Positions 1 through 64,000 of a stretch of 64,000 nucleotides of DNA are shown here, one piece after another. Below the pieces are notes generated by a model that saw nothing but the letters and a program-made list of their open reading frames with translations, was not told where the DNA came from and made no database searches. The stretch is from Candidatus Woesearchaeota archaeon CG10_big_fil_rev_8_21_14_0_10_45_16 (lineage in GTDB: Archaea; Nanobdellota; Nanobdellia; Woesearchaeales; GW2011-AR9): assembly GCA_002762785.1 (NCBI GenBank), contig PCXY01000004.1:186001-250000 (forward strand), in the 5' to 3' direction. Both the position numbers and the translations under genes were made by a program. Positions within the stretch are counted from its first letter, which is position 1; every line of letters starts with the position of its first letter.

Positions 1-103
1 AGTTTCTCTCCAATCTTTGGCTTAGAGAGACTACTTCCTCTGGTTGAAGAATGCTGGTCTTCCCTCCGTTCTGGAGGATGAATGTGATGGTGTCTGGTAT
101 CAT
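1..103 (-). CDS. Partial CDS downstream of the sigma factor, unknown product
   Basis: An open frame on the minus strand starts at ATG 103, five bases after the sigma-factor stop codon, and runs off the left edge after 34 codons. It begins MIPDTITFILQNGG. The close spacing suggests co-transcription and possibly translational coupling with the sigma gene. Too little is visible to assign a function. A partner of the sigma factor would be the obvious guess from position, but nothing in the sequence supports that. Confidence 0.45.
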   Translation of the reverse strand, partial: MIPDTITFILQNGGKTSILQPEEVVSLSQRLERN

Positions 104-108
104 CCTGC

Positions 109-1278
109 TTAAGCCTTGCTCATCCTTTGCATCTCTAATGTGGCCAATTTTTTCCTAATTTTTTCGAGAGCTTTTCTTTCTATTCTTTCTATTCCCTGTC
201 TCGTCAACCCAACCTCTTCGCCGATCTCTTTCGGGAGCATCTCTCGCCCGCCATTATTTCCATCTAAACAATATCGAAGCGTAAGAACTCTTTGTTCGTT
301 TTGATCTAGTGTTGGAAGTACTGATCTTATCAATTCGAGCTGGTCTCTTTTGAGGATCACGGCCTCATCGTCCTGGCCGGAGTCTGCTGTCTCGGCAATC
401 CTATCCAGCAAGGTATCCTCGGAATCTTCACCGATCGGCGCATCTAATGATATCTGCCTTCCTCTTACCATCTTCTCACGTGATAGATAGAAACTTACTT
501 CCTTTGGATTGACGCCAGCTCTTTCAGCGATCTCTTCAACCGATACTCTCTTTCCTAGATCTCTTTTTAGTTCATTCTTGGCAATTACGATCTGATTTAA
601 TTTTCGATATCCCTCATCTCCGATCTTCAAACCCTTTTCTTCCCAGATCTTTCTGTTCATCATGGTTTTTATCCAATCTTTAGCATAGCTCATGAACCTG
701 ATTCCTCTTCGAGGATCATATTTTTCTAAAGCATGCATCAACCCGATGCTTCCTTCTTGGATAAAATCCATAAACCTTTCTTCGTATCCTCCTGCTCTGG
801 TGTATGCTTCTCTCCTGGTAAAATATCGTAACGAGTTTAAGAATTCGCCCGTCTCTCGATCGATCATCTTTAAGACTTGCTGCATCTTTTTATAGGGCTG
901 GCCGCCATGCTGTTCTTTCTGCCGTTCAATTCTCTTCTTCATAGCCTTGCGTATTTCTTTCCGAGACAGATTGTTGTAGATAAATCCAGCAGCTCTTTGG
1001 TATCTTTGGTCTTTCTGTTTCTTATTTCCAGATGATCGCAATTGATTCTCAAGATGACTCCATTTTTGTCGAACACGGTTTGATCCAGGATCATCTTTCA
1101 AGCGGTCTTCTAGTGAAGAATAGAGCATCTGGATCCCTTCGCTGTCACGGCAGAGAGTCGTGACTATCTCTTTATGATAGCTTTCTAGTCGCTGGAAGAA
1201 CCCTTTTTCTTCCTCTTCAGAGAGATATGGTACTCTACTCGTCCTATTGATGTAGATAGTGGTTGAATCTAGACTCAT
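109..1278 (-). CDS. Sigma-70 family RNA polymerase sigma factor (bacterial type)
   Basis: In bacteria this protein family directs core RNA polymerase to promoters. The 389-residue protein has a region 1.2-like segment (about 11-33), a clear region 2 (about 168-212, with FIQEGSIGLMHALEKYDPRRG and YAKDWIKTMMNRKI resembling the core-binding and -10 recognition helices), a region 3-like segment (245-295) and a region 4 helix-turn-helix (315-378, LPKEIGEEVGLTRQGIERIE). About 100 charged residues lie between regions 1.2 and 2. A TATA-like box (1301-1310) about 26 bases upstream of the ATG suggests leaderless transcription by the archaeal machinery. Bacterial-like sigma factors have been reported in a few DPANN single-cell genomes, so the family call is firm; whether it works with an archaeal polymerase is unknown. 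Confidence 0.9.
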   Translation of the reverse strand: MSLDSTTIYINRTSRVPYLSEEEEKGFFQRLESYHKEIVTTLCRDSEGIQMLYSSLEDRLKDDPGSNRVRQKWSHLENQLRSSGNKKQKDQRYQRAAGFIYNNLSRKEIRKAMKKRIERQKEQHGGQPYKKMQQVLKMIDRETGEFLNSLRYFTRREAYTRAGGYEERFMDFIQEGSIGLMHALEKYDPRRGIRFMSYAKDWIKTMMNRKIWEEKGLKIGDEGYRKLNQIVIAKNELKRDLGKRVSVEEIAERAGVNPKEVSFYLSREKMVRGRQISLDAPIGEDSEDTLLDRIAETADSGQDDEAVILKRDQLELIRSVLPTLDQNEQRVLTLRYCLDGNNGGREMLPKEIGEEVGLTRQGIERIERKALEKIRKKLATLEMQRMSKA

Positions 1279-1300
1279 AAGGCACTTTTTCGAACCATCA

Positions 1301-1310
1301 TTTAAAAATT
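1301..1310 (-). promoter_or_regulatory. TATA-like box of the sigma gene
   Basis: An A/T-only stretch (AATTTTTAAA on the minus strand) is centred about 26 bases upstream of the sigma start codon, the usual archaeal TATA spacing for a leaderless mRNA. Confidence 0.5.
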
Positions 1311-1343
1311 ATATCATTAGAAATAGATTTTATGAAATCCTCG

Positions 1344-2072
1344 CTAACCCTCAGAAATGGTTTTCAGCAGTATAACATTGCCCCTTCCTTTTTTCACTTT
1401 CTCAACCAAACTTTTATGCTCCAGTTCCGTGATGATCAGGCTGACCTTGGCTTCAGACAGATACGCCATCTCTTTCCGCAGTTCCTTTTGGCTGATGCGG
1501 CCATCGTGTTTCTTGATGATCTCCAAAGCCTTTTCGACGTAGCCAGGTTCCTGCGCTAAGTCTTCTTTATGTTCTTCGATGGTCTTGGACTGTTCTATCT
1601 TCATCTTCTTCCTGAACTTACCCAAAGAGCCGTATCTCTTCCTGGCGGCGACTATTCTCCAGACGGCGAAAGCAAGGAATAATCCTGCTATTATGTACGA
1701 CCAGATATTGCTGCTTTCTTCTTCCACGCCAGCCAGAAGGTCCTCATCTGTCTCAGCCCATAATTCATCTTCATCGGTGAAATCGGGCAGCAAGAATAAG
1801 TCTAATTTGAACGTCCCTTCCTGTTGGATCAGAACTTTTTCGGTGACGGTTATCAAGCCTTTACGGGCTTCCAGCGTATAGGTTCCCGGGAGCAGCTCAA
1901 ACGCGTAATTACCATCTTTAGAAAGCAGCTTCTGGGCCGGAGTGGTATCGATCTCTAGTAATACGTCTTTTTCTACTTCCAGGTTGTCGTTATAGACCGC
2001 TCCCTGTAAAGTGGCTGCCGAAGCTAGTGGTATGAGGCAGAGGACCAATATCATGGCTATTTGATACCGCAT
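1344..2072 (-). CDS. Secretory membrane-anchored winged-helix protein
   Basis: The 242-residue protein has an N-terminal signal peptide (1-19), an extracytoplasmic beta-rich domain like the carboxypeptidase regulatory fold (about 20-100), a transmembrane helix (about 124-140) and a basic cytoplasmic tail. The tail ends in a winged helix-turn-helix (about 175-240, with ISQKELRKEMAYLSEAKVSLIITELEHKSLVEK). This matches the archaeal membrane-associated wHTH proteins of the COG2512 type, thought to be membrane-bound regulators. A TATA-like box (about 2092-2104) lies about 26 bases upstream of the ATG, so the message is probably leaderless. The target genes are unknown. Confidence 0.75.
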   Translation of the reverse strand: MRYQIAMILVLCLIPLASAATLQGAVYNDNLEVEKDVLLEIDTTPAQKLLSKDGNYAFELLPGTYTLEARKGLITVTEKVLIQQEGTFKLDLFLLPDFTDEDELWAETDEDLLAGVEEESSNIWSYIIAGLFLAFAVWRIVAARKRYGSLGKFRKKMKIEQSKTIEEHKEDLAQEPGYVEKALEIIKKHDGRISQKELRKEMAYLSEAKVSLIITELEHKSLVEKVKKGRGNVILLKTISEG

Positions 2073-2184
2073 ATGGTCGGGAGGACACTTCCCTTTATAA
2101 ATAATATAGCTGGGTTTTAGTCACTACTGCTGGATACTAAACTGCCCGAAAGCTTTATATATTAGTTCCTATTTTCAGGTAGTA

Positions 2185-2240
2185 AACATCTATCACCTCT
2201 TTTTCCCCAAGCCGGCTTTCGGGCTGGCAAGGGGTTTTTA
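2185..2240 (+). ncRNA. Candidate small RNA ending in a strong hairpin
   Basis: No CDS occupies 2073-2252. A TATA-like TTTATATAT at 2155-2163 predicts a plus-strand start near 2185. About 20 bases later comes a hairpin: CCCC (2205-2208), AA, GCCGGC (2211-2216), six-base loop, GCTGGC (2223-2228), AA, GGGG (2231-2234), followed by TTTTTA. The result would be a roughly 50-nt transcript with no ORF. The same hairpin could equally terminate transcription of the Nudix operon arriving on the minus strand. Confidence 0.35.
2205..2239. terminator. GC-rich hairpin with T-tract, possibly bidirectional
   Basis: Six paired bases (GCCGGC with GCTGGC, one G-T) are extended across AA/AA by four further pairs (CCCC with GGGG). 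TTTTT follows on the plus strand and the complement of TTTT (2201-2204) follows on the minus strand. It sits just after the leftward Nudix gene. Confidence 0.55.
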
Positions 2241-2252
2241 TAATCCTGATAT

Positions 2253-2762
2253 TTAATCTGACTTTGTAAATAATTTAAGATATTTGCCTAATGTGGGCAA
2301 GAATTCTTCTGGATGATCTCTTAGTTGCTTTTCCAGCTCATTTCTTTGAAACCATCTAACTTCTTCAACTTCATCTTCTTGGATAGTAAGATCATTACAA
2401 TCTTTATCGAGAATGAATGTAAACCATTGTGTGAAGTGATGGTATGGTCCTGTTGTTTCTGTTTTTGGACCGATCTTCGGACTTATATCTATCAGTCCTA
2501 ACTCTTCTTCTGCTTCTTTGATAATATTCTGTTCATATGTTTCGTCTTCATCCACCGTTCCAGCTACGGCAGGCCCCCATCTGTTGGGATGATGAGATTT
2601 CGTATGATGTCGTCTTGCAAGAAGAATATTTCCTTTTGAATTAGTGATCCATAATGCCGAAACTCTGTAAATATCCCTTTTGGTTAAAGTTCCTCGTTCT
2701 TTATGACCAATAATCTGGTCGTCATCATCAACAATAACTATTCTTGGTTTCTTTTTATCCAT
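2253..2762 (-). CDS. Nudix hydrolase
   Basis: Nudix enzymes hydrolyse nucleoside diphosphates linked to another moiety. The Nudix box lies at residues 68-90 (G x5 E x7 KEAEEELGL), with Lys in place of the usual Arg of the REUxEE core; the metal-binding glutamates are kept. At 169 residues the protein resembles the YfcD/isopentenyl-isomerase-like branch (ARRHHTKSHHPNRWGPAVAG before the box), so an IPP isomerase type 1-like role is an alternative. Its start lies inside the end of the upstream hydrolase gene (25-base overlap), which suggests translational coupling. Confidence 0.8.
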   Translation of the reverse strand: MDKKKPRIVIVDDDDQIIGHKERGTLTKRDIYRVSALWITNSKGNILLARRHHTKSHHPNRWGPAVAGTVDEDETYEQNIIKEAEEELGLIDISPKIGPKTETTGPYHHFTQWFTFILDKDCNDLTIQEDEVEEVRWFQRNELEKQLRDHPEEFLPTLGKYLKLFTKSD

Positions 2763-3520
2763 TTTTTCAAAATGTGTTTGACCTGAACTAAGTGAGCCTT
2801 ATCTCGGAATGTATGCAGGGCATCTTTGATGATATGCATCTCTTTTTTCCCAGGCAGCTTCTCAAATAAGATCTTCTGATGATCCGGCGGAGTAGACGTA
2901 TCTTTATCGCCGACTATCAGCAAGACTGGCATCGTTAATCTATCGACTTTACCTAGGAGATCATATTTCAACCGGTCTTCCATGTGCGACCATTTCAGCC
3001 TTTTGACAACGCCTGGTTTGGAATCGCTCTTCTCTTCGTTCCAACCTGTCTCTTTCCATCTTCTGAAGATGTCATTATTTCTAAATTTTGGTTTTTCCAG
3101 ACTTAATTTTCCTGAAACGACGGTAGATGTGGGAACAAGACCTTTTACTTTATGAGGATATTTCTCAGCAAAGAGTGTGATACAAAAACTACCCAAGCTA
3201 TGTCCGCATAACCAGAATGGTTCTTGATACCATGATTGGTCTGCTGACCAAGAGATAACATCTTCTAGATCTTCGAGATAATTGGTAGTGGTGGCATCTT
3301 CGTATGTGCCTTCACTCTCACCAAAAGTATTGGTAGTATCGAAACGGATGACGGTGAAGCCTTCTTCCCTAAACGTATCGGCAAACATCTTGATATGGGG
3401 CTGTTCTTTAAAACCACTAAGCCCATGCATCACGAAAGCCAGTCCCTTCTGGTCTGATGATCTCTCAATGATGACTGCTATCTTCTGTCCTTTCCTGTTT
3501 TCAATGAATAGCTTTTCCAT
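2738..3520 (-). CDS. Alpha/beta hydrolase (serine hydrolase)
   Basis: This is a 260-residue alpha/beta-hydrolase fold protein. The nucleophile elbow is GHSLGS with Ser108, the acid is probably in VGDKDTSTPP (about residue 205) and the catalytic His is in DALHTF (about 240). The MHGLSG motif near residue 31 forms the oxyanion region. It resembles COG1073/COG1647 esterase or peptidase-like hydrolases; the substrate is unknown. It is the first gene of a two-gene operon with the Nudix gene. A TATA-like box (about 3545-3554) lies upstream. Confidence 0.8.
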   Translation of the reverse strand: MEKLFIENRKGQKIAVIIERSSDQKGLAFVMHGLSGFKEQPHIKMFADTFREEGFTVIRFDTTNTFGESEGTYEDATTTNYLEDLEDVISWSADQSWYQEPFWLCGHSLGSFCITLFAEKYPHKVKGLVPTSTVVSGKLSLEKPKFRNNDIFRRWKETGWNEEKSDSKPGVVKRLKWSHMEDRLKYDLLGKVDRLTMPVLLIVGDKDTSTPPDHQKILFEKLPGKKEMHIIKDALHTFRDKAHLVQVKHILKKWIKRNQE

Positions 3521-3554
3521 CTTTACGAAGATGAAAAGAAGACTTTTTTTATAA

Positions 3555-5297
3555 TCATTTCTTCTTTTTCATGAACACCAGCACCAGCGTGATCAGCACG
3601 CCTAAAGCAAAGCCTTCCAGCAGCAGCATGATCTCTTTTTGCAGGATGAATTCTCCAATTCTACTTGCTGTTGTCATCTCTTCAGGGAAATAGATGCTGA
3701 AATCACTCATCTCTAAAGCGTATTCTAGATATACCAGGCTGGTAGGCAGCTCATCCGTCTGCAAAGCCTGCGCGTATTGGTAGTAAGAATAGCCGAGGAT
3801 AGGAAACACGCCTTGCTGGCTGTTCTCAAAGATGATCCTTCCAGCAGCCTCCTTCTTGCTGTTGAAAAGGTCCTGCTCAGTCTCATTTGTTAACCCAAAC
3901 GAACTGAGGATGGCATTGGCGTCGGCTTTCGCCTGCGAGGCGATGATCAGACAGAGAGCCGTCTCATTATGGTTCAAAGCAGCTCGGGCTTCATCATTCT
4001 TGTCATTGAGATGTCCGACCTGGAACTGGCTGAGGAACAGGCTGGCGTATTGGTAGCGTTCTTCTGCTTCTGAGATCTTCTGCTGGCAGGAGATCTTGAG
4101 AAGATCGTCATCGACGACGATCCTGGCTCCGTCCATATTAAAAAACTGCATCCAGGCCAGAGCTGAGTAGAAACGTTCTTCAGCATAGGCCAGCAGATTA
4201 TATTGTTCTTCTTTCGTCAGATTATCTTCTGTAAATGTCTTGACCTGCTGCCGGACATCATGTAATCTTTCTTGTACTACCATCAGAGCCTGCAGATCGG
4301 AGATGGTCTCGATCTTTTCCTGTCGTACTTTTTCTTCTGTAAGATCGACTTTCTTGCTAAGACCGTTGATGATGTTGAGCATCGCTTCCGGTGACAGTTG
4401 TTTGTGCTGATAGAACTCTCGTTTAAGCTGGATGTTGTTGGCAAAGCAGAAGCTGGCGGCAGAATAGTAATCGCCCTGAGAAGTAGAATTCTCCATGCTG
4501 GCTTTTCTTTTGGCGATGGTTTTGATGGTATCATTGTTAAGATTAACACCGAAGCTATCGGCTTCTATCTCTCCTGTCCGCTGGCATAAAGCCTCCTGCA
4601 GTCCTTTCATGATCGCCTGATACTGTGGGTTCTCTTCTAGTGAGAAAGGTTTGTTATTTAATTCCTCTCCGGTGAGCTGGAACACCACTTCGTCCAGGGT
4701 CAGCACCTCTTCCACATCGATGCTGAGGTTATCTTTTCCATAAGCGATCAGGTCCAGACCCTCTGTCTCGTTGTCTTTCGGCGGAACTTTAGCTGTTCCC
4801 TTAGCGATCAACACTTTCTTAAGGTTGTTGCCGGCAGCCGCTTCGATCTTCTGCTTGACACCGCCGACAGGACCGATGATCGCACCCGAGTTGATGGTTC
4901 CGGTGATGGCTATCTCTTCAGTGTAATCAAGATCACTGACGGCGATCGTTGTCAGGGCTGCCATGGCCGCACCGGCGCTGGGGCCGCCGATGATACTTGT
5001 ATCTGATTTTATGGTGTAGATAAAGTCGTATCTGTTACAATCCAGCTTGAAATGCTTGCAGGCGATCTCTTTGGCGAATCGGGTTGAGAATTGCGTGTCT
5101 ACCTTCGTTGCCGGGAAAGTGTCCAGGAAGACCCTTCCGTTTCCTGGTATCAGCTCCAGGTAAAGGTCGGCACTGCTGCCGACCAATCCATCATCTGTTT
5201 CTTGCACAGCTAATAATGTAAGATGATATTGGTCCTGAGCTGTCGCAAAAGCAGCCAGAAGCAGGACGGTCAATAATATGATCACTCCCCTTTTCAT
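3555..5297 (-). CDS. Secreted, membrane-anchored Lon-like S16 serine protease
   Basis: The 580-residue protein has a signal peptide (1-20), an S16 protease domain (about 25-210) and a long helical domain. It ends in a transmembrane helix (about 556-576) followed by a basic tail. Catalytic Ser107 (GGPSAGAA) and Lys150 (GGVKQK) are 43 residues apart, as in Lon. There is no AAA ATPase domain. It matches archaeal stand-alone S16 proteases (COG1750 type) and probably acts outside the membrane on unfolded or small substrates. A TATA-like box at about 5320-5330 suggests its own promoter, just after the riboflavin operon. Confidence 0.85.
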   Translation of the reverse strand: MKRGVIILLTVLLLAAFATAQDQYHLTLLAVQETDDGLVGSSADLYLELIPGNGRVFLDTFPATKVDTQFSTRFAKEIACKHFKLDCNRYDFIYTIKSDTSIIGGPSAGAAMAALTTIAVSDLDYTEEIAITGTINSGAIIGPVGGVKQKIEAAAGNNLKKVLIAKGTAKVPPKDNETEGLDLIAYGKDNLSIDVEEVLTLDEVVFQLTGEELNNKPFSLEENPQYQAIMKGLQEALCQRTGEIEADSFGVNLNNDTIKTIAKRKASMENSTSQGDYYSAASFCFANNIQLKREFYQHKQLSPEAMLNIINGLSKKVDLTEEKVRQEKIETISDLQALMVVQERLHDVRQQVKTFTEDNLTKEEQYNLLAYAEERFYSALAWMQFFNMDGARIVVDDDLLKISCQQKISEAEERYQYASLFLSQFQVGHLNDKNDEARAALNHNETALCLIIASQAKADANAILSSFGLTNETEQDLFNSKKEAAGRIIFENSQQGVFPILGYSYYQYAQALQTDELPTSLVYLEYALEMSDFSIYFPEEMTTASRIGEFILQKEIMLLLEGFALGVLITLVLVFMKKKK

Positions 5298-5333
5298 GAA
5301 GCTAAAGATAAAGATGATGACTTATAAATATAT

Positions 5334-5900
5334 CTATAACAGATGCCCCAGCTTCTCTTTCTTCGTCTCTAGATAGAAAGCATTGTGCTGGTTCTTATCC
5401 ATGATGCTAGAACCTCTTTCAACTTTGATGCCTTTTTCTTGCAGCCCTTTGACTTTTCTAGGGTTGTTGGTCAGCAGCCTGACGGACTTCACGCCTAAAG
5501 ATTGTAATAGCCTTGCTGCGGCAGTATAATCTCTTAGGTCGGCTGCAAAACCCAGCTTTTCATTTGCTTCCACTGTGTCATACCCTTGTTCCTGTAATTG
5601 ATATGCTTTTAACTTGTTGGACAAGCCGATGCCGCGGCCTTCCTGTTGCAGGTAGATCAATATGCCAATGCCTTCTTGTTCGATCCTCATTAGAGCATCC
5701 TGCAGCTGCTCCTGACAGTCACAGCGTAGTGAACCAAAAACCTCAGAGGTGAAACAGGAAGAATGCACCCTGGTCAGGACCTCTTCTTTTCTGGAGACAT
5801 CGCCTTTCATCAGAGCGTACCCCCCATTGAACTCCAGCATCTGGAAGGTACCATGTTTCGTGGGTAAGTTAATCTTTAACATCTTTAATCTCTTTAACAT
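5334..5900 (-). CDS. ribA: GTP cyclohydrolase II
   Basis: RibA converts GTP to the pyrimidine precursor of riboflavin. The zinc ligands are seen in CFTSEVFGSLRCDC; the active-site segments YLQQEGRGIGL and TNNPRKVKGL are intact. At 188 residues it is the normal size for a stand-alone RibA. It is the bacterial enzyme, not archaeal GTP cyclohydrolase III. The first ATG (5900) overlaps the ribB 3' end by 32 bases within a tandem 18-bp repeat; the in-frame ATG at 5882 is a plausible alternative start. Last gene of the rib operon. Confidence 0.93.
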   Translation of the reverse strand: MLKRLKMLKINLPTKHGTFQMLEFNGGYALMKGDVSRKEEVLTRVHSSCFTSEVFGSLRCDCQEQLQDALMRIEQEGIGILIYLQQEGRGIGLSNKLKAYQLQEQGYDTVEANEKLGFAADLRDYTAAARLLQSLGVKSVRLLTNNPRKVKGLQEKGIKVERGSSIMDKNQHNAFYLETKKEKLGHLL

Positions 5901-6468
5901 CTTTGATCTCTTTAATAGAAATTAGGGGGATATTTTCTTTCGAAGCAAAATCGCTAAGTTCCTGTCCGCGCATCATCGTCCCGTCTTGGTTCATCAGTTC
6001 GCAGATGACACCAGCGGGATATAATCCTGCTATCCCCAGCAGTTCCACACTAGCTTCTGTATGTCCCTGTCTTTCTCTAAGGCCGTCTTTTGCCGCCCGC
6101 AACGGAAAAACATGACCTGGTCTTCCTAGGTCTTCTGCTTTCCCGGAGATCAGCGTTCTTATGGTCAACAATCTGTCTCTGACGCTGACACCGCCGTCTC
6201 GTATCTTTTTAGCATCAACAGAAACCGTGAACGGTGTCTGAAACTTATCGGTATTGTTCTCAACCATGGGCTTCAATTGCAGTTCCCGTAACCGTTCATC
6301 AGTCATAGCCACACAGATTATCCCGGAACAATATTTGAGCATGAACCGCAGGTGTCCTTCTGTTACCATCTCACCAGCGACCAGCAGATCTGCTTCATCT
6401 TCCCGATCTTTATCATCAACGATAATGACTGATCTTCCCTGTTGCAGATCACTTATTGCTTGTTGCAT
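5869..6468 (-). CDS. ribB: 3,4-dihydroxy-2-butanone 4-phosphate synthase
   Basis: RibB makes the four-carbon unit of riboflavin from ribulose 5-phosphate. The acidic motif DDKDREDEADL near residue 18 and the conserved RPGHVFPLRA and GHTEASVELL blocks are present. Length (199) is typical. The C-terminus carries a tandem KEIKDV repeat encoded by the 18-bp DNA repeat that also holds the ribA start. It overlaps ribH by 20 bases. Confidence 0.94.
   Translation of the reverse strand: MQQAISDLQQGRSVIIVDDKDREDEADLLVAGEMVTEGHLRFMLKYCSGIICVAMTDERLRELQLKPMVENNTDKFQTPFTVSVDAKKIRDGGVSVRDRLLTIRTLISGKAEDLGRPGHVFPLRAAKDGLRERQGHTEASVELLGIAGLYPAGVICELMNQDGTMMRGQELSDFASKENIPLISIKEIKDVKEIKDVKD
5878..5913. repeat. 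Two tandem 18-bp units at the ribB/ribA junction
   Basis: Units 5878-5895 and 5896-5913 are identical except for one base. Each contains an ATG in the ribA frame (5882 and 5900) and encodes KEIKDV in the ribB frame. A slip duplication would have lengthened both the ribB tail and the ribA N-terminus. Confidence 0.8.
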
Positions 6469-6856
6469 TGATCATCTGGATGCAGGCTTTGGTAACTTCC
6501 GCTGCTCTGGGTATCCTTTCGATAGCTTGTTCACGGTTCATCTTTGGTCCATTGATGCCAAGGACAACCGGTTTCTCATACTTCTGTTGTAGGTCTAACA
6601 GTTTATTGGCGACTGCATAACTGATGACACCGTCATGGTCGGTTTTTCCTTGCACCACTGCGCCTAGAGTTACGACACCGTCGATCTTTTCTTTTTCCAG
6701 TAAAATTTGTGTGCCGTAAGGGATATCAAAGCTCCCTGGAACTTTCAGCACTTCCGTCTCCACTTTGTTTTCTTTTGCTGTCTTTAAAGCCAGGTCCAGC
6801 ATCTTGCTGGTCAACAGTTCCCAATATGTTTCTGAAACGACTATTCCCAATCTCAT
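6449..6856 (-). CDS. ribH: 6,7-dimethyl-8-ribityllumazine synthase
   Basis: RibH condenses the RibB product with the ribityl-aminopyrimidine. The 135-residue protein contains the phosphate/pyrimidine-binding motifs VPGSFDIPYGTQ and LGAVVQGKTDHDG (His of the active site), and the AIERIPRAAE C-terminal segment typical of the family. It sits between ribC (4-base overlap) and ribB (20-base overlap). Confidence 0.93.
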   Translation of the reverse strand: MRLGIVVSETYWELLTSKMLDLALKTAKENKVETEVLKVPGSFDIPYGTQILLEKEKIDGVVTLGAVVQGKTDHDGVISYAVANKLLDLQQKYEKPVVLGINGPKMNREQAIERIPRAAEVTKACIQMINATSNK

Positions 6857-7305
6857 GCTATTTCCCCCGCATCATCATATCCTTGTCTTTTGCCCTGTCC
6901 GGCTTCCCTTGTCAGCTCGCTCTTGCCTTTCAGTAAGGCCAAAGCATTTTCAGTGTGTTTCTTTGCTCTATCTAGAGCTATCTCCTTCTGCTTCTTCTCG
7001 TCTCTGGTCTCTTTCTCATGGAAGAAGACTTTAAGGATGTGTTTGTTCGTCATAAGTTCTGCTTGTATCAGCCCTTGGTTGGCTTCATGGGCGCAGACCT
7101 CGTCGATATCTTCTTTTCCTACCCAACCGAATGCTATTACTATGTCGCAACCGTATTCCTCGATAAGTTTCTTGCAGGCAACCGGCAGGTCTTTGAAACC
7201 AGGAACGGTGTAGCGCTCTACCTGATGCTTGTTTCCGATGACTTGTAATGCTGTCTTAGCCATGTCCACCCGCGCGAACATGGTGTCTGCGATGCCGATC
7301 TTCAT
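6853..7305 (-). CDS. ribC: Archaeal riboflavin synthase
   Basis: This is the archaeal-type riboflavin synthase (COG1731), homologous to lumazine synthase and unrelated to bacterial RibE. It dismutates two lumazines to riboflavin. The start MKIGIADTMFARVDMAK and the motif VPGFKDLPVACKKL are diagnostic. I place the start at ATG 7305, which overlaps the ribK stop as ATGA; a longer frame from 7341 adds twelve non-conserved residues lying inside ribK. The resulting length, about 150, is normal. Confidence 0.92.
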   Translation of the reverse strand: MKIGIADTMFARVDMAKTALQVIGNKHQVERYTVPGFKDLPVACKKLIEEYGCDIVIAFGWVGKEDIDEVCAHEANQGLIQAELMTNKHILKVFFHEKETRDEKKQKEIALDRAKKHTENALALLKGKSELTREAGQGKRQGYDDAGEIA

Positions 7306-7934
7306 TGTAAGGTCAATATGTCTCCATCTTTTATCTTCCAACTGTCCCGCAACCTGATGGGAGCGATGATCTCGATGATATCTTTATGATGGGTGGTCCT
7401 TTCCGGCAGGACGATATGGGCAGCTATCTTCTTCTGGTTAAACTTTAAGGTTACAGGGTAGCTTATCAAGCCGCCGAAAGTTCTTTCTGTGGTGCTGAAA
7501 CCAGAGATGTGGATCGGTCTTTTGAGAAAAACTTCTACCTGTTCCCTTTCAACTTTAACATTTAACGTTCCTTCATACGGTTCGTAGCCGATCTTTTCTT
7601 TAAACTGTTTCTTGTATTGGGGAAGCGACATGTAATATTTACCTTCTCCTAAGCCTGACTGGACGGTGCAATTGACTTCTTTTTCTTTATCAAATACGCT
7701 GTGTAAAAGATGGTAATGTTTTTTCAGGAGTGATAACCCTTTCTCTGTCAGGGTGATGGTAAGACCTTGCGGGGTGACGTTCCGGTTGATAAGCCCTGTC
7801 TCTTCGCATTCCTTCAGTTTTCGGGAGACGGTCTGCTGGGAAACATTGACTTCTTCCGCAATCTGGCTGGTTGTCGTCTCTTCCTTCTTGCCTGAGAGAT
7901 ACAGAAGGATGGCATAAGTATCATTCCATTCCAT
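7302..7934 (-). CDS. ribK: CTP-dependent riboflavin kinase with N-terminal HTH (RbkR type)
   Basis: Residues 1-90 form a winged helix-turn-helix (SQIAEEVNVSQQTVSRKLKECEETGLINR). Residues 90-210 are the archaeal CTP-dependent riboflavin kinase (GLGEGKYYMSLPQYKKQF, GYEPYEGTLNVKV, LRDSWKIKDGDILTL). The family is known as RbkR, a regulator-enzyme fusion that represses riboflavin genes in some archaea. It leads the operon ribK-ribC-ribH-ribB-ribA, so autoregulation is likely; a candidate operator overlaps its start. Confidence 0.92.
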   Translation of the reverse strand: MEWNDTYAILLYLSGKKEETTTSQIAEEVNVSQQTVSRKLKECEETGLINRNVTPQGLTITLTEKGLSLLKKHYHLLHSVFDKEKEVNCTVQSGLGEGKYYMSLPQYKKQFKEKIGYEPYEGTLNVKVEREQVEVFLKRPIHISGFSTTERTFGGLISYPVTLKFNQKKIAAHIVLPERTTHHKDIIEIIAPIRLRDSWKIKDGDILTLQ

Positions 7935-7949
7935 ACATCCTGTAGAATG
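7927..7949. promoter_or_regulatory. Imperfect palindrome at the ribK start, candidate operator
   Basis: The 23-bp element has perfect CATTC/GAATG ends and further matched positions inside (seven Watson-Crick pairs of eleven). It covers the ribK ATG and lies just downstream of a TATA-like box (about 7955-7967), where a repressor would block transcription. Assignment to RbkR is inference from position. Confidence 0.35.
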
Positions 7950-7975
7950 AGGTTTACTTAAAAATGTTATGCTAC

Positions 7976-8398
7976 TTATTTTTGGATGCGCTTGATGAAT
8001 GACACTTTATCAAAACAATTGAAACCGAGAGTTTGCCAAAAATCTCCAGCTGTCGTGGACATAAGGGTGATAGTCCTACAACCGGTTTCCGTGAAATATT
8101 GTTCTATGGCTCTGTATAATTTTCTTCCATGACCTTGTCCTCTCTGTTCCGGAGCTATTTCGAATTCTTCGATAGATCCCCATCGGTCAGCATTTCTTGA
8201 AATATCAAAATGGGTGCTTCCCCAGCAACGTCCTTGCGTTGCTCTGTAAAATAAGTGAGTGCCGCCAGGAAAGATGTTGCCATAGACAGCATGATCTCTT
8301 TGATAGAATGGGAATTCCTGTTCGAGAGATTTTCGTAGTGTCTCACAATCTCTTCTTTCGTCTGCAGTCATCCTTTGCATCATCAATTGATGGTCCAT
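7976..8398 (-). CDS. GNAT-family N-acetyltransferase
   Basis: This is a 140-residue single-domain acetyltransferase. The acetyl-CoA pyrophosphate loop RGQGHGRKLY (about 88-97) and the C-terminal TAGDFWQTLGFNCFDKVSF are typical GNAT features. The substrate cannot be told from sequence. It lies between the rib operon and the divergent patatin gene. Confidence 0.85.
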   Translation of the reverse strand: MDHQLMMQRMTADERRDCETLRKSLEQEFPFYQRDHAVYGNIFPGGTHLFYRATQGRCWGSTHFDISRNADRWGSIEEFEIAPEQRGQGHGRKLYRAIEQYFTETGCRTITLMSTTAGDFWQTLGFNCFDKVSFIKRIQK

Positions 8399-8477
8399 AT
8401 TTTATTCGAGATAGGGTTTATTTTAAAATGTTTTCTAACAGAAAGAAAGATAAACCTTAATGCTATTACTTCTAGTG

Positions 8478-9452
8478 ATGGATGTTCACAAAAAGAAGCT
8501 TAAGATAGGTTTAGCCTTGGGTTCAGGCGGCGCCAAAGGCTTTGCCCATATCGGTGTCCTTAAAGTTCTTCACCAGAACAAGATCTATCCTGACTACATC
8601 GCCGGCACATCCATGGGTGCTGTCATCGGCGCGGCCTACGCTTCCGGCCGTACTCCTGAAGAGATCGCCAAGATCGCCTCTTCCATCGATTGGAAAGAGA
8701 TCGTTGACTTTACAGTACCGAAATCAGGCTTGCTGCGAGGATATAGGATCGAGAAAAAATTGCGGGAGATCGTCCAAGGGAAAAAGTTTTCTCAACTTGA
8801 CATCCCGCTGCGTGTCGTCTCTTACAATCTTAAAAAATTTGAAAGGGTCATCTTTTCAAAGGGTGATGTTACCAAAGCCTTACGGGCGTCTCTTTCCATC
8901 CCTGGTCTCTTTAATCCCCATAAATCCAAAGATGGGGCTTTCATCGATGGCGCCGTGACGGATCCGACGCCATACGATATAGTAAGAGATATGGGGGCCG
9001 ATATTGTCATTGCCGTCGACCTTTACTCTAAAGAGGCCATGATCATCCGCTCCGCTCCTAAAAAGAAACCTTTTATCGAGGATATCAAAGAGCAATTTAT
9101 CCTGGTAGAGCTTCTCAACCTCAAGAATTATCTTGTGCCAAAACGCTGGCCAAGATTTATCAAGAAAATCTTGGGGTGGCTGTTCGATAAGTTATTGTAT
9201 CCAGCTAGGGTTTTCCGGGCCATGACCGGTCGTCAGACGCCGGAAATAATGAAAGTCATCTATCAATCCATCTATGCCTTGTCTAATAATCTGGCTCGGG
9301 AACAGTTGAGGAATAGTGAGGTTGATCTGATCGTCTCTCCAGTCTTTCCAGACCATTCCTGGATCGATTTTGATGAGAGTGATAAGTTTGCCAAGTTGGG
9401 CGAGAAAGCGATGCAGAAGAAGATACGAGCCCTTAAGAAGCTGCTTTCTTGA
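8478..9452 (+). CDS. Patatin-like phospholipase (RssA type)
   Basis: This is a Ser-Asp dyad lipid hydrolase. The oxyanion motif GSGGAKG (residues 15-21), nucleophile GTSMG (Ser45) and DGAVTDPTP with the catalytic Asp are all intact, so it should be active. I chose ATG 8478 because the family starts close to the KIGLALG strand; an in-frame ATG at 8460 would add six hydrophobic residues and fits the TATA-like box (8417-8428) slightly better. At 324 residues it resembles RssA/YchK-like proteins. Substrate unknown. Confidence 0.88.
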   Translation: MDVHKKKLKIGLALGSGGAKGFAHIGVLKVLHQNKIYPDYIAGTSMGAVIGAAYASGRTPEEIAKIASSIDWKEIVDFTVPKSGLLRGYRIEKKLREIVQGKKFSQLDIPLRVVSYNLKKFERVIFSKGDVTKALRASLSIPGLFNPHKSKDGAFIDGAVTDPTPYDIVRDMGADIVIAVDLYSKEAMIIRSAPKKKPFIEDIKEQFILVELLNLKNYLVPKRWPRFIKKILGWLFDKLLYPARVFRAMTGRQTPEIMKVIYQSIYALSNNLAREQLRNSEVDLIVSPVFPDHSWIDFDESDKFAKLGEKAMQKKIRALKKLLS

Positions 9453-9480
9453 CTGAAAAAATCAGGACTGAAAAAATCAG
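9451..9480. repeat. Two tandem copies of a 15-bp self-complementary unit
   Basis: GACTGAAAAAATCAG occurs at 9451-9465 and 9466-9480. Each copy can fold as CTGA/TCAG around an A-rich loop. It lies between convergent genes and overlaps the patatin stop, so it may act in transcription termination. Confidence 0.7.
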
Positions 9481-9498
9481 GGGCTAGTTAATAAAAAC

Positions 9499-9951
9499 CT
9501 AAGCGACTTTCTTGATCTGGTTCATCTCTTTGTATTTGATATGGACCTTCTTTCCGGTCTTATCATGCTGTAACAAGATCTCTTTACTGACGGACTTGAC
9601 ATCATAAACATCTCCCTGGTAATCTACTTTGTCGCCTTTCCTGAAATGAGCCTGGCGGAACAAGACCGTCACCCGGTAGAGATCTTTGCTGTCTTTCTTT
9701 GTATGTAACGAAGCGGTGAGTTTCAGTTCTCCGCCGAATTTTATCTGTAATTTTTTGCCTAGTGCTTTGGTAAGATCATTGTCTGAGAGGTAATAATCGA
9801 TACCGTTGCGGACATCTTCTACTTTTGATATGATCATCCTGCCTTTGGCCAGCTCTTCTTCAATGAAATCGACCACTTCCTGGGTGACTTCCCTTAGCTG
9901 GAGGATGGCTTCATAGTACTTGGGATGCTTGCCTTCTAAAGTGCGGACCAT
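9499..9951 (-). CDS. NMD3-like protein lacking the zinc-finger half
   Basis: The 150-residue protein matches the core of archaeal NMD3-related proteins (RTLEGKHPKYYEAILQLR; VEDVRNGIDYYLSDN; YRVTVLFRQAHFRKGDKV), a family linked to large-subunit ribosome maturation. The usual N-terminal CxxC zinc ribbons are absent, and no such sequence lies just upstream, so this is a short stand-alone form. It ends with an OB-like segment. Confidence 0.7.
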   Translation of the reverse strand: MVRTLEGKHPKYYEAILQLREVTQEVVDFIEEELAKGRMIISKVEDVRNGIDYYLSDNDLTKALGKKLQIKFGGELKLTASLHTKKDSKDLYRVTVLFRQAHFRKGDKVDYQGDVYDVKSVSKEILLQHDKTGKKVHIKYKEMNQIKKVA

Positions 9952-10029
9952 TTTATAGGGATTATATCCGTTCTAATTTATATCTTTTGGTGGAGAATCT
10001 TTTTAAAAACGGCTTTATTTGAGGCTGCC

Positions 10030-10647
10030 ATGCTAGATCTTGTTGATATCCACAGAAAGCTGGAACAGATACTTGAAACGTATGATTCTCTTAAGATGTC
10101 GGCTAATAAAAAAAAAGATCAAGATAATCTGGTTTTTCAACAGGATTTAGAGGGAGCGTTGCATCACTTTTCATTGAGAGTCCGCCGCGATGGAGTGCCG
10201 AGAGTTAAAGAAGGGTATCAGACTGACGTTCCTCTTAAACATCTTCTTGTGGCCCACTTTGGTTTTCGAAGAGTTTTCAACACTTCCCTCTTGAAATATC
10301 TTAACATAACGATCCCGGAGCGTTTTTCTGTCTTTGATCATGCTGGAAAACCGACGGATTTCAGCCAGCCGGTAAAGATGGTAGACCCTCATCTTTGTCT
10401 CTATTACCCCAGTTTTAGTCGCTTATTTTACCTGGAAGGGCCTGGTGGTCAATCGACTTTATTGTTTGACACTAACAATTATGGTTCTTCTTTGAGGTCT
10501 AGATTGATAGCCTTTGCAGAAACTACTGCCCCTTATGATCGGAGAGATGAAGTTGCGGCCAGATACATGGATAACCTGAAAGCCATGGTAGAGATCTTCG
10601 AAGGCTATAAGAAGCCGGAAACCCAGCCGATTCTGGCAGCGAAGTGA
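10030..10647 (+). CDS. Hypothetical protein in operon with TYW1
   Basis: I do not recognise this 205-residue protein. It is soluble, with no signal peptide or membrane segment. An N-terminal helical region (1-60) is followed by a mixed region rich in aromatic residues (LYYPSFSRLFYLEGPGG). Its stop overlaps the TYW1 GTG start as GTGA, so the two are translated together; a role in tRNA or RNA modification is possible from context only. Confidence 0.7.
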   Translation: MLDLVDIHRKLEQILETYDSLKMSANKKKDQDNLVFQQDLEGALHHFSLRVRRDGVPRVKEGYQTDVPLKHLLVAHFGFRRVFNTSLLKYLNITIPERFSVFDHAGKPTDFSQPVKMVDPHLCLYYPSFSRLFYLEGPGGQSTLLFDTNNYGSSLRSRLIAFAETTAPYDRRDEVAARYMDNLKAMVEIFEGYKKPETQPILAAK

Positions 10648-11840
10648 AAGCCAAAACTTTTTTAAATCAGCCTTCTGATTTCAAGCGTATGTTAACACCG
10701 GAAGCTAAAGCAGAACTGGAAAAACAGCAGTACAGGATCGTCGGCAGCCATTCCGCCGTCAAGACCTGCGGCTGGACCAAGAACATGATCAACGGGGAAG
10801 GTGGCTGCTACAAGCTGAAATTCTATGGGATCATGAGCAACCAGTGCATGCAGATGACCACGTCCATTAGCTGCGCCAATAGGTGTACTTTCTGCTGGCG
10901 GGGATATAAAGCGCCGGTCTCCAAAGAATGGAAATGGGACGTTGACGACCCTGAGATGATCCTCAAAGGATCGTTGGAAGCCCATCACAAGCTGCTGATC
11001 GGTTTCAAAGGATCGCCCAAATCAAACAAAAGAGCTTATGAGGTCTCTAAAGACGTCAAGCACGTTGCTCTTTCATTGACGGGAGAACCGATAACCTATC
11101 CGAGGATGAACGAACTCATCGACAAGTTCCATGCTCAGGGGATATCTACTTTTCTGGTAACCAATGCTCAATATGATGAGCATATCAAAAATCTCAGACC
11201 GATCACCCAGCTATACTTAAGCATCGATGCTCCCAACAAAGAACTGTTGAAAGAGGTCGACAAGCCTTTATTCACCGATTACTGGGAGCGCATGAACAAT
11301 AGTTTAGATAATCTTTCCCAGAGAAAAGAACGGACCTGCCTGCGGTTGACCATGATAAAAAACGTCAACATGATGGAACCGGAGAATTATGCTAAGCTGA
11401 TCATGAAAGGCAGTCCTGACTTCATCGAAGTCAAGGCGTACATGCACGTTGGTCCTTCGCAGAACAGACTGAGCCGGGAAAACATGCCCCTGCATGAGGA
11501 GGTGGTCGTCTTCTCTAAAATATTAGAAAAGAATCTTCCTGATTATGAGATCGTCTCTGAACATATCTCTTCAAGGGTTGTCATGTTCGCTAAGAAAAAA
11601 TGGAAAAAAGACGGCGTCTGGCATACCTGGATCGACTTTGAGAAATTTGCCGAGCTTTCAACTTCTGGAAAAGATTTCACTGCCGATGATTATTACAAGA
11701 AGACTCCGCAGGTCGGCTTATCTGGAAAAGGAACCTTAGACAACATGCCGGCCGATAAACGTGAGAAATATCTGAAAGAGCATCCGGAAGCTTACGTGTT
11801 TGTGGACGAGAAGACGGATGAATTAAGTTTCTATGGTTAG
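10644..11840 (+). CDS. taw1: tRNA 4-demethylwyosine synthase (radical SAM)
   Basis: TYW1/Taw1 builds the tricyclic base at G37 of tRNA-Phe from N1-methylguanosine and pyruvate. The radical SAM CX3CX2C is C77, C81, C84 (CANRCTFCWRG). WRGYKAPVSKEWKWDDP and the LVTNAQ and LSIDAP strands are typical. The GTG start overlaps the upstream gene. At 398 residues it is somewhat longer than many archaeal homologues because of a C-terminal extension. It ends in a 4-base tail-to-tail overlap with the next gene. Confidence 0.92.
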   Translation: MKAKTFLNQPSDFKRMLTPEAKAELEKQQYRIVGSHSAVKTCGWTKNMINGEGGCYKLKFYGIMSNQCMQMTTSISCANRCTFCWRGYKAPVSKEWKWDVDDPEMILKGSLEAHHKLLIGFKGSPKSNKRAYEVSKDVKHVALSLTGEPITYPRMNELIDKFHAQGISTFLVTNAQYDEHIKNLRPITQLYLSIDAPNKELLKEVDKPLFTDYWERMNNSLDNLSQRKERTCLRLTMIKNVNMMEPENYAKLIMKGSPDFIEVKAYMHVGPSQNRLSRENMPLHEEVVVFSKILEKNLPDYEIVSEHISSRVVMFAKKKWKKDGVWHTWIDFEKFAELSTSGKDFTADDYYKKTPQVGLSGKGTLDNMPADKREKYLKEHPEAYVFVDEKTDELSFYG

Positions 11841-13267
11841 ATTATCTGTGACGAGCCGGCATTGCTTCTGTGGTCGTGAGCGGCTTCTACTTTAAGCAGC
11901 CTATTGTCTTTGATAAATCCAGCTGTGAGGACGGCATTAGGGTCTTCACCACGTTCGATAGCTTTTGCCGCTTCAGCCATAAGGAAGTTGATATAGACGA
12001 TTGAAGTCTTATCACTCAGCCGGCCCATCCTTTTAAAACCGCGTGGATCAGCGTTAGTGACGATAACATCTTCTATTCGAGGATTTGAAAGGACTCCTAC
12101 TGATTCTCCTCCGAAATTGGTCCTTGTGGTGATGACTGAAACTTTATTGGGTGTACCTCTGATCCTTGGGTCACGAGATAAGCCTTCAAGCGTGATTCCA
12201 TAGAGAACATCGATGTTGCTGCTCATGGTCTTTCCTGAGCGGATCATGTCATCAACTATGACAATGTCCATGCCTTCTATTCCCCTTTCTGTAGTAAGTC
12301 CTTCCGCTTCTTCCAGACGCAGCAATTCTATGGCTCCGCCGTCTGCTGATTTCATCTTGGACATTATCGCCTGGTTGACATCTGATAACCCGGTACTTCT
12401 TGCGATCTCTCTAACATAAGGAAGGATTCCTGCATCAGGACCCATTATGATCAGATTCTTTCCATTATCGGAAGTGTTGAACTGTGGTCCGCCTGGTGCG
12501 TTTCCTAACAGGAGCATGGCCACGACCGGCGCGAGACTAACATTATAAAAACTAAGTTTGTAACGCATGGTAGATCGGTTTTCTCTACTGACCTGGTTCA
12601 TCGGCGCCAGCTCTTCATTGACAATATCACACAATGTTGCAGCTGCTCTTGGATCGTGACAAGACGGCGTGACGATAGCGTCAACACCGGCAACCGCCAA
12701 TTGTTTTAATGAATCGTATAAAGCGTGAGGTTCTCCCTCTATAGAATAGCGCGCTTTATCTGTCTGAAGTCGCGGATGTTCTTTGTCATGTATCCCCCTT
12801 TCCTGAGCTTCGTTGTCTAAAGTAAAAGCGAGAAGGACCACACTTTCAGCGCCATGATACTTTGCGTTGCTGGCGATCTTCTGTACTCTGGAAGCTAGAT
12901 CGTTATTGGAAAGATTATTGCTGAGAGTATGGACAAGATATACTGTTCTTCCTCTAAGACTTTGTCCCCAGGATCTACTACCGTCAGGACCTTGATAATT
13001 ATCTGCATATCTTTTGAATCTACCATCCCCTTCAAGAATCTGTTTCATGTTCCATCTGGGCATGTATTCGCCATTTTGCCAAACTTGGTGTTGTATTATG
13101 ATAGAAGGTTGTTCTGGAGAAACACCAAGATGTTTTGCCACCCGTCGTGGTTCGCTGGGATCATTTTTGGGATCGAAAGCGCCACCCCTTGTCCCGACAA
13201 CTACTCTTTCTCCAGGTTCTAATTGTCTTTCACCGAGATTATAACTGGCTTTATGTGATACATATGG
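11837..13267 (-). CDS. Divergent, long ribose-phosphate pyrophosphokinase-like protein
   Basis: PRPP synthases transfer pyrophosphate from ATP to ribose 5-phosphate. The PRPP-binding loop is recognisable as VIVDDMIRSGKTM, preceded by a phosphoribosyltransferase fold with MGPDAGILPYVREIA and followed by ITTRTNF. The N-terminal half has the matching segment (VYLVHTLSNNLSNNDL, SVVLLAFT). The protein is about 476 residues against 285-320 for the family, with long loops and an extra N-terminal segment, so another PRTase-type activity is possible. I chose ATG 13267, which fits a TATA-like box near 13298; ATG 13279 is also in frame. Confidence 0.65.
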   Translation of the reverse strand, partial: PYVSHKASYNLGERQLEPGERVVVGTRGGAFDPKNDPSEPRRVAKHLGVSPEQPSIIIQHQVWQNGEYMPRWNMKQILEGDGRFKRYADNYQGPDGSRSWGQSLRGRTVYLVHTLSNNLSNNDLASRVQKIASNAKYHGAESVVLLAFTLDNEAQERGIHDKEHPRLQTDKARYSIEGEPHALYDSLKQLAVAGVDAIVTPSCHDPRAAATLCDIVNEELAPMNQVSRENRSTMRYKLSFYNVSLAPVVAMLLLGNAPGGPQFNTSDNGKNLIIMGPDAGILPYVREIARSTGLSDVNQAIMSKMKSADGGAIELLRLEEAEGLTTERGIEGMDIVIVDDMIRSGKTMSSNIDVLYGITLEGLSRDPRIRGTPNKVSVITTRTNFGGESVGVLSNPRIEDVIVTNADPRGFKRMGRLSDKTSIVYINFLMAEAAKAIERGEDPNAVLTAGFIKDNRLLKVEAAHDHRSNAGSSQII

Positions 13268-13324
13268 CATGAGCCACAAAAAACGGCAAGGCTTTTTATT
13301 TATTTCCCATTTAAATCATATCTA

Positions 13325-13500
13325 TTTAAGTGAAATAAACAGAGATCCCTTGGATTCATCCCTGGGTTAAATGCGAGTTATCACTTCAAGGGATTTCCGC
13401 TATATTTCACTATAGAAAATCCGTCTCGGAAAAACGGTGTAAATCCCCGCCATTTAGGGCTGGGAATAGTCGCTTTTCAGGATTTTCTTTAAAAATCCCG
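13325..13500. other. Palindrome-rich non-coding element, structured RNA or IS200/IS605-type end relic
   Basis: No CDS fits here. Stems seen: 13329-13337 with 13403-13411 (9 bp, perfect), enclosing 13345-13352 with 13387-13394 (8 bp, perfect); TCCC/GGGA with GCC/GGC around 13444-13464; and GGATTTT/AAAATCC at 13480-13498. Several stems in 170 bases indicate structured RNA or a foldback DNA end. The minus-strand motif GGGATGAATCC and the compact hairpins recall right ends of IS200/IS605 elements, but no transposase or TnpB remnant is present, so this is only a possibility. Confidence 0.5.
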
Positions 13501-13544
13501 AATCTTCCAAAAACCTTATAAAACTCCCTTCTTCTATCAGGCAG

Positions 13545-13751
13545 ATGGAACTCACAAAACAGGATAAAGCGGTCTTAAAGGTGCTTGTCGGTAAAGAGAT
13601 GGAGCATCTGAAGAAGGATTTTAAGCAATTGGTCATCAGCAATTCTCCCTTCCTTAATAAGGTAGCAGGAGACCAGTCAGACTTGGCTTTCCTTAAGAGC
13701 GAAGCTGAATATCATAAGTATCTTCAAACATTGGTGAGAAAATTAGTATGA
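13545..13751 (+). CDS. Small conserved-looking helical protein upstream of prefoldin
   Basis: The 68-residue, Lys-rich, helical protein is not one I recognise. A TATA-like TTATAAAA about 27 bases upstream of the ATG indicates a leaderless message. Its stop overlaps the prefoldin alpha start (ATGA), so it heads the operon with prefoldin and FtsY. In other archaea the gene in this position is often the ribosomal protein LX; this sequence does not look like LX. Confidence 0.65.
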   Translation: MELTKQDKAVLKVLVGKEMEHLKKDFKQLVISNSPFLNKVAGDQSDLAFLKSEAEYHKYLQTLVRKLV

Positions 13752-14146
13752 ACGTCCAAGAACAGCTGATGCAGTTCCAGATGCTGCAGGGACAGATCGA
13801 ACAGATCACTGAACACGTCCAGCTGCTGAACCAGCAGATGCAGGAACTGGATGCCTCCAAGACAGCCTTGCAGGATCTTGCTTTATCAGAAGCCAAGTCT
13901 GAGATGCTGGCTCCCGTTGCCAACGGCATCTTTGTCAAAGCTACTTTGCAGGATACTCAGAAACTGCTGGTCAATGTCGGCGCCGGCACTGTCGTGGAAA
14001 AGACTGTGGAAGAAGTGATCAACTTATTGAAACAGCAGGAAGAAGAGATGAGTTCCAAGATCATGGAAGCGGAAGGCTTCATGCAGCACCTTCATCAGAA
14101 AGCCTATGAGATCTACAAGCAGGTAGAGGAGCATGTTGAGGAATAA
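13748..14146 (+). CDS. pfdA: Prefoldin alpha subunit
   Basis: Prefoldin is a hexameric chaperone that hands unfolded proteins to the thermosome. The 132-residue protein has the expected coiled coil (1-45), a central beta hairpin region (APVANGIFVKATL, VNVGAGTVVEKTVEE) and a second coiled coil (90-132). It is followed directly by ftsY (1-base overlap), the usual archaeal neighbour. Confidence 0.92.
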   Translation: MNVQEQLMQFQMLQGQIEQITEHVQLLNQQMQELDASKTALQDLALSEAKSEMLAPVANGIFVKATLQDTQKLLVNVGAGTVVEKTVEEVINLLKQQEEEMSSKIMEAEGFMQHLHQKAYEIYKQVEEHVEE

Positions 14147-16332
14147 TGTTCGGCAGACTGAAAGACAAGCTGAAAGGCGCTTTATCGGTGTTTTCTAAGA
14201 AGACGGAAGAAGTAGCTGAAGAGATCAAAGAGGAACTTGAAGAAAAATCTGATGAAGTTTCTGAGGATATTGAAGAGCCTAAAGAAGAGCCTGTTGTTGA
14301 AGAAAAGGCTGAAGTAGAAAAAGTTACTGAGTTATTGGAAGAAACTCCCGTCCCCAAAGACATCCCTACTGCGGAAGAACTGATCGAAGCGACCAAAAAG
14401 GAATTCAAAGAGAAAAAACCGAAGAAGAAGAAAGAGCCATTCGCCGAGAAGATAGTTGAGGAGACGAAGGAAGTTCTTGAGACGATCCCTGAAGCGCCAA
14501 AGGAAGAAGAAAAAGTAGAAGTTCCTGCGGCTAAAGAGGAGAAGACTGAAAAGGAAAAGATCAAAGGGGTCAAGATCACTTATTTTGTCCATGGCACAAC
14601 TACCGACAATGAGCAGGATATCGCCACCGGCTGGAATCCCGGAGAATTATCTGAGTTAGGTGAGAAACAAGCTAAAGATCTACATAAGTATGATGCTGAT
14701 TTTGAAGTAGTTTTCTGTTCTGATCTTAAAAGAGCTATCCAGTCAGCTAATCTCGGTTTCAAAGGGATGGTCATCCAGGATGAGAAACTAAGAGAATGTA
14801 ATTATGGTAAATGGAATGGCAAGAAGAAAGACTGGGAGATTATCGATTACGTTGAAAAACGCTATCCTGAAGGGGAAAGCTATCATGACGTGGAAAGACG
14901 GATGGCTGAGTTCATTAACTATCTTTATGATAATTACTATGGCCAGCATATTGCTATCGTCGCGCATCAGGCTCCGCAGCTGGCTTTAGAAGTTCTTCTG
15001 AATGGAAAAACCTGGAAAGCGGCTATCACTGAAGATTGGCGCGGCAAGAAAGCCTGGCAGCCGGGCTGGGAATATGTCATCGAAGAAAAAGTAGAAGTTC
15101 CTGCGGCTAAAGAGGAGAAGAAAGGTTTCTTCGGGAAATTATTCGGTAAGAAGAAAGAGGAAGCTGTCGAAGAGAAAGTTTTTGAGGATGAAAAAGCTGT
15201 AGAAAAAATTACTGAAAAAGAAGTCATCCCTGAAACCAAGAAGGTTGTTGAGAAGACAGAAGAAAAGATTGTCGAGAATAAACCAGAACTTAAAGAAAAG
15301 ACTGTTCCCACAGTTGAAAAGAAAGAAAAAGCTGTTGAGACTAAAGAAAAATCGGTTATAGAAGGAAAAGCTGTCGAAATCAAGGAGAGACCAGTTATTG
15401 GGGAGAAAAAAGAATCTCCTAAGAGAGAAGAGAAAGTTGCCGAAAAACCTAAAGAAGGACAGAAGAGCTTCTTCGGCAAGATCAAGCAGTCATTCACGAC
15501 CAAGACCATCTCTGCTGAGAAGTTCGAAGAACTGTTCTGGGATCTGGAACTGATCTTGTTAGAGAATAACGTTTCTGTCGAAGTAATCGACAAGATCAAA
15601 GAAGATCTGAAAGAAGAGCTGGTCGACAAACCACTGCCGAGGGATGTCTTGGCTAAGATCGAAGAAACGTTAGAAAGAACTCTGAGAGAAATATTATCTT
15701 ATGAAAAGATCGACCTTATCGAGAAAGTCAGCCAGAAACAGCCGTACGTTATCGCCTTCTTCGGTATCAACGGAGCAGGAAAAACTACATCGATCGCCAA
15801 GCTGGCCCATTATTTCCGGCAGAACCATAAGTCGGTCGTGTTAGCTGCCTGCGATACTTTCAGAGCAGCCGCCATCCAGCAGTTGGAAGAGCACGCCAAT
15901 AAGCTGGGCGTGAAGATGATCAAGCATGATTACGGTTCTGATGCTGCGGCTGTAGCTTATGATGCTATCCAGTATGCCCAGAAGAATGATGTTGAAGTTG
16001 TTCTGATAGACACGGCAGGAAGGCTGCATTCCAACACCAACCTGATGGCCGAACTGGAGAAGATCATCCGTGTTACCAAACCGGACCTGAAAATCTTTGT
16101 CGGTGAATCCATCACCGGAAATGACTGTATCGAACAGGCCCGGAAGTTCAACGAGCTGGTGGAGATGGACGGCGCTATCCTTACTAAAGCAGATGTAGAT
16201 GAGAAAGGCGGTGCGCCGTTGTCGATATCATATACTATCAAGAAGCCGATCTTATTTCTGGGAGTGGGCCAGGAATATAAAGATCTGGAACAGTTCGATG
16301 CCGAGACAATCATCAAAAGATTGGGATTTTGA
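14146..16332 (+). CDS. ftsY: SRP receptor FtsY with an inserted histidine-phosphatase domain
   Basis: FtsY is the membrane-bound receptor GTPase of the signal recognition particle. The order is: basic amphipathic N-terminus (1-20), acidic linker (21-135), a histidine-phosphatase/phosphoglycerate-mutase fold domain (about 143-311), a second acidic/Lys-rich linker (313-440) and the NG GTPase domain (about 441-728). GTPase motifs are intact: GINGAGKTT (540-548), DTAGR (622-626), TKAD (680-683). In the inserted domain His149, Arg196, Glu217 and His274 are kept, but the Arg of the usual RHG is missing. A perfect 39-bp repeat encoding the same 13 residues (121-133 and 313-325) flanks the domain. 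Typical FtsY has no such insert. Confidence 0.92.
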   Translation: MFGRLKDKLKGALSVFSKKTEEVAEEIKEELEEKSDEVSEDIEEPKEEPVVEEKAEVEKVTELLEETPVPKDIPTAEELIEATKKEFKEKKPKKKKEPFAEKIVEETKEVLETIPEAPKEEEKVEVPAAKEEKTEKEKIKGVKITYFVHGTTTDNEQDIATGWNPGELSELGEKQAKDLHKYDADFEVVFCSDLKRAIQSANLGFKGMVIQDEKLRECNYGKWNGKKKDWEIIDYVEKRYPEGESYHDVERRMAEFINYLYDNYYGQHIAIVAHQAPQLALEVLLNGKTWKAAITEDWRGKKAWQPGWEYVIEEKVEVPAAKEEKKGFFGKLFGKKKEEAVEEKVFEDEKAVEKITEKEVIPETKKVVEKTEEKIVENKPELKEKTVPTVEKKEKAVETKEKSVIEGKAVEIKERPVIGEKKESPKREEKVAEKPKEGQKSFFGKIKQSFTTKTISAEKFEELFWDLELILLENNVSVEVIDKIKEDLKEELVDKPLPRDVLAKIEETLERTLREILSYEKIDLIEKVSQKQPYVIAFFGINGAGKTTSIAKLAHYFRQNHKSVVLAACDTFRAAAIQQLEEHANKLGVKMIKHDYGSDAAAVAYDAIQYAQKNDVEVVLIDTAGRLHSNTNLMAELEKIIRVTKPDLKIFVGESITGNDCIEQARKFNELVEMDGAILTKADVDEKGGAPLSISYTIKKPILFLGVGQEYKDLEQFDAETIIKRLGF
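14506..14544. repeat. 39-bp direct repeat, left copy, inside ftsY
   Basis: Identical over 39 bases to 15082-15120 and in the same reading frame (576 bases, 192 codons apart). It encodes EEKVEVPAAKEEK immediately before the histidine-phosphatase domain. Confidence 0.95.
15082..15120. repeat. 39-bp direct repeat, right copy, inside ftsY
   Basis: Identical to 14506-14544. It encodes EEKVEVPAAKEEK directly after the histidine-phosphatase domain. Recombination between the two copies would remove the domain precisely and in frame. Confidence 0.95.
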
Positions 16333-16399
16333 GTTTTTTGAAGTTTTTTTGAATGTTTTTTGAATTAATCTTTTAAAGTGGTGACAGAATAAACATAAT

Positions 16400-16933
16400 A
16401 TGTCTCAAGAGATCGTTACCATTTTCGACGGGGGATTATCTTTCGTCGCTGGCATGAACTATAGTCCTGAACGTCTGGTTCTTAAAGTATCACATGGCGA
16501 TACACCATATGTGCTCAAAGCCTTTCCTTCTGATAACCCTTATTTCAACGAGCACATTGATGGAGAAGTAAGAGCGTTAACGATTGCCCAAAGTCTCGAT
16601 GGGATAACAAAGCTTGTCAATGATTACGGTTCTCAGGGCGGTTTTAGAGCCATCCTGAAGGAATACCGTCAGGGGCAGGATCTTTATCAACGAGGACCAG
16701 TTGCAATCTCCTCCTCACTACAACAGCGATTGAGAGATACTGTCGCAAAACTTCATAAGTTTAGTTTATGTGATCTGGACATCAGTCCCAAGAATGTTGT
16801 GATCACACCAGATGATGAAGACGCAGTTCTGATTGACTTGGGATCTGCTAAACATCGATCGGTCGTTTCAAGAGATGGTTTTCAGTTAGGGAAAGCTAAA
16901 GACCGAGCGTATTTAGAGGGGTTGTTCACTTAA
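16400..16933 (+). CDS. Minimal protein-kinase-fold protein
   Basis: At 177 residues this is a compact kinase-like fold, related in style to RIO/APH kinases. Visible are VLK (Lys40), a helix-C Glu (Glu56, GEVRAL), the catalytic loop LDISPKN (Asp127, Asn132) and the DFG-equivalent IDLGSA (Asp146). There is almost no C-lobe beyond that. All key residues are present, so it could be active, for example on a small molecule. A catalytically altered paralogue of the same size lies at 19735-20274. Confidence 0.7.
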   Translation: MSQEIVTIFDGGLSFVAGMNYSPERLVLKVSHGDTPYVLKAFPSDNPYFNEHIDGEVRALTIAQSLDGITKLVNDYGSQGGFRAILKEYRQGQDLYQRGPVAISSSLQQRLRDTVAKLHKFSLCDLDISPKNVVITPDDEDAVLIDLGSAKHRSVVSRDGFQLGKAKDRAYLEGLFT

Positions 16934-16999
16934 AGCCAGAGCCTCTACCATCTAAAGATTTTTATAATGTTCCGATCTCTCGTTTCTTGGTGATGAGCT

Positions 17000-17911
17000 A
17001 TGGATACTGATCTAAGCGGCCTTTATACGGCTTTAGTAACTCCTTTTGATAAAGATGGCGAGGTGAATTATGATGTTCTAGGCAGGCTCATCGACCGGCA
17101 GATAGCTGCTGCAGTTGATGGTATCGTCCCTTGCGGTACGACTGGTGAGACACCGACGTTATCTGTGGAAGAACAGCGTGATATTGTTGCCTATGCTATT
17201 GAACGCGTAAGAGGCACTGACACAAAAGTCATCCCTGGCACTGGTTCCAATGATACTAAGAAAGCAGTGGTTATGACTAAATCCGCGCATGATGCCGGAG
17301 CTTCTGCCATGCTGGTAGTTACGCCTTATTATAATAAGCCCACTCAGGAAGGTCTCTTTCGTTATTTCAGTGAAGTTGCTGGAGCTACTGACAGACCGAT
17401 CATCGCTTACAACGTTCCCGGCCGTACGGGTGTCAATCTTCTGCCGGAAACGTTAGAACGGATCGCTGACGCTAATCCTCATGTTATCGCTGTCAAAGAA
17501 GCATCTGGCGATGTCGTCCAGATAGGAGACATCATCAGCCGTTTTAATGGAAGACCGTTCTACGTCCTGAGCGGCGATGATGCTAAAACGCTGCTTGTCA
17601 TACGAAGAGGCGGTCATGGGGTCATCTCTGTCGCCAGCAATGTTATTCCTGAAGAAATGAATGACCTGGTTGAAAATGCTTTAACAGAGAATTATAATCT
17701 TGCAGAGGATAACCATAACAGATTATCACCACTATTTGATGCTTTATTCATTGAGAGCAATCCCATCCCGGTCAAGCATGCTCTTAACTATCTTGGACAC
17801 AATGTCGGCGGACTGCGTTCACCGTTATGTGAGATGGATCCAGACAATGCTAGAAAACTGGAAGAAGTTCTGAAAAACCTGAACCTACCCAGAGCCGACC
17901 AGGAAGTTTAA
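17000..17911 (+). CDS. dapA: 4-hydroxy-tetrahydrodipicolinate synthase-like aldolase
   Basis: DapA condenses pyruvate with aspartate semialdehyde in lysine biosynthesis. The GTTGE motif (46-50), Tyr137 (YNVPGRTG) and the Schiff-base Lys166 (AVKEASG) are all present; length 303 is normal. A TATA-like box (about 16959-16967) and a GGTGAT Shine-Dalgarno before the ATG are seen. No other lysine genes are nearby, so a related pyruvate aldolase activity cannot be excluded. Confidence 0.88.
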   Translation: MDTDLSGLYTALVTPFDKDGEVNYDVLGRLIDRQIAAAVDGIVPCGTTGETPTLSVEEQRDIVAYAIERVRGTDTKVIPGTGSNDTKKAVVMTKSAHDAGASAMLVVTPYYNKPTQEGLFRYFSEVAGATDRPIIAYNVPGRTGVNLLPETLERIADANPHVIAVKEASGDVVQIGDIISRFNGRPFYVLSGDDAKTLLVIRRGGHGVISVASNVIPEEMNDLVENALTENYNLAEDNHNRLSPLFDALFIESNPIPVKHALNYLGHNVGGLRSPLCEMDPDNARKLEEVLKNLNLPRADQEV

Positions 17912-17961
17912 CACTTCTTAGTGGTAAATTATTTAAAGCCCTCTCTTTTTTGCTGTTTGAT

Positions 17962-19245
17962 ATGACTAAATTTACTTTAACAGCTTTGGTACTGGCGGCC
18001 TTGCCTTCCATCTCGCAAGCGCGTCAACCACCGGAACGAGAGATACAACTGCCTGTCCCTCTCACCTGCGAAGACGACAGCTGTCTGCCGTATGTTGTAG
18101 GAACAGCTCTTGGTGATGTTTATGCTTTGACTGGGGCTGTTTTTGATAGGACTGAGACGCCCACTTCGCTTTCTCGATTTGGAATGGTTCTTGCTTTAGG
18201 AACCGTCAATGGTTACTTTACCGGATCTGCTCATGAGTTTGTGCATGGCATTGAGGATGACAATAAACAGCTTGGCTTTAACGGTTTTGGAGGAATTTTT
18301 TTGGACTATCGGGGCTCTCCTTCTGAAGACTATCTCATCAATGAGGTTATTACCAGAAGTTCCAGGTCATTGATCTTTCAGGATGGTCTTGCAAGGGGAC
18401 TTCTTAGATATGCCGTTGCTGAACCTAAAGACATTGATGATGCTATAAATTTCCTGACAAATGCTTTGTCCTCACCGATATACTCTGCTTTTTGTCTTGT
18501 CAATGGTCTTGATCTGGAGATCAAAAACTACAAAGATCTTGATCGGGGCTTAAGGAGTACCTGTGATGTTAAAGGTTGGGAGACAGGGATAAACATGAAG
18601 TACAGCGAACCAGAACTGGTCATCCCAAACGGCATAGTTCTCTTTAACGAGTATGACCTGTTTCATGTTGCTGATGCGGAGCAGGCGGCTGCTTTAGACC
18701 TTGCTCTTGCCTCTGCTAATCTTGAGACGATCAATGCCGTCCTGGAGATCATCGATTACGTCAGGACTAGCGACCGAAGTTATCATCCGCTCTTGTTCAA
18801 TGTGGGTGGTGTTGAATTCACTCCGCCATATTTCAGCTTTGACTTCACACCGCATGGTGCAGCTGTCCGCGGCGGCGTTGTCTTTAAAGTAGCTGAAGGA
18901 ACGACGGCTACGCTTGACATCATGTCAACTCCTGATGCGCTTGATTTCAAGCTCGGTCCTGGTCATGCTCACCGGCAAGGTCTCTCTGTCGATGGTATTC
19001 CACTGTACGAAGGGAGTTTCTCCGTCAAGGGCAGTGTTTCCGCGGCGATTTCCGAATACCTGCCAGGCAGCGGCAACTCTGATCACGTCGGCTATGAGCT
19101 AGAGGCAGAAGTAAAAGTTGATGTTGGCGATTTTTCCATAGTTCCTGAAGTAACAGTTTCACAGAACGACTTGCCTTATTCAGTTCTTACTTATGATCCC
19201 GGTCTTGCGGTCAATCCCTTCCTGACTTTTGGCTACAAACTATAG
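17962..19245 (+). CDS. Secreted protein with HExxH motif and beta-rich C-terminal half
   Basis: I do not recognise this family. ATG 17962 gives a signal peptide (ending ...SISQA) and sits about 26 bases after a TATA-like box. The N-terminal half is helical and contains HEFVH (SAHEFVHGI), a possible zinc-metalloprotease site, within an otherwise hydrophobic helix. The C-terminal half (about 280-427) alternates polar and non-polar residues in beta-strand fashion (VRGGVVFKVAEGTTATLDI, GYELEAEVKVDV) and ends LTFGYKL, recalling beta-barrel or adhesin-like domains. Archaea generally lack an outer membrane, so a surface enzyme is more likely than a porin. Confidence 0.65.
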   Translation: MTKFTLTALVLAALPSISQARQPPEREIQLPVPLTCEDDSCLPYVVGTALGDVYALTGAVFDRTETPTSLSRFGMVLALGTVNGYFTGSAHEFVHGIEDDNKQLGFNGFGGIFLDYRGSPSEDYLINEVITRSSRSLIFQDGLARGLLRYAVAEPKDIDDAINFLTNALSSPIYSAFCLVNGLDLEIKNYKDLDRGLRSTCDVKGWETGINMKYSEPELVIPNGIVLFNEYDLFHVADAEQAAALDLALASANLETINAVLEIIDYVRTSDRSYHPLLFNVGGVEFTPPYFSFDFTPHGAAVRGGVVFKVAEGTTATLDIMSTPDALDFKLGPGHAHRQGLSVDGIPLYEGSFSVKGSVSAAISEYLPGSGNSDHVGYELEAEVKVDVGDFSIVPEVTVSQNDLPYSVLTYDPGLAVNPFLTFGYKL

Positions 19246-19282
19246 AAACAAATAAAAATAAACTTTTCAGAAAACAGAAAAG

Positions 19283-19702
19283 ATGGGGGAACTGTTATAT
19301 TTTCTAGAAAAGCCTCATAGAAGATTAGAAGCTAAAGTAGGGGGTGGTGTCCTAACCGTCGGACAACTGACCGTCCAGCTTTATGGCCTAGAAGAGATCC
19401 CTGAGTCAGACTTTCATCCTTTTGAAGATGGTTATACTCTTTCAATGGATGCTTCAGTCATCCGGATCATCAATGGTTCAAGAGATGATATAACCAAAGC
19501 TCTTGCCGGGCTGCACCGATTTGTTTCTCGTACTCGCGGGAAAGCTATCGTAGTCGTAAAGCATGGATATGTTGGTCTTGATGTTCTTATGGACGATGGT
19601 TTCGAACCTATCGGAGAGATCGATAACTTATCGGACCGGCTTTTGGTCTTAGAGAAAGATTATGCCTCTATTGTAGCCCCCCTGGTAAATTACAAACGGT
19701 AA
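19283..19702 (+). CDS. Hypothetical protein
   Basis: This is a 139-residue soluble protein I cannot assign. The C-terminal part (HRFVSRTRGKAIVVVKHGY, LMDDGFEPIGEI) has the layout of the end of a GNAT fold, but the acetyl-CoA loop is not seen. It lies between the HExxH protein and the second mini-kinase, all on the same strand. Confidence 0.6.
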   Translation: MGELLYFLEKPHRRLEAKVGGGVLTVGQLTVQLYGLEEIPESDFHPFEDGYTLSMDASVIRIINGSRDDITKALAGLHRFVSRTRGKAIVVVKHGYVGLDVLMDDGFEPIGEIDNLSDRLLVLEKDYASIVAPLVNYKR

Positions 19703-19734
19703 TCTTATAAATAACCGGCAGAAAATTTCAACCC

Positions 19735-20274
19735 ATGCAAACTTATCATGAAGTTGTAGAAGAGATCAATCCAGCTTTAGTTCTCGTGGGAAGTCTGAGT
19801 TCTCCTCAGTCCTCTACTCCGGCCTATAAAGTGATGGGTCCTGAGGGCGCTTTAGTCCTAAAAGTTTTTCCCGAAATTGAGATGCCGCAATTGCGTCGTT
19901 GGGCCAATTTTCATAGAGATATTGAAGGGCACCATAATGTTCTTGACGGCAATAAATTACCGGGTTTGGCCGGGATCATCGGAATCTACCAATCTTCTGA
20001 GCAATGTGTTCTTCTGAGGCCATATGTTTATGGTACAATGATTGAAAGGTCAGCCCTTCCGAATCTTCGGGATGATCTTGAAAAAACTATTGGGGTGATC
20101 CATGAAGCTGGTTTCTCCGGCATTACACTCTCTCGTCGGAATATCATTGTCGGTCCTGCTCAAGATGATGCTACTTTAGTAGACCTTGACTATACCTACA
20201 CTAAGGGCATGAAAAGTTTCAACGCTGGAAAAGTAAGGGACAAGATTTCTATCAATAGGCTATTCTCAAAATAA
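19735..20274 (+). CDS. Kinase-fold protein with altered catalytic loop (pseudokinase)
   Basis: This 179-residue protein is a paralogue of the 16400-16933 mini-kinase. The Lys strand (LVLKVF, Lys43), Glu64, Asn136 (SRRNIIV) and the metal-binding Asp150 (LVDLDY) are kept, but the catalytic Asp position holds Thr131 (GITLSRRN). It probably binds nucleotide without normal phosphotransfer, perhaps regulating its active relative. Confidence 0.6.
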   Translation: MQTYHEVVEEINPALVLVGSLSSPQSSTPAYKVMGPEGALVLKVFPEIEMPQLRRWANFHRDIEGHHNVLDGNKLPGLAGIIGIYQSSEQCVLLRPYVYGTMIERSALPNLRDDLEKTIGVIHEAGFSGITLSRRNIIVGPAQDDATLVDLDYTYTKGMKSFNAGKVRDKISINRLFSK

Positions 20275-20307
20275 ATCTTTAAAAAGAGAAGCGCTCTGAA
20301 AGCCTGC

Positions 20308-21606
20308 ATGACTTCATTTTACATCGAGACGTACGGCTGTTCGCACAATTTTTCAGATTCAGATTCAGAGAGGATGGCTGGGCTGTTGAAAGAAGCTAGG
20401 TTTGAGCATAAAGAAAGCCTGGAAGATGCCGACATCATCGTCTTCAACACCTGCACCGTGGAAGGTCCTACGGCTGACGCTTTCTTCACCAGGTTAGAGA
20501 GCATAAAGAAAGAACATCCCTATAAGCTGATCATCATCACCGGCTGCATCCCGCAGACCGATCCTGAACGGCTTAAAGGCTTTGCTCTCGTCGGCACCAA
20601 AGCTATCCACTGCATCGTAGAAGTAGTGGAAGAAGCTCTCAACAATAATACTGTCCAGATGCTGGAGGCTGGAGAGATGCCGCCGTTAGACCTGCCCAAA
20701 GTAAGGAAAAATCCTATCGTGGAGATAATCCCTCTCAATCTTGGCTGCTTAAACGCCTGTACTTTCTGTAAGACTAAATCAGCTAGAGGTAATCTTACCT
20801 CGTACCCAACGGAAGAGATCATTAACTTGGCTAAAAGATCGGTGAAAGAAGGTGTCAAAGAGATCTGGTTGACTTCTCAGGATACCATGTGCTACGGTTT
20901 TGACATCAAGACCAACTTAGCTGAACTGCTCCAGAAGCTGGTAGAGATTCCCGGAGATTTCAAGATTCGTGTTGGTATGGGCAATCCGGTCCATCTGCTT
21001 AAGATAAAAGATGAGCTGATACCGTTGTTCAACCATCCAAAAGTGTTTAAGTTCATCCATCTGCCGATGCAGGCCGGCAGCGACAAAGTCTTGAGAGATA
21101 TGCAAAGAGGAAACACTACTGATGAATTCCTCAACTTGGTAAAACGTGTCAAAGAAGAAATCCCTCACATCACTCTGGCAACTGACATCATCGTCGGCTT
21201 TCCTACGGAAACTGAGGATGACTTCTGGCAGACACTGGAAGTGGTCCGCAAGACTTCTCCCGACATAATCAGCATGAGCCGTTTCTGGCCGCAGCCGAAA
21301 ACTCCTGCCGCTGAGATGGAACCTATCCCTTTGGAAGAGATGAAAAGGCGAACTAAAGTGCTGATGGATATTTTCCATAACATCTCTACCCTCCAGAACG
21401 AACGCTGGCTTGGTTGGCAGGGAGAGATATTGATAGATGAGAAAGGAACGCAGGAAAATCAATGGATCGGCCGCAACGAAGCGTATAAACAAGTGCTGGT
21501 CGATGGCAATTTCTCTTTAGGCCAGAAAGTCAAGGTGCGGATAGACAAGACCACTACTTTCGATCTAAAGGGGAAGGTGTTAGATCAACCTCCGCAATCT
21601 TCTTAA
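20308..21606 (+). CDS. tRNA threonylcarbamoyladenosine methylthiotransferase (CDKAL1/MtaB family)
   Basis: This radical SAM enzyme adds a methylthio group to t6A37 in tRNA. The UPF0004 domain carries Cys11, Cys49 and Cys80 for the auxiliary cluster. The radical SAM cluster is C147, C151, C154 (NLGCLNACTFCKTK), and a TRAM-like beta domain lies at the C-terminus (about 365-430). At 432 residues it fits the archaeal e-CDKAL1 group. Its substrate modification t6A would be made with Kae1, also in this window. Confidence 0.9.
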   Translation: MTSFYIETYGCSHNFSDSDSERMAGLLKEARFEHKESLEDADIIVFNTCTVEGPTADAFFTRLESIKKEHPYKLIIITGCIPQTDPERLKGFALVGTKAIHCIVEVVEEALNNNTVQMLEAGEMPPLDLPKVRKNPIVEIIPLNLGCLNACTFCKTKSARGNLTSYPTEEIINLAKRSVKEGVKEIWLTSQDTMCYGFDIKTNLAELLQKLVEIPGDFKIRVGMGNPVHLLKIKDELIPLFNHPKVFKFIHLPMQAGSDKVLRDMQRGNTTDEFLNLVKRVKEEIPHITLATDIIVGFPTETEDDFWQTLEVVRKTSPDIISMSRFWPQPKTPAAEMEPIPLEEMKRRTKVLMDIFHNISTLQNERWLGWQGEILIDEKGTQENQWIGRNEAYKQVLVDGNFSLGQKVKVRIDKTTTFDLKGKVLDQPPQSS

Positions 21607-21629
21607 ACTTGCTTTGATTACTTCCTGAC

Positions 21630-21947
21630 ATGAAACCTGTCTTTGTTGTAAATATCGCTTTACTGCTGGTGGCGACCGTTCTGCTTATGGTTAACGTCTC
21701 GCCGGCTTTTACCGGGGGAAGCATCACTTCTCTTGAAAATTCTGACGCAACTTGCGCTTATTCAGAAGACGGTGTCCTGGCCACCCTGCCGAAAGAACAG
21801 TGCTGCTACGAAGCGGTTAAACAGTATGCCTGCGAAAAGGATGATGGTGGATACAGATGTTATGCCTCTCCGGAATCTTCGCGGTTTCTCGTCTTAGATC
21901 AAGACATGATGACCTTATGCCAGAAGAGGGGATACGATGTGGGATAG
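21630..21947 (+). CDS. Small secreted or membrane-anchored cysteine-containing protein
   Basis: The 105-residue protein starts with a hydrophobic N-terminal helix (signal peptide or anchor, 6-24), followed by a short domain with six cysteines (CAYSEDG, QCCYEA, YACEK, YRCY, LCQK), suggesting disulfides outside the cell. It overlaps the GH3 gene by 11 bases, so the two are co-expressed. Function unknown. Confidence 0.65.
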   Translation: MKPVFVVNIALLLVATVLLMVNVSPAFTGGSITSLENSDATCAYSEDGVLATLPKEQCCYEAVKQYACEKDDGGYRCYASPESSRFLVLDQDMMTLCQKRGYDVG

Positions 21948-23013
21948 CTGGAAGACGACAAAAGTGCTGTTGATCCTCATATTGGTGCTTTCTTTAGTCA
22001 CCCTGCGTGGTCAGCTTCCTCTTCAGGTGGACGAACCTTCTAATGTTGTCATCGACGAAAATGTTATTTCCCTGCAGTCACTTACTCTAAAACAGAAGAT
22101 CGCGCAGATGATTCTAGTATATGGAAAAGATAGTAACGCCGAACTCTATCAAAAGATGCTAATCGGTGGCGTGTATCTGGGAGCGAAAAGACAGGAAGCT
22201 GATTTCAATGATGCTGTTTCCTCATTTCAGGAGAAAGCGACCATCCCTCTCTTGGTAGCAGTCGACCTGGAAGGCTGTCTTAATCCATTTGAAAATTTTG
22301 CTCAATTTCCCTCATTGGCTGAGATAAACACATCTGATGAGGCCTATGCCGTCGGAAAAAGAGAGGGCGAACTGCTCTCTTCTCTGCGCATAAATGTTAA
22401 TCTTGCTCCGGTGCTTGACCTGAAAGATGATATCCTGCATTGCCGCAGCTTCTCAGGAAGCACCGAAGAAGTTTCTGAAAAAGGGGCAAGATACCTGGCT
22501 GGGTTGCAGGAACAAGAGGTGCTGGCTGTCGGCAAACATTACCCTGGGAAAACGCTCAGTGTCGATGATTCCCACAAGACCATCGTTTCTGCCACTATTG
22601 GAGAGGATGATCTGGTCCCTTTCAAAGAAGCGATGACTAATGATGTCTCTGGTATCATGGTATCTCACGTCATCTCCTCAGGAGCTGTCGATTCAGAAGG
22701 CAGGCCTTCCGGTGTCTCTCCAGCAGTCGTATCGTCATTACGTCAGCAGTTTTCTGGGCTGATCTTCAGCGATGAGGTAGGTATGCTGGGTTTGGCTGGT
22801 TTCTACAAGCCGGCGGAAGTCAATATCATGTACGTCGACCTGGTCAAGGCCGGCCACGATCTTATCCTCAATTTTGATAGGGATCCTAAGAATATCTATC
22901 GCATGATTAGAGCCGTTGAGAAAGCTGTAGAGAACGGTGAAATCTCGGAAGAGAGGATCGATAGTTCTGTACGGAGGATTCTTACGGCTAAAGGGATGAC
23001 TGTGGTGGAGTAG
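21937..23013 (+). CDS. Glycoside hydrolase family 3 (NagZ-like), membrane-anchored
   Basis: A single N-terminal membrane helix (about 8-25) is followed by the GH3 N-terminal barrel. NagZ-type motifs are kept: NVNLAPVLDL, the His-containing loop GKHYPGKTLSVDDSH and FSDEVGM, where the Asp is the nucleophile. At 358 residues it is the one-domain beta-N-acetylhexosaminidase form. The likely substrate is an extracellular N-acetylhexosamine glycan. The organism shows no peptidoglycan genes here, so it may act on host or neighbour cell walls or on its own glycans. Confidence 0.85.
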   Translation: MWDSWKTTKVLLILILVLSLVTLRGQLPLQVDEPSNVVIDENVISLQSLTLKQKIAQMILVYGKDSNAELYQKMLIGGVYLGAKRQEADFNDAVSSFQEKATIPLLVAVDLEGCLNPFENFAQFPSLAEINTSDEAYAVGKREGELLSSLRINVNLAPVLDLKDDILHCRSFSGSTEEVSEKGARYLAGLQEQEVLAVGKHYPGKTLSVDDSHKTIVSATIGEDDLVPFKEAMTNDVSGIMVSHVISSGAVDSEGRPSGVSPAVVSSLRQQFSGLIFSDEVGMLGLAGFYKPAEVNIMYVDLVKAGHDLILNFDRDPKNIYRMIRAVEKAVENGEISEERIDSSVRRILTAKGMTVVE

Positions 23014-23048
23014 AAATTCTTAAAAACCCTTTCTTTATTCCTGCTGGT

Positions 23049-24824
23049 ATGGATCCGGCAACCCTGCGTGAAAAGTACTTCGAGTTTTTTAAATCTAAGA
23101 ACCATGCTTTGATCCCTTCAGCTTCCCTTGTTCCGTTGAACGACCCTTCCGTCTTGTTCACCACGGCCGGCATGCAGCCTTTGGTACCTTATTTATTAGG
23201 ACAGAAACATCCTGCTGGGAAACGGCTGGTCAACGTCCAAAAATGCCTCCGCACCGGAGATGTGGAAAATATCGGCGACAACACCCATCATACGTTCTTC
23301 CAGATGCTCGGCAACTGGTCTCTGGGTGATTATTTCAAGAAGGAAGCTATCGAATGGAGCTTTGAGTTCCTTACCTCTAAAAAATGGTTGGGCATACCAA
23401 AAGAGATGCTGGCCGTAACCGTCTATAAAGGTGATGAGGTTGTTCCTGTTGACAAAGAAGCTGTAGCCTTGTGGCAGGGATTAGGGATCGCTAAAGAGAG
23501 AATAGCTTATTGCGGCAGCGACAATTTCTGGTCAGCCGGTGAAACCGGTCCCTGCGGCCCCTGTACGGAGATGTTCTACTGGACGGGCGATGAGAAAGTT
23601 CCTGTGAAGTTTGATCCTGATGATAACCGCTGGGTAGAGATCTGGAATGATGTGTTCATGACGTATAATAAAGCTAAAGATGGTTCTTTGTCTCATCTAT
23701 CCCAGAAAAATGTCGACACCGGCATGGGCTTTGAAAGGGCCGTCACTGTGCTGGCAGGTGAGAAAAGCGCCTACGAGACAGCGTTGTTCAAGCCGATCAT
23801 CAAAGCGGTCGAGAAACTCAGCGGCAAAAAATATTCAGAGCATAAGAAAGCGATGCGTATCATCGCCGACCATCTTCGGGCAGCGGTTTTTATCATCGGT
23901 GACGAGAACTCCGTCATCCCTTCCAACGTCGATCGCGGCTATGTCCTCAGAAGACTCATCCGAAGAGCCATCCGTTACGGCAAACAACTAGGCATCGAAG
24001 ATCCGTTTACTTCCAAAGTCGCTGAAACTATCATCAAAGAATACTCTTCTTTCTATAACGAACTAATGAAAAATAAGAGCACCATCCTCAGCGAACTGCA
24101 ATTGGAAGAAGACCGTTTTGCCGCTACCCTTGAGAAAGGTCTCCGCCTCTTCGAGAAGCTGGCTGCGGAAGCCGAGATGATTTCCGGCAAGGACGCTTTC
24201 CTGTTATTCCAGAGCTACGGTTTCCCGCTGGAGATGACTCAGGAGCTGGCTCTGGAGAACGATATCTCTGTCGATGAAGAAGGTTTCAAAGAGGAATATG
24301 AAAAACATCAAGAACTTTCCCGAACAGCCTCTGCCGGCAAGTTTAAAGGTGGTCTGAGCGATCATTCTCCTGAAACCACCAGGTTGCATACTGCCACTCA
24401 TCTTCTTAATGAAGCTCTTAGAAAAGTAGTTTCTTCTGAAATAAAACAACGGGGCAGTAACATCACTCCTGAAAGACTGCGTTTTGATTTCTCCTTTGAC
24501 CGGAAACTGACTCCTGAAGAAGTTAAGAAAGTTGAGGAAGAGGTCAATCGGGTCATCAAAGAAGAGATGCCGGTCCGTCGGGAAGAGATGTCTAAGGATG
24601 AGGCTATCAAGATCGGCGCCCAGATGGAGTTCGGCGCTAAGTATCCTGACAAAGTATCGGTCTATTTCGTCGGCGATTATTCTAAAGAGTTCTGCGGCGG
24701 TCCTCATGTCCACAATACCAAAGAGATCATCGGTATCAAGATCACCAAAGAAGAATCCTCGTCTGCTGGTGTCCGCAGGATCAAAGCCGTGCTTGTCCAT
24801 ACGCACCATGACAGCAGGGAATAG
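23049..24824 (+). CDS. alaS: Alanyl-tRNA synthetase, short form without C-Ala
   Basis: It charges tRNA-Ala. The 591 residues include the class II catalytic core (LFTTAGMQPLVPYLLGQKHPAG; RTGDVENIGDNTHHTFFQMLGNWSLGDYF), the tRNA-recognition region and the editing domain with zinc ligands HTATH and CGGPH. The protein stops right after the editing domain, so the C-terminal dimerisation (C-Ala/DHHA1) domain of the usual 870-900-residue enzyme is missing. The core reads as bacterial type. A natural short form is likelier than a frameshift because 24825-24964 shows no continuation. Confidence 0.93.
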   Translation: MDPATLREKYFEFFKSKNHALIPSASLVPLNDPSVLFTTAGMQPLVPYLLGQKHPAGKRLVNVQKCLRTGDVENIGDNTHHTFFQMLGNWSLGDYFKKEAIEWSFEFLTSKKWLGIPKEMLAVTVYKGDEVVPVDKEAVALWQGLGIAKERIAYCGSDNFWSAGETGPCGPCTEMFYWTGDEKVPVKFDPDDNRWVEIWNDVFMTYNKAKDGSLSHLSQKNVDTGMGFERAVTVLAGEKSAYETALFKPIIKAVEKLSGKKYSEHKKAMRIIADHLRAAVFIIGDENSVIPSNVDRGYVLRRLIRRAIRYGKQLGIEDPFTSKVAETIIKEYSSFYNELMKNKSTILSELQLEEDRFAATLEKGLRLFEKLAAEAEMISGKDAFLLFQSYGFPLEMTQELALENDISVDEEGFKEEYEKHQELSRTASAGKFKGGLSDHSPETTRLHTATHLLNEALRKVVSSEIKQRGSNITPERLRFDFSFDRKLTPEEVKKVEEEVNRVIKEEMPVRREEMSKDEAIKIGAQMEFGAKYPDKVSVYFVGDYSKEFCGGPHVHNTKEIIGIKITKEESSSAGVRRIKAVLVHTHHDSRE

Positions 24825-24849
24825 ATGACGGCTAAAAGCAATTGAGAGC

Positions 24850-24880
24850 CGAAGATAATTGACGGTCGAAGATAATTGAC
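24850..24880. repeat. Two 14-bp direct repeats with 17-bp period
   Basis: CGAAGATAATTGAC occurs at 24850-24863 and 24867-24880 in the 140-base gap after alaS. A partial relative (CAATTGAGAGC) precedes it. No gene is visible in this gap; the downstream gene has a TATA-like TTTTAAAATAG about 25 bases before its start. Confidence 0.75.
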
Positions 24881-24964
24881 AGCGGAGACTTTGGCAGCAG
24901 AAATTAAGTGGCAGTAGATAAAAACTAGGTAATCCTTTTAAAATAGTCCATTTTTGCGGGAGTT

Positions 24965-25603
24965 ATGTTACTACAAGTGATGTTACCGCACCATTACAAG
25001 ATGGTTTATGGTGGCGTTAATGGTCATTCCCGCCAGGCATTGGTGATGGGGCCGATCCCAGCAAATGGGGAACGTGATAAAAGTGTCTCCCAGTTGGTTG
25101 AACGGGGCTTAATATATGAAGCGGGAGTTCTGGTCCTGAAAGAGTATCGACCGGAAGTCGAGCGCATTAATCCTTTGGCTGCATTTATCCGATCTCAGGC
25201 ATTCCAGGGTGACCCGGCGTTCTCTTTCATGTCTGATCGAAGGATTACTTCTGTTTGCATTACAGATGACGGTCTGCCCCTTGACGATGCTCCTCCTGAG
25301 GGTGTTTCAAAGCAGAGATGGAATTTTTATAAGTCAAAATACCTTTGTCGCGCAAAACAGCGGGTATTGGTCGGAGACGACGACCGGACGATATTTATCG
25401 GGGGTCTTCTTGAAGATGCTCTGTCTAAAGCGATGCTGGATTTTAAAGTAAATTTTCCAAATACGAAAGTGGCCTATGTCCCTGACTTGTGTGTTTCCAG
25501 AGGTGAATCTATTAAAATTAAAGCCGTCGATACTCTTTCTCATTATGGTGTTGAAGCATTGACTCTAGAGGAAGCGTTGATATATATTGAAACCTCTGCG
25601 TGA
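24965..25603 (+). CDS. Isochorismatase/nicotinamidase-like protein lacking the catalytic Cys
   Basis: The C-terminal half (about 138-210: RTIFIGGLLEDALSKAMLDF ... VAYVPDLCVSRGESIKIKAVDTL ... VEALTLEEAL) follows the isochorismatase-hydrolase layout, where a strand is followed by the nucleophile-bearing helix. The usual Cys in that helix is replaced (LLEDALSK), so hydrolysis by the standard mechanism is unlikely. The N-terminal half is less clear. Assignment is by fold pattern only. Confidence 0.5.
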   Translation: MLLQVMLPHHYKMVYGGVNGHSRQALVMGPIPANGERDKSVSQLVERGLIYEAGVLVLKEYRPEVERINPLAAFIRSQAFQGDPAFSFMSDRRITSVCITDDGLPLDDAPPEGVSKQRWNFYKSKYLCRAKQRVLVGDDDRTIFIGGLLEDALSKAMLDFKVNFPNTKVAYVPDLCVSRGESIKIKAVDTLSHYGVEALTLEEALIYIETSA

Positions 25604-25635
25604 GATTTATAAGTTCCAGCTGATTCTCTTATAAG

Positions 25636-25749
25636 ATGCCGTTCCACTGTGAAGCCTGCGGAAATGAGATGGAGTCGATCAAGCAGAAATATATCTGCCG
25701 GAACTGCGGCCATATCAATCCTTGTTGTGAAGGTGATGTCTGTCAATGA
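25636..25749 (+). CDS. 37-residue zinc-ribbon protein
   Basis: A short frame from ATG 25636 encodes a zinc ribbon: CEAC (5-8), CRNC (21-24) and a CCEGDVC tail. A TATA-like TTTATA lies about 28 bases upstream and the stop overlaps the next start (ATGA), so it appears to be the leader gene of an operon with the GH114-like lipoprotein. Such mini zinc ribbons are common in archaea; function unknown. Confidence 0.65.
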   Translation: MPFHCEACGNEMESIKQKYICRNCGHINPCCEGDVCQ

Positions 25750-26702
25750 AATTAAAACTGATTCTCTTATTATCAATACTGCTTTTCATAGTAGCTTGCG
25801 TTTCCGAAGCGCCGGAGCCGGCTACGGAGCAGGTAAATCTGGAACCAACTCCTGAATCGGGACGATCTACTGAGGTCTTACCGTCAGAAGTTCCTGAAAT
25901 TTTACCACCGGAAGTTCAAGCTGAAGAACCGTCGACTTTGGATGACTGGCATTACCAGCTCCAGGATGCTACTTTCTCTAGTGTACGGGAACTTCAGACG
26001 GCTTATGTCATAGTTGACATCGACGATATCGATCTTTCGGCAGAACAGCTGGGTGTACTGCACCAGCAGGGCAAGACCATCTTTTCTTATCTTAGCATCG
26101 GTGAAGCGGAAGATTACCGTGAATACTGGCAGGATGGCTGGCGGGTTGGTTCTCCTTCTTTCATCGACGCTGAAAATCCTGGTTGGGAAGGCAATTTTAA
26201 AGTGAAATATTGGGATCTCGGATGGCAGGAGATCATTTTGGCTAAAGTGGAAATGATCGCGGAACAAGGCTACGACGGCGTCTATCTGGATATCATTGAC
26301 GCATACGAATACTACGAAGAACAGGGACGAGAAACGGCTGCTCAAGAGATGATTGACTTTGTCAGAAAGATACGTGAAGCCAGCCAGCAGATTAATCCGA
26401 GTTTTCTGATCGTGCCGCAGAATGCCGCCGAACTGTATACTTTTGAGGAATATAGACAGATCATCGACGGTTTCGGCAAAGAAGATACTTGGTTTGATGA
26501 TGACGAAGAGATTTCAGATGACAGCTCTCTCTCTTTTCTTGACCAAGCTGTCCGGGACGGCAAGTTTGTCCTGGCTGTCGACTATCCTACTATAGAAAAA
26601 AAGATCTGTGAATTTTATAAAGAATGTAATTCTCACGGCTTTTATTGTACTGTCTCCGATAGGGATCTTGATCTTTCAGAGCCCATCTTTTGTGGTGATT
26701 GA
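25746..26702 (+). CDS. Lipoprotein with GH114 / TM1410-like glycosidase domain
   Basis: A lipoprotein signal peptide (LLFIVAC, Cys18) and a Pro/Glu-rich linker (20-65) precede a TIM-barrel domain of the endo-alpha-1,4-polygalactosaminidase (GH114/TM1410) type. Motifs seen: AYVIVDIDD, IFSYLSIGEAEDYR, GYDGVYLDIIDAYEYY and IVPQNAAEL. The two acidic active-site regions (GEAED and YLDIID) are intact. It would act at the cell surface on amino-sugar polysaccharides. 318 residues is normal for the family. Confidence 0.85.
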   Translation: MKLKLILLLSILLFIVACVSEAPEPATEQVNLEPTPESGRSTEVLPSEVPEILPPEVQAEEPSTLDDWHYQLQDATFSSVRELQTAYVIVDIDDIDLSAEQLGVLHQQGKTIFSYLSIGEAEDYREYWQDGWRVGSPSFIDAENPGWEGNFKVKYWDLGWQEIILAKVEMIAEQGYDGVYLDIIDAYEYYEEQGRETAAQEMIDFVRKIREASQQINPSFLIVPQNAAELYTFEEYRQIIDGFGKEDTWFDDDEEISDDSSLSFLDQAVRDGKFVLAVDYPTIEKKICEFYKECNSHGFYCTVSDRDLDLSEPIFCGD

Positions 26703-26717
26703 TGTTTGGAGAAAAAC

Positions 26718-27092
26718 ATGAGAACCTTACAGATGACTTTAGCAGGATTATTGGCTGGTTGCGCGGGACCGTCTCAGACGCAGTGGCTGCAGCATGATTG
26801 GAATATCGATGTCTATGAAGTTCAACTTGAGGCGGAAGAAGGTGATGGCTTTGGCTCAGCTTACGAGATAATCGGTTGCAGCTCAGACGGGAACATTACA
26901 GACGCTGAGTTTCGCAGACTGGCTTTTGACAAACTTATCAGTGATCGTCAATACAGCTTGATCGACAAGTCTCGGGAGATAGTAGTGCTTCCTGCATATC
27001 GAGACCAGGGATTATTCTGCCACCATTTCTATCTCTTGAAAGAAGATCAGACGAAGTGCACAGTACCGATTCCTGAAATCTCTGAGATATAA
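26718..27092 (+). CDS. Small lipoprotein, unknown
   Basis: From ATG 26718 the product has a short signal peptide with lipobox LLAGC. The mature part of about 105 residues has three further cysteines (IGCSSDG, FCHHFY, TKCTVP). An upstream in-frame TTG at 26706 is less likely because the lipobox then sits too far in. It follows the GH114 gene by 15 bases and is probably in the same operon. Confidence 0.6.
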   Translation: MRTLQMTLAGLLAGCAGPSQTQWLQHDWNIDVYEVQLEAEEGDGFGSAYEIIGCSSDGNITDAEFRRLAFDKLISDRQYSLIDKSREIVVLPAYRDQGLFCHHFYLLKEDQTKCTVPIPEISEI

Positions 27093-27098
27093 GAAAAA

Positions 27099-27174
27099 TG
27101 GTGCGGAAGCCGGGATTTGAACCCGGGTCGCAGCCTTGGCAAGGCCGCATACTAGACCACTATACGACTCCCGC
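27099..27174 (-). tRNA. tRNA-Gly (anticodon GCC)
   Basis: On the minus strand a complete cloverleaf is seen: acceptor GCGGGAG/CTTCCGC, D arm, anticodon loop CTTGCCA, T arm CCGGG-TTCAAAT-CCCGG, and an encoded CCA (27099-27101). No intron. A TATA-like element (about 27203-27213) lies upstream. Confidence 0.95.
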
Positions 27175-27308
27175 ATCAATCAATGGGAAAAAGGGAGCTC
27201 TTAATAAAGTTTTTTGTTGGCTGGAAGCTTATCTCTAAAACGCTTAATCACTTACATTCTCCAAAAATTTAATAAACCACGTCCAAATCTCACAGGAATA
27301 AGCATCGA

Positions 27309-27438
27309 CCCCTCTTAGTTTAGCCTGGCTAGAACGCTCCGCTGTAGAGATTCTCGCTGCACGACTGGGAATTATCCCTCGAATGACATGCAGACAGCGG
27401 TGACGGAGAGATCCCCGGTTCAAATCCGGGAGAGGGGA
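27309..27438 (+). tRNA. tRNA-Tyr (anticodon GTA) with a 55-nt intron
   Basis: Acceptor CCCCTCT (27309-27315) pairs with AGAGGGG (27431-27437). The anticodon stem is CTCCG (27337-27341) with CGGAG (27404-27408), anticodon GTA at 27344-27346, and T arm CCCGG/CCGGG. The intron, 27348-27402, lies at the standard 37/38 position. CCA is not encoded. A pyrimidine/T-rich tract follows at about 27463-27480. Confidence 0.92.
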
Positions 27439-27532
27439 TACGGAAGGGGAGGCGTTCGCGTCTTTCCTTTCTTTTTTCTTAAGAATCATGTTCCTCAATA
27501 TATAAAAAGGCTGATCTGACGGATGCACGGTT

Positions 27533-27931
27533 ATGGAATATGTAAGAAGATTTATTGAAGCTGACATTGACGTGCTTACTTTTGTAGCTGCTGATAATCC
27601 AACAATAGGTGTGGTCTCTGTGGCTTGTCCTACAAAGGTTAGTCCTGCTGACCTTACCGACGTCGTATCTCAGATGAGCGCTGCTGGTTATCAGGCTTTA
27701 GCTTTCAATTTTGCGGGTTATACTCCCGATGTTAGCGCTCAGCTGGTCCATGCTGCGGCTTTAGCTCATGCTAGTTATGGCATCGAAAGAGCTGGTTTTG
27801 TAGGCAGGGCTTCTAGGGATTTCATGAGAACCTGGAAAAAGTTGAATGAGCAGAATCAGGTCAGTTTTAACACGCCTCCGATATACAGCAGCTTAGACAA
27901 AGCGGTCGAGGCTCTTATGCCCAAAAAATGA
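27533..27931 (+). CDS. STAS-like domain protein (tentative)
   Basis: The 132-residue protein has the strand-helix order of SpoIIAA-type STAS domains: a central strand and loop ALAFNFAGYTPDVSAQLV where STAS proteins have the DSSG phosphorylation loop, then a helix, a strand (RAGFVGRASRDFMRTW) and a final IYSSLDKAVEAL helix. The Ser of the loop is shifted by one (PDVSA). STAS proteins often serve as anti-anti-sigma factors, of interest given the sigma factor at 109-1278, but the match is by pattern only. A TATA-like AATATATAAAAAG is placed for a leaderless start. Overlaps folB by 4 bases. Confidence 0.55.
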   Translation: MEYVRRFIEADIDVLTFVAADNPTIGVVSVACPTKVSPADLTDVVSQMSAAGYQALAFNFAGYTPDVSAQLVHAAALAHASYGIERAGFVGRASRDFMRTWKKLNEQNQVSFNTPPIYSSLDKAVEALMPKK

Positions 27932-28284
27932 TGGATTCCATAATCCTTTACGATTGTTCTTTTCTCTGTAACCTCGGCGTCTCTGAAGAAGAACGTAAGA
28001 CCAAACAAGAGATTCTTATCGACGTAGAAATCTTTACCGACATCTCAAAAGCAGCTAGTTCAGACGAGGTCAACGATACAATCAATTACGAAGAAGTTCA
28101 TGCTGTTCTAAAAGACATCATTGAGAAGACAGAATATAATCTGCTGGAACGAATCTCGGACACCTGCGCTAAAACCTTGCTGGGATCTTTTTCTCTTAAG
28201 AAAGTAAGGGTTACTGTTAAGAAACCAGCGGCGTTAGCTTCAAAAGGGGTAAGATATGCCGCAGTGGTCGTGGAAAGACCGTAA
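27928..28284 (+). CDS. folB: Dihydroneopterin aldolase
   Basis: FolB cleaves 7,8-dihydroneopterin to the pterin precursor of folate or tetrahydromethanopterin. The 118-residue protein has the family pattern: DCSFLCNLGVSEEERKTKQEI (active-site Glu), NDTINYEEV and the final VRVTVKKPAAL with the catalytic Lys. This is the bacterial FolB family rather than the archaeal MptD. The start overlaps the preceding stop (ATGATG). Confidence 0.9.
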   Translation: MMDSIILYDCSFLCNLGVSEEERKTKQEILIDVEIFTDISKAASSDEVNDTINYEEVHAVLKDIIEKTEYNLLERISDTCAKTLLGSFSLKKVRVTVKKPAALASKGVRYAAVVVERP

Positions 28285-28315
28285 TCTTTAATAGTCCCTG
28301 TCTATTCTTTTCCAC

Positions 28316-28648
28316 ATGGTAGAATTACTGGGTTTGATCACGGCTAACCTGATAATGGTGGTTATCATCTTCATAGTCTCCATCATCCCCCTCTATATCG
28401 CCGTAAAGATGCTGGGAGGACACACCTCGTTGCTAAAGACCTCTTTAGTGGCTTTGTTGACAGGATCGGTCTCTCTTTTTATTACTATTAAACTCTCATC
28501 TTATGCTGGCATTGTCTCTTTCTTAGCTACTATTGTCGTCTACAGATTTGCATTCGATGTAGGTTTCATAAGGGCATTCTTGGCCTGGCTGCTGCAAGGC
28601 GTGGTCTTGGCAGGTTTCTTCTATCTATCGTTTTTGCTCTTCCTATAA
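28316..28648 (+). CDS. Small integral membrane protein
   Basis: The 110-residue protein has three predicted membrane helices (about 5-29, 40-80 as a long hydrophobic pair, and 88-109) and few polar residues. No family recognised. It is 31 bases after folB, on the same strand. Confidence 0.65.
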   Translation: MVELLGLITANLIMVVIIFIVSIIPLYIAVKMLGGHTSLLKTSLVALLTGSVSLFITIKLSSYAGIVSFLATIVVYRFAFDVGFIRAFLAWLLQGVVLAGFFYLSFLLFL

Positions 28649-28667
28649 TCTAAAAAAGCAAAAGCTT

Positions 28668-28682
28668 TATAAACAGACCCCA
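28668..28682 (+). promoter_or_regulatory. TATA-like box for the tRNA-Asp/tRNA-Lys transcript
   Basis: GCTTTATAAAC matches the archaeal TATA consensus. It predicts a start near 28700 and a leader of about 60 bases before tRNA-Asp. No ORF is supported in that leader. Confidence 0.5.
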
Positions 28683-28759
28683 GTTTCTTGACCCAATGGC
28701 AGGGGATTTTCTACAACTATCAGTAAAAATAGTGTAGATGATGCGCTGTCAGAAGAGGT

Positions 28760-28863
28760 GCCCTGGTGGTGTAGTTCGGCCTAGCATGGAGCCCTGTCAC
28801 GGCTTCGACCCGGGTTCAAAATGGTTGGGTCAATCACAATCAATGAAAGTCCCGGCCAGGGCG
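28760..28863 (+). tRNA. tRNA-Asp (anticodon GTC) with a T-loop intron
   Basis: Acceptor GCCCTGG (28760-28766) pairs with CCAGGGC (28856-28862). Anticodon stem GAGCC/GGCTT encloses GTC (28796-28798). T stem CCGGG (28810-28814) pairs with CCCGG (28851-28855), but 36 bases separate them instead of 7. Removing 29 bases (28821-28849, or shifted by one) restores a TTCAA-x-T loop, so this is a non-canonical intron at about position 59/60. CCA is not encoded. Confidence 0.92.
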
Positions 28864-28873
28864 CTTTTTAGTT

Positions 28874-28913
28874 CCTGGACGGTGCAAAGGTCAAACCTTT
28901 GATATCGGCCAGG
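28874..28913 (+). other. Hairpin in the spacer between tRNA-Asp and tRNA-Lys
   Basis: CCTGG (28874-28878) pairs with CCAGG (28909-28913), and CAAAGG (28885-28890) with CCTTTG (28896-28901) around a five-base loop. The two stems are separated by a 6/7-base internal loop. It could guide processing of the two-tRNA transcript; an H/ACA-like guide is not supported because no ACA box follows. Confidence 0.4.
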
Positions 28914-28919
28914 CACTCT

Positions 28920-29023
28920 GGGCCGGTAGCTTAGCTTGGTAGAGCGCCTGACTTTTACGTCAGGTTGGTCGTTCAACCGACAATGTTATCAGGCGGTCGA
29001 GGGTTCAAATCCCTTCCGGCCCG
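28920..29023 (+). tRNA. tRNA-Lys (anticodon TTT) with a 30-nt intron
   Basis: Acceptor GGGCCGG pairs with CCGGCCC (29016-29022). Anticodon stem CCTGA (28947-28951) pairs with TCAGG (28989-28993), anticodon TTT at 28954-28956, and T arm GAGGG/CCCTT. The intron 28958-28987 lies at position 37/38. It contains a second TCAGG, which could pair with the anticodon stem but would give an eight-base loop and misplace the variable region, so the intron reading is preferred. Confidence 0.92.
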
Positions 29024-29096
29024 TCAGGGGCGAAGAAAGTTCCGAACGTAAATTTCGGGATTTTCCCGCCCACCTCATAATCATCCCGCAAACACA

Positions 29097-29330
29097 ATGA
29101 CCAGCCCCGCAAAACACATCCTCGTACCGTCTCATGTCAAGCTCTCTGACAAGGAGAAGGAAACTTTCTTACAGTCTCAAAATCTTACTATCAAAGAACT
29201 TCCTAAAATCTTGGTAAATGATCCTGCTTTGATCGGTTCCGGTGCTAAAGAAGGAGACATCATCAGGATCGAACGGGCTAGCGCTACTGCTGGCAAGACA
29301 TTTTATTATAGGGTGGTAATCAATGGATAA
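29097..29330 (+). CDS. rpoH: RNA polymerase subunit H
   Basis: This is the small Rpb5-like archaeal subunit (77 residues), with VPSHVKLSDKEKE at the start and the conserved LPKILVNDPA and GDIIRIERASATAGKTFYYRVV. It opens the polymerase operon and overlaps rpoB'' by 8 bases. Confidence 0.95.
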   Translation: MTSPAKHILVPSHVKLSDKEKETFLQSQNLTIKELPKILVNDPALIGSGAKEGDIIRIERASATAGKTFYYRVVING

Positions 29331-30801
29331 TAACAGGTCTATCCTTATCAAGAAATATTTTGAAGAGAAACGCTTCGTAGATAGCAACATCCAATCATTC
29401 AATAATCTGCTGGAGAACGGTCTTCAGGAAGTCATTGAAGAGAACAAAGAAGCTGAACCGACCATCATCCCGGCTAACATCGAAAAATTTAAGATCCGTT
29501 TTGGCCGCATCACTATCGGTAAGCCGGAGATCACGGAGGCTGACGGCAGTAAAAGACCGATCTATCCGATGGAGGCGCGTCTGCGAAAGATCTCTTATAA
29601 TGCTCCTATCTATCTTGAAGTCAACACTTATATCAATGATGTACAGCGTGAGAACTTCGTGGCTGAAGTCGGCAAGCTGCCGATCATGCTTAAAAGTAAG
29701 TTCTGCCACCTGGACGGCTTGAAACGGGAGGACCTTTTGAAACAGGGAGAAGACCCTTCTGATCCAGGCGGTTATTTTATCATCAACGGCACTGAAAGGG
29801 TCATCGTCAATGTGGAAGATCTGGCTCCTAACAACTTCATGGTTGAGCAAGCTTCATCCGGGGAATTTGTCGGTCGTTTCTTCGCCGCCCGCGGTTCCTA
29901 TAAGATTCCGCATAGTTTCGAACGCAAGAAGGATGGCATCTATTACATCTCGTTCACCCGTGTTAAGCAGATGCCTATCGTTGTTGTCTTGAAAGCTCTT
30001 GGTCTGGTCAAAGATGAAGAGATCATGAAATCAGTTTCCAAAGACAGAAGTTACGATGAGCTTATCCTTAACCTATTTGAATTTGTCGACATAAAAACTC
30101 AGGATGATGCTATCGATTTTATCAGTAAGCAGATCGGTGTCGGTCAGACCAAAGAGATCCGTGTTGAAAGGACCAAAGAGATCCTGGAGAAATACTTGTT
30201 CCCAAATATCGGCATGACTCAAGAGAACCGCCCGGAAAAAGCCATTAACCTTTGCAAGATGCTCAAAAAATATATTGACGTCGCTTCCGGGCAGAGACCG
30301 TCTGATGACAAGGATCATTACATGAACAAGCGGATCAGGATGAGCGGTGACCTTTTGCTGGACTTGTTCCGGGTCAACTTTAAAGTCCTTGTCGGGGATA
30401 TCCTTTACAACTTCCAGCGTATCATCAAGCGAGGTAAGCTTCCTTCGATCAGGGTCATCATCCGTGACAAGCTGTTAACATCTAGATTATACTCATCCAT
30501 GGCCACTGGCGAATGGGTCGGCGGCAGACAAGGGGTTTCACAGCGTATGAGCCGTACTAATTTCCTGGATATGGTCTCACACTTGCAGAGGGTCGTCAGC
30601 CCGCTGTCTAGCGCTCAGGAGAACTTCGAAGCGAGAGCCTTGCACTGTACCCATCTAGGCCGGCTGTGTCCTATCGAGACTCCCGAAGGTACTAACATCG
30701 GTCTACGTAAGAACCTGGCCATGCTCTGTTCACTATCACAAAACGTTCCAGAAGACAAGGTTCTGGAATCATTGAAAACCATCGGGTTACGGGAAGCATA
30801 A
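29323..30801 (+). CDS. rpoB2: RNA polymerase subunit B'' (N-terminal half of beta)
   Basis: This 492-residue protein forms the lobe and protrusion of the second-largest subunit. GGYFIINGTERVIVNVEDLAPN, RIRMSGDLLLDLFR and the fork region HLGRLCPIETPEGTNIGLRKNLA identify it. The B subunit is split, as in many euryarchaeal and DPANN lineages, with B' starting 2 bases later. Confidence 0.97.
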   Translation: MDNNRSILIKKYFEEKRFVDSNIQSFNNLLENGLQEVIEENKEAEPTIIPANIEKFKIRFGRITIGKPEITEADGSKRPIYPMEARLRKISYNAPIYLEVNTYINDVQRENFVAEVGKLPIMLKSKFCHLDGLKREDLLKQGEDPSDPGGYFIINGTERVIVNVEDLAPNNFMVEQASSGEFVGRFFAARGSYKIPHSFERKKDGIYYISFTRVKQMPIVVVLKALGLVKDEEIMKSVSKDRSYDELILNLFEFVDIKTQDDAIDFISKQIGVGQTKEIRVERTKEILEKYLFPNIGMTQENRPEKAINLCKMLKKYIDVASGQRPSDDKDHYMNKRIRMSGDLLLDLFRVNFKVLVGDILYNFQRIIKRGKLPSIRVIIRDKLLTSRLYSSMATGEWVGGRQGVSQRMSRTNFLDMVSHLQRVVSPLSSAQENFEARALHCTHLGRLCPIETPEGTNIGLRKNLAMLCSLSQNVPEDKVLESLKTIGLREA

Positions 30802-30802
30802 A

Positions 30803-32605
30803 ATGGCAGAAGTATATATCAACGCAAAATATGTCGGAACTGTAGATGATCCTCGCTCTTTTGTCAGCGATATCAAAGATCTTAGAAGGAAAGGCACTTT
30901 GCCTGATGATATTAACATTTTCCATAATAAAGAAGTTGACGAGATCTACGTCATGTCTGATGAGGGCCGAGCTAGACGTCCGCTAATCATCGTCAGGGAA
31001 GGCAAGACCCTTCTGACTGAGAAACATCTTGAACAGCTGAAAGACGGTGAGCTTACTTGGGTTGACCTCGTACGTCAAGGTGTTATCGAATATCTTGATG
31101 CTGGTGAAGAAGAGAACGCCCTCGTGGCTTACAGGCCGGAAGATCTTACCGAGAGCCACACTCACATGGAGATCACACCGGGTTCTATCAGTGGCGTCGC
31201 TACCGCTTTAGTTCCTTTCGGGAATTACAACCAATCCTCACGCCTTATCATCGGCAGCAAGAACCAGAAACAGTCTCTTGGTTTCTATGCCGCTAACTTC
31301 CATCTAAGGATGGATATGGACGCCAACATCCTGCACTATCCGCAGTTTCCTATCGTCAAGACCAGGATCCATGACGTGACTGATTATGAAGAGCATCCTT
31401 CCGGCCAAAACATGGTCGTAGCTGTCATGTGTTATGATGGTTATAACATGGAAGACGGTGTCATCCTTAACAAAGGCTCTATCCAACGTGGTCTGGCCCG
31501 AAGCACTTATTTCACGCCGGTAAAAGCTGAAGAGCTCCGTTACTCCGGCGGTCTTATTGATGAAGTGGCAGTACCGGACAAAGAAGTTAAAGGTTACCGC
31601 AGTGAGCGTGATTACCGCCACCTGGAAGCAGATGGTATCGTCTCTCCCGAAGCTTTCGTCGAAGAGGGCAATGTTGTTATCGGTCGTACCAGCCCGCCGC
31701 GATTCTTAAGCGGCATGGATGAATATAACCTTTCTGGTTCTATCCGTCGTGAAAGTTCCGTCGCATTAAAACATGGTGAGCAAGGCATTGCCGATTTCGT
31801 AGTACTTACTGAGAACGAAGAAGGTAACAAGTTGGTGCAGGTACGCTTAAGAGAAGAACGTGTCCCGGAGATCGGCGACAAGTTCACGTCCCGTCACGGA
31901 CAGAAAGGAGTTACCGGCATCTTGGTGCCGCAGGCAGATGCGCCTTTCTCAACTTCAGGTATCGTTCCTGATCTCATCTTTACACCTCATGGTATATCCT
32001 CGAGGATGACTATCTCACATCTGGTGGAACTTCTGGGTGGAAAAGTAGGAGCACTTGGCGGCCGTTATGTTGACGGTACCTTGTTTGAATCTGAAAAAGC
32101 TGAAGACCTCCGTAAAGAGCTTCTCACTTTAGGATTCCGTGAAGATGGTACTGAGATCTTCTTCGATGGACGTACTGGCAAACAGATGCTGGCCAAGATC
32201 TATGTCGGCAATATGTATTACCTGCGTCTGCGCCACATGGTCGCTAACAAGATGCAGTCCAGGGCCCGCGGTCCTATCCAGCTTTTGACAAGACAGCCTA
32301 CTGAAGGGAAAGCCAAAGAAGGCGGTCTTCGACTGGGAGAGATGGAGAAAGATACCTTTATCGCTCACGGCGCTTCTCTCTTGTTGAAAGAGCGGTTCGA
32401 TTCAGACCGTGTTACCGTTCCAGTCTGTGAGAAGTCTGGTCTTGTCGGCTATTATGATGCCAGAACTAACAAGTTGATGTCTCCCGTATACGGAGAAGAT
32501 TCAGATATCTCATATGTAGAGATGAGCTACGCCTTCAAACTTTTGCTTAATGAGCTGATATCTTTAGGTATCCATCCTAAGATAGAACTTGAGGACAAAT
32601 ATTAG
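30803..32605 (+). CDS. rpoB1: RNA polymerase subunit B' (C-terminal half of beta)
   Basis: The 600-residue subunit includes the hybrid-binding and wall domains. Motifs: MVVAVMCYDGYNMEDGVILN, GDKFTSRHGQKGVTGIL and the C-terminal KMQSRARGPIQLLTRQPTEGKAKEGGLRLGEMEKD, plus a zinc-type VCEKSGLVGYYD remnant with only one Cys of the usual clamp ribbon. Confidence 0.97.
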   Translation: MAEVYINAKYVGTVDDPRSFVSDIKDLRRKGTLPDDINIFHNKEVDEIYVMSDEGRARRPLIIVREGKTLLTEKHLEQLKDGELTWVDLVRQGVIEYLDAGEEENALVAYRPEDLTESHTHMEITPGSISGVATALVPFGNYNQSSRLIIGSKNQKQSLGFYAANFHLRMDMDANILHYPQFPIVKTRIHDVTDYEEHPSGQNMVVAVMCYDGYNMEDGVILNKGSIQRGLARSTYFTPVKAEELRYSGGLIDEVAVPDKEVKGYRSERDYRHLEADGIVSPEAFVEEGNVVIGRTSPPRFLSGMDEYNLSGSIRRESSVALKHGEQGIADFVVLTENEEGNKLVQVRLREERVPEIGDKFTSRHGQKGVTGILVPQADAPFSTSGIVPDLIFTPHGISSRMTISHLVELLGGKVGALGGRYVDGTLFESEKAEDLRKELLTLGFREDGTEIFFDGRTGKQMLAKIYVGNMYYLRLRHMVANKMQSRARGPIQLLTRQPTEGKAKEGGLRLGEMEKDTFIAHGASLLLKERFDSDRVTVPVCEKSGLVGYYDARTNKLMSPVYGEDSDISYVEMSYAFKLLLNELISLGIHPKIELEDKY

Positions 32606-32617
32606 AGGACTACTGAC

Positions 32618-35191
32618 ATGAAACCGCAATTCGTATCCAAAAAGATCAAATCCATCTCTTTTGCAGTTTTGTCTCCAAAAGTCGTTAAAGACATGTCAGC
32701 GGCAAAAGTGGTGACCCCCGAGTTGTACGATCGTGAAGGCTACCCGGTTGACGGCGGTCTTATGGACACCCGTCTTGGTGTCATCGATCCAGGTCTGGTC
32801 TGTAAGACTGACGGACTAAAACTGAAAGATACTCTCGGTCACTTCGGCTATATCGAGTTGGCTCGTCCGGTGGTCCATATTAAATTTATCCGGCAAATAC
32901 TTGATCTTCTGAAGTCATCCTGCCGTTCTTGTGGAAAACTATTGATTCCGGAAGAGAATACTGCTAAGTATCGCAACCTTCTTAACAAGATGGGCGAAGA
33001 AGAAGGGTTTGAGTCACGTAGAAGACAGATCAAGATTATCGTCGATAAATACAAGAAAAAAGATAAATGTCCGCACTGCGGCGGCAAGCAGGAAAAGATC
33101 AAGCTTGATAAACCTTATAACTTTTATGAGAATGATACCAGGCTCAGCCCGATCGAAGTGAGGGCTAGATTAGAAAAGATCCCTGATGAGGAGCTTGGAT
33201 TGTTCGGATTTGCGCTGGGTTTCCGGCCGGAATGGATGGTCCTTACTATCTTGGGTATCCCGCCAGTTACCATGAGGCCGAGCATCACTTTGGAATCCGG
33301 CGAACGTAGTGAAGATGATCTTACTCACAAGTTGGGAGACATCGTCCGTATCAACCAGCGTCTTTTTGAAAACATCAACGCTGGAGCTCCTGAAGTCATC
33401 ATCGAAGACCTCTGGGACCTCTTGCAATATCATGTTACAACTTTCTTCGACAATGAGGTGCCGCAGCTGCCTCCAGCAAGACATCGCGGCGGCCAAGTGC
33501 TGAAAACGCTGGTCAATAGGATCAGCAGCAAGGAAGGACGTATCAGGCACAACCTGGCCGGTAAGCGTACTGATTTCTCAGCGCGTACAGTTATCAGCCC
33601 CGATCCTCTTATCGCTCTTAATGAAGTGGGTGTGCCGCAGGCCATGGCCATGAGCCTTACTGTCCCTGAAAGGATCAACGAGTGGAACATTGAATACCTT
33701 CGTAAATATGTTGAACGCGGTTCTAAAGTATATCCTGGCGCTAACTACATCATCAAACCCGATGGGCGCAGGAAAACAGTTACTGAGGAGACTAAAGAAG
33801 AGATCCTGGAGGAGCTTGCTCCCGGCTACGTCGTGGAAAGACACCTGATCGACGGTGACGTCGCTTTATTCAACAGGCAGCCGTCTTTGCACAGGATGAG
33901 CATGATGTGTCATCACGTAAAAGTCCTGCCGGGAAGAACTTTCCGTCTTAATCCCGCTGTATGTAATCCTTATAACGCAGACTTCGACGGTGACGAGATG
34001 AACCTTCACATCCCTCAGACTGAAGAAGCCCGCGCGGAAGCACAAGTTTTGATGCTGGTAGAGACTCAGATGATCAGCCCCCGTTACGGCCTTAGCGTCG
34101 TCGGCTGCATCCACGATGGTATCACTGGTAATTATCTTTTGACAAAGGAGCTGGTATTGACCCGCCTGGAAGCGGTAGACCTGCTTTATGCTTGCGGTGT
34201 CGACGACCTCTCACGTCTTCCTAATAAAGATAAGATCGATGGCAAAGAAGTGTTCTCTGTCCTGCTTCCTGAAGATTTCAATTTCAGCGGCAAGGATAAG
34301 AGCGGCAACGACGTTAAGATCACTAATGGTAAGTTGAAGACTGGTCTGATGGACAAAGCAAACCTTGGTCAGGAGTCAGGTCTGATGCTGCGTAATATCT
34401 ATGAGCGCTACGGTGCAGCCTATGCGGCTGAGTTCCTCGGCAAAGTCTCAAAACTAGGTATCAACGTTCTCTCACGAAGAGGTTTTTCTATCGGTATCGG
34501 CGACATGGACCTAACTAACGAGACAGAAGATGAGATCAAGTCCGTCTTGGAACGTGCTGAACTGGAAGCTGAAAAGATCATCGAACATTTCAATCAAGGA
34601 AAGCTGGAACCGCTGCCCGGCAGATCATTGCAGGAAACGATGGAACTGCGTATCCTGGAAGCTTTGAACAGGGCTCGTAACAAGAGCGGGGATCTGGCCA
34701 TGCGGCAGAAATTTGACAGTGCTGCTTTGGTCATGGCAAAGTCAGGAGCAAGAGGTAATGCTTTGAACATCGCCCAGATGGCAGCTGTCGTCGGCCAGCA
34801 GGCTTTACGCGGCAGACGTATCGATCATGGTTACAGCGGTAGAACCCTTCCTTATTTTAAAGTTGGTGATGTCTCACCGAAAGCACGGGGATTCGTCCGC
34901 AACAATTTCAAAAGCGGTCTTACTCCGTATGAGTTTTTCTTCGGGGCCATGACTGGTAGGGACGCTCTGATGGATACTGCTTTGAGGACGCCTAAATCAG
35001 GTTACCTTTACAGAAGGCTTTCCAACGCTATGCAGGATCTTAAAGTTGATTATAACGGCATGGTCCGTGATGCCAGCAATCGGGTTGTCCAGTTCGCTTA
35101 TGGTGAAGACGGTCTTGATGTCTCACGCACAAAGAACGGCCAGGTCGACGTTCATCGTATCATCGAACAGGTTATAGGTGGCAAAGAATGA
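32618..35191 (+). CDS. rpoA1: RNA polymerase subunit A' (N-terminal part of beta')
   Basis: The 857-residue catalytic subunit has the metal-binding NADFDGD motif ([17 protein letters not shown]) intact, zinc ligands CRSCGKLL and CPHCGGK, and bridge-helix residues GREALMDTA-like ([24 protein letters not shown]). It overlaps rpoA'' by 4 bases. Confidence 0.97.
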
Positions 35192-36324
35192 AAGCAGAAA
35201 ACGCAAAACTAGTGGACACTTACGAAAACAAGCTGCCCTTTTCGGTCTTGGAAGAGATCAAAAATTCCGTTCCTGACAGCGCTTCCAAAGAGAACATCAA
35301 GACTATCCTTGAGGAAACCTTTGCATTATACCTACAGGCGAAGATCAATCCAGGCGAATGCGTCGGTCTGGTCTCAGCTGAAAGTATCGGCGAACCAGGT
35401 ACGCAGATGACCTTGAACACCTTCCACTTCGCTGGGGTCGCTGAGATGAACGTTACCACTGGTCTGCCGCGTATCATCGAGATTTTCGACTGCCAAAAGA
35501 CTATCAAGACGCCGATGATGGAAGTCTACCTTAAAGATCCTAAGATAGAGAATGTTAAAGCATTGGCTTTAAAGATCAAAGAGACCAAATTCAGCGAGTT
35601 CGTCACCTCTTATTCACTAAATATCTTCGAGCAGAACCTGAAAGTTACCCTCAGCAGGGAGCTTCTTGATGACCATGGTCTCGATGTGAAAGATATGATC
35701 AAAGCACTTAAGCTGAAAGCAAAAGGCTTTACTATGGAATCTGACGACGGATCTCTCACATTTATCCATAAAGGGAAACCTGAAGATATCAAAGATCTTT
35801 ACAATCTTAAAGAGAAATTAAAAGCCGTCAAGATCAGCGGCCTGAAAGGTATCAGGCAGGTTCTTCCGGTCAAGCGTGGTGAAGAATATATCGTCCTTAC
35901 TTCAGGTACCAACCTAAAAGAAGTTCTGGAGATGGATGAAGTTGACGCTACCAGAACCATCTGTAATGATATGAATGAAGTCTATCAGGTTCTTGGTCTG
36001 GAAGCAGCCCGGCAGACTGTTATCAACGAAGTCTACAAAGTTATCGAATCACAGGGCCTCAATATCGACATCCGCCATATCATGTTGGTAGCTGATATCA
36101 TGTGCGCTTCCGGCGTCTTACGTGGTATCACTCGTTATGGAGTCGTCAAGGAAAAAGCCAGCGTCCTGGCCAGGGCTTCATTTGAGACACCGATCAGGCA
36201 CCTTATCAATGCTGCCTTGGAAGGTGAAGTAGATGCTCTGACCTCCGTCGTTGAGAATGTTATGATCAACCAGCCGGTGCCGTTAGGAACAGGCTTACCC
36301 GGCTTGATTACAAAATTGAAATAA
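35188..36324 (+). CDS. rpoA2: RNA polymerase subunit A'' (C-terminal part of beta')
   Basis: The 378-residue subunit carries the trigger loop and jaw: [41 protein letters not shown] in the sequence, and the final clamp segment [21 protein letters not shown]. No intein or extra insertion. Confidence 0.97.
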
Positions 36325-36335
36325 GGTGAATACTG

Positions 36336-36617
36336 ATGGCAAAAAGAAAAGAAGTTTCCGACAACGTCAAGACGATCAAAGTAGCTCTTCAGGAAGGGAA
36401 AGCGATCATTGGGGCCGATAGAGTGCTCAAGACTCTAAAACAAGGTTCTCTTACTGGCGTCTATCTTGCTCAGAATTGTCCGGAAGAACTCAGAAAAAAT
36501 ATTGAACACCATGCTGCTCTCGCTGACGTCCCGGTTATCGTCCTGGAGAGAGATAATGAAGAGTTAGGGACTCTCTGCAAGAAAAACTTTTTTGTCTCCG
36601 TCTTGGCGACAGCGTAA
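36336..36617 (+). CDS. rpl30e: Ribosomal protein L30e
   Basis: This is a 93-residue member of the L7Ae/L30e RNA-binding family. The pattern VALQEGKAIIGADRVLKTLKQG and DVPVIVLERDNEELGTLCKK identifies L30e. It lies 11 bases after rpoA'', the usual archaeal place. Confidence 0.9.
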   Translation: MAKRKEVSDNVKTIKVALQEGKAIIGADRVLKTLKQGSLTGVYLAQNCPEELRKNIEHHAALADVPVIVLERDNEELGTLCKKNFFVSVLATA

Positions 36618-36619
36618 AA

Positions 36620-37033
36620 GTGGCACGTCTCAAACTTGATCAGGACACTCTCGGCTTCTCTAATCTGCTTGAGCGGAAATTAGGAGTGAGGGTGAAAGAC
36701 TGTTTCAAAGATAGTGAGACGATCTATTGTATAGTCTCTCAGGGACAGATGGGCAAGGCCTTGGGAAAAGGCGGCAGCAACATCCACAAGGTTCAGGACG
36801 AGCTGGGAAAGAGAGTCAAGATCATAGAATATCGGGAGGATCCGGTAGAGTTCATCAAAAATGTTATCTATCCTCTTAAAGTGGAGCAGATTGTACTGGG
36901 AGAGGGTGTCATAATCCTCAAAGATAGCAACAGAAAAACAAAAAGTTTATTAATAGGCAGGGAGAGTCGCAACATAAACCTCATTAAAAGGGCAATTCAG
37001 CGCTTTTTTAACGTGGATGTCAAGATCGAATAA
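36620..37033 (+). CDS. nusA: NusA-like KH-domain transcription factor
   Basis: The 137-residue archaeal NusA consists of two KH domains only. The GxxG loops are [14 protein letters not shown] and [16 protein letters not shown]. It starts with GTG. Its place between L30e and S12 is the conserved archaeal arrangement. Confidence 0.92.
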
Positions 37034-37035
37034 AA

Positions 37036-37455
37036 ATGGGAAAGAAACCGACTGGATTGGGAGCAGCCAAGAAGCTGATGAAACGTAGAAGCACTTTCAA
37101 GCTTCAAAGCAGAAGCAAGCTTAAGAAAAAGGTAGATCCATTGGCAGGTTCTTCCCAGGCTAAAGGTATTGTTCTGGAAAAAGTTCAGATTGAAGCTAAA
37201 CAGCCTAACTCAGCCATGCGTAAGTGCGCACGCGTCCAGTTGGTCAAGAACGGCAAGCAGATCACTGCGTTTATGCCAGGCGACGGTGCCCAGAAGTTGA
37301 TCAACGAGCACGATGAAGTTATCGTGGAATGTATCGGCGGTAAGATGGGCCGTGCTAAGGGGGATATCCCCGGCGTCAGGTGGCAGGTCATCAAAGTTAA
37401 CGATCAAAGCCTGGTAGCTCTACTAGGCGGTAAATTGGAGAAAGCGAGACGATAA
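37036..37455 (+). CDS. rpsL: Ribosomal protein S12
   Basis: The 139-residue protein is of archaeal S23e/S12 type, with the conserved [14 protein letters not shown] and [18 protein letters not shown]. It is part of the decoding centre. Spaced 2 bases from nusA and S7. Confidence 0.95.
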
Positions 37456-37457
37456 AC

Positions 37458-38057
37458 ATGAGCGACATAAAATTTTTCAACAGATGGTCTGGCGAAGGCG
37501 TTGTTGTCAGTGACGTTGGATTGCAAAGATATCTTACTATCGATCCGAAGCTGATGCCGAAGACCGGCGCTCGCTATGCCGGCAACAGGTTCCATAAATC
37601 TCATACTTTTATCGTGGAAAGGCTTGCTTCCAAGCTGATGAGTTCCGGCCACAAAAGTAAGAAACATTTCATGAGTTCCGGCCATAACACCGGCAAGAAA
37701 AACAAAGTTCTTAAGATTGTTGAAAATGCTTTGGCTAAAGCTGAACAGGTGTTGAAAAAGAATCCTTTGTTGATCCTAGTTAAAGCAGTTGAAAACGCAG
37801 CTCCTCGTGAAGAGGTTATTGCCATCGAATACGGCGGTGCTCGTTATCCTAAATCTGTCGACGTTGCTCCTCAAAGAAGGATTGATCTGGCTTTACGATA
37901 TATGACCCAGGGTGCCTATCTTCGGTCCTTCAACAAGAAGGTCGCTATCGAAGACGCCCTAGCTGACGAGATCATCAATGCTTTCAAAGCTTCTGCAAAG
38001 AGCAACGCCATCGCCAAGAAGAGAGATCTTGAAAGACAGGCAGCCAGCAGTAAGTAA
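37458..38057 (+). CDS. rpsG: Ribosomal protein S7
   Basis: The 199-residue S7 of the small-subunit head has NPLLILVKAVENAAPREEVIAIEYGGARYPKSVDVAPQRRID in the sequence, typical of archaeal S7. It closes the operon; elongation factor genes do not follow. Downstream 38058-38170 is A/T-rich with a tandem TATTTTAGAA repeat and no gene. Confidence 0.95.
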   Translation: MSDIKFFNRWSGEGVVVSDVGLQRYLTIDPKLMPKTGARYAGNRFHKSHTFIVERLASKLMSSGHKSKKHFMSSGHNTGKKNKVLKIVENALAKAEQVLKKNPLLILVKAVENAAPREEVIAIEYGGARYPKSVDVAPQRRIDLALRYMTQGAYLRSFNKKVAIEDALADEIINAFKASAKSNAIAKKRDLERQAASSK

Positions 38058-38170
38058 AGTTAATTCTATTTTTTATTTAATCTTTACAATTTAATTTAAA
38101 GGATAATTCTTAATTTTAATATTTTAGAATATTTTAGAATGATTATAAACATTAAAAATCTTACTATGGT

Positions 38171-39049
38171 CTAGTTGTTGTCTCTGAGGATATCGTCTAC
38201 AACATCACTGACGTAGTTGGAAGCAAGGGCGAAGCCGACTCCTTCAAAGCCGGTAATCTTCTGGGTGTTGACGCCGACGACCTCTCCTGCCGCATTGATC
38301 AATGGGCCGCCTGAATTGCCAGGATTGATAGGAACATCTATCTGTACGAACTCACGTTTTCGCGAATCTTCTCTTCCGACGGCGCTGACGATACCCTGGC
38401 TGACACTGAAATCCAGTCCTCCAGGACTGCCGACGGCGATAACTTTCTCTCCAACCCTTAGGTTATTAGAATTGCCAAAATTGATCACTTTTAATCCGCT
38501 GGTGTTGATCTGGAGCACAGCGATATCAGCTCTTGAATCGAAACCGACGATGCGGAACTGATGCCTTTTGCCGTTAGAGGTCTCGATGGCGCCGGAAGAG
38601 ATGCCGTCAACGACGTGATAATTGGTGACGATATATCCCTGTTTGCTGATGATAAAACCGCTGCCGATACCGGTATTGGTCTGGATGCTGACCACTGAAG
38701 GGATAACTTTGTCGATGACTTCAGAAAAATCCTGGTTCTGTAACTTTAGGTTTTGCAACGATTCTTCCAATACGGCGCTGCGCTGTTCACTTTGGCTTTC
38801 CACTTCTGAGATGCGGCTGGATATCTCGGTACCCTGCTGCTCTAATGACGATTCCACGTTCTGGATGCTCTGATCCTGCTGAGCATTGGTCTTTTCTAAA
38901 GTAGTGATCTGCTCCTGGATGGTGGATTGCAGCTGGCTTATCTCCTGACTCAGCTCATTTTTAGTGAAAACGGTATAGCTGACGGTCGCGATAAGCACGA
39001 TAGCGATGACGATACCGTAGATTAGATGCTGCTTAGCCTCTTTTTCCAT
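38171..39049 (-). CDS. Membrane-anchored HtrA-like trypsin-fold protease without PDZ
   Basis: A membrane helix (about 8-28) and a coiled coil (30-108) lead to a trypsin-like domain (about 109-292). The catalytic triad is His145 (NYHVVDG), Asp175 (ADIAVLQI) and Ser246 (GNSGGPL). The PDZ domain of DegP/HtrA is absent. The protease faces outside and may trim misfolded surface proteins; the coiled coil suggests oligomers. Confidence 0.88.
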   Translation of the reverse strand: MEKEAKQHLIYGIVIAIVLIATVSYTVFTKNELSQEISQLQSTIQEQITTLEKTNAQQDQSIQNVESSLEQQGTEISSRISEVESQSEQRSAVLEESLQNLKLQNQDFSEVIDKVIPSVVSIQTNTGIGSGFIISKQGYIVTNYHVVDGISSGAIETSNGKRHQFRIVGFDSRADIAVLQINTSGLKVINFGNSNNLRVGEKVIAVGSPGGLDFSVSQGIVSAVGREDSRKREFVQIDVPINPGNSGGPLINAAGEVVGVNTQKITGFEGVGFALASNYVSDVVDDILRDNN

Positions 39050-39122
39050 CTACCTGTGGAATATCTTGGGGTTTTTATTTCTTACCATAAATGTTTTAAA
39101 ATAGCCCTATTCTTTGCTGGCT

Positions 39123-40070
39123 ATGATCATCTTGGGGATTGAATCGACGGCCCATACCTTTGGTGTAGGTATCGTAGATTCGCAGTGGAAAGTGCTGGCT
39201 AATGTTTATGATAGATATACCTCTGCTGATAAAGGGATGATCCCGGATGAGATCGCCGATCATCATAAGCAGGTGGCTGAGGAAGTTTTAGAGAAAGCTT
39301 TGAAAGAAGCTCAGGTTATGCTTGATTCTGTCGATCAGGTAGCTTATTCTGCCGGTCCCGGCCTTGATCCTGCCCTCTGGTCTGGATATCATTTCGCTAA
39401 GGATTTGGCTGCAAGGATCAAGAAGCCGCTGGTCGGCGTCAACCATTGCTGCGCCCACCTCTCGATAGGAAAAGTCTGGAACAAGTTGGAAGATCCTTGC
39501 TATCTCTATGTTTCTGGTGTCAATACCCAAATCATCGTTTCTGAAGGCGGAAAGTACCATGTGATGGGTGAGACGTTAGACATCGGTCTGGGTAACATGC
39601 TGGACAAGTTTGGCCGGATCATCGGTTTAGGCTTTCCTGCCGGTCCGGAGATCGAGAAGCTGGCTAAGAACGGAAAATATGTTGAACTGCCTTATACTGT
39701 AAAAGGCATGGATGCTTCTTTTTCTGGGCTGCTGACGAAAGCGCAGCAGCTGTTTGCGAAAGGAGTTTCCAAAGAAGACCTCTGTTTCTCACTGCAGGAG
39801 ACGGCTTTTGCCATGCTGGCTGAGGTGGTAGAAAGAGCGATGGCTCACACTGGCAAGCAGGAATTGCTGCTAGTAGGCGGTGTAGGAGCTAATAAGCGGT
39901 TCTGTGAAATGCTTGATATCATGTGCAAAGAAAGAGGAGCTGTGTTCTATAAAGTACCGGTGGACCTTGCTGGTGATCAAGGAGCTATGATCGCCTGGGA
40001 GGGTTTCCTCAGGAAGGATTCGTATGGGGATGTAGAAGTCAAGCCTCACTGGCGGGCTGATGAGGTCTAG
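39123..40070 (+). CDS. kae1: KEOPS subunit Kae1 (TsaD family), t6A synthesis
   Basis: Kae1 transfers the threonylcarbamoyl group to A37 of tRNA. It starts MIILGIESTAHTFGVGIV. The metal ligands are in NHCCAHL (two His) and DLAGDQGAMIAW (Asp). At 315 residues it is Kae1 alone; the Bud32 kinase is not fused. ATG 39123 lies about 27 bases after a TATA-like TTTTAAAATAG, so the longer TTG frame at 39114 is unlikely. The t6A product is the substrate of the methylthiotransferase at 20308. Confidence 0.93.
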   Translation: MIILGIESTAHTFGVGIVDSQWKVLANVYDRYTSADKGMIPDEIADHHKQVAEEVLEKALKEAQVMLDSVDQVAYSAGPGLDPALWSGYHFAKDLAARIKKPLVGVNHCCAHLSIGKVWNKLEDPCYLYVSGVNTQIIVSEGGKYHVMGETLDIGLGNMLDKFGRIIGLGFPAGPEIEKLAKNGKYVELPYTVKGMDASFSGLLTKAQQLFAKGVSKEDLCFSLQETAFAMLAEVVERAMAHTGKQELLLVGGVGANKRFCEMLDIMCKERGAVFYKVPVDLAGDQGAMIAWEGFLRKDSYGDVEVKPHWRADEV

Positions 40071-40495
40071 TCTTCAATTGAAGCATGTATCCACCTAAAT
40101 CCTCTGTTATTTTTTCCTTTATTATGGTTGCGGAAATGATCTCCACTATCACATAGCAGGTAATCTTCTTTACCATCAATAAAGCTTGCCAGTCTTCCTG
40201 TGGCATCGCAAGTATACTTAAGGCATGTTTGACCATTAAACTCAGTCACAGTCTCATCTACCGACCTATAATTACAGCTATGAACTTTCTTTCCATCTTT
40301 GTTGATGCTATCGTAATCTTCGTCGTAGTATTCCCCGCCAATCTCGTTAACGCCACTCCAGTGATATATCTCAACGACACTAGATCTAAGCTCGTATCTT
40401 CTGTAATCTTTATAATGTGTGAAATCAGTTTCTCTCTTGCAATTTGCTAATGCTGATGCTGCTACCATTAACGTAAGAAGATTTCTTGAAGCCAT
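40067..40495 (-). CDS. Small lipoprotein, unknown
   Basis: The 142-residue protein has a short signal peptide with lipobox ALANC and a polar mature domain with four more cysteines, suggesting disulfides. There is no family I recognise. It overlaps kae1 tail to tail by 4 bases. Confidence 0.65.
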   Translation of the reverse strand: MASRNLLTLMVAASALANCKRETDFTHYKDYRRYELRSSVVEIYHWSGVNEIGGEYYDEDYDSINKDGKKVHSCNYRSVDETVTEFNGQTCLKYTCDATGRLASFIDGKEDYLLCDSGDHFRNHNKGKNNRGFRWIHASIED

Positions 40496-40577
40496 TTTTA
40501 TGGTAAGATGGCTAGGGCTTATTTAATTATTATTGTGATGTTCTATTAGGGTTGATCCCACTTCCCAAAAACCGACA

Positions 40578-40588
40578 ACTTTATAAAC
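40578..40588 (+). promoter_or_regulatory. TATA-like box of gyrB
   Basis: ACTTTATAAAC predicts a start near 40610, giving a leader of about 65-75 bases that contains a perfect palindrome. Long leaders are rare in this window. Confidence 0.5.
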
Positions 40589-40612
40589 CATCAGATTCTC
40601 TGTAAAATAAGA

Positions 40613-40629
40613 ATTTATCGACGATAAAT
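40613..40629. promoter_or_regulatory. Perfect 17-bp palindrome in the gyrB leader
   Basis: ATTTATCG-A-CGATAAAT spans the predicted start of transcription, the position of a classic operator. It could also be an RNA hairpin or a protein-binding site in DNA that senses supercoiling. No other copy was noticed in the window. Confidence 0.5.
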
Positions 40630-40648
40630 ACTCTGAAGATATTATTAA

Positions 40649-42601
<1,953 letters not shown>

Positions 42602-42675
42602 AGATTGTTGTTCCTAGATACCGAAAGAATTCTAAACCACAAAAATATTCTCTATAAAAAATAAACTAAAAAAAA

Positions 42676-43023
42676 TTAAGAAGAAAACTTATTGTAGAGC
42701 CAGCCGCCTAAGAAACCAGCGATCAACCCGTAGATAGCAGCTTCTGCCATGCCGGCGACAACACCTGCAAAAGTCAATGAATATGATAAAAGACTTCCTT
42801 GGTATATCTGCACTGCGCCTGAAATGTAACCAAAACTTCCGAGAATGCTGACGATCAATACGTCCAATGCCATCAGGACCGCAAAAGTATAGGCCAGAGC
42901 ATGCTTGCTAAGGACGGTCTTTACCGGTAATCGTGGTAACACTACGCTTGCTGTATTTGCTTTCCTGGCTGGAGAAGATTTTCTCTTTGGAGCAGCCTTT
43001 CGGGCTTTTTTTCGAGTAGCCAT
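42676..43023 (-). CDS. Small two-to-three-helix membrane protein with basic tail
   Basis: A Lys/Arg/Ala-rich N-terminus (1-25, KKARKAAPKRK) of histone-tail type is followed by hydrophobic helices (about 42-62, 78-95, 97-110). A strong Shine-Dalgarno GAGGTGAT lies 7 bases before the ATG. The basic tail might contact DNA or membrane. Function unknown. Confidence 0.7.
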   Translation of the reverse strand: MATRKKARKAAPKRKSSPARKANTASVVLPRLPVKTVLSKHALAYTFAVLMALDVLIVSILGSFGYISGAVQIYQGSLLSYSLTFAGVVAGMAEAAIYGLIAGFLGGWLYNKFSS

Positions 43024-43107
43024 GTAACTATCACCTCTTTTTTATAGTCTGGAGTAAATATTTTCAATTTATAAAGCTTTGGTTTTGCAGGCTGGATGAA
43101 AAAGAAT

Positions 43108-46100
43108 TCAGATCTTCAAACTCGTGACCTTACTGATACCGTCGGCCATGCTGACACCGAAAAGGGTATCTGCTTCAGAAATAAGTGAATCGTTGTGGCT
43201 GATGACGATGTACTGGGCATTCTTGGAATACGATCTGATAAGTTGAGCCAGAGTTTCAGCATTATGCTTGTCAAGAGCCGCGTCGATCTCATCCAGGATG
43301 TAGAATGATGCCGGCTGGTATTCCTGGATGGCGAAGATGAACGATAAAGCAGTCAGTGTCTTCTCACCGCCGGACAACGATTTGATGTCCATGTATCGGT
43401 TGCCGGAGATCTTCACTTTGATGGATAGACCGTCTTCAAATGGATTGTTTGGATTATCAAGCTGCAGGAAGGCTTTGCCCTTCTTGAAGAGGCTGCTGAA
43501 GATACGGGTGAAATGTTCATTGGCTGAACTGAACGTCTTCATGAAATGATCTTTCTTCTTGGTCTCGATCTCGTTCATCAGGGTCATGACATCAGTCTTC
43601 TCTTTAGATAATGAGTCGCGTTTGTCGGTCAGCTTGTTATATTCCGTCTCGATCTGTTCGTAGATCTCCAGAGCTTTCATGTTGACAGCAGACATCTGAC
43701 CCAGCATCACTTCAAAGCGGGCGATCTCTTTCTTAAGCTCATCGATGCTTTTGTTCTCTAATAAATGAGCATTCTGATATTTGATAAATTCTTCTTGCAA
43801 TCCTGCCAGTTTCGCTTTGATCTCAGCATTCTTCAACGATACCAGGTTGATCTCTCTTTCGCTGTTCCGCGACTTCTCACGTAGCGTTTCGATATTATTA
43901 TCGGCTTTGTTGATCTCGCCGCCGAGTTTTTCTCGTTCGTTGAACAGGGCTTTGTACTTGGAATAGAATTCTTTACTGTCTTTTTCTTTCTGTTTCAATT
44001 CTTCTTCTTTTTTACCGACGGAGTCTGATAGTTTCTTTATCTCTTCACTAAACTGTGTTTCTTCTTTGTCATGTTGTTTGATGATCTCGATTATCTTGTC
44101 TTTCTCTGGCGCCAGCAATTGGTTGACTTGGCTGCCGCTGTTCTTCAGGTCCCCTTCAAGACGTAGGATATCTTCCCGAAGCTTCTGCCGTGACTCTTCA
44201 AAAGCACTCATCTGGGCCATCAATCGCGGGTTGCGCAGTTCACTCACTTGAGAACGTAAGATCTGTTTCTCTGACTTAACTTTGGCTAGATCCTGGTTTA
44301 TGACAGAGACACTGTTTTGGACGCCTGAAAGCTGTTTCTCTACCTCTTTCAGCTTCTCTTCCAGTTCTTTCTTGAAATTAGCCGTCGCTTCTAAGTCTCC
44401 TGTCTCCAGGTGAAGCGTCTTCTCTAACTTGATGATCTCGGCTTCCAGTTCTCCTTTCATCTGTCTTAAAGAAGTAATCTCCAACTGGTTGCCTTCTCTT
44501 TTTGTCTCCAGGTTGGCGATAACGCTTTGCAATTCCCCTACTTCTGCTTCCAGTTTTTCGACTAGTTCTTCTGAATCGCTCTCTCGGAAGCCGCCTTCCC
44601 GCTTCTGCTGGAAACCGCCGCGCATGACGCCGCTGGCTTCGGCCAGACTGCCATCCAGGGTGGTCATCTTGATCCTGCCGATGCCTACTTTTCTGGCTGT
44701 TTCGATGTCTTCCACCACTAAAGTGTTGCCGAAGACGTAGGAGAACGCTTTCCTGAACTCGGGATTGAACGTGATAACACTAAGGGCGAAATCATGGACG
44801 CCGTTTTCTCTAAGGAGCTTTTTGTCGTCGCTTGAAATATCGTTATAACGGATCTTGTTTAAAGGGATGAACGATGCTGAACCAAGCTTGTTCTGCTGCA
44901 GATATTTGATGCAGCTGGCTGCGGTCTTGTCGTCATCGACGACGATATGCTGCATGCGTCCGCCGGCTGCTGTCTCTAATGCTGCTGAGTATTTCTTCTG
45001 GACTTTTCCCAGCTCAGCGATCGTGCCATGGACACCGCTGAATCTCTTCTTGTTCTCGATGATATTCCTGACAGCTTGGTTGTTGGCTAGGCTGGCTTGT
45101 CTGGATAAGGTCTTAGCCTGCGCTTTGGCATGCTGCTCCTGTGCATCTACCAGTTTTCTTCTGGCGTTAGCGATCTGTGACGCAAAACTGCTGTCATTAT
45201 CGAGGCATTTGTTCAGTTTTAATGTGGCGGCTTTGAAATCGTTCTTGATCTTCTGCAGCTGCTTGATCTGTTCCTGGTTTTCCTTGCTGACTTCCTTGAC
45301 CTTGCGGATACGTTCATCGATGCTTTCCAGCTGGAACTCGATCTTGTCTTTCTCTCTTAGCAGTTCCTGTTGTGCTTGCCGAACTTTCTGGATCTCTTCC
45401 TGCTTCTGTTCGATGACTTTATCCTTCTCTTCCATCTGCTGATCGAGTTCCTGGGATGAATCGATCTTGTTTTTCTTCTTGAACTGGGCGATGGATTCTT
45501 CTAAAACAGACAGCTCTTTCTGTTTCTTGGTCATCTCTTGGGTAAGGTCTTTCTCTTTTTGATTATATGATGAAAATTTCTGTTCGAGATCTTTCAGCTC
45601 CTGGCGGAACTGGTCTTTCCTCAGCTTGATCTTGTTGATCTCATCTTTTAGCGTAGAGACACGGGTCTTTTCTTTAGCGATAGTAACTTTCAACTCTTCA
45701 AGGTCTCGATGTACCTTTACCTGTTCTTTCTCTCCTTTCTGTTCGATCTCGGCATTGATCCTGTTTATCTCCGTTTTGATAGACTCTACTTTTTCTTTTA
45801 GTTCTTTGATCTGATTTTCGGAATGATCGATCTTTTCCTGGTGTTTCTTGATCTCTACATCAAGCTTTTCGTTATCTTTCTGTTTTTCAGTGATCTGTAG
45901 GTGAATGTAAGTAGCTTTATTGGAATCGATCTTGTCCCGCAACTCCTTGAACTTCAAGGCCTGATCGCGATCTTTCTGAAGTTCTTTCAGATAGGTCTTC
46001 CTTTCTTTGAGGATGATGTCGGCATTATTGAGTTTTTCCTCTACTTTGGTCAGTTCTAAGTTTGCTTTGTGCTTCTTTTCTTCATATAATGAAACGTCGC

Positions 46101-46596
46101 TGATCTCTTCGATGACTTTCCTTCTCTCGAGGGGACTCATGGTGACGAAACGGGTGATGTCTCCTTGGAGGATGATATTGTAACCATCAGGGTTGATCTT
46201 GGCATGAGAAAGCAGGTCTAAGATCTCGGTCCTGGTTATCTTCTTGCCGTTTACACGGTAGGCGCTGCCACCGTCTTTTTTGATGGTCCTGGAGACGACC
46301 ACTTCTTTCTCTTCAAGAGGAAAGATCTTATTTTCGTTAGAAAAAGCGATCTCGACGGTCCCTTGGTCAGCAGGTTTCTTGCTCTTACCACCGTTAAAGA
46401 TAAGGTTAGAGGCTTTTTCCGCTCTCATAGACTTAGCGGAGAGCTTTCCCAGCACGAAACACAGTGAATCTCCTATGTTGCTCTTGCCAGAACCGTTGGC
46501 TCCCAGGATACAATTGAATTCTCCCTCGAAGGGGATATCTGTCTTGTGGGCAAAGCTCTTAAAACCATGAATAGTGATCCGGTTGATTCTCGTCAT
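43108..46596 (-). CDS. smc: Chromosome segregation ATPase SMC
   Basis: SMC is the core of the chromosome-condensing complex. The 1162 residues show Walker A GANGSGKSN near residue 33, two long coiled coils, a hinge (about 505-660, FSGVHGTIAELGKV, AAGGRMQHIVVDD), signature LSGGEKTLTALSF and Walker B FYILDEIDAALD at the C-terminus. ScpA/ScpB partners are not next to it. A TATA-like box (about 46640-46650) precedes it. Confidence 0.96.
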   Translation of the reverse strand: MTRINRITIHGFKSFAHKTDIPFEGEFNCILGANGSGKSNIGDSLCFVLGKLSAKSMRAEKASNLIFNGGKSKKPADQGTVEIAFSNENKIFPLEEKEVVVSRTIKKDGGSAYRVNGKKITRTEILDLLSHAKINPDGYNIILQGDITRFVTMSPLERRKVIEEISDVSLYEEKKHKANLELTKVEEKLNNADIILKERKTYLKELQKDRDQALKFKELRDKIDSNKATYIHLQITEKQKDNEKLDVEIKKHQEKIDHSENQIKELKEKVESIKTEINRINAEIEQKGEKEQVKVHRDLEELKVTIAKEKTRVSTLKDEINKIKLRKDQFRQELKDLEQKFSSYNQKEKDLTQEMTKKQKELSVLEESIAQFKKKNKIDSSQELDQQMEEKDKVIEQKQEEIQKVRQAQQELLREKDKIEFQLESIDERIRKVKEVSKENQEQIKQLQKIKNDFKAATLKLNKCLDNDSSFASQIANARRKLVDAQEQHAKAQAKTLSRQASLANNQAVRNIIENKKRFSGVHGTIAELGKVQKKYSAALETAAGGRMQHIVVDDDKTAASCIKYLQQNKLGSASFIPLNKIRYNDISSDDKKLLRENGVHDFALSVITFNPEFRKAFSYVFGNTLVVEDIETARKVGIGRIKMTTLDGSLAEASGVMRGGFQQKREGGFRESDSEELVEKLEAEVGELQSVIANLETKREGNQLEITSLRQMKGELEAEIIKLEKTLHLETGDLEATANFKKELEEKLKEVEKQLSGVQNSVSVINQDLAKVKSEKQILRSQVSELRNPRLMAQMSAFEESRQKLREDILRLEGDLKNSGSQVNQLLAPEKDKIIEIIKQHDKEETQFSEEIKKLSDSVGKKEEELKQKEKDSKEFYSKYKALFNEREKLGGEINKADNNIETLREKSRNSEREINLVSLKNAEIKAKLAGLQEEFIKYQNAHLLENKSIDELKKEIARFEVMLGQMSAVNMKALEIYEQIETEYNKLTDKRDSLSKEKTDVMTLMNEIETKKKDHFMKTFSSANEHFTRIFSSLFKKGKAFLQLDNPNNPFEDGLSIKVKISGNRYMDIKSLSGGEKTLTALSFIFAIQEYQPASFYILDEIDAALDKHNAETLAQLIRSYSKNAQYIVISHNDSLISEADTLFGVSMADGISKVTSLKI

Positions 46597-46705
46597 TGAA
46601 AAGTCCCTCGTAACATAGCCAAATGTTTTATTTATGGTTTATAAAGGTTGCTGTTTGTTAGTCTGCATTGGAGTCGCTTATTGATACTTTTAATCATCAA
46701 GAAAA

Positions 46706-46801
46706 AGTGCCAGACAGATCATGAGAACAGAAGTTTTACAACTCGAAGTTAACCAGCTGGTTTTTCTAAGCTAAACTTCACGTTTTCTCATCTATCTGGC
46801 T
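46706..46801 (-). ncRNA. Small structured RNA gene related to a tRNA-Gly intron
   Basis: On the minus strand a TATA-like TGCTTAAATAG (about 46820-46832) predicts a start at the base of a long hairpin: GCCAGA/TCTGGC (46795-46800 with 46709-46714), AGAT/ATCT, GAGAA/TTCTC, then GAAGTTT/AAACTTC (46730-46736 with 46773-46779). Inside are a short hairpin (46740-46750) and a 12-bp palindrome AACCAGCTGGTT. The end is followed by ACTTTTTC, a terminator-like T tract. Bases 46750-46776 are identical to a segment of the tRNA-Gly(TCC) intron. There is no ORF. RNA class unknown. Confidence 0.65.
46750..46776. repeat. 27-bp repeat, copy 1 (small RNA gene)
   Basis: Identical to 47780-47806. It contains the palindrome AACCAGCTGGTT followed by TTTCTAAGCTAAAC. 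Confidence 0.95.
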
Positions 46802-46881
46802 TGTTCCTGTGAGGAAGACTACTATTTAAGCATTTCTTACCACCAGAATAGAATGAATGGAGCTTAACAATATTTAAAAAG

Positions 46882-47661
46882 ATGGAATCTAAAAATGGAG
46901 AGATGAGATATCTCTTATTTGGGGCGGCCGGTCTGGTGGGGTTAGTCCTGGGTCCTTTGCAAGATAACCATGAACGACCACTTCATCTTGAGGAAGCCAT
47001 TCCGCTGCAGATTGTCCGGGCTGATTATCGTCACTTTGTTTCGCAAGTTGAGCCGGATCGATCTTTATATCTGGTTAAAGAAGAGCGAGGCAGGTGTTCT
47101 TACATTTCAGAATTTAGGAGGTCTAAAGATGGTTCTCCTAGTCTGGATGAGATCAGTTATGAGCAGCTTCATTCCTGGAGATGTGACGGTAATGGAAATA
47201 AGGTCCGTCTACAAGCTTGGCAGCGAGATAGTGGTGGACTGCCGGACTTGTTCCTTATCCGACGGGAGACCGATCATGGATCGTATCACGAGCGTAATGT
47301 CATGCTCATCTTGAGATATTCCGACCGTTTTGTCAAAGTCAAGACTCTTAATCCGGAGAAAGAGTATAACGGTCAGGCTTTGGCAGATGTTAGTCGGACA
47401 ACCAGGATCCGTCATCATCGTGCTGAGTATGAAGATTTTTCTGATCTGGAGTTTGAAGATGTAGAAGTTTCTGGATGGCGGTCCTACCGTCCGGAGGTGT
47501 TTGGCCGATTTTTCATCTCTTTAGGTTTGGCGATGGAGGCGCAGGATGCGTTTGCTTCTGGCAGAAGGTTACCTTCTTATGAAGCGTTTAGGACCATTGA
47601 AGCAGCTGTCCTGCCAGCGATGGCCAAGATGCAGGATAGTGTTATCGCTGGTTTGGAATGA
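46882..47661 (+). CDS. Hypothetical exported or membrane-anchored protein
   Basis: The 259-residue protein has an N-terminal hydrophobic segment (YLLFGAAGLVGLVLG, about 10-24) and a polar domain rich in Arg, His and Asp. No family is recognised. It lies between the small RNA gene and the intron-containing tRNA-Gly that share a repeat, but on the opposite strand to both, so a functional link is not implied. Confidence 0.65.
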   Translation: MESKNGEMRYLLFGAAGLVGLVLGPLQDNHERPLHLEEAIPLQIVRADYRHFVSQVEPDRSLYLVKEERGRCSYISEFRRSKDGSPSLDEISYEQLHSWRCDGNGNKVRLQAWQRDSGGLPDLFLIRRETDHGSYHERNVMLILRYSDRFVKVKTLNPEKEYNGQALADVSRTTRIRHHRAEYEDFSDLEFEDVEVSGWRSYRPEVFGRFFISLGLAMEAQDAFASGRRLPSYEAFRTIEAAVLPAMAKMQDSVIAGLE

Positions 47662-47669
47662 GAAAGAAA

Positions 47670-47718
47670 TGCACCGGCCGGCAGACAAAAAGACTCTGCT
47701 TTTTGAGCCAGCCGTGCA
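47670..47718. terminator. Long interrupted hairpin between convergent CDS and tRNA-Gly
   Basis: TGCAC (47670-47674) pairs with GTGCA (47714-47718), GGC/GCC twice, then CAAAAAG (47686-47692) with CTTTTTG (47699-47705), with small bulges. Thirteen bases at its left edge (47669-47681) repeat the tRNA-Gly 3' end at 47732-47744. Position and T tract suit termination from both sides. Confidence 0.55.
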
Positions 47719-47732
47719 CTTACTGACGTTCA

Positions 47733-47890
47733 TGCACCGGCCGGGACTTTCGAGACAGGTTTTACGGTCCTCAGGGGACTAACCAGCTGGTTTTTCTAAG
47801 CTAAACCTTTTCTTTCGAACCCGGACAACCGGCTCTCATCTTCCTTGCGGAAATGGAAGGCCGGGATACTAGCCGTTATACTACCGGTGC
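47733..47890 (-). tRNA. tRNA-Gly (anticodon TCC) with two introns
   Basis: Acceptor GCACCGG (47890-47884) pairs with CCGGTGC (47740-47734). Anticodon stem CCGGC (47864-47860) pairs with GCCGG (47833-47829); anticodon TCC is 47857-47855. Intron 1, 47853-47835 (19 nt), is at 37/38. T stem CCGGG (47824-47820) pairs with CCCGG (47745-47741), but the loop holds an extra 67 nt (about 47813-47747): intron 2, at about 59/60. Intron 2 contains the 27-bp repeat and a fold like that of the small RNA at 46706-46801. CCA is not encoded. Mature length about 72. Confidence 0.92.
47780..47806. repeat. 27-bp repeat, copy 2 (tRNA-Gly intron)
   Basis: Identical to 46750-46776 and in the same orientation. Flanking sequence differs but keeps pairing: AGGTTT/AAACCT (47757-47762 with 47803-47808) and GGTCC/GGACT (47766-47770 with 47776-47780). 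Confidence 0.95.
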
Positions 47891-47989
47891 ACAAAGCAGA
47901 TGTGGTGACCCGTCATTTATTAAGGTTTTGGTGTTCGGAAATGACCGTCTTCCAAAACGTTTTTAAATCCATCTTCTCTTTATGATGAA

Positions 47990-48502
47990 ATGCCTGAAAT
48001 AAAGCAGCAGATGTGTCCCTTCTGCGGGGAAAAGAAAGCTCTTTTAAGAGAGGAAGATATAGAGATACCTTTCTTCGGACGGGCTTTTGTCTTTTCCCTG
48101 GAATGTGAAGCCTGCGGTACCCGGAAATCTGACGTGGAAGCGGCTGAACAGAAAGAACCTTGCCGCTACACACTGGAACTGGAATCAGAAGATGATCTTA
48201 ACATCAAAATCGTGAAATCCAGCGAAGCGACTGTCAAGATTCCGAGGATCGTCACCATCGAGTCAGGTCCTGCTTCTAATGGCTACGTCACCAATGTGGA
48301 AGGGTTACTAGAGAGAGTTAAAAAAGTAATCCAATCTACCATGGAAAGTGAAGACGATGAGTCCGCTAAGAAGAAAGCTAAGAACCTTCTGAAAAAGATC
48401 GCTAAAGCGTTAGTAGGAAGAGAAAAATTGAAGATCATCATCGAAGACCCTTCTGGCCATTCAGCCATCATCAGTGATAAGGCGCAGAAGAGTAAGCTTT
48501 AA
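47990..48502 (+). CDS. ZPR1 zinc-finger domain protein
   Basis: The 170-residue archaeal ZPR1 form has one zinc ribbon (CPFCGEKK ... CEACGTRKSD) and the following beta domain (RYTLELESEDDLNIKIVKSSEATVKIP; TIESGPASNGYVTNVEGLLER). In eukaryotes ZPR1 binds elongation factor 1A; the archaeal role is unclear. It overlaps the OapC-like gene tail to tail by 4 bases. Confidence 0.9.
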   Translation: MPEIKQQMCPFCGEKKALLREEDIEIPFFGRAFVFSLECEACGTRKSDVEAAEQKEPCRYTLELESEDDLNIKIVKSSEATVKIPRIVTIESGPASNGYVTNVEGLLERVKKVIQSTMESEDDESAKKKAKNLLKKIAKALVGREKLKIIIEDPSGHSAIISDKAQKSKL

Positions 48503-48873
48503 TCTTCTTTCTTGAAAGCCTGACCCAGGTCGATGATATACTTGCCTTCTTCCAGCTTGATTATCAACGGATCTTTCTTGAAGAGGTGAACGAGATCTAA
48601 TTCATATTTCCCTGGTTTCATGATACGGATGGCTTCCAAGTCCAGGACGACCGGCCTGTTTGGATCTTCATTTTTGATCTCCAGGATCTCCGTAACATCT
48701 TTTTCGATATTGAACTTGTCTTCTTCAGAAAGGGTACTGACTAGCTCTTTGCTGTCTTCAAGATGTTTCTTCTTGATGTAGAAGAACAATCTGGCTCCGC
48801 ATTGGCATCCCTGAAGAATTTCTTTGGCGCCGTCCGGGTAGAGCGTGTTGCAGCGAACACATTGATGTGGCAT
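48499..48873 (-). CDS. OapC-like zinc-ribbon protein (DUF2072 type)
   Basis: The 124-residue protein has an N-terminal zinc ribbon (CVRCNTLYPDG ... CQCGARLFFY) and a C-terminal VRIMKPGKYELDL-like beta domain (IRIMKPGKYELDLVHLFKKD). It matches the archaeal Zn-ribbon partner of the OapB protein and an Era-like GTPase. The three lie together here as GTPase-OapB-OapC, so they probably act as a unit, perhaps in ribosome or replication control. Confidence 0.75.
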   Translation of the reverse strand: MPHQCVRCNTLYPDGAKEILQGCQCGARLFFYIKKKHLEDSKELVSTLSEEDKFNIEKDVTEILEIKNEDPNRPVVLDLEAIRIMKPGKYELDLVHLFKKDPLIIKLEEGKYIIDLGQAFKKED

Positions 48874-48875
48874 CG

Positions 48876-49283
48876 TTATGATTTTTTCCGTGACGTTTTG
48901 CCACGGGAATTACGGTTGGCTTCTTTCGTGAACAGTTCAATCTTGTTAGGGTTCTGTTCAATCTTCTTGACAATATTGGCCGGACCGATGATGGTCAGTC
49001 CCTGCCTGTCTCCCAGCAAGACGCTGGCGAAAGCACCGCGCAGTTTCTGCACTGCATTTTGTTTATTTTTGTCTGGATAGATAACGCTTAATTCGATTCC
49101 TTTGAACTGCGGGGAAATCTCCTCCATGGTGATCTCGATAAGGTCAGCCTCTTCTTCTTTTTTGAGGCGGCCTTCCATGATGACGATCTTGTCTTCTTTG
49201 ACCACGTTAAGCAGCCTGCTGATCCTCTTGGCTGAGGAAAGGCTTTCGATCTCTTGGTATGGGATGAACTGAAATGTAACCAT
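48876..49283 (-). CDS. OapB-like protein (DUF2073 type)
   Basis: The 135-residue archaea-specific protein has the family features MEGRLKKEEEADLIEITMEEI, FKGIELSVIY and LLGDRQGLTIIGPANIVKKIEQNP, with a basic tail. It lies between the GTPase and the OapC-like gene (2-base gap). The biochemical role is not established. Confidence 0.75.
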   Translation of the reverse strand: MVTFQFIPYQEIESLSSAKRISRLLNVVKEDKIVIMEGRLKKEEEADLIEITMEEISPQFKGIELSVIYPDKNKQNAVQKLRGAFASVLLGDRQGLTIIGPANIVKKIEQNPNKIELFTKEANRNSRGKTSRKKS

Positions 49284-49338
49284 CTGTTATGGACCTCTTT
49301 ACGTTATCTGGGAAACTGTTTTTGTTTTTAAAGTTTGT

Positions 49339-49974
49339 CTATTTTACCAGCTTGAACAACTGCTCGTAAAAGTCTTCGATATTCTTGCCGTATTTGGCAG
49401 AGATGCCGACGACAGGATACTGGGGGAAAGCGTTCTTGATGACGTCGATGCTTGATTTCTTAAGATCAATCTTGTTGGCGGCGATCAGTACCGGGATGTT
49501 CCTTGCCTGAAGGTTGCCGATGATGGTGATGTTTACTTGAGAATAGGGGTCCATGGTGGCGTCAAGGACGACCACAACAGCTTCCATGTTGTCTAGCCAT
49601 TTGATGGAATCGATAACCCCTTTGGTGGCTTCTTTAGCTCTTTTCTTGGCATCTACTTTCTTGATGCCTCTCTTGATGAAATCTTCATAATCGATCTTAG
49701 TAGCTATCCCTGGCGTGTCGACCAGCGAGAACGTCAGCTCTTTCCCTTTCTTATTTTTGATATTGATCTGCTCTTTGATCTTGATCTCTCTGGTCTCGTG
49801 AGCAATATGTGATACAGAAGACATCTCTTCGCCCAGCCAGTCTTGGCAGACGCGGTTGGCTAAAGTAGACTTACCACCGTTTGGCGGCCCATAAAGACCT
49901 AGCTTGATGTGGCCTCTCCGCGCAAACGGATTGAACTTGAATTTCTGTAGAAGATTTTTCAAAAATACCTTCAC
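49339..49974 (-). CDS. Era-like small GTP-binding protein
   Basis: GTPase motifs: G1 GPPNGGKST, G3 DTPG, G4 NKID and G5 GISAKYG. A basic N-terminus (FLKNLLQKFKFNPFARRG) precedes G1. I place the start at GTG 49974, which has GAGGGGTG as Shine-Dalgarno. The frame stays open to 50250, but those 92 codons have an odd composition (many Cys, His, Ser, Gln) and no domain, and the DNA there folds into hairpins. Confidence 0.82.
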   Translation of the reverse strand: MKVFLKNLLQKFKFNPFARRGHIKLGLYGPPNGGKSTLANRVCQDWLGEEMSSVSHIAHETREIKIKEQINIKNKKGKELTFSLVDTPGIATKIDYEDFIKRGIKKVDAKKRAKEATKGVIDSIKWLDNMEAVVVVLDATMDPYSQVNITIIGNLQARNIPVLIAANKIDLKKSSIDVIKNAFPQYPVVGISAKYGKNIEDFYEQLFKLVK

Positions 49975-50250
49975 TTTTGCACCCCTCTTGCTGTAAGCAG
50001 ATGAATGAAGCTTGTTATTAAGCTTTTTGGTGCTGGAAGATGAATTTTGTCTTTTAAAGCTGAAAATCAGCTCATGGGTGGAACAGTTTTGTGGAAAATG
50101 AAAAGTCACCGTCTCTGTACGAGCAGCATCACCAATTTGTGACTGCAGTTTGCGACAGGGGGTTTGCCACATTTGGGGATGTCGTATTCCAATCACTTCA
50201 GCAAAAGAGCGAGTTGCCCGTGATCCCTCGAAGAGATTTTCCAGAGCCAT
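49975..50250 (-). ncRNA. Structured leader or non-coding RNA upstream of the GTPase gene
   Basis: A TATA-like CTTATAAATATT (about 50260-50271) predicts a minus-strand start near 50240, some 265 bases before the GTPase GTG. Hairpins seen on that strand: AGCTGA-TTT-TCAGCT (about 50056-50072), AAGCTT-AATAAC-AAGCTT (about 50008-50025) and GCAG-TCAC/GTGA-CTGC (about 50122-50147). The region also reads as an open frame continuous with the GTPase, so a long N-terminal extension is the alternative. It does not show recognisable RNase P RNA core motifs. Confidence 0.4.
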
Positions 50251-50258
50251 ACGAAACA

Positions 50259-50272
50259 GAATATTTATAAGT
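50259..50272. promoter_or_regulatory. Shared TATA-like element between divergent genes
   Basis: The A/T-rich ATATTTATAAG reads as a TATA box on both strands. It lies about 26 bases before the predicted starts of the GTPase leader (minus) and of the gene at 50297 (plus). Confidence 0.45.
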
Positions 50273-50296
50273 CTCTCTCGGTTTATTTGAAACAGG

Positions 50297-50809
50297 ATGA
50301 GCGATAGGCATTTAGTAGTGGACCACCTGAAATTCAGCTATGAAGGGCTGTTTAACTCTGCCGAATTATATAATCTGATCGCTACCTGGTTCTATGAAAA
50401 GACTTGGGATTGGTATGAGAAGATTAACCAAGAGCAGGTTACTTTGCAGGGGAAACAGATCCGGATTGTCCTGGAGCCTTGGAAAAGCGTCTCTGATTAT
50501 CATAAGATCACCATGAAGATCCACCTGCAGATGATCGATGTCAAAGAGGTAGAAGTTGAGCATGAAGGGAAGAAGCTTCATCTTAACCATGGCGTAGTCA
50601 GAATCGTCTTTGACGGTTTCGTGGTCAGCGACAGGAAAGGTCGTTGGAACGGTTCGCCGTTCAAGTGGTTTGTGGCTTTTATGGCTGAAAAATACTTTTT
50701 TAAAGAGCATTACCATAAGTTTGAGGTCTGGATCAAATCGGATCTGGACGACCTCTACAACAAGATCAAGAATTACCTCAACGTGTATAAATACACTTAT
50801 CAACGATGA
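50297..50809 (+). CDS. Hypothetical protein, first of a paralogous pair
   Basis: The 170-residue soluble, aromatic-rich protein shares layout with the next gene: FSYEGLFNSAELYNLIATWFYEKTWDWYEK resembles LHYRGIFRSDEIFSIINRALEQKGYEKQEK in the neighbour, and IVFDGFVVSDRKGRWNGSPF resembles VVFDSWLLTDYHYRWNMKPL. Both end in a long helix. I know no function. The stop overlaps the next start (ATGA). Confidence 0.7.
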   Translation: MSDRHLVVDHLKFSYEGLFNSAELYNLIATWFYEKTWDWYEKINQEQVTLQGKQIRIVLEPWKSVSDYHKITMKIHLQMIDVKEVEVEHEGKKLHLNHGVVRIVFDGFVVSDRKGRWNGSPFKWFVAFMAEKYFFKEHYHKFEVWIKSDLDDLYNKIKNYLNVYKYTYQR

Positions 50810-51402
50810 TCGGGCAACACCATTACGAACAGAACCTGCTGGTGAACGGCAAGACTTTGCATTACAGAGGGATATTCCGTTCTGATGAGATCTTTTCCAT
50901 AATAAACCGGGCTTTGGAACAGAAGGGGTATGAGAAACAGGAGAAGCGGACCGAGGAACTGGTGACTGAAGAGGGGAAAAGAAGCTACATCGAACTGCGT
51001 CCGTCCAAGAAGAAGACTAATTATGCTATCCTGATGATCAAGATCAAAGTCACCATGGATAACATGACGGAAGTGGTTGAGGAGCTGAAGGGGCAGAAAC
51101 GAAAGTTTGACCAGGGCAACCTGACTGTCGTTTTTGATTCCTGGCTGCTGACAGATTATCATTACCGCTGGAACATGAAACCGCTGGTCTATTTTATAAA
51201 AGGGGTCATCAATAAGTATGTCTATCGGTTCCCTTTAGAAGCCAGTTTTCCGGGTGAGCTGGTGGGAGACACCGCTTACATCTACGCGCAGATCAAGAAG
51301 CTGCTTGATTCTTATAAGTTTGAATCCGGCAAGGTCGCGCAGGAGAAAGACGTCATGAAGATGGTAGCTGAAGAGATAGAGAGTGGGATGAGGGGGTCTT
51401 AG
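50806..51402 (+). CDS. Hypothetical protein, second of a paralogous pair
   Basis: The 198-residue paralogue of the preceding protein has the same strand-helix order and an extra charged C-terminal helix (AQEKDVMKMVAEEIESGMRG). Translational coupling with its relative suggests that the two form a heteromer. No catalytic motif is visible. Confidence 0.7.
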   Translation: MIGQHHYEQNLLVNGKTLHYRGIFRSDEIFSIINRALEQKGYEKQEKRTEELVTEEGKRSYIELRPSKKKTNYAILMIKIKVTMDNMTEVVEELKGQKRKFDQGNLTVVFDSWLLTDYHYRWNMKPLVYFIKGVINKYVYRFPLEASFPGELVGDTAYIYAQIKKLLDSYKFESGKVAQEKDVMKMVAEEIESGMRGS

Positions 51403-51427
51403 TTTTTTCTGATTTTTCTGGTATTGA

Positions 51428-52429
51428 TTATCTTAGATGATCCTGCAACCTAACATTCTGATAGCTAACTTTTCCGTCACGGACCGTTAAGATTCCTGTT
51501 TGTCCTGAATCAAGTTGGCCGGTGTTCCAATATAACTCATTGACTAGAGTTCCTTCCTGGACAGGTCTAACCAGTCTGTCATGCGCGTTATGTCCACTTT
51601 CGTGGAAATGGCCGCTGACAGCTTTTGTAATCCCTAATTCTGCGTATAGATCTCTTAGATCCTCATTCCCTCGGTTCTCGACTTTAAATGTTAATCCATC
51701 AGCAGCGGCAATACGCCTCATCTGACTTTCGGAAACATCTCCGTGCTGTTGTCTTATCATCGCTTCTGCGACAACTCCGGGAAATAAACTGCCATCAGCC
51801 CTCTCTGCAAAATAAGCCATATCGACAGCTCCTTCAAGCACATCAAACCTTCGTGGAACGTGGCAGATAACTATGGTTTTTTCAGCTTCGTTGACGAGAC
51901 TTCTCAAATCATCCATGTTTGAGTATCGTAAGAAGCCTTGGAACCTTTTCTCTCCTACCAATATTTGATGGATTATTTCACGATAGTGCAGCAATTCTCT
52001 TTCTACTGGGAGATACAGGCCGGAAGAGAGTTTTCCATCGTTCCCGAACTGATATTCGCCTCGCATGGTAAAATCTGATCCTGGTAGGAATACTAAATGG
52101 TGATCTCTCGCTTCAACTTTAGGAACATCAAAAGCGCTGATTATGTTTGAGTATCTGCTCTTGAAATGGTCTAAAACCGGCTGAAACGCACCGACTGTTT
52201 CGTGGCTTCCTGGTTGTACATGCGCCTCTAAGCCACTTTTACCGACGGCGTCTAGGATAACAGCAACATAAGCCTGACTTGCTTCTAAAGTTCTCTGATG
52301 CTCGCCAATATCACCGTTTAAGAGAAGTTTCTGGGCCCCTAATCCTTTTAGAACATCTATCGTGGCCGGAACAATCCTTGGATCACGATGTACATCGGAG
52401 ATTATACCATATTTTGTTTCGTTAACCAT
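51428..52429 (-). CDS. Calcineurin-like metallophosphoesterase
   Basis: Metal-binding motifs in order: SDVHRD (Asp12, His14), NGDIGEH (about residue 40), GSHE in place of GNHE (about 75), ICHVPRRFD (about 195) and GHFHESGHN (about 275). At 333 residues it has a sizeable insert between the third and fourth motifs. The Ser for Asn change in GNHE may alter activity. Substrate unknown. Confidence 0.85.
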   Translation of the reverse strand: MVNETKYGIISDVHRDPRIVPATIDVLKGLGAQKLLLNGDIGEHQRTLEASQAYVAVILDAVGKSGLEAHVQPGSHETVGAFQPVLDHFKSRYSNIISAFDVPKVEARDHHLVFLPGSDFTMRGEYQFGNDGKLSSGLYLPVERELLHYREIIHQILVGEKRFQGFLRYSNMDDLRSLVNEAEKTIVICHVPRRFDVLEGAVDMAYFAERADGSLFPGVVAEAMIRQQHGDVSESQMRRIAAADGLTFKVENRGNEDLRDLYAELGITKAVSGHFHESGHNAHDRLVRPVQEGTLVNELYWNTGQLDSGQTGILTVRDGKVSYQNVRLQDHLR

Positions 52430-52494
52430 CTAAAAAAGAAATAATCAGGCATATTTATAAAAGTTTCTTAAAAATTGTCACTATCCAGTGGGGC

Positions 52495-53319
52495 CTAATG
52501 GTGCTTGCCTTTCTTATCTTTCTCCATGGGCTTATACCCGAACTGTTGGATATCTCCACCTTGGAGAAGAGCGCCATAATGGCTTATCTGGTCGGAAATC
52601 CCTAATGTGATCAGTGGCTTTTCGTTCTTGAAGCCTCTTTCTCTGAAAGCCGCCGATACATGGTCAGCTAAATCAATCCTGTCTTCTTCAGAGACTAGAC
52701 CGCTGATCGCTTTATTTGTAAGATGAGCGGCATAACTTTCTCTTACTTGCTCTGAAATTCCTCTTAGATAACCGACGACATCGATCTTTTTCTTTCCTTT
52801 AAGGCCTTTGATATGCTCTTCGCTTAACAGGTTGATCGGATTACCTTCTCTATCACGGGCATATCTTGACATCAGCGCTCCTTTGAACTTTCGCACTTCT
52901 TCTTTGCTTATTTCTCCAATGTCATGATGGCTCATCAGTTCTTTGTACGAATCACCCATGGCCTGGTCTAAGAACGTATCCGTGTATTTTTCAAGAATCT
53001 CAGTAAGTTTGTCTTCGTCTTTGATCTTATCTCCATCTTGAAAATTCGCGCTGAGAACTTTTTCCGCTTCGTTAAAAGCTCCTGGATAATTGTGCATGTC
53101 TGACCCTTTTCCGAAAAGTGTATAATGGGCGTGATGAGCTAATTGTTTGCCATGGATATTTTCGGGATCAAAGAACTCTTCCATCTTTTGGATCCTTTCT
53201 GTAAAAGGTTTGCCTGTGCTGTGATGGTGGCTTTGATAATGATTTACGATATCATCTACCGAGAAACTGCCTTTTTTCTTTTTCTTAGGCGAAGAACCGC
53301 CGTGACCGCCGCTACTCAT
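52495..53319 (-). CDS. Hypothetical helical protein with Gly/His/Lys-rich N-terminus
   Basis: I place the start at ATG 53319 (MSSGGHGGSSPKKKKKG), 25-30 bases after a TATA-like GTTTAAATAG. The open frame extends to 53430 but would add a hydrophobic stretch across the promoter. The 274-residue product is soluble and mostly helical, with an HHDIGEISKEEVRKFKGAL segment. No family recognised. Confidence 0.65.
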   Translation of the reverse strand: MSSGGHGGSSPKKKKKGSFSVDDIVNHYQSHHHSTGKPFTERIQKMEEFFDPENIHGKQLAHHAHYTLFGKGSDMHNYPGAFNEAEKVLSANFQDGDKIKDEDKLTEILEKYTDTFLDQAMGDSYKELMSHHDIGEISKEEVRKFKGALMSRYARDREGNPINLLSEEHIKGLKGKKKIDVVGYLRGISEQVRESYAAHLTNKAISGLVSEEDRIDLADHVSAAFRERGFKNEKPLITLGISDQISHYGALLQGGDIQQFGYKPMEKDKKGKHH

Positions 53320-53466
53320 AACCCCAAAGAAGAAATTAGCCCTATTTAAACATTTCCTTTCTCCATTGAGTGACCAAAACGTCTCAGTGCAAATAGAAAC
53401 TATTATAAAGTATATAAAGAATATTCTCACTGCTTATATTTAAATATCACAGAGGGATAAAAACTC

Positions 53467-55314
53467 ATGGCTAAGAAAAAACCATCCAAAAAATCTGTTT
53501 CTGCGAAAAGTATCACGCCGGCTGAATCACAGCCGTCAACTCCCAAACTGCCGCCCGAGCTGGAAAAGAAGCTGCAGGGTTTAAAGACAAAATTAGACGA
53601 TTTTAAAGCAAAATTGTTAGAAAAATTTGGCGATTATATCATCGGCATCACTCTTCTTCCGCCTGAAAAACCAAAAGACGATAAAGAGAAACAAGATCCG
53701 GAAAAGATCAGCCTTCTGGTCGTAGTGGATGACACGACCTCACAGAAGATGACCAAAGATGAACTGTACCAGAAGTTCTCTTCGATCGTAAAAAAGACAG
53801 CTGAAGATGTGGATAAGAATATCGACCCGCAGAGTATCCTTCTTACTGACCTCTGGCAGAATTGTTATGACGGCAAGTTTGACCTCAACCGGTTGATCTC
53901 GCTGGGTGCGCCGATCCACGATACCGGGATGATGGCGGCCATCAAGATCGCTGAGATCCATAAGAGCATGGTCATCAAGAAGTTTGAGAAGTATATCATG
54001 AGCTATGTCCTGGCCGGTTCATTGACCCAGGGAAGAGCTACTCCTACTTCTGACATCGACGTCTGGATCGTCATCGATGACACTGATGTCAAGAAGATGA
54101 CCCGCACCGAACTGAAAGACAAGCTGCGGGCGATCATCATCGGCATGGGTGTGGAAGCCGGCGAGATAACTGGCATCAAGAACAAGCTTAACATCCAGGT
54201 TTACATATTGACTGACTTCTGGGATTCACTGAAAGAAGCCAATCCGATCATCTTTACTTTACTTAGGGACGGTGTGCCGTTCTATGATCGTGGGATTTTC
54301 ATGCCCTGGAAACAGCTGCTGCGGATGGGAAGGATAAAACCTTCTAGGGAAGCTATCGACCTGTTCATGAGCACCGGAGAACAGAGCATCAGCCGGGTAA
54401 AGCTGCGGTTGAAAGACATGGGCATGGAAGATACTTATTATGCCATCTTGACGCCGTCGCAGGCAGCGTTGATGTTGTATGGTCTGCCGCCGCCGACACC
54501 ACGTGAAACTCCTGAAGTCATGGAAGAGATCTTTGTCAAGAAAGAGAAGATGCTGGAAAAGGAATATGTGGAGATCCTTCGTAAGAATGTCGACCTGCGG
54601 AAGAAGATCGAACACGGAGAGAAGAAAGAGTTGTCCGGCACCGAACTTGATGAATACGTCAATAACGCTGAAAAATATCTGAAACGTATCAGGGAACTGT
54701 TCACCTCGATCGAAGAGATGCATAATGAGAAATCGATCCTCTATCTCTATGATGAGATCATGACCATCATCCGCGACGTGCTGAAGATGGAAGGCATCGA
54801 ACGGGCTCAGGATGAAGAATTGATTAAGTTATTTGAAGATGAGCTGATCTCTACTGGTAAGATTCCAGCCAGATTATTACGTGATTTAAACGAGATCGTC
54901 GAAGCCAAGAGCAGACATGACCAGAAGAAGCTCAGCAAGGCTGACATCGAGAAAGCTCGGAAAGGCAGCTCCGGTCTGATCAAGTTCATGATCGAATACT
55001 TACAGCGGAAACGCGGCAAAGAGCTGGAGCGGGCCAAGATTCGGGTCAAGCACGGCGAGAAATACGGCGAAGTTGTCTTATTGGACAAAGTTGCTTTTGT
55101 CATCCATGATATCGATGCCAAGGATCAGCGTATCGAGAAAGGCAAGATCAATGCTGACGGCAGCTTAGGCTCTTTGACGGAAAGCAGCATCGAGGATTAC
55201 GAGAAGGAATTGGCCAAAGCCCAGTTCCCGCCGCGTGTCTTCATCAAGGATGCTATCTTTGAGGACCTAAAGAACATCTTCGGCCGGGATGTCGAAGTGC
55301 TGCTGCATTACTGA
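53467..55314 (+). CDS. Nucleotidyltransferase-HEPN-like protein with duplicated NTase module
   Basis: The 615-residue protein has a Lys/Ser/Pro-rich tail (1-30), a first NTase-like module lacking catalytic residues (about 41-165) and a second module with an intact polymerase-beta-type site GSLTQGRATPTSDIDVWI (Gly184-Ser185, Asp196, Asp198). A HEPN-like helical segment (about 298-350) and further charged helical regions complete it. The two modules are clearly duplicates (VVVDDTTSQKMTKDEL and IVIDDTDVKKMTRTEL; ILLTDLW and ILTDFW). MNT-HEPN pairs usually form toxin-antitoxin systems as two genes; here all parts are in one large chain. Confidence 0.78.
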   Translation: MAKKKPSKKSVSAKSITPAESQPSTPKLPPELEKKLQGLKTKLDDFKAKLLEKFGDYIIGITLLPPEKPKDDKEKQDPEKISLLVVVDDTTSQKMTKDELYQKFSSIVKKTAEDVDKNIDPQSILLTDLWQNCYDGKFDLNRLISLGAPIHDTGMMAAIKIAEIHKSMVIKKFEKYIMSYVLAGSLTQGRATPTSDIDVWIVIDDTDVKKMTRTELKDKLRAIIIGMGVEAGEITGIKNKLNIQVYILTDFWDSLKEANPIIFTLLRDGVPFYDRGIFMPWKQLLRMGRIKPSREAIDLFMSTGEQSISRVKLRLKDMGMEDTYYAILTPSQAALMLYGLPPPTPRETPEVMEEIFVKKEKMLEKEYVEILRKNVDLRKKIEHGEKKELSGTELDEYVNNAEKYLKRIRELFTSIEEMHNEKSILYLYDEIMTIIRDVLKMEGIERAQDEELIKLFEDELISTGKIPARLLRDLNEIVEAKSRHDQKKLSKADIEKARKGSSGLIKFMIEYLQRKRGKELERAKIRVKHGEKYGEVVLLDKVAFVIHDIDAKDQRIEKGKINADGSLGSLTESSIEDYEKELAKAQFPPRVFIKDAIFEDLKNIFGRDVEVLLHY

Positions 55315-55379
55315 TTTTTATTTTAATCTTTTTATTTATAAAAACTTTTTTAAATGTGGCCATTTTTTCCCACAACCAC

Positions 55380-55967
55380 ATGGCAGCCATAAAGATACTT
55401 CTCGAAGGATATGCGAAGATGCAGGAGAACGGCTGGATAGCCAATTCAACCTGCTGCCTGATAACTTCCGGCAATAAGAAGATCATCACTGATCCAGGTT
55501 GTAATCGGGAAAAACTGCTGGCAGCATTGCAGAAGGAAAATCTCACGACTAAAGACATCGATTACGTTTTCATGTCGCATTGCCATCCCGACCATATCTT
55601 ACTTTCAGGCATCTTTGAAAAGGCGAAGTTCATCACCTATGACGGCAATCTGCAATATGATGGCGATCGCCTCAGCGGATTTGATAAGCGTCAGTTAGGT
55701 GATGAGATCGAGATCATGGAAACGCCGGGACATGTTTTGGAACACCTTTCTTTGATAGTAGATACAGAGGAAGGCAAAGTGGCTATCGCCGGAGACGTTA
55801 TCTGGTGGCTGGCAGATGAGCCTCAGGTATTCGATCTGCATCAGAAAGACCATTCCCAGGCTAAGGGCATGGATATGGCTGTTCTGGTAGAAAGCCGAAA
55901 GAAGCTGATCGAAGCGGCTGATTTTATCATTCCAGGTCATGGGAAAAGGTTTAAAGTGAAGAAATGA
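55380..55967 (+). CDS. MBL-fold metallohydrolase
   Basis: Zinc-binding motifs HCHPDH, the ETPGHVLEHLSL His, AGDVIWW and the C-terminal IPGHGKRF are present, as in the RNase Z/glyoxalase II-like branch. ATG 55380 (MAAIKILLEGYAKM) fits a TATA-like TTTTTTAAAT about 28 bases upstream; an ATG at 55356 would add eight residues. A similar enzyme type occurs at 62715. Substrate unknown. Confidence 0.85.
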   Translation: MAAIKILLEGYAKMQENGWIANSTCCLITSGNKKIITDPGCNREKLLAALQKENLTTKDIDYVFMSHCHPDHILLSGIFEKAKFITYDGNLQYDGDRLSGFDKRQLGDEIEIMETPGHVLEHLSLIVDTEEGKVAIAGDVIWWLADEPQVFDLHQKDHSQAKGMDMAVLVESRKKLIEAADFIIPGHGKRFKVKK

Positions 55968-56143
55968 TCTTTTTTCTTTAAGATGGGCTAAAATTGCCTT
56001 TAAATCTTTTTTTAACGGAAAATAAAGTTTTGTAAAGTGAGTAAAGAAAAAATAACTCTTCTTTGAAAGTATCCTGAAAAGTTTCTTTATAAAGTAATTC
56101 TTCCCTTCAAATTGCAGAAAAACACAGATGCGAGGTGCATACC

Positions 56144-57223
56144 ATGAAAATGATGCAGAAATTGTTTGCGGTGATGATCTTGGCTTTGTTCATAGTCAGT
56201 ATCATGCCGGCAGCGTTGGCTGAAGAAGGATCAGATGATGAAATTAGGTCTGAGACCAGAGTAAGAGTTGGTGACGTAGAAGTACGTGAAGAGACAAGGA
56301 TCAAGGATGGTGAAATCCGTGAAAAGGTTCGCGAGAAAGTGAAAGATGTCCGCGAAGATATTCAGGAGACTAGAGAAAAGATCCGAGAAGTCCGTGAAGA
56401 ACATCGTGAAGATAAAGACCGATTATTACAGTTGCGAAGCAGGGTTAAAGACTGTGGAACAGATAGAGAAGAATGCCGTAAGAGCAAGATTGATCTGCGG
56501 TTGGGCGTGCGGTTACATCTGGTGAGATCTATCGAAGTGATGGAAAAGTCACTGGAAAATCTACAGGCAAGGATCGAAAATTCTGACTTAAGTGATTCTG
56601 AAAAAGAAGGTGCACTGGCTAAGATTGCCGAACTACAAGAAAAATTAGCTTCTCAAAAAGCAGAACTGGAGGCGTTGGCAGGGCAGGAGGATGTTGATCC
56701 AGCTGTATTGCGGGAAAAGATCAAAGAATTGAAAGATACCTGGAAAGAGATCCAGAAGGAACAGCGGAAGCTGGTCGCTAGACTGGTGCATTCTAAGTTA
56801 GGCGATCTTGACGACAAGCATCATGGTCTGCTGAGAAGCATGGATGCGCGTATCGACAGCCTGGAAAAGCAAGGTGTGGACGTGTCTGAACTTGTAGCGA
56901 TTATGGCCCGCTTTGAAGCTCACGTAGCTGAAGTAGATGCTCAGTATGCTGCGGCTAAAGAAGCCTGGCAGGCTGCTGAAGACAAAGATGAAGCCTTAGA
57001 CGCCTGGAAAGCAGCTCAACTGGAACTGAGAGCATCCATGAAAGAGTCCCAAAGCATCCTTAGAGAGTTCGTAGCCAAGTTTACTGAACTCAAGAAGAGC
57101 GTTGGGGATGATGCAGAAGACTCTGAAACAGAAGTTGAAGTCGAAGTTGAGGCAGAAGCTGAAGTTGAAGCGGAAACTGAAACCAACGACGTTGCTGATG
57201 ACAGCACTACTGAGGAAGAATAA
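56144..57223 (+). CDS. Secreted coiled-coil protein with acidic tail
   Basis: ATG 56144 follows a Shine-Dalgarno GAGGTG. The signal peptide ends ALA (about residue 26). The mature protein is nearly all charged alpha helix: an Arg/Glu repeat region (35-95, EVREETRIKDGEIREKVREK in the sequence), a Cys pair (CGTDREEC), then coiled coil to about 320 and an acidic low-complexity tail (EVEVEVEAEAEVEAETET). It looks like a surface or pseudoperiplasmic structural protein. A hairpin terminator follows. Confidence 0.75.
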   Translation: MKMMQKLFAVMILALFIVSIMPAALAEEGSDDEIRSETRVRVGDVEVREETRIKDGEIREKVREKVKDVREDIQETREKIREVREEHREDKDRLLQLRSRVKDCGTDREECRKSKIDLRLGVRLHLVRSIEVMEKSLENLQARIENSDLSDSEKEGALAKIAELQEKLASQKAELEALAGQEDVDPAVLREKIKELKDTWKEIQKEQRKLVARLVHSKLGDLDDKHHGLLRSMDARIDSLEKQGVDVSELVAIMARFEAHVAEVDAQYAAAKEAWQAAEDKDEALDAWKAAQLELRASMKESQSILREFVAKFTELKKSVGDDAEDSETEVEVEVEAEAEVEAETETNDVADDSTTEEE

Positions 57224-57250
57224 AGAAGTTTTTTATAACTTCTTTTCTTC
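57223..57250 (+). terminator. Hairpin terminator after the coiled-coil gene
   Basis: AAGAAGTT (57223-57230) pairs with AACTTCTT (57237-57244) around TTTTAT and is followed by TTCTTC. It lies between the coiled-coil gene and the next gene's Shine-Dalgarno. Confidence 0.6.
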
Positions 57251-57272
57251 TTTACCATAGGAGGTATTGCTG

Positions 57273-57479
57273 ATGAAAACATTGGTTTCGGTCTTGATGC
57301 TGATCTTGGTCTTGTTGGTAGCTTGTCAACGGTCTGTTCCGCAGGCAGATGATACGCCTGTCGTTGATAGTGTTGATGACAGCGATCTCGGCGACGGTCT
57401 GGATGATCTGAACGACCTGGATGAGATCGACGATCTTGACGTCTCATTGGACGAGCTTGATGACCTTGAGTTAGAATAG
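57273..57479 (+). CDS. Small acidic lipoprotein
   Basis: ATG 57273 follows a textbook AGGAGGT by 7 bases. The signal peptide ends in lipobox LLVAC. The mature part of about 48 residues is an Asp/Leu repeat (DDLNDLDEIDDLDVSLDELD), possibly binding calcium or other cations. It sits just after the secreted coiled-coil protein, which also has an acidic tail, so they may function together. A long T tract follows. Confidence 0.7.
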   Translation: MKTLVSVLMLILVLLVACQRSVPQADDTPVVDSVDDSDLGDGLDDLNDLDEIDDLDVSLDELDDLELE

Positions 57480-57569
57480 GTATTTTCTTTTTTTCTTTTT
57501 TTTTTCTTAACTAATATGTAACATTTTCTTATTCATGAAACCTGAACACTATACTTTTCCTCAAAGAAA

Positions 57570-57848
57570 GATTAGGGGCACGCCCGCAGTCGAATCGACT
57601 AAGCCCCAACAGTTGAACCCTTCTAGCTTCTCGAACCTGCAACCCTCTGAACACCAACTGACCATGCTTAGTGCTGCTCCCGTCAGGGTCTGACACGGTT
57701 CGCATGGCAGCGGTCCCAAAGGACAGGCTGTCAGCAAAGACAAGAAGGACCATTGAAACAAAGGCAACCCTTCCTTGGGCTTCGGCTCCGTGTAAAGTCC
57801 GTTCACGGTTACAGCGCAGGACTAGCGCGCCAGCCTAGCTCTCCCTCA
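57570..57848 (-). ncRNA. Signal recognition particle RNA (7S)
   Basis: On the minus strand the conserved SRP54-binding helix 8 is clear at about 57671-57698 (GTGTCAGAC ... GACGGGAGCAGCAC). The 5' domain shows CTGTAACCG and CCGAAGCCC, typical of archaeal 7S RNA. A TATA-like CTTTTAAAAACAG (about 57871-57879) lies 25-30 bases upstream, inside the response-regulator gene. Ends are approximate; a T-rich stretch follows near 57560. Short open frames across this region are not genes. Its receptor FtsY is at 14146. Confidence 0.88.
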
Positions 57849-57859
57849 ACAGCTTGTAA

Positions 57860-58318
57860 TCAGAGGCTGTTTTTAAAAGTTTGTGTCTTTTGCTTCGGAG
57901 AAGCTTTCTTCTTGACCGCGGAAGATTTTTTTGGCGCTGTTTTAGGAATCTTCTCACCCAGCACACGAGCCAGCTCGTTACGGACGGTCTTGAGGAACAA
58001 TGGTTTGAGAAGGAAGCCATCAGCTCCTAATCTCCTATAATCAGCTATCACATCATCTTTGACTCTTACAGCGGTTATCATTATTATCTTGATCCTGTTT
58101 TTTTTCTTGTCCGATCTGATCTCCCCCAGCACTTCAGTGCCGTCTTTCTTTGGCAGCAAAATGTCCAGCAGGATCGCATCGATGCCATTCTTGCTGACGA
58201 TCTCCAAGGCTTGTTCTCCATCCTCAGCTTCAAGGACGTTGTATCCCGATCTCTTAAGAGCGTCGCTTAACATATGTCTTGTGTCCCGGCGGTCTTCTAC
58301 AATCAAAACGGTCTTCAT
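57860..58318 (-). CDS. Response regulator, receiver domain with basic tail
   Basis: The CheY-like receiver (1-120) has the acidic pair Glu8-Asp9, phospho-acceptor Asp52 (LLDILLPKKDG), Thr82 and Lys105 (LLKP). A Lys/Pro-rich tail (122-152) replaces an output domain, so signalling is by protein contact. Its start overlaps the kinase stop (ATGA), with GAGAGGTG as Shine-Dalgarno, so the pair is co-translated. Confidence 0.93.
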   Translation of the reverse strand: MKTVLIVEDRRDTRHMLSDALKRSGYNVLEAEDGEQALEIVSKNGIDAILLDILLPKKDGTEVLGEIRSDKKKNRIKIIMITAVRVKDDVIADYRRLGADGFLLKPLFLKTVRNELARVLGEKIPKTAPKKSSAVKKKASPKQKTQTFKNSL

Positions 58319-59886
58319 TTTTTTACACCTCTCTTCTTTGGTAATGTGAACGTGAACGTTGATCCGGAACCTTCTTTGCTTTCTACAGAGATGGTCCCAC
58401 CTTGCAATTCAATAAGCCTTTTGGTGATGACCAGACCTAGCCCCGTTCCTATACCGGGACTCCTGATGGCTTGTTGAGCCCTTTCGAACTGGTTGAACAG
58501 TTTCTTGATATCTTTCTTAGGGATTCCCATACCTTGATCCTTGATCTCGATCGAAACTTCCTCGGCTCGATCCGTGATGGTGATGGTGATCGTGTTTTTC
58601 TTGCCCTTTTTACCGTACAGTATAGAGTTCTTGATAAGGTTTGTGAATATCTCTCTGATCCTCTGCTTGTCGCAGTGAATTCTGGCTTCTTTCTTGCAGA
58701 CTACAGCAATCTGAGCATTGTGTCCTCTGGCCAACTGATCCAGATCTTCTCTTACATCGTTGGCAACATTGCAAAGATTCTCGGAGGAAATATTTAGCTT
58801 TATCTTGTTCAATTCAAGACGGGTCAGGTTCAGAAAATCCTCCACCAGTTTCAAAAGATTGGAAGCGTTGCGGTAACAGATGGCTAACTTTTCCCTTTGC
58901 TGTTTGCTCACTTTTCCATATTCGCCGTTGTAGATCATCTCCAGGTAGCCCATGATCGGCGCCAGTGGGGTCTTGAGCTCGTGAGATAACTGCGAAAATA
59001 GAATGTCTTTCTGCTTGTCGATGCTCTTGAGTTCTACGACGTTCTTTTCGAGCTGAGCCTCATAGCGTTCAGTCCTTGTGATCAGCTCTTCAAATTGTTC
59101 AGTAAGAGTACTGATCTCGTCGTCGCTTTTCTTGAACTCCTGCTTTGGACCTTTTCTGGCGGCTCTTACTTCTCTGACCCTTGTCGTCAAGGATTCTATT
59201 CTTCCTACTATCTGGCTGACGATGAGGATAGAAACAAGGATTATAGTGATGACGGAGATAATGGTAATCAGGTAAGATAATAGAACGATCTGCTTCTCTT
59301 TTTTGATGACCGCTGCCTCTAATTCTTCTATCTCCTGTTTCTCCTCTTCTACAAGCTGCGTCGCTTTTTCAAAGATGGTCTCATGAAGCGGGGTGAGCTC
59401 TCTATTTATCTCCTGGATAAGCTTAATGTTGAACTGTTCTTCATTGTTGACGGCATTTTTTATCTCGGCTATGATCTCTTCACTGACCGGGTTTGCTGTG
59501 TCGATCGCTATGGTCAGGCTGTTTAGGTTCCTGGTGGTAGAGTCAAAGTAAGGATCTGACTGCTGGCCTGAACTGATCGCCTGCAAATCGTCTACTCTGT
59601 CCAGCCGCTGCTTCTTTAGTTCTGCCACGTGGACAGTTTCCTCAAGAACAGCTTCCTCATCACCAGCAGCCAGAAAAAGGATCGCCTGATCTATTGAGAG
59701 AGCAATCTGAGAGCTGAGCAGGCGGATATCGTAAACAGCGTCTATCTCTTCCAACGAAGGGCGGATATTGTTTTCTCTGATACTGGCCACTTCTCCCGCA
59801 ATCTGTGTCTGGAAGAATATTTGGATCAGACCGGCGATCACTAGCGGAATGATAATCAACAGTGATAACTTAAATCGAATCCTCAT
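58315..59886 (-). CDS. Membrane sensor histidine kinase
   Basis: In order: membrane helix (about 8-26), extracytoplasmic four-helix-bundle sensor (30-195), second membrane helix (about 200-226), HAMP linker (227-280), HisKA with phospho-His302 (SHELKTPLAP) and the ATPase domain (NLIKNSILYG, DQGMGIP, GTGLGL). All boxes are intact in 523 residues. It is transcribed divergently from the substrate-binding protein operon, which may provide its ligand. Confidence 0.94.
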   Translation of the reverse strand: MRIRFKLSLLIIIPLVIAGLIQIFFQTQIAGEVASIRENNIRPSLEEIDAVYDIRLLSSQIALSIDQAILFLAAGDEEAVLEETVHVAELKKQRLDRVDDLQAISSGQQSDPYFDSTTRNLNSLTIAIDTANPVSEEIIAEIKNAVNNEEQFNIKLIQEINRELTPLHETIFEKATQLVEEEKQEIEELEAAVIKKEKQIVLLSYLITIISVITIILVSILIVSQIVGRIESLTTRVREVRAARKGPKQEFKKSDDEISTLTEQFEELITRTERYEAQLEKNVVELKSIDKQKDILFSQLSHELKTPLAPIMGYLEMIYNGEYGKVSKQQREKLAICYRNASNLLKLVEDFLNLTRLELNKIKLNISSENLCNVANDVREDLDQLARGHNAQIAVVCKKEARIHCDKQRIREIFTNLIKNSILYGKKGKKNTITITITDRAEEVSIEIKDQGMGIPKKDIKKLFNQFERAQQAIRSPGIGTGLGLVITKRLIELQGGTISVESKEGSGSTFTFTLPKKRGVKK

Positions 59887-59967
59887 CTGTCCACCTTTTT
59901 TGACATTTATCTGTGAAGTTATATTTATATATTCTTCTATTTTACTTTCTGCTGATAGGGATTGGTG

Positions 59968-60945
59968 ATGAGATACAAAAACGTAGTGTTCTGGGTTCTT
60001 TTTCTATTACTAGTCTCAATGTTCAGCGGTTGTTCTGAAGTGGAAAAAGATAATTTTGTCATCGGCATCTCGCCTTGGAGTTCGTCTCCAGATAATCAGC
60101 AGAACATCCAAGGGTTCAAGAAAGCGCTTGCAGACCAAGGCTTCATGGAAAATATTGATCTATATTATATTGAACAAAATGCTCAAGCAGATATCGAAAG
60201 ACAGCTTGACATCGCTGAAAATTTTCAGGAGCAAGAGGTTGATTTGATATATTCTCTCAGCACACAAGGAACGTTGATCATGAAAGCGATCCTCAAAGAC
60301 ACCCCCCTAGTCTTTTCCTCGGTCCCTTTTCCAGTGGAGACATCTCTCATCGGATCATTGGAACAGTCAGGCAACAATCTTGTGGGAACTCGTAATTATG
60401 TTCCTGCCGTCCGTCAGTTCCGTCATTTTTTGAAAATTCTTCCCGAGATGCGGTCTCTGGCTTTTGTCTCTAGGGTCGGCAGCGTAAGTTCGTTCTTTCA
60501 GAAAGAAGAATTCAAGCTCTTTCTAGAAGATAAAAACATTGATCTGATCGCTGTTGAGGCGGTGGATACCGTCGATCTGAAAGAAGCTTTAGCCTCAGTG
60601 ATCGACAAGGTCGATGCTGTCTATACTCCCTGTGATGCGTTGATACAGGAAGGTGGAGATAAAATCGTCGTTGATCTTGCGACGCAGGCGGGGAAGCCAG
60701 TCTTTAGCTGTAGCCGGGAAGTTGTCGATAAAGGCGGTCTTTTGTCCGTTACAGCCGACCAGGAGAGCATCGGCTACCAGGCAGGTCTTCATGCCGCGAA
60801 GATCCTGAAAGGAGCAAGGCCGACCGACCTCCCAACCCGATCTTCAACGGAAGATGATGTGATCATCAATCAGGTGACAGCTAGAAAGTTAAACTTGGAA
60901 ATACCTGGCCTTTTGTTAGCAGCAACAGACGAGGTGATCGGATGA
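59968..60945 (+). CDS. ABC-type substrate-binding lipoprotein (COG2984 type)
   Basis: A lipoprotein signal (MFSGC lipobox) precedes a two-lobed periplasmic-binding fold of the PF04392 family: VIGISPWSSSPDNQQNIQGFKKAL, VDLIYSLSTQGTLIM, TPLVFSSVPFPVETSLI and the final ARKLNLEIP. Permease and ATPase genes do not follow, so it may be a sensor protein for the neighbouring kinase. ATG 59968 is preferred over TTG 59962. Overlaps the next gene by 4 bases. Confidence 0.87.
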   Translation: MRYKNVVFWVLFLLLVSMFSGCSEVEKDNFVIGISPWSSSPDNQQNIQGFKKALADQGFMENIDLYYIEQNAQADIERQLDIAENFQEQEVDLIYSLSTQGTLIMKAILKDTPLVFSSVPFPVETSLIGSLEQSGNNLVGTRNYVPAVRQFRHFLKILPEMRSLAFVSRVGSVSSFFQKEEFKLFLEDKNIDLIAVEAVDTVDLKEALASVIDKVDAVYTPCDALIQEGGDKIVVDLATQAGKPVFSCSREVVDKGGLLSVTADQESIGYQAGLHAAKILKGARPTDLPTRSSTEDDVIINQVTARKLNLEIPGLLLAATDEVIG

Positions 60946-61796
60946 AAACTGTTTCTATAGCGGCTTTGGTGGTCATTCTCTTCATTCCTCTATGGCTGTT
61001 GGTGGCTGTTCCTCAGTTCACTGGATTGCCAGAAGATTTTACCTACACTGCTGATGTTTTTTCATTGGACAATTTTTACAATACTGACCGGATGGTCTAT
61101 CTTGAACAGCAGATCTCTAAGACTGACTTTAGTTATGAAGTAGAAAAGAAAGAAGATGATGTCCTGATCATAAAAAATATCTTTGACGTCCGTACCTTAA
61201 CTGATCAGAAGATATTTTCTGTTGAGCGTCTCTATGGTATAGATCCAAAGACTGGCAAGCATGTTTCCGGGTATGGTGACAAGGATCGGGAGGGATATCT
61301 TTTCGCGCCAAAAAACCTGAAAGCGGGTGAGCCTTTCACTTATTGGCATATAAACTATGATGGGCCGGCGCAGATGGAATTTCAGGCGGTCGAGGTTCTT
61401 TATGGTCTTCCAGTCTATCGTTACACGGCTCAATATCATGCTGACCAAACTGAAAATCTGGATCATCTGCCTGGCGTTCCAGAAACCAGGGGCATAGATC
61501 TTGACATCAATCTTACGTTATGGCTAGAGCCGGTGACGGGTAGGATGATCAAATATGAGGACGATACGATCGCTTATTATTATGATCAAGCTACCAAGGA
61601 ACGGCTTTATCCCTGGAACCATTTCCACAACCGTTTCACGGGCCCTAGCGTCAAAGAACAGGTCGAGATCGCTGTGACGGAAAAGCAACGTCTGTTTATC
61701 TTCAAGACAGTCGTCCCTTTCTTGTTGATGATCGCTGCTCTCTCACTGCTGGTGTATGGTCTTGTGAGAACAAAACGCCGAAGCAGCATAGTTTAA
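60942..61796 (+). CDS. PorA/DUF3068-like membrane protein
   Basis: A membrane helix at each end (about 5-24 and 250-272) encloses an extracytoplasmic beta-rich domain of about 220 residues. The layout and segments such as GEPFTYWHINYDGPAQMEF and LEPVTGRMIKYED match the DUF3068 family, best known from actinobacteria as PorA-related. Function is unknown. Co-transcribed with the substrate-binding protein. Confidence 0.65.
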   Translation: MKTVSIAALVVILFIPLWLLVAVPQFTGLPEDFTYTADVFSLDNFYNTDRMVYLEQQISKTDFSYEVEKKEDDVLIIKNIFDVRTLTDQKIFSVERLYGIDPKTGKHVSGYGDKDREGYLFAPKNLKAGEPFTYWHINYDGPAQMEFQAVEVLYGLPVYRYTAQYHADQTENLDHLPGVPETRGIDLDINLTLWLEPVTGRMIKYEDDTIAYYYDQATKERLYPWNHFHNRFTGPSVKEQVEIAVTEKQRLFIFKTVVPFLLMIAALSLLVYGLVRTKRRSSIV

Positions 61797-61821
61797 ATAC
61801 TTTAAAATTTTCCTCTTTCTT

Positions 61822-62319
61822 ATGGCAAGGATTATACTTCTCACGACGCCTTCTAATGATTATCTTAGTACAGTCCGTTCTTTCATCAAGAAAAATCTGG
61901 GTTCAAAGCTGCTGATCTATGTGACGGTAAACCGGACTTATTCTGATCTCCAGGCAGCTTTTGGTAAAGAACTTAAGGCGAAGAATTCGTTCTTTATCGA
62001 CTGTGTCTCAAAGGTGAACGAAGTGACGAAAAAAGGAGAAGACAACTGTCTTTTCCTGGGCAGCCCCCGTGAGATCACCGGCCTCAGCCTGGCCATAACT
62101 AAGTCGGTTGATGCCTTTCCCGGTAAGAAAGTGCTGGTTATCGACTCGATCAGCACCCTTTCAGCTTACAACGGTGAAAATATAGTGGCCAGATTTTCAC
62201 ATTTCATGATCGGCAAGATGCGTCTTAAAGATGTTGATACGGTCTTGATAGTGATCGATTCCGGAGTGGCGAACAGTCTCCGCGGACTTTTGGAGTCATT
62301 TGTTGATGAGGTGATTTAA
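61822..62319 (+). CDS. RecA/KaiC-like protein without Walker A
   Basis: The 165-residue protein follows the RecA-fold core: an N-terminal strand with no P-loop (ARIILLTTPSNDYLSTV), then a Walker B-like strand VLVIDSISTLSAYNGE and VLIVIDSG. It is probably a non-ATPase signalling or scaffold relative of KaiC. A three-base gap to the next membrane protein suggests a pair. Confidence 0.65.
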   Translation: MARIILLTTPSNDYLSTVRSFIKKNLGSKLLIYVTVNRTYSDLQAAFGKELKAKNSFFIDCVSKVNEVTKKGEDNCLFLGSPREITGLSLAITKSVDAFPGKKVLVIDSISTLSAYNGENIVARFSHFMIGKMRLKDVDTVLIVIDSGVANSLRGLLESFVDEVI

Positions 62320-62321
62320 GA

Positions 62322-62678
62322 ATGGAAATTGAAACGATGGATATGATCATTACCAATGTTCTGGGTATTCTCCAGATCATCATCCTAGGAGTGACCGCAT
62401 ACTACTCCTATCGGATCTATAAGTTCAATAGGATGTCGAAGAGATGGCTGGTGTTTCCTGTTGGTATTATCCTCTTTGCCTGTCGGCGCCTGTTGATCTT
62501 GATAAAAGTTAATTATTTTGAAGGTTTATTGTTAGAATTTACCTTGCTGGATAGGGTAGTGGTGCCTTTCTTTGTCGCTCTCCTCATGCTGATTGGTATC
62601 CATGCCATGCTGAAGCGGTTTGAGTACTTCGAATTTCTGGAGAAGACGATTGATGGCAAGGTGAAGAAAAAGAAATGA
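62322..62678 (+). CDS. Small integral membrane protein, three helices
   Basis: This 118-residue membrane protein has helices at about 10-30, 40-60 and 75-98, with a charged cytoplasmic C-terminus (EYFEFLEKTIDGKVKKKK). It follows the KaiC-like gene and closes the operon begun at 59968. Probably a membrane partner; no family recognised. Confidence 0.65.
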   Translation: MEIETMDMIITNVLGILQIIILGVTAYYSYRIYKFNRMSKRWLVFPVGIILFACRRLLILIKVNYFEGLLLEFTLLDRVVVPFFVALLMLIGIHAMLKRFEYFEFLEKTIDGKVKKKK

Positions 62679-62714
62679 TACCTTTTTAATATTCTTCTTT
62701 TTTTTGTTATCCTC

Positions 62715-63320
62715 ATGCAGATAAAGACATTCAAAGGCGGCTATGACAGCAATTTTACCTATGTTATCTATCATGAGAAAGATTGTTGCATATTAGATCC
62801 AGCGGTTCCGGCCAAAGAAGTTTTAGCTTTTGTAAAAGAGAAAGAATTAGATTTACAATTCGTTGTTTTTCTTCACAGCCACTTTGATCATGTTGTCGAT
62901 CTTAAAGTTTATCGTGAGAAAGGAATTCCCATCTATGGTCATGAATTGACTAAGATACTGATTGATCGCAGGCTGAAAGATGGCGAGATTATCCCTCTTG
63001 GCGACACTAAAATTAAAGTCTTGCACACTCCAGGTCATCGCTATGATTGTATCTGTCTTTTATTGGATGGGAAGCATCTGTTCACATCAGACACTTTGTT
63101 TGTAGAAGGCTGCGGCCGCGTCGATTTTGAAGGCAGCGATCCTGAACTGATGGTAAACACTTTAGAGAAGCTGAAACAGCTGCCTGATGACGTTATCATC
63201 TATCCAGGACATGATTATGGTTCGACGGAAACATCCACTGTCGGCAGAGAAAAAAAGAACAATCGGTTTCTGAAGATGGGTAAAGATGAGTTTCTAAAGA
63301 TGCGGTTGCGGAGAACATAG
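62715..63320 (+). CDS. MBL-fold hydrolase, glyoxalase II-like
   Basis: Zinc motifs HSHFDHVVD, HTPGHRYDCICLLL, SDTLFVEGCGRVDF and YPGHDYGSTE match the glyoxalase II/persulfide dioxygenase-like branch. Length 201 is normal for the short form. It is probably cytosolic thioester or related hydrolysis; the precise substrate is not clear. Confidence 0.85.
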   Translation: MQIKTFKGGYDSNFTYVIYHEKDCCILDPAVPAKEVLAFVKEKELDLQFVVFLHSHFDHVVDLKVYREKGIPIYGHELTKILIDRRLKDGEIIPLGDTKIKVLHTPGHRYDCICLLLDGKHLFTSDTLFVEGCGRVDFEGSDPELMVNTLEKLKQLPDDVIIYPGHDYGSTETSTVGREKKNNRFLKMGKDEFLKMRLRRT

Positions 63321-63366
63321 CTCCAAATCCAAACTTTTTTAAAGAACGTGCCAGAATCAAGACCTA

Positions 63367-64000
63367 ATGACTGAATTGATTATAACAGAGAAGCCAAGTT
63401 CTGCCAAGAAGATCGCTGAAGCTTTAGCAGATGGCAAACCGGTCCAAAAGAAAAACAAGCAGTCTTCCTATTTTGAACTTACCCATAATAAAAAGAAGAT
63501 TCTCGTCACTTCCGCAGTAGGCCATCTTTATGGTCTCGCAGAAAAGAACAGCAGCAACTGGTCATATCCAGTTTTTGATATTGAGTGGGTGCCTTCTTAC
63601 AAGATGTCAGCTGCTTTGAAGTACGTCAAAGATTATATCGACACCATCCAGACTCTAACTAAAGTTGCTGATGAGATCACCATCGCCTGCGACTATGACG
63701 TAGAGGGAGAAGTTATCGGCTTCAATGTTGTCCGTTTTGCCTGTAAGAAGAAAGATGCCAACAGGATGAAGTTCTCGACCATGACCAAGCCAGACCTTGT
63801 AGAATCATACGATACAAAGCTGAATCATCTTGACTGGGGGCAGGCCTTTGCCGGCGAGACCAGGCATAAGTTAGATTGGTTCTATGGTATCAATCTTTCC
63901 CGTGCTCTGACTGCCTCTGTTAAAGCAGCCGGCTCATTCAAGATCATGTCGGCCGGCCGTGTCCAAGGTCCGGCTTTAAAGATTCTAGCTGATAGGGAGA
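63367..64000 (+). CDS. topA: DNA topoisomerase I (type IA), 5' part
   Basis: A frame from ATG 63367 runs off the right edge after 211 codons. It starts MTELIITEKPSSAKKIAEAL, the TOPRIM opening of topoisomerase IA with the catalytic Glu in ITEKP. It continues with ACDYDVEGEVIGFNVVR (TOPRIM DxD) and the GETRHKLDWFYGINLSRAL and SAGRVQGP segments of archaeal TopA. Not truncated by mutation, only by the window. Confidence 0.93.
   Translation, partial: MTELIITEKPSSAKKIAEALADGKPVQKKNKQSSYFELTHNKKKILVTSAVGHLYGLAEKNSSNWSYPVFDIEWVPSYKMSAALKYVKDYIDTIQTLTKVADEITIACDYDVEGEVIGFNVVRFACKKKDANRMKFSTMTKPDLVESYDTKLNHLDWGQAFAGETRHKLDWFYGINLSRALTASVKAAGSFKIMSAGRVQGPALKILADRE

Follow-up and report, generated by a model that had tools for sequence, protein, structure and literature searches.

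The finding of a sigma-70-family gene, sigC, at one end of a 64,000-nucleotide stretch of woesearchaeal DNA (the window, positions 186001-250000 of a 256 kb contig) raises the question of whether a bacterial-type sigma truly belongs to this archaeon and, if so, on what it could act in a cell with an archaeal transcription machinery. Archaeal sigma factors as a kind are already known, and were reportedly first described by Rinke and colleagues in 2013. The first archaeal sigma factors are credited to Rinke et al. (PMC6126073), and a sigma-70 family, fam00359, is described as present in DPANN and prevalent in Woesearchaeota, with mis-binning excluded, no anti-sigma and an unclear mechanism (Castelle et al., 2021; PMC8204110). 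The present case resembles fam00359, as portrayed there, in that a bacterial-type sigma is found in an archaeal genome with TBP and TFB. However, it differs in that the genome carries three sigmas, among them a tandem pair upstream of the isoleucyl-tRNA synthetase (IleRS) gene, and in that sigC appears to keep its core-binding face and to have lost -35 readout. The present analysis adds the recurrence of tandem pairs, an IleRS slot with zero, one or two sigmas, fusions of sigma region 4 to an RNA polymerase domain, very fast sigma divergence, and a mismatch between sigma and the polymerase clamp coil. The literature search, for which subscription papers lay mostly out of range, yielded no study of archaeal sigma function, tandem pairs or such fusions.

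An intact sigma gene in an archaeal setting

The gene sigC is a single intact open reading frame with an ATG start (Table 1), and its product exceeds the Pfam cut-offs for Sigma70_r4 (1e-11), r3 (2e-10) and r2 (2e-8), with regions 2, 3 and 4 following in order on one chain and a PDB match covering residues 166-376; the complete sigma-70 reading frame reported by the initial annotation is thereby confirmed. Its statement that regions 1.2, 2, 3 and 4 are all recognisable holds for the last three and was slightly overstated for region 1.2, which is marginal (Pfam E 0.08 over residues 4-24, under the cut-off, and an alignment of just 0.7 bits between residues 4-38 and SigA region 1.2 in the PDB sequence search). 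The region 2 match spans profile positions 12-59 of 71 only. NCBIfam models of RpoS/RpoD type reach up to 133 bits, far under their cut-offs, and the general sigma70-ECF superfamily model TIGR02937 is exceeded (80.6 against a cut-off of 42.9); with 117 of 354 bits for TIGR02393 and the marginal region 1.2, sigC falls outside Group 1 (RpoD/SigA). The PDB sequence search returned bacterial SigA, RpoS and RpoD chains, headed by SigA at E 1.4e-30, and an AlphaFold2 model, all helical with a mean pLDDT of 75.6 and a pTM of 0.46, retrieved sigma chains of bacterial initiation complexes as its top Foldseek matches (E 1.7e-8), the placement of its domains being unsure (TM about 0.25). The likeness to bacterial group 1/2 sigmas (RpoD/SigA, RpoS) thus lies in regions 2-4 in order and in the top profile and PDB matches. 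However, sigC is at most 33% identical to them.

Table 1. Coordinates of the features discussed, in window positions or, where a locus is named, in positions of that locus.
Feature	Position	Strand	Description
sigB, 5' end	1..103	-	second sigma-70-family gene, 471 aa; extends beyond the window (genome C4 184688-186103)
sigC	109..1278	-	389 aa, sigma-70 family; leads a co-directional pair of sigma genes; profile, residue and AF2/Foldseek evidence
TATA-like box TTTTTAAA	1301..1308	-	23-30 bp ahead of the sigC ATG; close to the genome's TTTAAA peak position
Bacterial-promoter-like TTCATA-17-TATAAT, TGn extension	1308..1336	-	2 mismatches to consensus; just upstream of the TATA-like box
wHTH neighbour	1344..2072	-	hydrophobic segment and C-terminal DUF7343/MarR-like winged helix, 242 aa; conserved
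Lon_C neighbour	3555..5297	-	Lon_C (S16) protease-domain protein, C-terminal hydrophobic segment, 580 aa; conserved
Archaeal riboflavin synthase	6853-7341		TIGR01506
Archaeal RNA polymerase genes	29323..36324	+	B'' 29323-30801, B' 30803-32605, A' 32618-35191, A'' 35188-36324
ORF upstream of sigA (L005)	6945-9125	+	726 aa, TTG start
Fusion protein (L113)	1496-2710	-	sigma4-alphaCTD; sits in the IleRS slot
Tandem pair (L087)	5819-7171, 7240-8538	-	two sigmas
Very large sigma (L093)	1316-6541	+	1741 aa
Very large sigma (L097)	3952-6906	+	984 aa
Very large sigma (L075)	5385-8018	-	877 aa

Three genes of the genome (1,178,529 bases, 98.27% complete, 0.57% contaminated) are matched by Sigma70_r2: sigC; sigB, whose start codon lies 5 bp past the sigC stop and which is followed by IleRS; and sigA on contig 2, an RpoD-like protein of 666 aa in which regions 1.2, 2, 3 and 4 all exceed the cut-off and which reaches up to 56% identity to bacterial RpoD over regions 2-4. 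MzaA, a sigma-70-family protein of the MZA anti-phage system (NF041931), ranks with the better-scoring NCBIfam models for sigA and sigB, but these matches are all far under the family cut-off. Immediately upstream of sigA lies a reading frame of 726 aa that matches nothing in Pfam at E 0.01 and has no relative in the remaining gene-called loci. The polymerase genes B'', B', A' and A'' match archaeal equivalogs over cut-off, the sole Rpb1_2 match in the genome is the archaeal A', and one TBP gene and one TFB gene are present, with two repeats each; no bacterial RNA polymerase was found in the genome by a PF00623 search, a further difference from the setting of bacterial group 1/2 sigmas. The pairing of a bacterial-type sigma with archaeal polymerase, TBP and TFB, as first proposed, is thus borne out by profile searches, and sigC fits the DPANN archaeal sigma class, a sigma-70 protein alongside archaeal transcription machinery. 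Archaeal genes do surround it, including a riboflavin synthase over the TIGR01506 cut-off 5.6 kb away and the polymerase genes; the latter are 28 kb off, and to place sigC "beside" them was loose wording.

The bacterial type of the sigma sequence could point to a bacterial contaminant contig or a chimeric assembly. However, the window lies inside a long contig of a nearly complete and scarcely contaminated genome, IleRS, wHTH and Lon-domain neighbours flanking a sigma recur in independent genomes of other genera, the G+C of the first 2 kb (0.43-0.44) agrees with the rest of the window, and an archaeal-type promoter precedes sigC. Judged by contig position and recurrent gene order, there is no break near position 1300 of the kind that was to betray a contaminant, and contamination was rejected as so improbable that it may be disregarded. 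As to the promoter, the archaeal TATA box named by the initial annotation is there in the form of a TATA-like element that is presumably used: in front of the 52 genes of this genome that have 45 bp or more of free space there, TTTAAA was observed 25 times against 5.3 expected, with 15 occurrences in the bins that cover 26-35 bp ahead of the ATG, and TATAAT was not enriched before the same genes (4 found, 5.1 expected). The bacterial-promoter-like motif ahead of sigC scores z 2.7 and is kept as a lead only. Sigma-dependent promoters were rejected as an explanation, since bacterial promoter scores were no better for 33 sigma genes than for 380 other genes (Mann-Whitney p 0.30) and the window's mild surplus of -35/-10 pairs (89 against 64) was not tied to the 17 bp spacer.

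The slot upstream of IleRS, tandem pairs and fusions

The initial annotation spoke of sigma-like proteins in a few DPANN single-cell genomes, an estimate that is too small: Sigma70_r2 was found in 127 of 371 sampled genomes of the phylum and in 93 of the 243 cleaner ones. Relatives of sigC itself are distant: of the order's 145 genomes, 40 gave a match, counting the host genome, and the best foreign identity is about 31%. A viral source was also considered and rejected, as exact-peptide patterns found no relative of sigC in viral contigs. IleRS was detected in 49 of 49 family genomes, and its upstream side was read in 44 family loci, 4 of them too short, which leaves 40 for comparison. One or two sigmas lie between the hydrophobic-segment wHTH gene and IleRS, or ahead of IleRS with no more than one gene intervening, in 16 of the 40 (G048, with two sigmas further upstream, was left out of this count); the wHTH gene precedes IleRS with no sigma in 10 (one with a 103 aa reading frame between), and other genes stand upstream in the remaining 14. 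A Lon-domain gene, often found upstream of the wHTH gene in the family, accompanies 5 of the 10 sigma-free cases. The slot upstream of IleRS is old and archaeal, and a sigma is optional in it. Because the wHTH gene stands at the slot without a sigma in ten genomes, the neighbours are not dedicated sigma partners, and an anti-sigma/protease module was rejected on the same counts. Outside the family, no neighbour cluster recurring widely with sigma was found.

Tandem sigma pairs occupy 8 of 80 gene-called loci, on the same strand with gaps of 5-149 bp, in an archaeal set for which known pairs were fetched on purpose and which is not a random sample. Taken in the order L004, L074, L080, L086, L087, L089, L090 and L091, the second gene keeps 5, 5, 5, 5, 5, 4, 4 and 5 of the five -35 residues, hence at least 4 in all eight, and the first keeps 1, 2, 4, 5, 2, 4, 0 and 5. 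By total residue score, six pairs have the less canonical sigma in first position, one pair is balanced and one (L091) has the more canonical sigma first, an asymmetry noticed post hoc in a small sample (n=8). The L087 pair brings together two different kinds of bacterial sigma: in the tree, one member groups with E. coli RpoH and its partner with FliA. Very large archaeal sigmas also occur, at L093, L097 and L075, with long N-terminal extensions that have no Pfam domains.

Five genomes (L113, L149, L151, L152 and L157) encode sigma region 4 joined to the RNA polymerase alpha C-terminal domain (alphaCTD), with no detected sigma region 2, and the fusions of L113, L149 and L152 are mutually related at 35-39% identity. 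PF03118 exceeds its cut-off in 12 of 343 genomes, not all of which represent such a fusion. The fusions show that bacterial promoter-reading modules exist in the phylum in forms unable to act as a normal sigma. Small alphaCTD-only proteins were seen as well, at L150 (G132), L159 (G246) and L153 (G137), one of them with the bacterial-like stretch LGMRLENY.

Divergence, residue retention and the polymerase clamp

Before a tree of 114 rows was built, 2 of the 85 archaeal sigmas were set aside as less than 60% filled, and keeping every third of the 80 bacterial sigmas removed 53. Archaeal sigmas occur in several places in it, one with E. coli RpoH (97), two with FliA (99) and one with RpoS (94), and because they are so scattered, several acquisitions are suggested. 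The comparison with bacterial and DPANN sigmas proposed by the initial annotation placed sigA among RpoD proteins and left sigC, with its long branch, in no firm position; support is missing from most deep branches, and the AU test did not reject a single clade for the slot sigmas (p 0.0502). Sigmas of the same genus are 54% (G101-G410) and 48% (G091-G353) identical, against 94-95% for A'; the adjacent IleRS is 92% identical in the former pair, and long flanking genes in the latter are mostly 81-92% identical, some 60-64%. The dN/dS of related sigma pairs, a set to which sigC does not belong, lies at 0.30-0.56 (6 of 7 with computable dS), so that selection on them is purifying though loose, and region 2 is the least diverged region in 6 of 6 within-genus pairs.

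Residues were compared in an alignment to E. coli RpoD of 85 distinct archaeal sigmas, drawn from loci matched by Sigma70_r2 or sigC together with hand-chosen regions, and 80 bacterial sigmas, the best 80 of 577 loci retrieved by a region 2.2 pattern, so that conservation of 2.2 in the bacterial set is inflated. Core-binding, -10, -12 and -35 roles were assigned to positions as we take them to be in bacterial sigmas, the beta' coil contacts apart. Conservation across the archaeal sigmas is highest at G411, D403 and G408 of region 2.2, followed by L551, F427, I435, Y430, A391, A431 and N383, which brings F427, Y430 and N383 of the -10 pocket within the top ten; the -35 residues R584, E585, R586, R588 and Q589 are retained in 66-70 of the 85, and some members have a ruined region 2.2 with 1 or 2 of 7 residues. 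As a class, archaeal sigmas keep the polymerase-binding and -10-melting residues, and such constraint is in keeping with a protein that contacts melted promoter DNA while bound to a polymerase. In sigC, 6 of 7 region 2.2, 6 of 9 melting, 1 of 3 -12 and 1 of 5 -35 residues are retained (5, 8, 2 and 5 in sigB; 7, 7, 2 and 5 in sigA). D403, Q406, E407, M413, G408 and G411 are kept and N409 is S, so that the core-binding positions 403, 406, 407, 409 and 413 read D, Q, E, S and M, with 4 of 5 kept. Relative to bacterial group 1/2 sigmas, N383, W433, Q437 and T440 have been lost (T, D, T and N in sigC), as have E585, R586, R588 and Q589 (Q, G, E and R). The aromatic melting residues, singled out earlier for inspection, are preserved at F427, Y430 and W434 but not at W433. 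sigC appears to keep the core-binding face and to have lost most of the -12 and -35 readout residues.

On the polymerase side, one source reports that R275, E295 and A302 of the E. coli beta' coiled coil are involved with sigma region 2.2, that R275Q, E295K and A302D impair holoenzyme formation, that the flap-tip helix holding sigma region 4 is commonly absent in archaea, and that region 2.2 mutants fold differently (PMC8321222). Conservation of 2.2 may accordingly be structural. The A' of the host has I, L and H aligned to R275, E295 and A302. Its coil closely matches an A' chain that is presumably of Thermococcus type and is nearly invariant in 26 further genomes of the family, 3 of the 30 A' loci having been left unread. 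No co-adaptation of the clamp coil to sigma was seen, in a thin comparison of sigma-bearing and sigma-free genomes that included only one genome with no sigma found (G183) and several untyped for sigma. When the core-binding helix is set against the A' clamp, as had been proposed, the sigma face is found kept but the A' coil is without its partner residues. There is thus a mismatch between a sigma class that retains the requirements of a working sigma and a host polymerase that shows no bacterial sockets.

Possible modes of action and their meaning

A model may be offered, tentatively and at less than even confidence, in which sigC is an auxiliary initiation regulator working on the cell's own archaeal polymerase. 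In this model, a DPANN-type archaeon acquired sigC horizontally as a genuine member of the sigma-70 family; the protein has diverged strongly and is probably transcribed from its archaeal TATA promoter and made together with the more canonical sigB. Its region 2.2 face could dock on the clamp coiled coil via contacts unlike the bacterial ones, and its altered -10, -12 and -35 surfaces may confer a promoter preference different from that of sigB and the RpoD-like sigA, or may place it in competition with them. The single Rpb1 gene, which is archaeal, the lone TBP and TFB genes and the lack of an apparent export signal speak for the cell's own polymerase as the target, and residue retention, the tandem pairs and purifying selection in related sigmas were counted on the same side; the I, L and H of the A' coil, the flap-tip helix commonly missing from archaea, the possibly structural basis of 2.2 conservation, the absence of a TATAAT excess before own genes and a -35/-10 excess that does not depend on spacer 17 were counted against it. 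Close behind in rank, possible but on the unlikely side, is that sigC is a DNA-binding regulator only, its sigma domains serving as helix-turn-helix modules with no contact to polymerase, as would agree with a clamp coil devoid of sigma partner residues, with the fusions that have no sigma region 2, and with those sigmas whose region 2.2 is ruined. However, nothing in the 85 sigmas is better conserved than region 2.2 and the single-strand -10 pocket, and within-genus pairs diverge least in region 2. Further, the plain DNA-binding protein envisaged by the initial annotation sits better with the relatives, which keep the -35 residues, than with sigC, which has lost four of the five.

It is distinctly less likely that sigC is a decaying or neutral import, a gene-transfer leftover expressed with no selected role, as its very long branch and insecure place in the tree, its lost -12 and -35 residues and the fast evolution of same-genus sigmas relative to A' might suggest; three intact reading frames in a single genome, purifying selection in the relatives and the presence of sigma in about a third of the sampled genomes all argue otherwise. 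That sigC works for, or takes over, a bacterial partner's RNA polymerase would account for a sigma class that keeps beta'-binding and bacterial promoter residues in a cell whose own polymerase has no partner residues for them. However, sigC and sigB both start at region 1.2 or close to it, so that an export signal would hardly fit in front; the host genome has no known bacterial partner, sigC would read bacterial promoters badly, and by PF00623 the genome itself offered no bacterial polymerase to capture, so that this option, also raised at first reading, is improbable. Returning to the auxiliary regulator of the archaeal polymerase, a wider form of the model, which we regard as rather unlikely, would have two initiation systems share one archaeal polymerase, TBP/TFB for ordinary genes on the one hand and a small set of fast-evolving sigmas in unequal pairs with non-bacterial docking on the other, where a partner that keeps hold of the polymerase but is a poor reader of promoters could tune or oppose the canonical sigma of the pair. 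Whether a sigma can drive or disturb a TBP/TFB-type polymerase matters for understanding the separation of life's two initiation systems. The host genome provides a compact test, with three sigmas of graded divergence and one polymerase whose clamp coil is devoid of the known sigma contacts, and the recurrent gene slot with zero, one or two sigmas can serve comparative work. A polymerase without matching docking residues thus sharpens the puzzle of DPANN sigmas and makes it testable.

Follow-up and report, generated by a model that had tools for sequence, protein, structure and literature searches.

A histidine-phosphatase-fold domain in the linker of a woesearchaeal SRP receptor FtsY, and the gain and loss of enzyme domains at this site

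FtsY proteins of archaea and bacteria share an NG core with its GTPase motifs, a basic N-terminal helix and a charged, variable A region. According to the accessible part of a review (PMC2905702), the A region of archaeal FtsY is strikingly diverse, or absent within subgroups. The FtsY described here is encoded in a window of 64,000 nucleotides (the whole stretch of DNA analysed) from Candidatus Woesearchaeota archaeon CG10_big_fil_rev_8_21_14_0_10_45_16. It has the same core, GTPase motifs, helix and charged region, but its A region differs in containing a folded enzyme, a histidine-phosphatase (HP) domain. Among the titles and opening abstract lines of the open-access papers searched, no report of an enzyme inside FtsY or of the HP subfamily with the motif VHGTT was found. 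The same linker holds an enzyme in relatives' FtsYs with PF06821, PF00293 or HD/HDIG domains, although these enzyme families are unrelated to HP.

In known HP members the Arg of the RHG motif is a phosphate ligand. The branch-1 enzymes PspA, PhoE/YhfR and CobC have the fold of the window HP (Z about 20–22) and likewise both histidines, the second arginine and the glutamate. The window HP is 23–27% identical to them and differs in three respects: Val substitutes for the RHG Arg, HG is followed by TT, and a conserved DWRxKKxWQPGWxY motif is added at the C-terminus. Most stand-alone VHGTT HPs of DPANN archaea and Patescibacteria are ~50–70% identical to it over the whole domain and have the same invariant residues, but they are free proteins of ~180 aa, unlike the FtsY-borne copy. 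The acid-phosphatase-like binders of flea saliva are HP relatives that have lost active-site residues, as the window HP lacks the RHG Arg. In those ligand binders the catalytic histidines are lost and activity was shown to be absent, as stated in the accessible part of the report (PMC10728186), whereas the window HP keeps both histidines.

The gene lies on the forward strand at 14146–16332 as one ORF of 728 aa, an FtsY with an HP insert. The protein passed the FtsY model TIGR00064 (315.7 bits, cut-off 260.7) and contains the Pfam domains SRP54_N and SRP54. Its NG core (15460–16329, +; Pfam, TIGR00064 and the model) carries GINGAGKTTS, DTFRAAA, DTAGR, TKAD and GGAP, and the GTPase motifs and the N-domain helical bundle are intact by Pfam, the AlphaFold2 model and motif reading. 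It is the sole FtsY over the family cut-off in the source genome (98% complete, 1.18 Mb, six contigs), which leaves the fused protein as the one that has to act as SRP receptor. A prefoldin subunit gene (13748–14146, +; ORF and Pfam) is located directly 5' and overlaps the ftsY start by one base.

The protein begins with an AlphaFold2-predicted helix (14146–14214, +; aa 2–23), which is basic and amphipathic (moment 0.57, charge +4 for aa 1–18) and is the presumed membrane anchor, a role taken from the FtsY literature. A charged linker (14215–14565, +), mostly predicted to be disordered (pLDDT mostly <50), leads to the HP domain (14566–15081, +; aa 141–312; Pfam, fold and alignment). The second charged linker (15122–15459, +), also predicted to be disordered, starts with the short basic motif KKGFFGKLF, which recurs in relatives. 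In the full-length AlphaFold2 model the HP domain and the NG core are confident, residues 2–23 are helical and both linkers are mostly below pLDDT 50.

Several other ORFs were noted in the window. The short ORFs at 16400–16933 and 19735–20274 are similar in size and contain kinase-like stretches (CDLDISPKNVVI; GITLSRRNIIV), with no Pfam match at 0.001. A 480-aa phosphoribosyltransferase/PRPP-synthetase-like protein with weak Pfam matches is encoded at 11840–13279 (−), and a 431-aa ORF with no Pfam match (17950–19245) adjoins a dihydrodipicolinate synthase gene.

The HP fold inside the linker, first proposed from the letters of the sequence, was borne out as a foreign and self-contained domain. 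PF00300 matches aa 149–280 (E 1.4e-25), and the AlphaFold2 model of the domain, built with 57 sequences, has pLDDT 94.5 and pTM 0.90. The best fold matches of this model are branch-1 enzymes: phosphoserine phosphatase PspA (4ij6/4ij5, Z 21.7/21.4, 168 residues), followed by PhoE (1ebb, Z 20.8) and CobC (6nru, Z 19.7). Both the PF00300 match and the fold place the window HP in branch 1. The catalytic core His149, Arg196, Glu217 and His274 (H9, R56, E77 and H134 of the domain) is kept, in agreement with the first-pass annotation, and the four residues are conserved in 64/64 aligned family members, including 20/20 FtsY-borne and 37/37 stand-alone copies. The RHG Arg was described in that annotation as deleted; it is instead substituted throughout the family. 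Val148 stands opposite the Arg in an ungapped alignment with PhoE, and the position is Val, Ala or Ile in the family and Thr in four actinobacterial relatives, all 64 aligned members being without Arg. The C-terminal motif DWRxKKxWQPGWxY is near-invariant among family members from DPANN archaea and Patescibacteria.

Judged by these motifs, the window HP is assigned to a distinct, divergent HP subfamily (VHGTTxDNE ... DWRxKKxWQPGWxY), which is apparently without an existing name, and it is not claimed as a canonical HP phosphatase. Two specific identities were rejected: CobC/alpha-ribazole phosphatase (TIGR03162, 67.4 bits, cut-off 162.9) and PspA phosphoserine phosphatase (NF045917, 47.1 bits, cut-off 350), the latter being nearest by fold only. 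The source genome also holds a separate, ordinary RHGET-type HP gene with 33% identity to the window HP. At the 50 columns that are ≥95% conserved in stand-alone HPs, the fused copies deviate in 40/1000 cells, versus 1189/2440 at the remaining columns. This low deviation indicates that the fused HP is held to the constraints of the stand-alone enzyme.

Outside its protein hosts, the subfamily is encoded in DPANN archaea and Patescibacteria by a free-standing gene of ~180 aa. Contigs from 84,980 species were scanned and yielded 34 HP loci, 6 in FtsY, 2 in valyl-tRNA synthetase (ValRS) and 26 stand-alone, partial or broken. In 371 genomes of the window's phylum an HP match was present in 41 at E 1e-15, and the 36 places at E ≤1e-40 comprised 12 in FtsY, 1 at a GyrA C-terminus and 23 stand-alone. 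Of 379 genomes sharing the phylum of one Patescibacteria record, 41 matched at E 1e-20, namely 40 short frames and 1 ValRS. In the two ValRS loci, L026 (4855–5388) and L034 (5998–6534), both from Patescibacteria-type records, HP is located between RQIWxGHR and LDTWFSS; the host was confirmed by Pfam for L026 only. The GyrA of a same-class genome (L068, G225:C25, HP at 1293–1835, −) ends in HP after a charged linker, and the stand-alone HP L060 (G061) has a strongly basic tail of ~115 residues. Fused and stand-alone forms did not significantly exclude each other, either among the 40 genomes of the family sample (fused in 8, stand-alone in 8, both in 0; P = 0.14) or in the 371 phylum genomes (fused 12, stand-alone 22; P 0.47).

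No relative of the HP domain was found in viral contigs, and phage matches were partial with at most 37% identity; a viral origin was therefore rejected. Among plasmid matches, 8 of 16 records carry actinobacterial stand-alone relatives (31–39% identity over 98–100% of the domain), and the HP neighbours in the four plasmid records inspected were uninformative. Around stand-alone HPs, Nudix, alpha/beta hydrolase, HAD and GNAT-like genes recur, but no fixed partner emerged among the 24 loci read by eye, so that the substrate is not inferable from gene context. Two stand-alone HPs, L015 from a Patescibacteria record and L016 from a Woesearchaeota record, are near-identical (branch lengths 0.02 and 0.013), which reflects either a recent transfer across domains of life or mis-binning.

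The FtsY linker in this archaeal order repeatedly gains and loses enzyme domains (HP, serine hydrolase, NUDIX and HD), while the GTPase core is near-identical between sisters. In the family sample, FtsY linkers were examined in 38 of the 40 genomes and folded inserts were present in 10: HP in 8, serine hydrolase PF06821 in 3 (two together with HP) and NUDIX PF00293 in 2 (one with HP). An order-wide survey, in which FtsY was detected at E 1e-70 in 174/193 genomes, added at least 2 HP inserts and at least 1 HD/HDIG insert, the latter in another family; these came from 32 further ORFs of ≥560 aa among the matches listed, all screened by composition and 10 read by eye. The FtsY-borne serine hydrolases are 61–68% identical to that of G084, and the remaining copies within these 40 genomes reach at most 30%. 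The position of the insert also varies. The IPxAExLIEA motif is 5' of HP in the window FtsY and 3' of it in G375, and the KKGFF motif follows HP in the window FtsY and precedes it in G034. The insert-free linker of G027 (L123) retains ILAQQREYFEKV, which is like VLAQQMEHFAKV between the serine hydrolase and the HP of its sister G084; this stretch is possibly a scar of lost domains.

Including the window's, 20 HP–FtsY fusions were found in separate genomes, with both domain and core diverged. An FtsY-core tree was built from a non-random sample of 57 cores (37 from the family, 12 fused ones and 8 other long ones chosen by hand), and on it the presence of HP changes about 14 times; for the HP-only group, no fewer than 7 changes are required by its starred branches. 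HP state differs in five well-supported sister pairs (G383/G299, G375/G048, G084/G027, G249/G085 and G810/G095). In the first of these, from genus g24, the cores are identical at 278/292 residues (95%) and HP is present in one only. Alignment of their DNA reveals a clean in-frame insert 663 bp (221 codons) long. A 14-bp stretch recurs at its two ends, exact at one and matching at 12/14 positions at the other, and is single-copy in the empty site. No HP gene of the VHGTT kind was found elsewhere in G299 at E 1e-10.

In the HP tree, from which the truncated L035 and L073 and domains below 150 aa were excluded, the 18 FtsY-borne copies fall in about six places and few deep branches are resolved. 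One origin for all 18 was disfavoured (AU p 0.035; log-likelihood lower by 90). For 16 of them, including the window's, a single old origin was not rejected (AU p 0.44), in a test that leaves out L075 and L092, a split picked post hoc with the tree in view. Two groups, L012/L022/L048 and L011/L028/L070, form matching clades in the HP and FtsY-core trees, which indicates that the fused HP was inherited over long divergence. The HP–FtsY fusion is old and common to several families.

The domain of the window is bracketed by a direct repeat, read in the first-pass annotation as perfect, in frame, 39 bp long and spaced by 192 codons. It is indeed perfect and so spaced (576 bp), but its length is 40 bp (14506–14545 and 15082–15121, both +; repeat search, shuffles and 20-fusion comparison), the upstream copy encoding EEKVEVPAAKEEK. 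When the codons were shuffled 150 times, the longest exact match between the upstream and downstream parts averaged 12.3 bp and never exceeded 21 bp, so the repeat is not due to chance. That it is the trace left when recombination inserted HP into FtsY in the window lineage, as was first supposed from this signature, is improbable. The perfect, in-frame copies end 23 bp before and start 3 bp after the HP domain as cut for flank comparison, and the empty site of genus g24, matching the 14-bp near-repeat (12/14) around HP there, would suit such an event. However, the 40-bp repeat is peculiar to the window among the 20 fusions; the other 19 reach only 9–20 bp, and fused and unfused relatives lack it, an outcome listed as refuting in the first-pass annotation. 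The single old insertion compatible with 16 FtsY-borne HPs, the window's among them, also speaks against this origin. Moreover, the downstream copy resembles HP C-flanks in FtsYs of other families (EEKVKVPEA, EEEVSVPEV and EEEVEVPEI), which makes the flank older than a repeat with zero base divergence. Either copy may be the derived one, since the upstream stretch of G375, the closest fused relative, is partly similar to the upstream copy (EEKVEVKEE). Most simply, the repeat would be a recent or at any rate later product of duplication or homogenisation within the linker, and it would let HP be lost precisely and in frame; states with and without HP do occur in the g24 pair. Perfect repeats are also classic misjoin points in metagenome-type assemblies, but the search in relatives turned up the same fusion in 19 further FtsYs from separate genomes, with diverged domain and core, and an assembly chimera or private artefact is scarcely credible.

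We consider it somewhat probable that the window FtsY is a working SRP receptor that carries a complete HP-fold enzyme as cargo in its disordered linker, and not an SRP regulator. The HP would work on its own as a phosphohydrolase of small molecules, its phosphate pocket being re-shaped, and the N-terminal helix would hold it close to the membrane, although it may be membrane-tethered or merely tolerated cargo. The family-wide loss of the RHG Arg may also mean that the subfamily binds instead of hydrolysing. Tethering by the helix draws on FtsY biology in the accessible parts of PMC2572998 and PMC2905702; work cited in the latter, by which the A domain of Haloferax FtsY is dispensable for membrane binding, counts against the cargo reading. 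A role in regulating protein targeting, suggested in the first-pass annotation, was not supported, with HP coming and going while the FtsY core barely changes. An HP that senses a phosphorylated metabolite or protein phosphate and regulates SRP-dependent targeting would fit the placement between N-terminal helix and NG core in the model, and the absent RHG Arg could favour binding over turnover. Nevertheless, sisters with 95% identical cores differ in HP presence, unrelated hydrolases occupy the same linker and the fused HP retains stand-alone-type constraint, which makes regulation very unlikely. Cargo fits better than SRP regulation, because the constraints of the stand-alone enzyme are kept and HP is absent, replaced or joined by unrelated hydrolases in relatives. 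Capture into the tolerant linker could also be neutral, the disordered segment accepting small soluble enzymes in frame, the enzyme functioning just as a free protein would and the location in FtsY having no function. The inserts differ in kind (HP, serine hydrolase, NUDIX and HD) and in position relative to linker landmarks, HP presence switches often, and ValRS and GyrA, hosts without a common membrane role, carry HP as well, all of which neutral capture would accommodate. It is rather unlikely all the same, as FtsY is by far the commoner host (12/36 strong phylum matches versus 1 GyrA) and fused copies last over family-level divergence in some lineages. That long inheritance fits an FtsY-tied role as well as cargo.

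A broader proposal, put forward tentatively and with less confidence than the cargo reading itself, is that the FtsY linker serves as a cargo dock in this order of DPANN archaea. Small hydrolase genes would shuttle repeatedly between stand-alone and in-frame residence in FtsY (occasionally ValRS or GyrA), without a recognisable mobile element, and the residents would be used as membrane-tethered enzymes beside the protein-export site. The comparison delimits an HP subfamily that is widespread, has an altered phosphate pocket, is common to DPANN archaea and Patescibacteria and is directly assayable, and the sister-species pairs with and without HP are natural experiments. If the dock proposal is true, it would be an unreported route to localise enzymes and to protect genes from loss, and in archaea with reduced genomes an essential, universal targeting GTPase would be a membrane scaffold on which metabolic enzymes are exchanged.

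Follow-up and report, generated by a model that had tools for sequence, protein, structure and literature searches.

A bulge-helix-bulge intron-borne RNA family of the Woesearchaeales with a predicted intermolecular pairing code

A small noncoding RNA of the Woesearchaeales, present twice in the 64,000-nucleotide stretch of DNA analysed here (the window), represents a previously undescribed RNA family. The explanation that we favour as a whole, and consider probable, is that this RNA is borne by a bulge-helix-bulge (BHB) intron, is excised from its host transcripts and is dimeric. The RNA family, its dimer code and its minimal splice-host genes had no match in Rfam or in the open-licence literature searched; the processing route is already known.

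Two copies in the window and their homologues

Based on the window alone, the original prediction was of a structured RNA that is present both as its own gene and inside a tRNA intron, in two minus-strand copies sharing an identical core. Both forms were found, one at 46706-46801 and the other at 47747-47813 (67 nt) within the tRNA-Gly(UCC) gene at 47733-47890 on the minus strand. This tRNA gene, recognised from its sequence (acceptor GCACCGG/CCGGTGC-A) and from relatives without the intron, contains two introns: the T-loop copy of the RNA is the second, and the other, supported by sequence and relatives, occupies 19 nt of the anticodon loop (47835-47853, minus strand). The 26-base core, TTTAGCTTAGAAAAACCAGCTGGTTA, is exact in both copies; it occurs twice in the window, twice in the entire 1.18-Mb genome and not at all in shuffled sequence. 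The GTA linker and the palindrome AACCAGCTGGTT were as originally described. With respect to folding energy, the entire stand-alone hairpin was far better than shuffles (z = -5.0) and the T-loop intron alone was no better than shuffles; folding energy alone is thus weak evidence, and comparison between genomes decides. Directly downstream of tRNA-Gly(UCC), on the minus strand at 47665-47717, a hairpin (GTGCACGGCTGGC...GCCGGCCGGTGCA) repeats the acceptor end of the tRNA and looks like a tRNA remnant or a duplicated 3' part. Rfam searches at gathering and permissive thresholds returned tRNA and SRP RNA only, besides chance matches; the window also holds an intron-containing tRNA on the plus strand at 28920-29023, which Rfam found and ARAGORN missed, and an archaeal SRP RNA on the minus strand at 57575-57845.

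If the prediction was right, further homologues with matching stems should exist, and covariance-model searches recovered 49 copies with such stems. In a pattern scan allowing up to 3 mismatches, the core was present in 13 of 60 relatives and absent from the reversed control, and the matching records in named collections were Woesearchaeota or Nanoarchaeota MAGs. Introns were searched for by covariance model and by pattern, the model of the first of three search rounds (R1-R3) being built from 16 copies. R1 identified copies in 32 of the 49 genomes of the window's family and R2 added three (35/49); among the family's high-quality genomes (completeness at least 90%, contamination at most 5%), 22 of 25 carry the RNA. 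Outside this family, copies were found in four other families, with one genome each (G146, G049, G044, and G043). By our own tally there are 49 copies in 39 Woesearchaeales genomes, with 1-3 per genome. The out-of-family members in G044 and G043 as well as L158 and L159 are weak, scoring 26-38 bits each; we accepted them because each lies in a T-loop or hairpin BHB, a feature absent from the model. Ten further weak matches were judged to be due to chance (L109, L146, L147, L151-L154, L156, L168, and L169), as was a match in a viral contig (L110) that sits in a phage portal-like coding region. The tally includes a tRNA-Gly T-loop copy in G033 (L078:5300-5480, G033:C107) in which a hairpin of about 60 nt with its own closing stem (GUCAAAAA/UUUUUGAC) is inserted between GAAA and AUCC; apart from this insert the RNA is complete, and 1.6 kb downstream there is a further, normal copy.

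Helices within the RNA and complementarity between copies

Comparison of the homologues establishes two helices, both on the minus strand. P1 spans 47757-47808 in the intron copy (AGGUU 47804-47808/AACCU 47757-47761) and 46730-46779 in the dedicated-gene copy (GAAGUU 46774-46779/AACUUC 46730-46735) and encloses P3 and P2; P2 consists of GUCC 47776-47779/GGAC 47767-47770 and AACU 46747-46750/AGUU 46740-46743, respectively. For P1 and P2 together in 39 copies, 95.2% of pair cells were standard compared with 82.6% in shuffles, there were 75 both-side changes compared with 17.5 in shuffles, and the covariation score was 0.422 compared with 0.160 for shuffles and at most 0.190 when the pairing was slid; this covariation includes G-U pairs. 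Thus, the pairings originally proposed covary strongly and support a structured RNA under selection; the exception is the innermost T-A pair of P1, which is not conserved. P3 (A-N-CC/GG-U-U) has a U-U mismatch in most homologues (AAUCC/GGUU) and its other pairs hardly vary; because its pairs besides the central NN are nearly invariant, P3 may be a hairpin or an intermolecular duplex. At the junction lie two conserved A-rich strands, UUAGAAAA and GUAAAAC. The D-arm-like look of AGCUUAG...GGUUA is superficial, the complementary D-stem strand being absent.

The palindrome had been suggested to let two RNAs pair, and it gave the strongest covariation signal in the molecule. Columns 26 and 27, which are adjacent at the centre of CCANNUGG, are the top covarying pair of the 39-copy alignment, with the states GC (20), AU (11), UA (5), CG (2), and UG (1). 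Adjacent bases cannot pair inside one molecule; with a second molecule, all 39 copies form standard pairs, compared with 52% in shuffles, and none of 20000 shuffles reached as high a value. Over A7 the states were GC 20, AU 12, UA 6, CG 3, GU 1, and UG 1, and the ten unpairable states were not observed. Because the covariance model left columns 26-27 unpaired, the alignment was not biased toward this result. As a rough guard against shared ancestry, five non-GC states drawn randomly from 15 would all be pairable with a probability of 1/3003. A second self-complementary patch, S1 (columns 11-14), was standard in 39 of 39 copies (AGCU, GGCU, CGCG, and ACGU). In the window, S1 (AGCU) lies at 47799-47802 in the intron copy and at 46769-46772 in the dedicated-gene copy, and the palindromic predicted dimer site CCAGCUGG lies at 47783-47790 and 46753-46760, respectively, all on the minus strand. 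Copies found later obeyed the same rule: L143 has ACGU at S1 and UA at NN, L144 and L150 have GCGC and AU, L145 has GCGC and CG, and L165 has ACGU together with the loop CCGUACGG. L160 is an exception: its S1 (CUUG) lacks self-complementarity, and no copy that could serve as its partner turned up.

The genome G049 departs from self-complementarity: the loop of L159, CUGACCAG, is not self-complementary and is the exact reverse complement of CUGGUCAG, the loop that the paralogues L155 and L158 carry. Likewise, the S1 patches of L159 (AUGU) and L155 (ACAU) are reverse complements of each other. The predicted P3 heteroduplex has an energy of -17.4 kcal/mol compared with -11.2 and -8.6 kcal/mol for the homoduplexes. 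In whole-molecule co-folding, the L155:L159 gain of -5.4 is weaker than for homodimers because the L159 monomer can adopt another, strong fold. When NN was replaced with unpairable dinucleotides, homodimer prediction gave a weaker complex for 44 of 44 copies, the mean going from -12.2 to -6.6 kcal/mol. We conclude that comparison of the copies establishes a complementarity code and that, very probably, two molecules of the RNA act together as a pair. Other pairing schemes were rejected: an intramolecular pseudoknot between S1 (AGCU) and the loop (AGCU), because S1 stays AGCU when the loop is AAUU, UAUA-centred, or of the CACG type; pairing of NN with another variable column, because columns 26 and 27 covary with no further column; and, as a general rule, a heterodimer of the two copies of one genome, which holds in G049 but not in G013, where one copy carries an AU loop and another a GC loop.

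Host genes and the splice signal

The copies reside in three kinds of host. Dedicated genes (20 copies) have an outer stem CCAG...CUGG and, upstream, a GTRGTAAGAAA box beside a TATA-like box; T-loop introns (14 copies) occur in tRNA-Gly(UCC), tRNA-Gly(GCC), tRNA-Lys(CUU), and others; and about 15 copies are in short hairpins without a tRNA body, of which the one in G018, with 12 bp and a T-loop, resembles an acceptor-T-arm minihelix. About 35 copies are, thus, in minimal hairpin genes, often directly downstream of tRNA-Gly(UCC). Another set of T-loop introns, unrelated to this RNA, was observed in tRNA-Gly (L117, L126, L129, and L135 in G007, G005, G065, and G067); these introns (CAGATCTCCCAGATCTGGTAGGGGG...CCCGCTCATAAGA; CAGATGTCACGCCATCTG...GCTCA) look conserved between genomes, have no Rfam match and are possibly another intron-borne RNA family.

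The stand-alone copy in the window had been described with a promoter-like box, a long closing stem and a T tract. It does have its own promoter-bearing gene, with an GTGGTAAGAAA box and a TTAAATA TATA-like box at 46823-46843 (minus strand), whose spacing is conserved in 14 related genes, and a T tract, probably a terminator, at 46702-46706 (minus strand) past the outer helix. However, it is more than a free RNA gene: it represents another type of splice host, a minimal BHB hairpin, and its long stem is not a plain terminal stem, as it carries a BHB like that of the tRNA copy. This minimal splice-host gene (46709-46800, minus strand) has a 10-bp outer helix (46791-46800/46709-46718), a central helix UGAG 46787-46790/CUCA 46722-46725, and bulges at 46719-46721 (3') and 46785-46786 (5'). 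Applying the BHB rule, the excised RNA would be 65 nt (46720-46784) and the joined exons would be a 10-bp hairpin with a 7-nt loop. In the tRNA copy, the central helix is formed by UUCG 47816-47819 (5' strand) and CGAA 47749-47752, the 3' bulge is 47746-47748 and, with the intron boundaries set by the same rule, the predicted canonical cut would leave the mature T-loop UUCGAAU. The GTRGTAAGAAA box lies 77-93 nt ahead of the core in 14 of the 20 dedicated genes, and elsewhere in the loci there are 16 matches, with the TATA mostly missing behind them; together with the TATA-like box, as at 46823-46843, it may form a promoter peculiar to these dedicated genes.

The flanks of all three host kinds contain an outer helix, a 3-nt 3' bulge, and a 4-bp central helix. 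This geometry, with exactly 3 nt in the 3' bulge, was present in 70% of 47 copies compared with 19% when flanks were swapped between copies, and with an outer helix of 7 bp or more in 40% compared with 2%. Bulge lengths of 1, 2, 4, 5, and 6 had no comparable excess; among non-zero lengths, 3 alone was clearly enriched, the enrichment of a zero-length bulge being trivial in that every long outer helix without a break counts as one. Covariation is also seen in the central helices (UUCG/CGAA, UUCA/UGAA, UGCG/CGCA, UGAG/CUCA, UACG/CGUA, UGUA/UACA, and CGUG/CACG). The 5' bulge measures 2 or 3 nt according to the start chosen for the inner helix and so is not canonical in the strict sense; in a few hosts (L105, L108) the BHB is poor. 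The genome encodes the splicing endonuclease EndA (PF01974, E 6.8e-30) and the ligase RtcB (PF01139, E 1.5e-170). Sequence comparison, thus, places a BHB in nearly all hosts and, because the stand-alone stem carries it as the tRNA T-loop does, nearly all copies should be excised by the tRNA splicing endonuclease.

In 21 of 35 family genomes (own tally), the RNA is either contained in tRNA-Gly(UCC) or follows it on the same strand at a distance of up to about 2.4 kb. In several of the linked genomes (G009, G032, G003, G018, G024, and G027), tRNA-Gly(UCC) has no T-loop intron, and the RNA looks to have been transferred from the tRNA to a neighbouring dedicated host. This apparent transfer is our strongest reason to hold that it is the RNA that is retained rather than the intron position. 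T-loop introns carrying the RNA were found in four families of the order and the promoter-bearing gene in the window's family alone, which makes movement out of a tRNA intron and into a dedicated gene the likelier direction.

Proposed mechanism, alternatives and known systems

From these comparisons we infer excision, circularity, a dimer in the cell, and a function. An RNA of roughly 65 nt would be carried as a BHB intron in a tRNA T-loop or in a dedicated gene, the transcript of which would be a T-arm-like hairpin with the same BHB and nothing more. The transcript would fold, EndA would cut at the bulges, the exons would be joined to give a tRNA or a throw-away hairpin, and RtcB would probably close the freed 65-67-nt RNA to a circle. 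The free RNA would fold as P1 and P2, and two molecules would form a two-fold dimer, pairing over 8-12 bp in the palindromic P3 segment and over 4 bp in S1, with both pairing sites on one two-fold axis and the A-rich strands at the junction. The dimer would be the working form, for which we prefer a scaffold or an RNP core, a ribozyme being the bolder option. A more far-reaching version, which we put forward tentatively and with some doubt, is that circularised introns make up an RNA machine that always consists of two molecules, an RNA-only or RNP quaternary structure that may be catalytic. Its code would evolve freely yet stay matched at all times and would be able to diverge into orthogonal or complementary paralogue pairs, and its genes would be a splice site and an intron alone.

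That more than one tRNA (Gly-UCC, Gly-GCC, Lys-CUU, and others) hosts the RNA in its T-loop, and that unrelated introns use the same site, would also fit a selfish BHB intron that has no cellular role, moves among T-loop sites, e.g. by reverse splicing and recombination, and is structured for excision and mobility only. We consider this unlikely, because there are only 1-3 copies per genome, 22 of 25 high-quality family genomes keep the RNA, it is kept in a separate gene with a conserved promoter where the tRNA is intronless, and the conservation of its core exceeds that of the host. The suggestion of a guide or ligand RNA fared poorly, C/D boxes and an Rfam match both being absent. Functional BHB introns do have an archaeal precedent, and EndA substrates have been described (PMC7714728); nevertheless, a C/D or H/ACA modification guide in a tRNA intron, analogous to that of Haloferax tRNA-Trp, seems very improbable, because RUGAUGA/CUGA boxes are not conserved in the 39-copy alignment A6, no Rfam C/D or H/ACA match was above chance, and a long conserved unpaired guide segment is absent. 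For H/ACA, general Rfam models and the alignment were used, and the conserved ANA tail was not seen in A6. As for a group I intron, with its conserved catalytic core (P3-P8), the RNA is about 65 nt long and Rfam gave no group I match.

Could the dimer instead be a new small self-cleaving ribozyme, as proposed for hammerheads with a very short stem III and seen in hatchet crystals? The three-way junction with conserved unpaired strands, the weak P3 that would be completed only through dimerisation, the variable nucleotide between P3 and P2, and the dimerisation of hatchet via a palindromic tetranucleotide (PMC7357161) would be compatible with this. On the other hand, Rfam ribozyme families gave no match, hammerhead and hatchet models had none up to E = 10 in the window stretch or E = 1 in five divergent loci, the junction strand lengths are unlike the hammerhead core, a misfit for which we rejected hammerhead topology, and the BHB already accounts for end formation; we hold this reading to be improbable. 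Of the first 41 copies with a clear core, 40 have CCANNTGG as a palindrome at the DNA level, and we also considered that a dimeric protein recognises this palindrome as DNA, its location in an intron or hairpin being fortuitous. This seems hardly credible: UG (TG in DNA) and GU centres and S1 variants GGCU and AUGU pair as RNA wobbles and break the DNA palindrome, the G049 copy is non-palindromic yet an exact complement of its paralogues, and P1 and P2 covary with G-U pairs. The wobble centres together with the G049 case, therefore, indicate RNA-RNA pairing in an RNA dimer rather than a DNA site.

Functional RNA oligomers are described as rarely observed in nature (PMC7357161). Here, intermolecular self-pairing is read from comparative sequence covariation alone, including in a genome with a code that is complementary between paralogues. 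The dedicated, promoter-bearing gene with a transcript of a minimal T-arm-like splice host plus intron is a kind of gene not described in the open-licence literature searched, and it is retained where the tRNA itself is intronless. The long-standing question of whether excised archaeal tRNA introns have functions of their own becomes directly testable, in a DPANN lineage with small genomes and little known RNA biology.

The dimeric, intron-borne RNA that we favour shares with archaeal tRNA BHB introns, the substrates of EndA, the splice signal (4-bp helix, 3-nt bulge), the T-loop position, here also used by unrelated introns, and the presence of EndA and RtcB; it differs in having its own conserved core and dedicated minimal hairpin genes. 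To our knowledge, ordinary archaeal tRNA introns have no fold conserved across host genes. The Haloferax tRNA-Trp intron is a box C/D guide. Like the RNA described here, for which excision is predicted, it is an excised BHB RNA that may act in its own right; C/D boxes are absent from the RNA described here. The same resemblance applies to the BHB in the 5' UTR of HVO_1309 (PMC7714728). The tRNA splicing machinery is able to mature and circularise non-tRNA RNAs (PMC4731332, PMC7714728), and the circular SRP RNA of Thermoproteus is a functional non-tRNA RNA that is matured via a BHB by this machinery and has its own TATA box (PMC4731332). BHB maturation of a non-tRNA RNA, as predicted here, from a gene with a TATA box is common to both systems; unlike the RNA described here, with its minimal T-arm-like hairpin host, that RNA is a known, permuted SRP RNA without a dimer code. 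Finally, HIV-1 DIS, the hatchet ribozyme, and the guanidine-II riboswitch are palindrome-driven RNA homodimers (PMC7357161) in which a self-complementary loop or tetranucleotide joins identical RNAs, as we predict here. They have no sequence or Rfam relation to the family described here, in which, by contrast, all six standard pair types occur in the covarying complementarity, which in one genome is divided between a complementary pair of paralogues.
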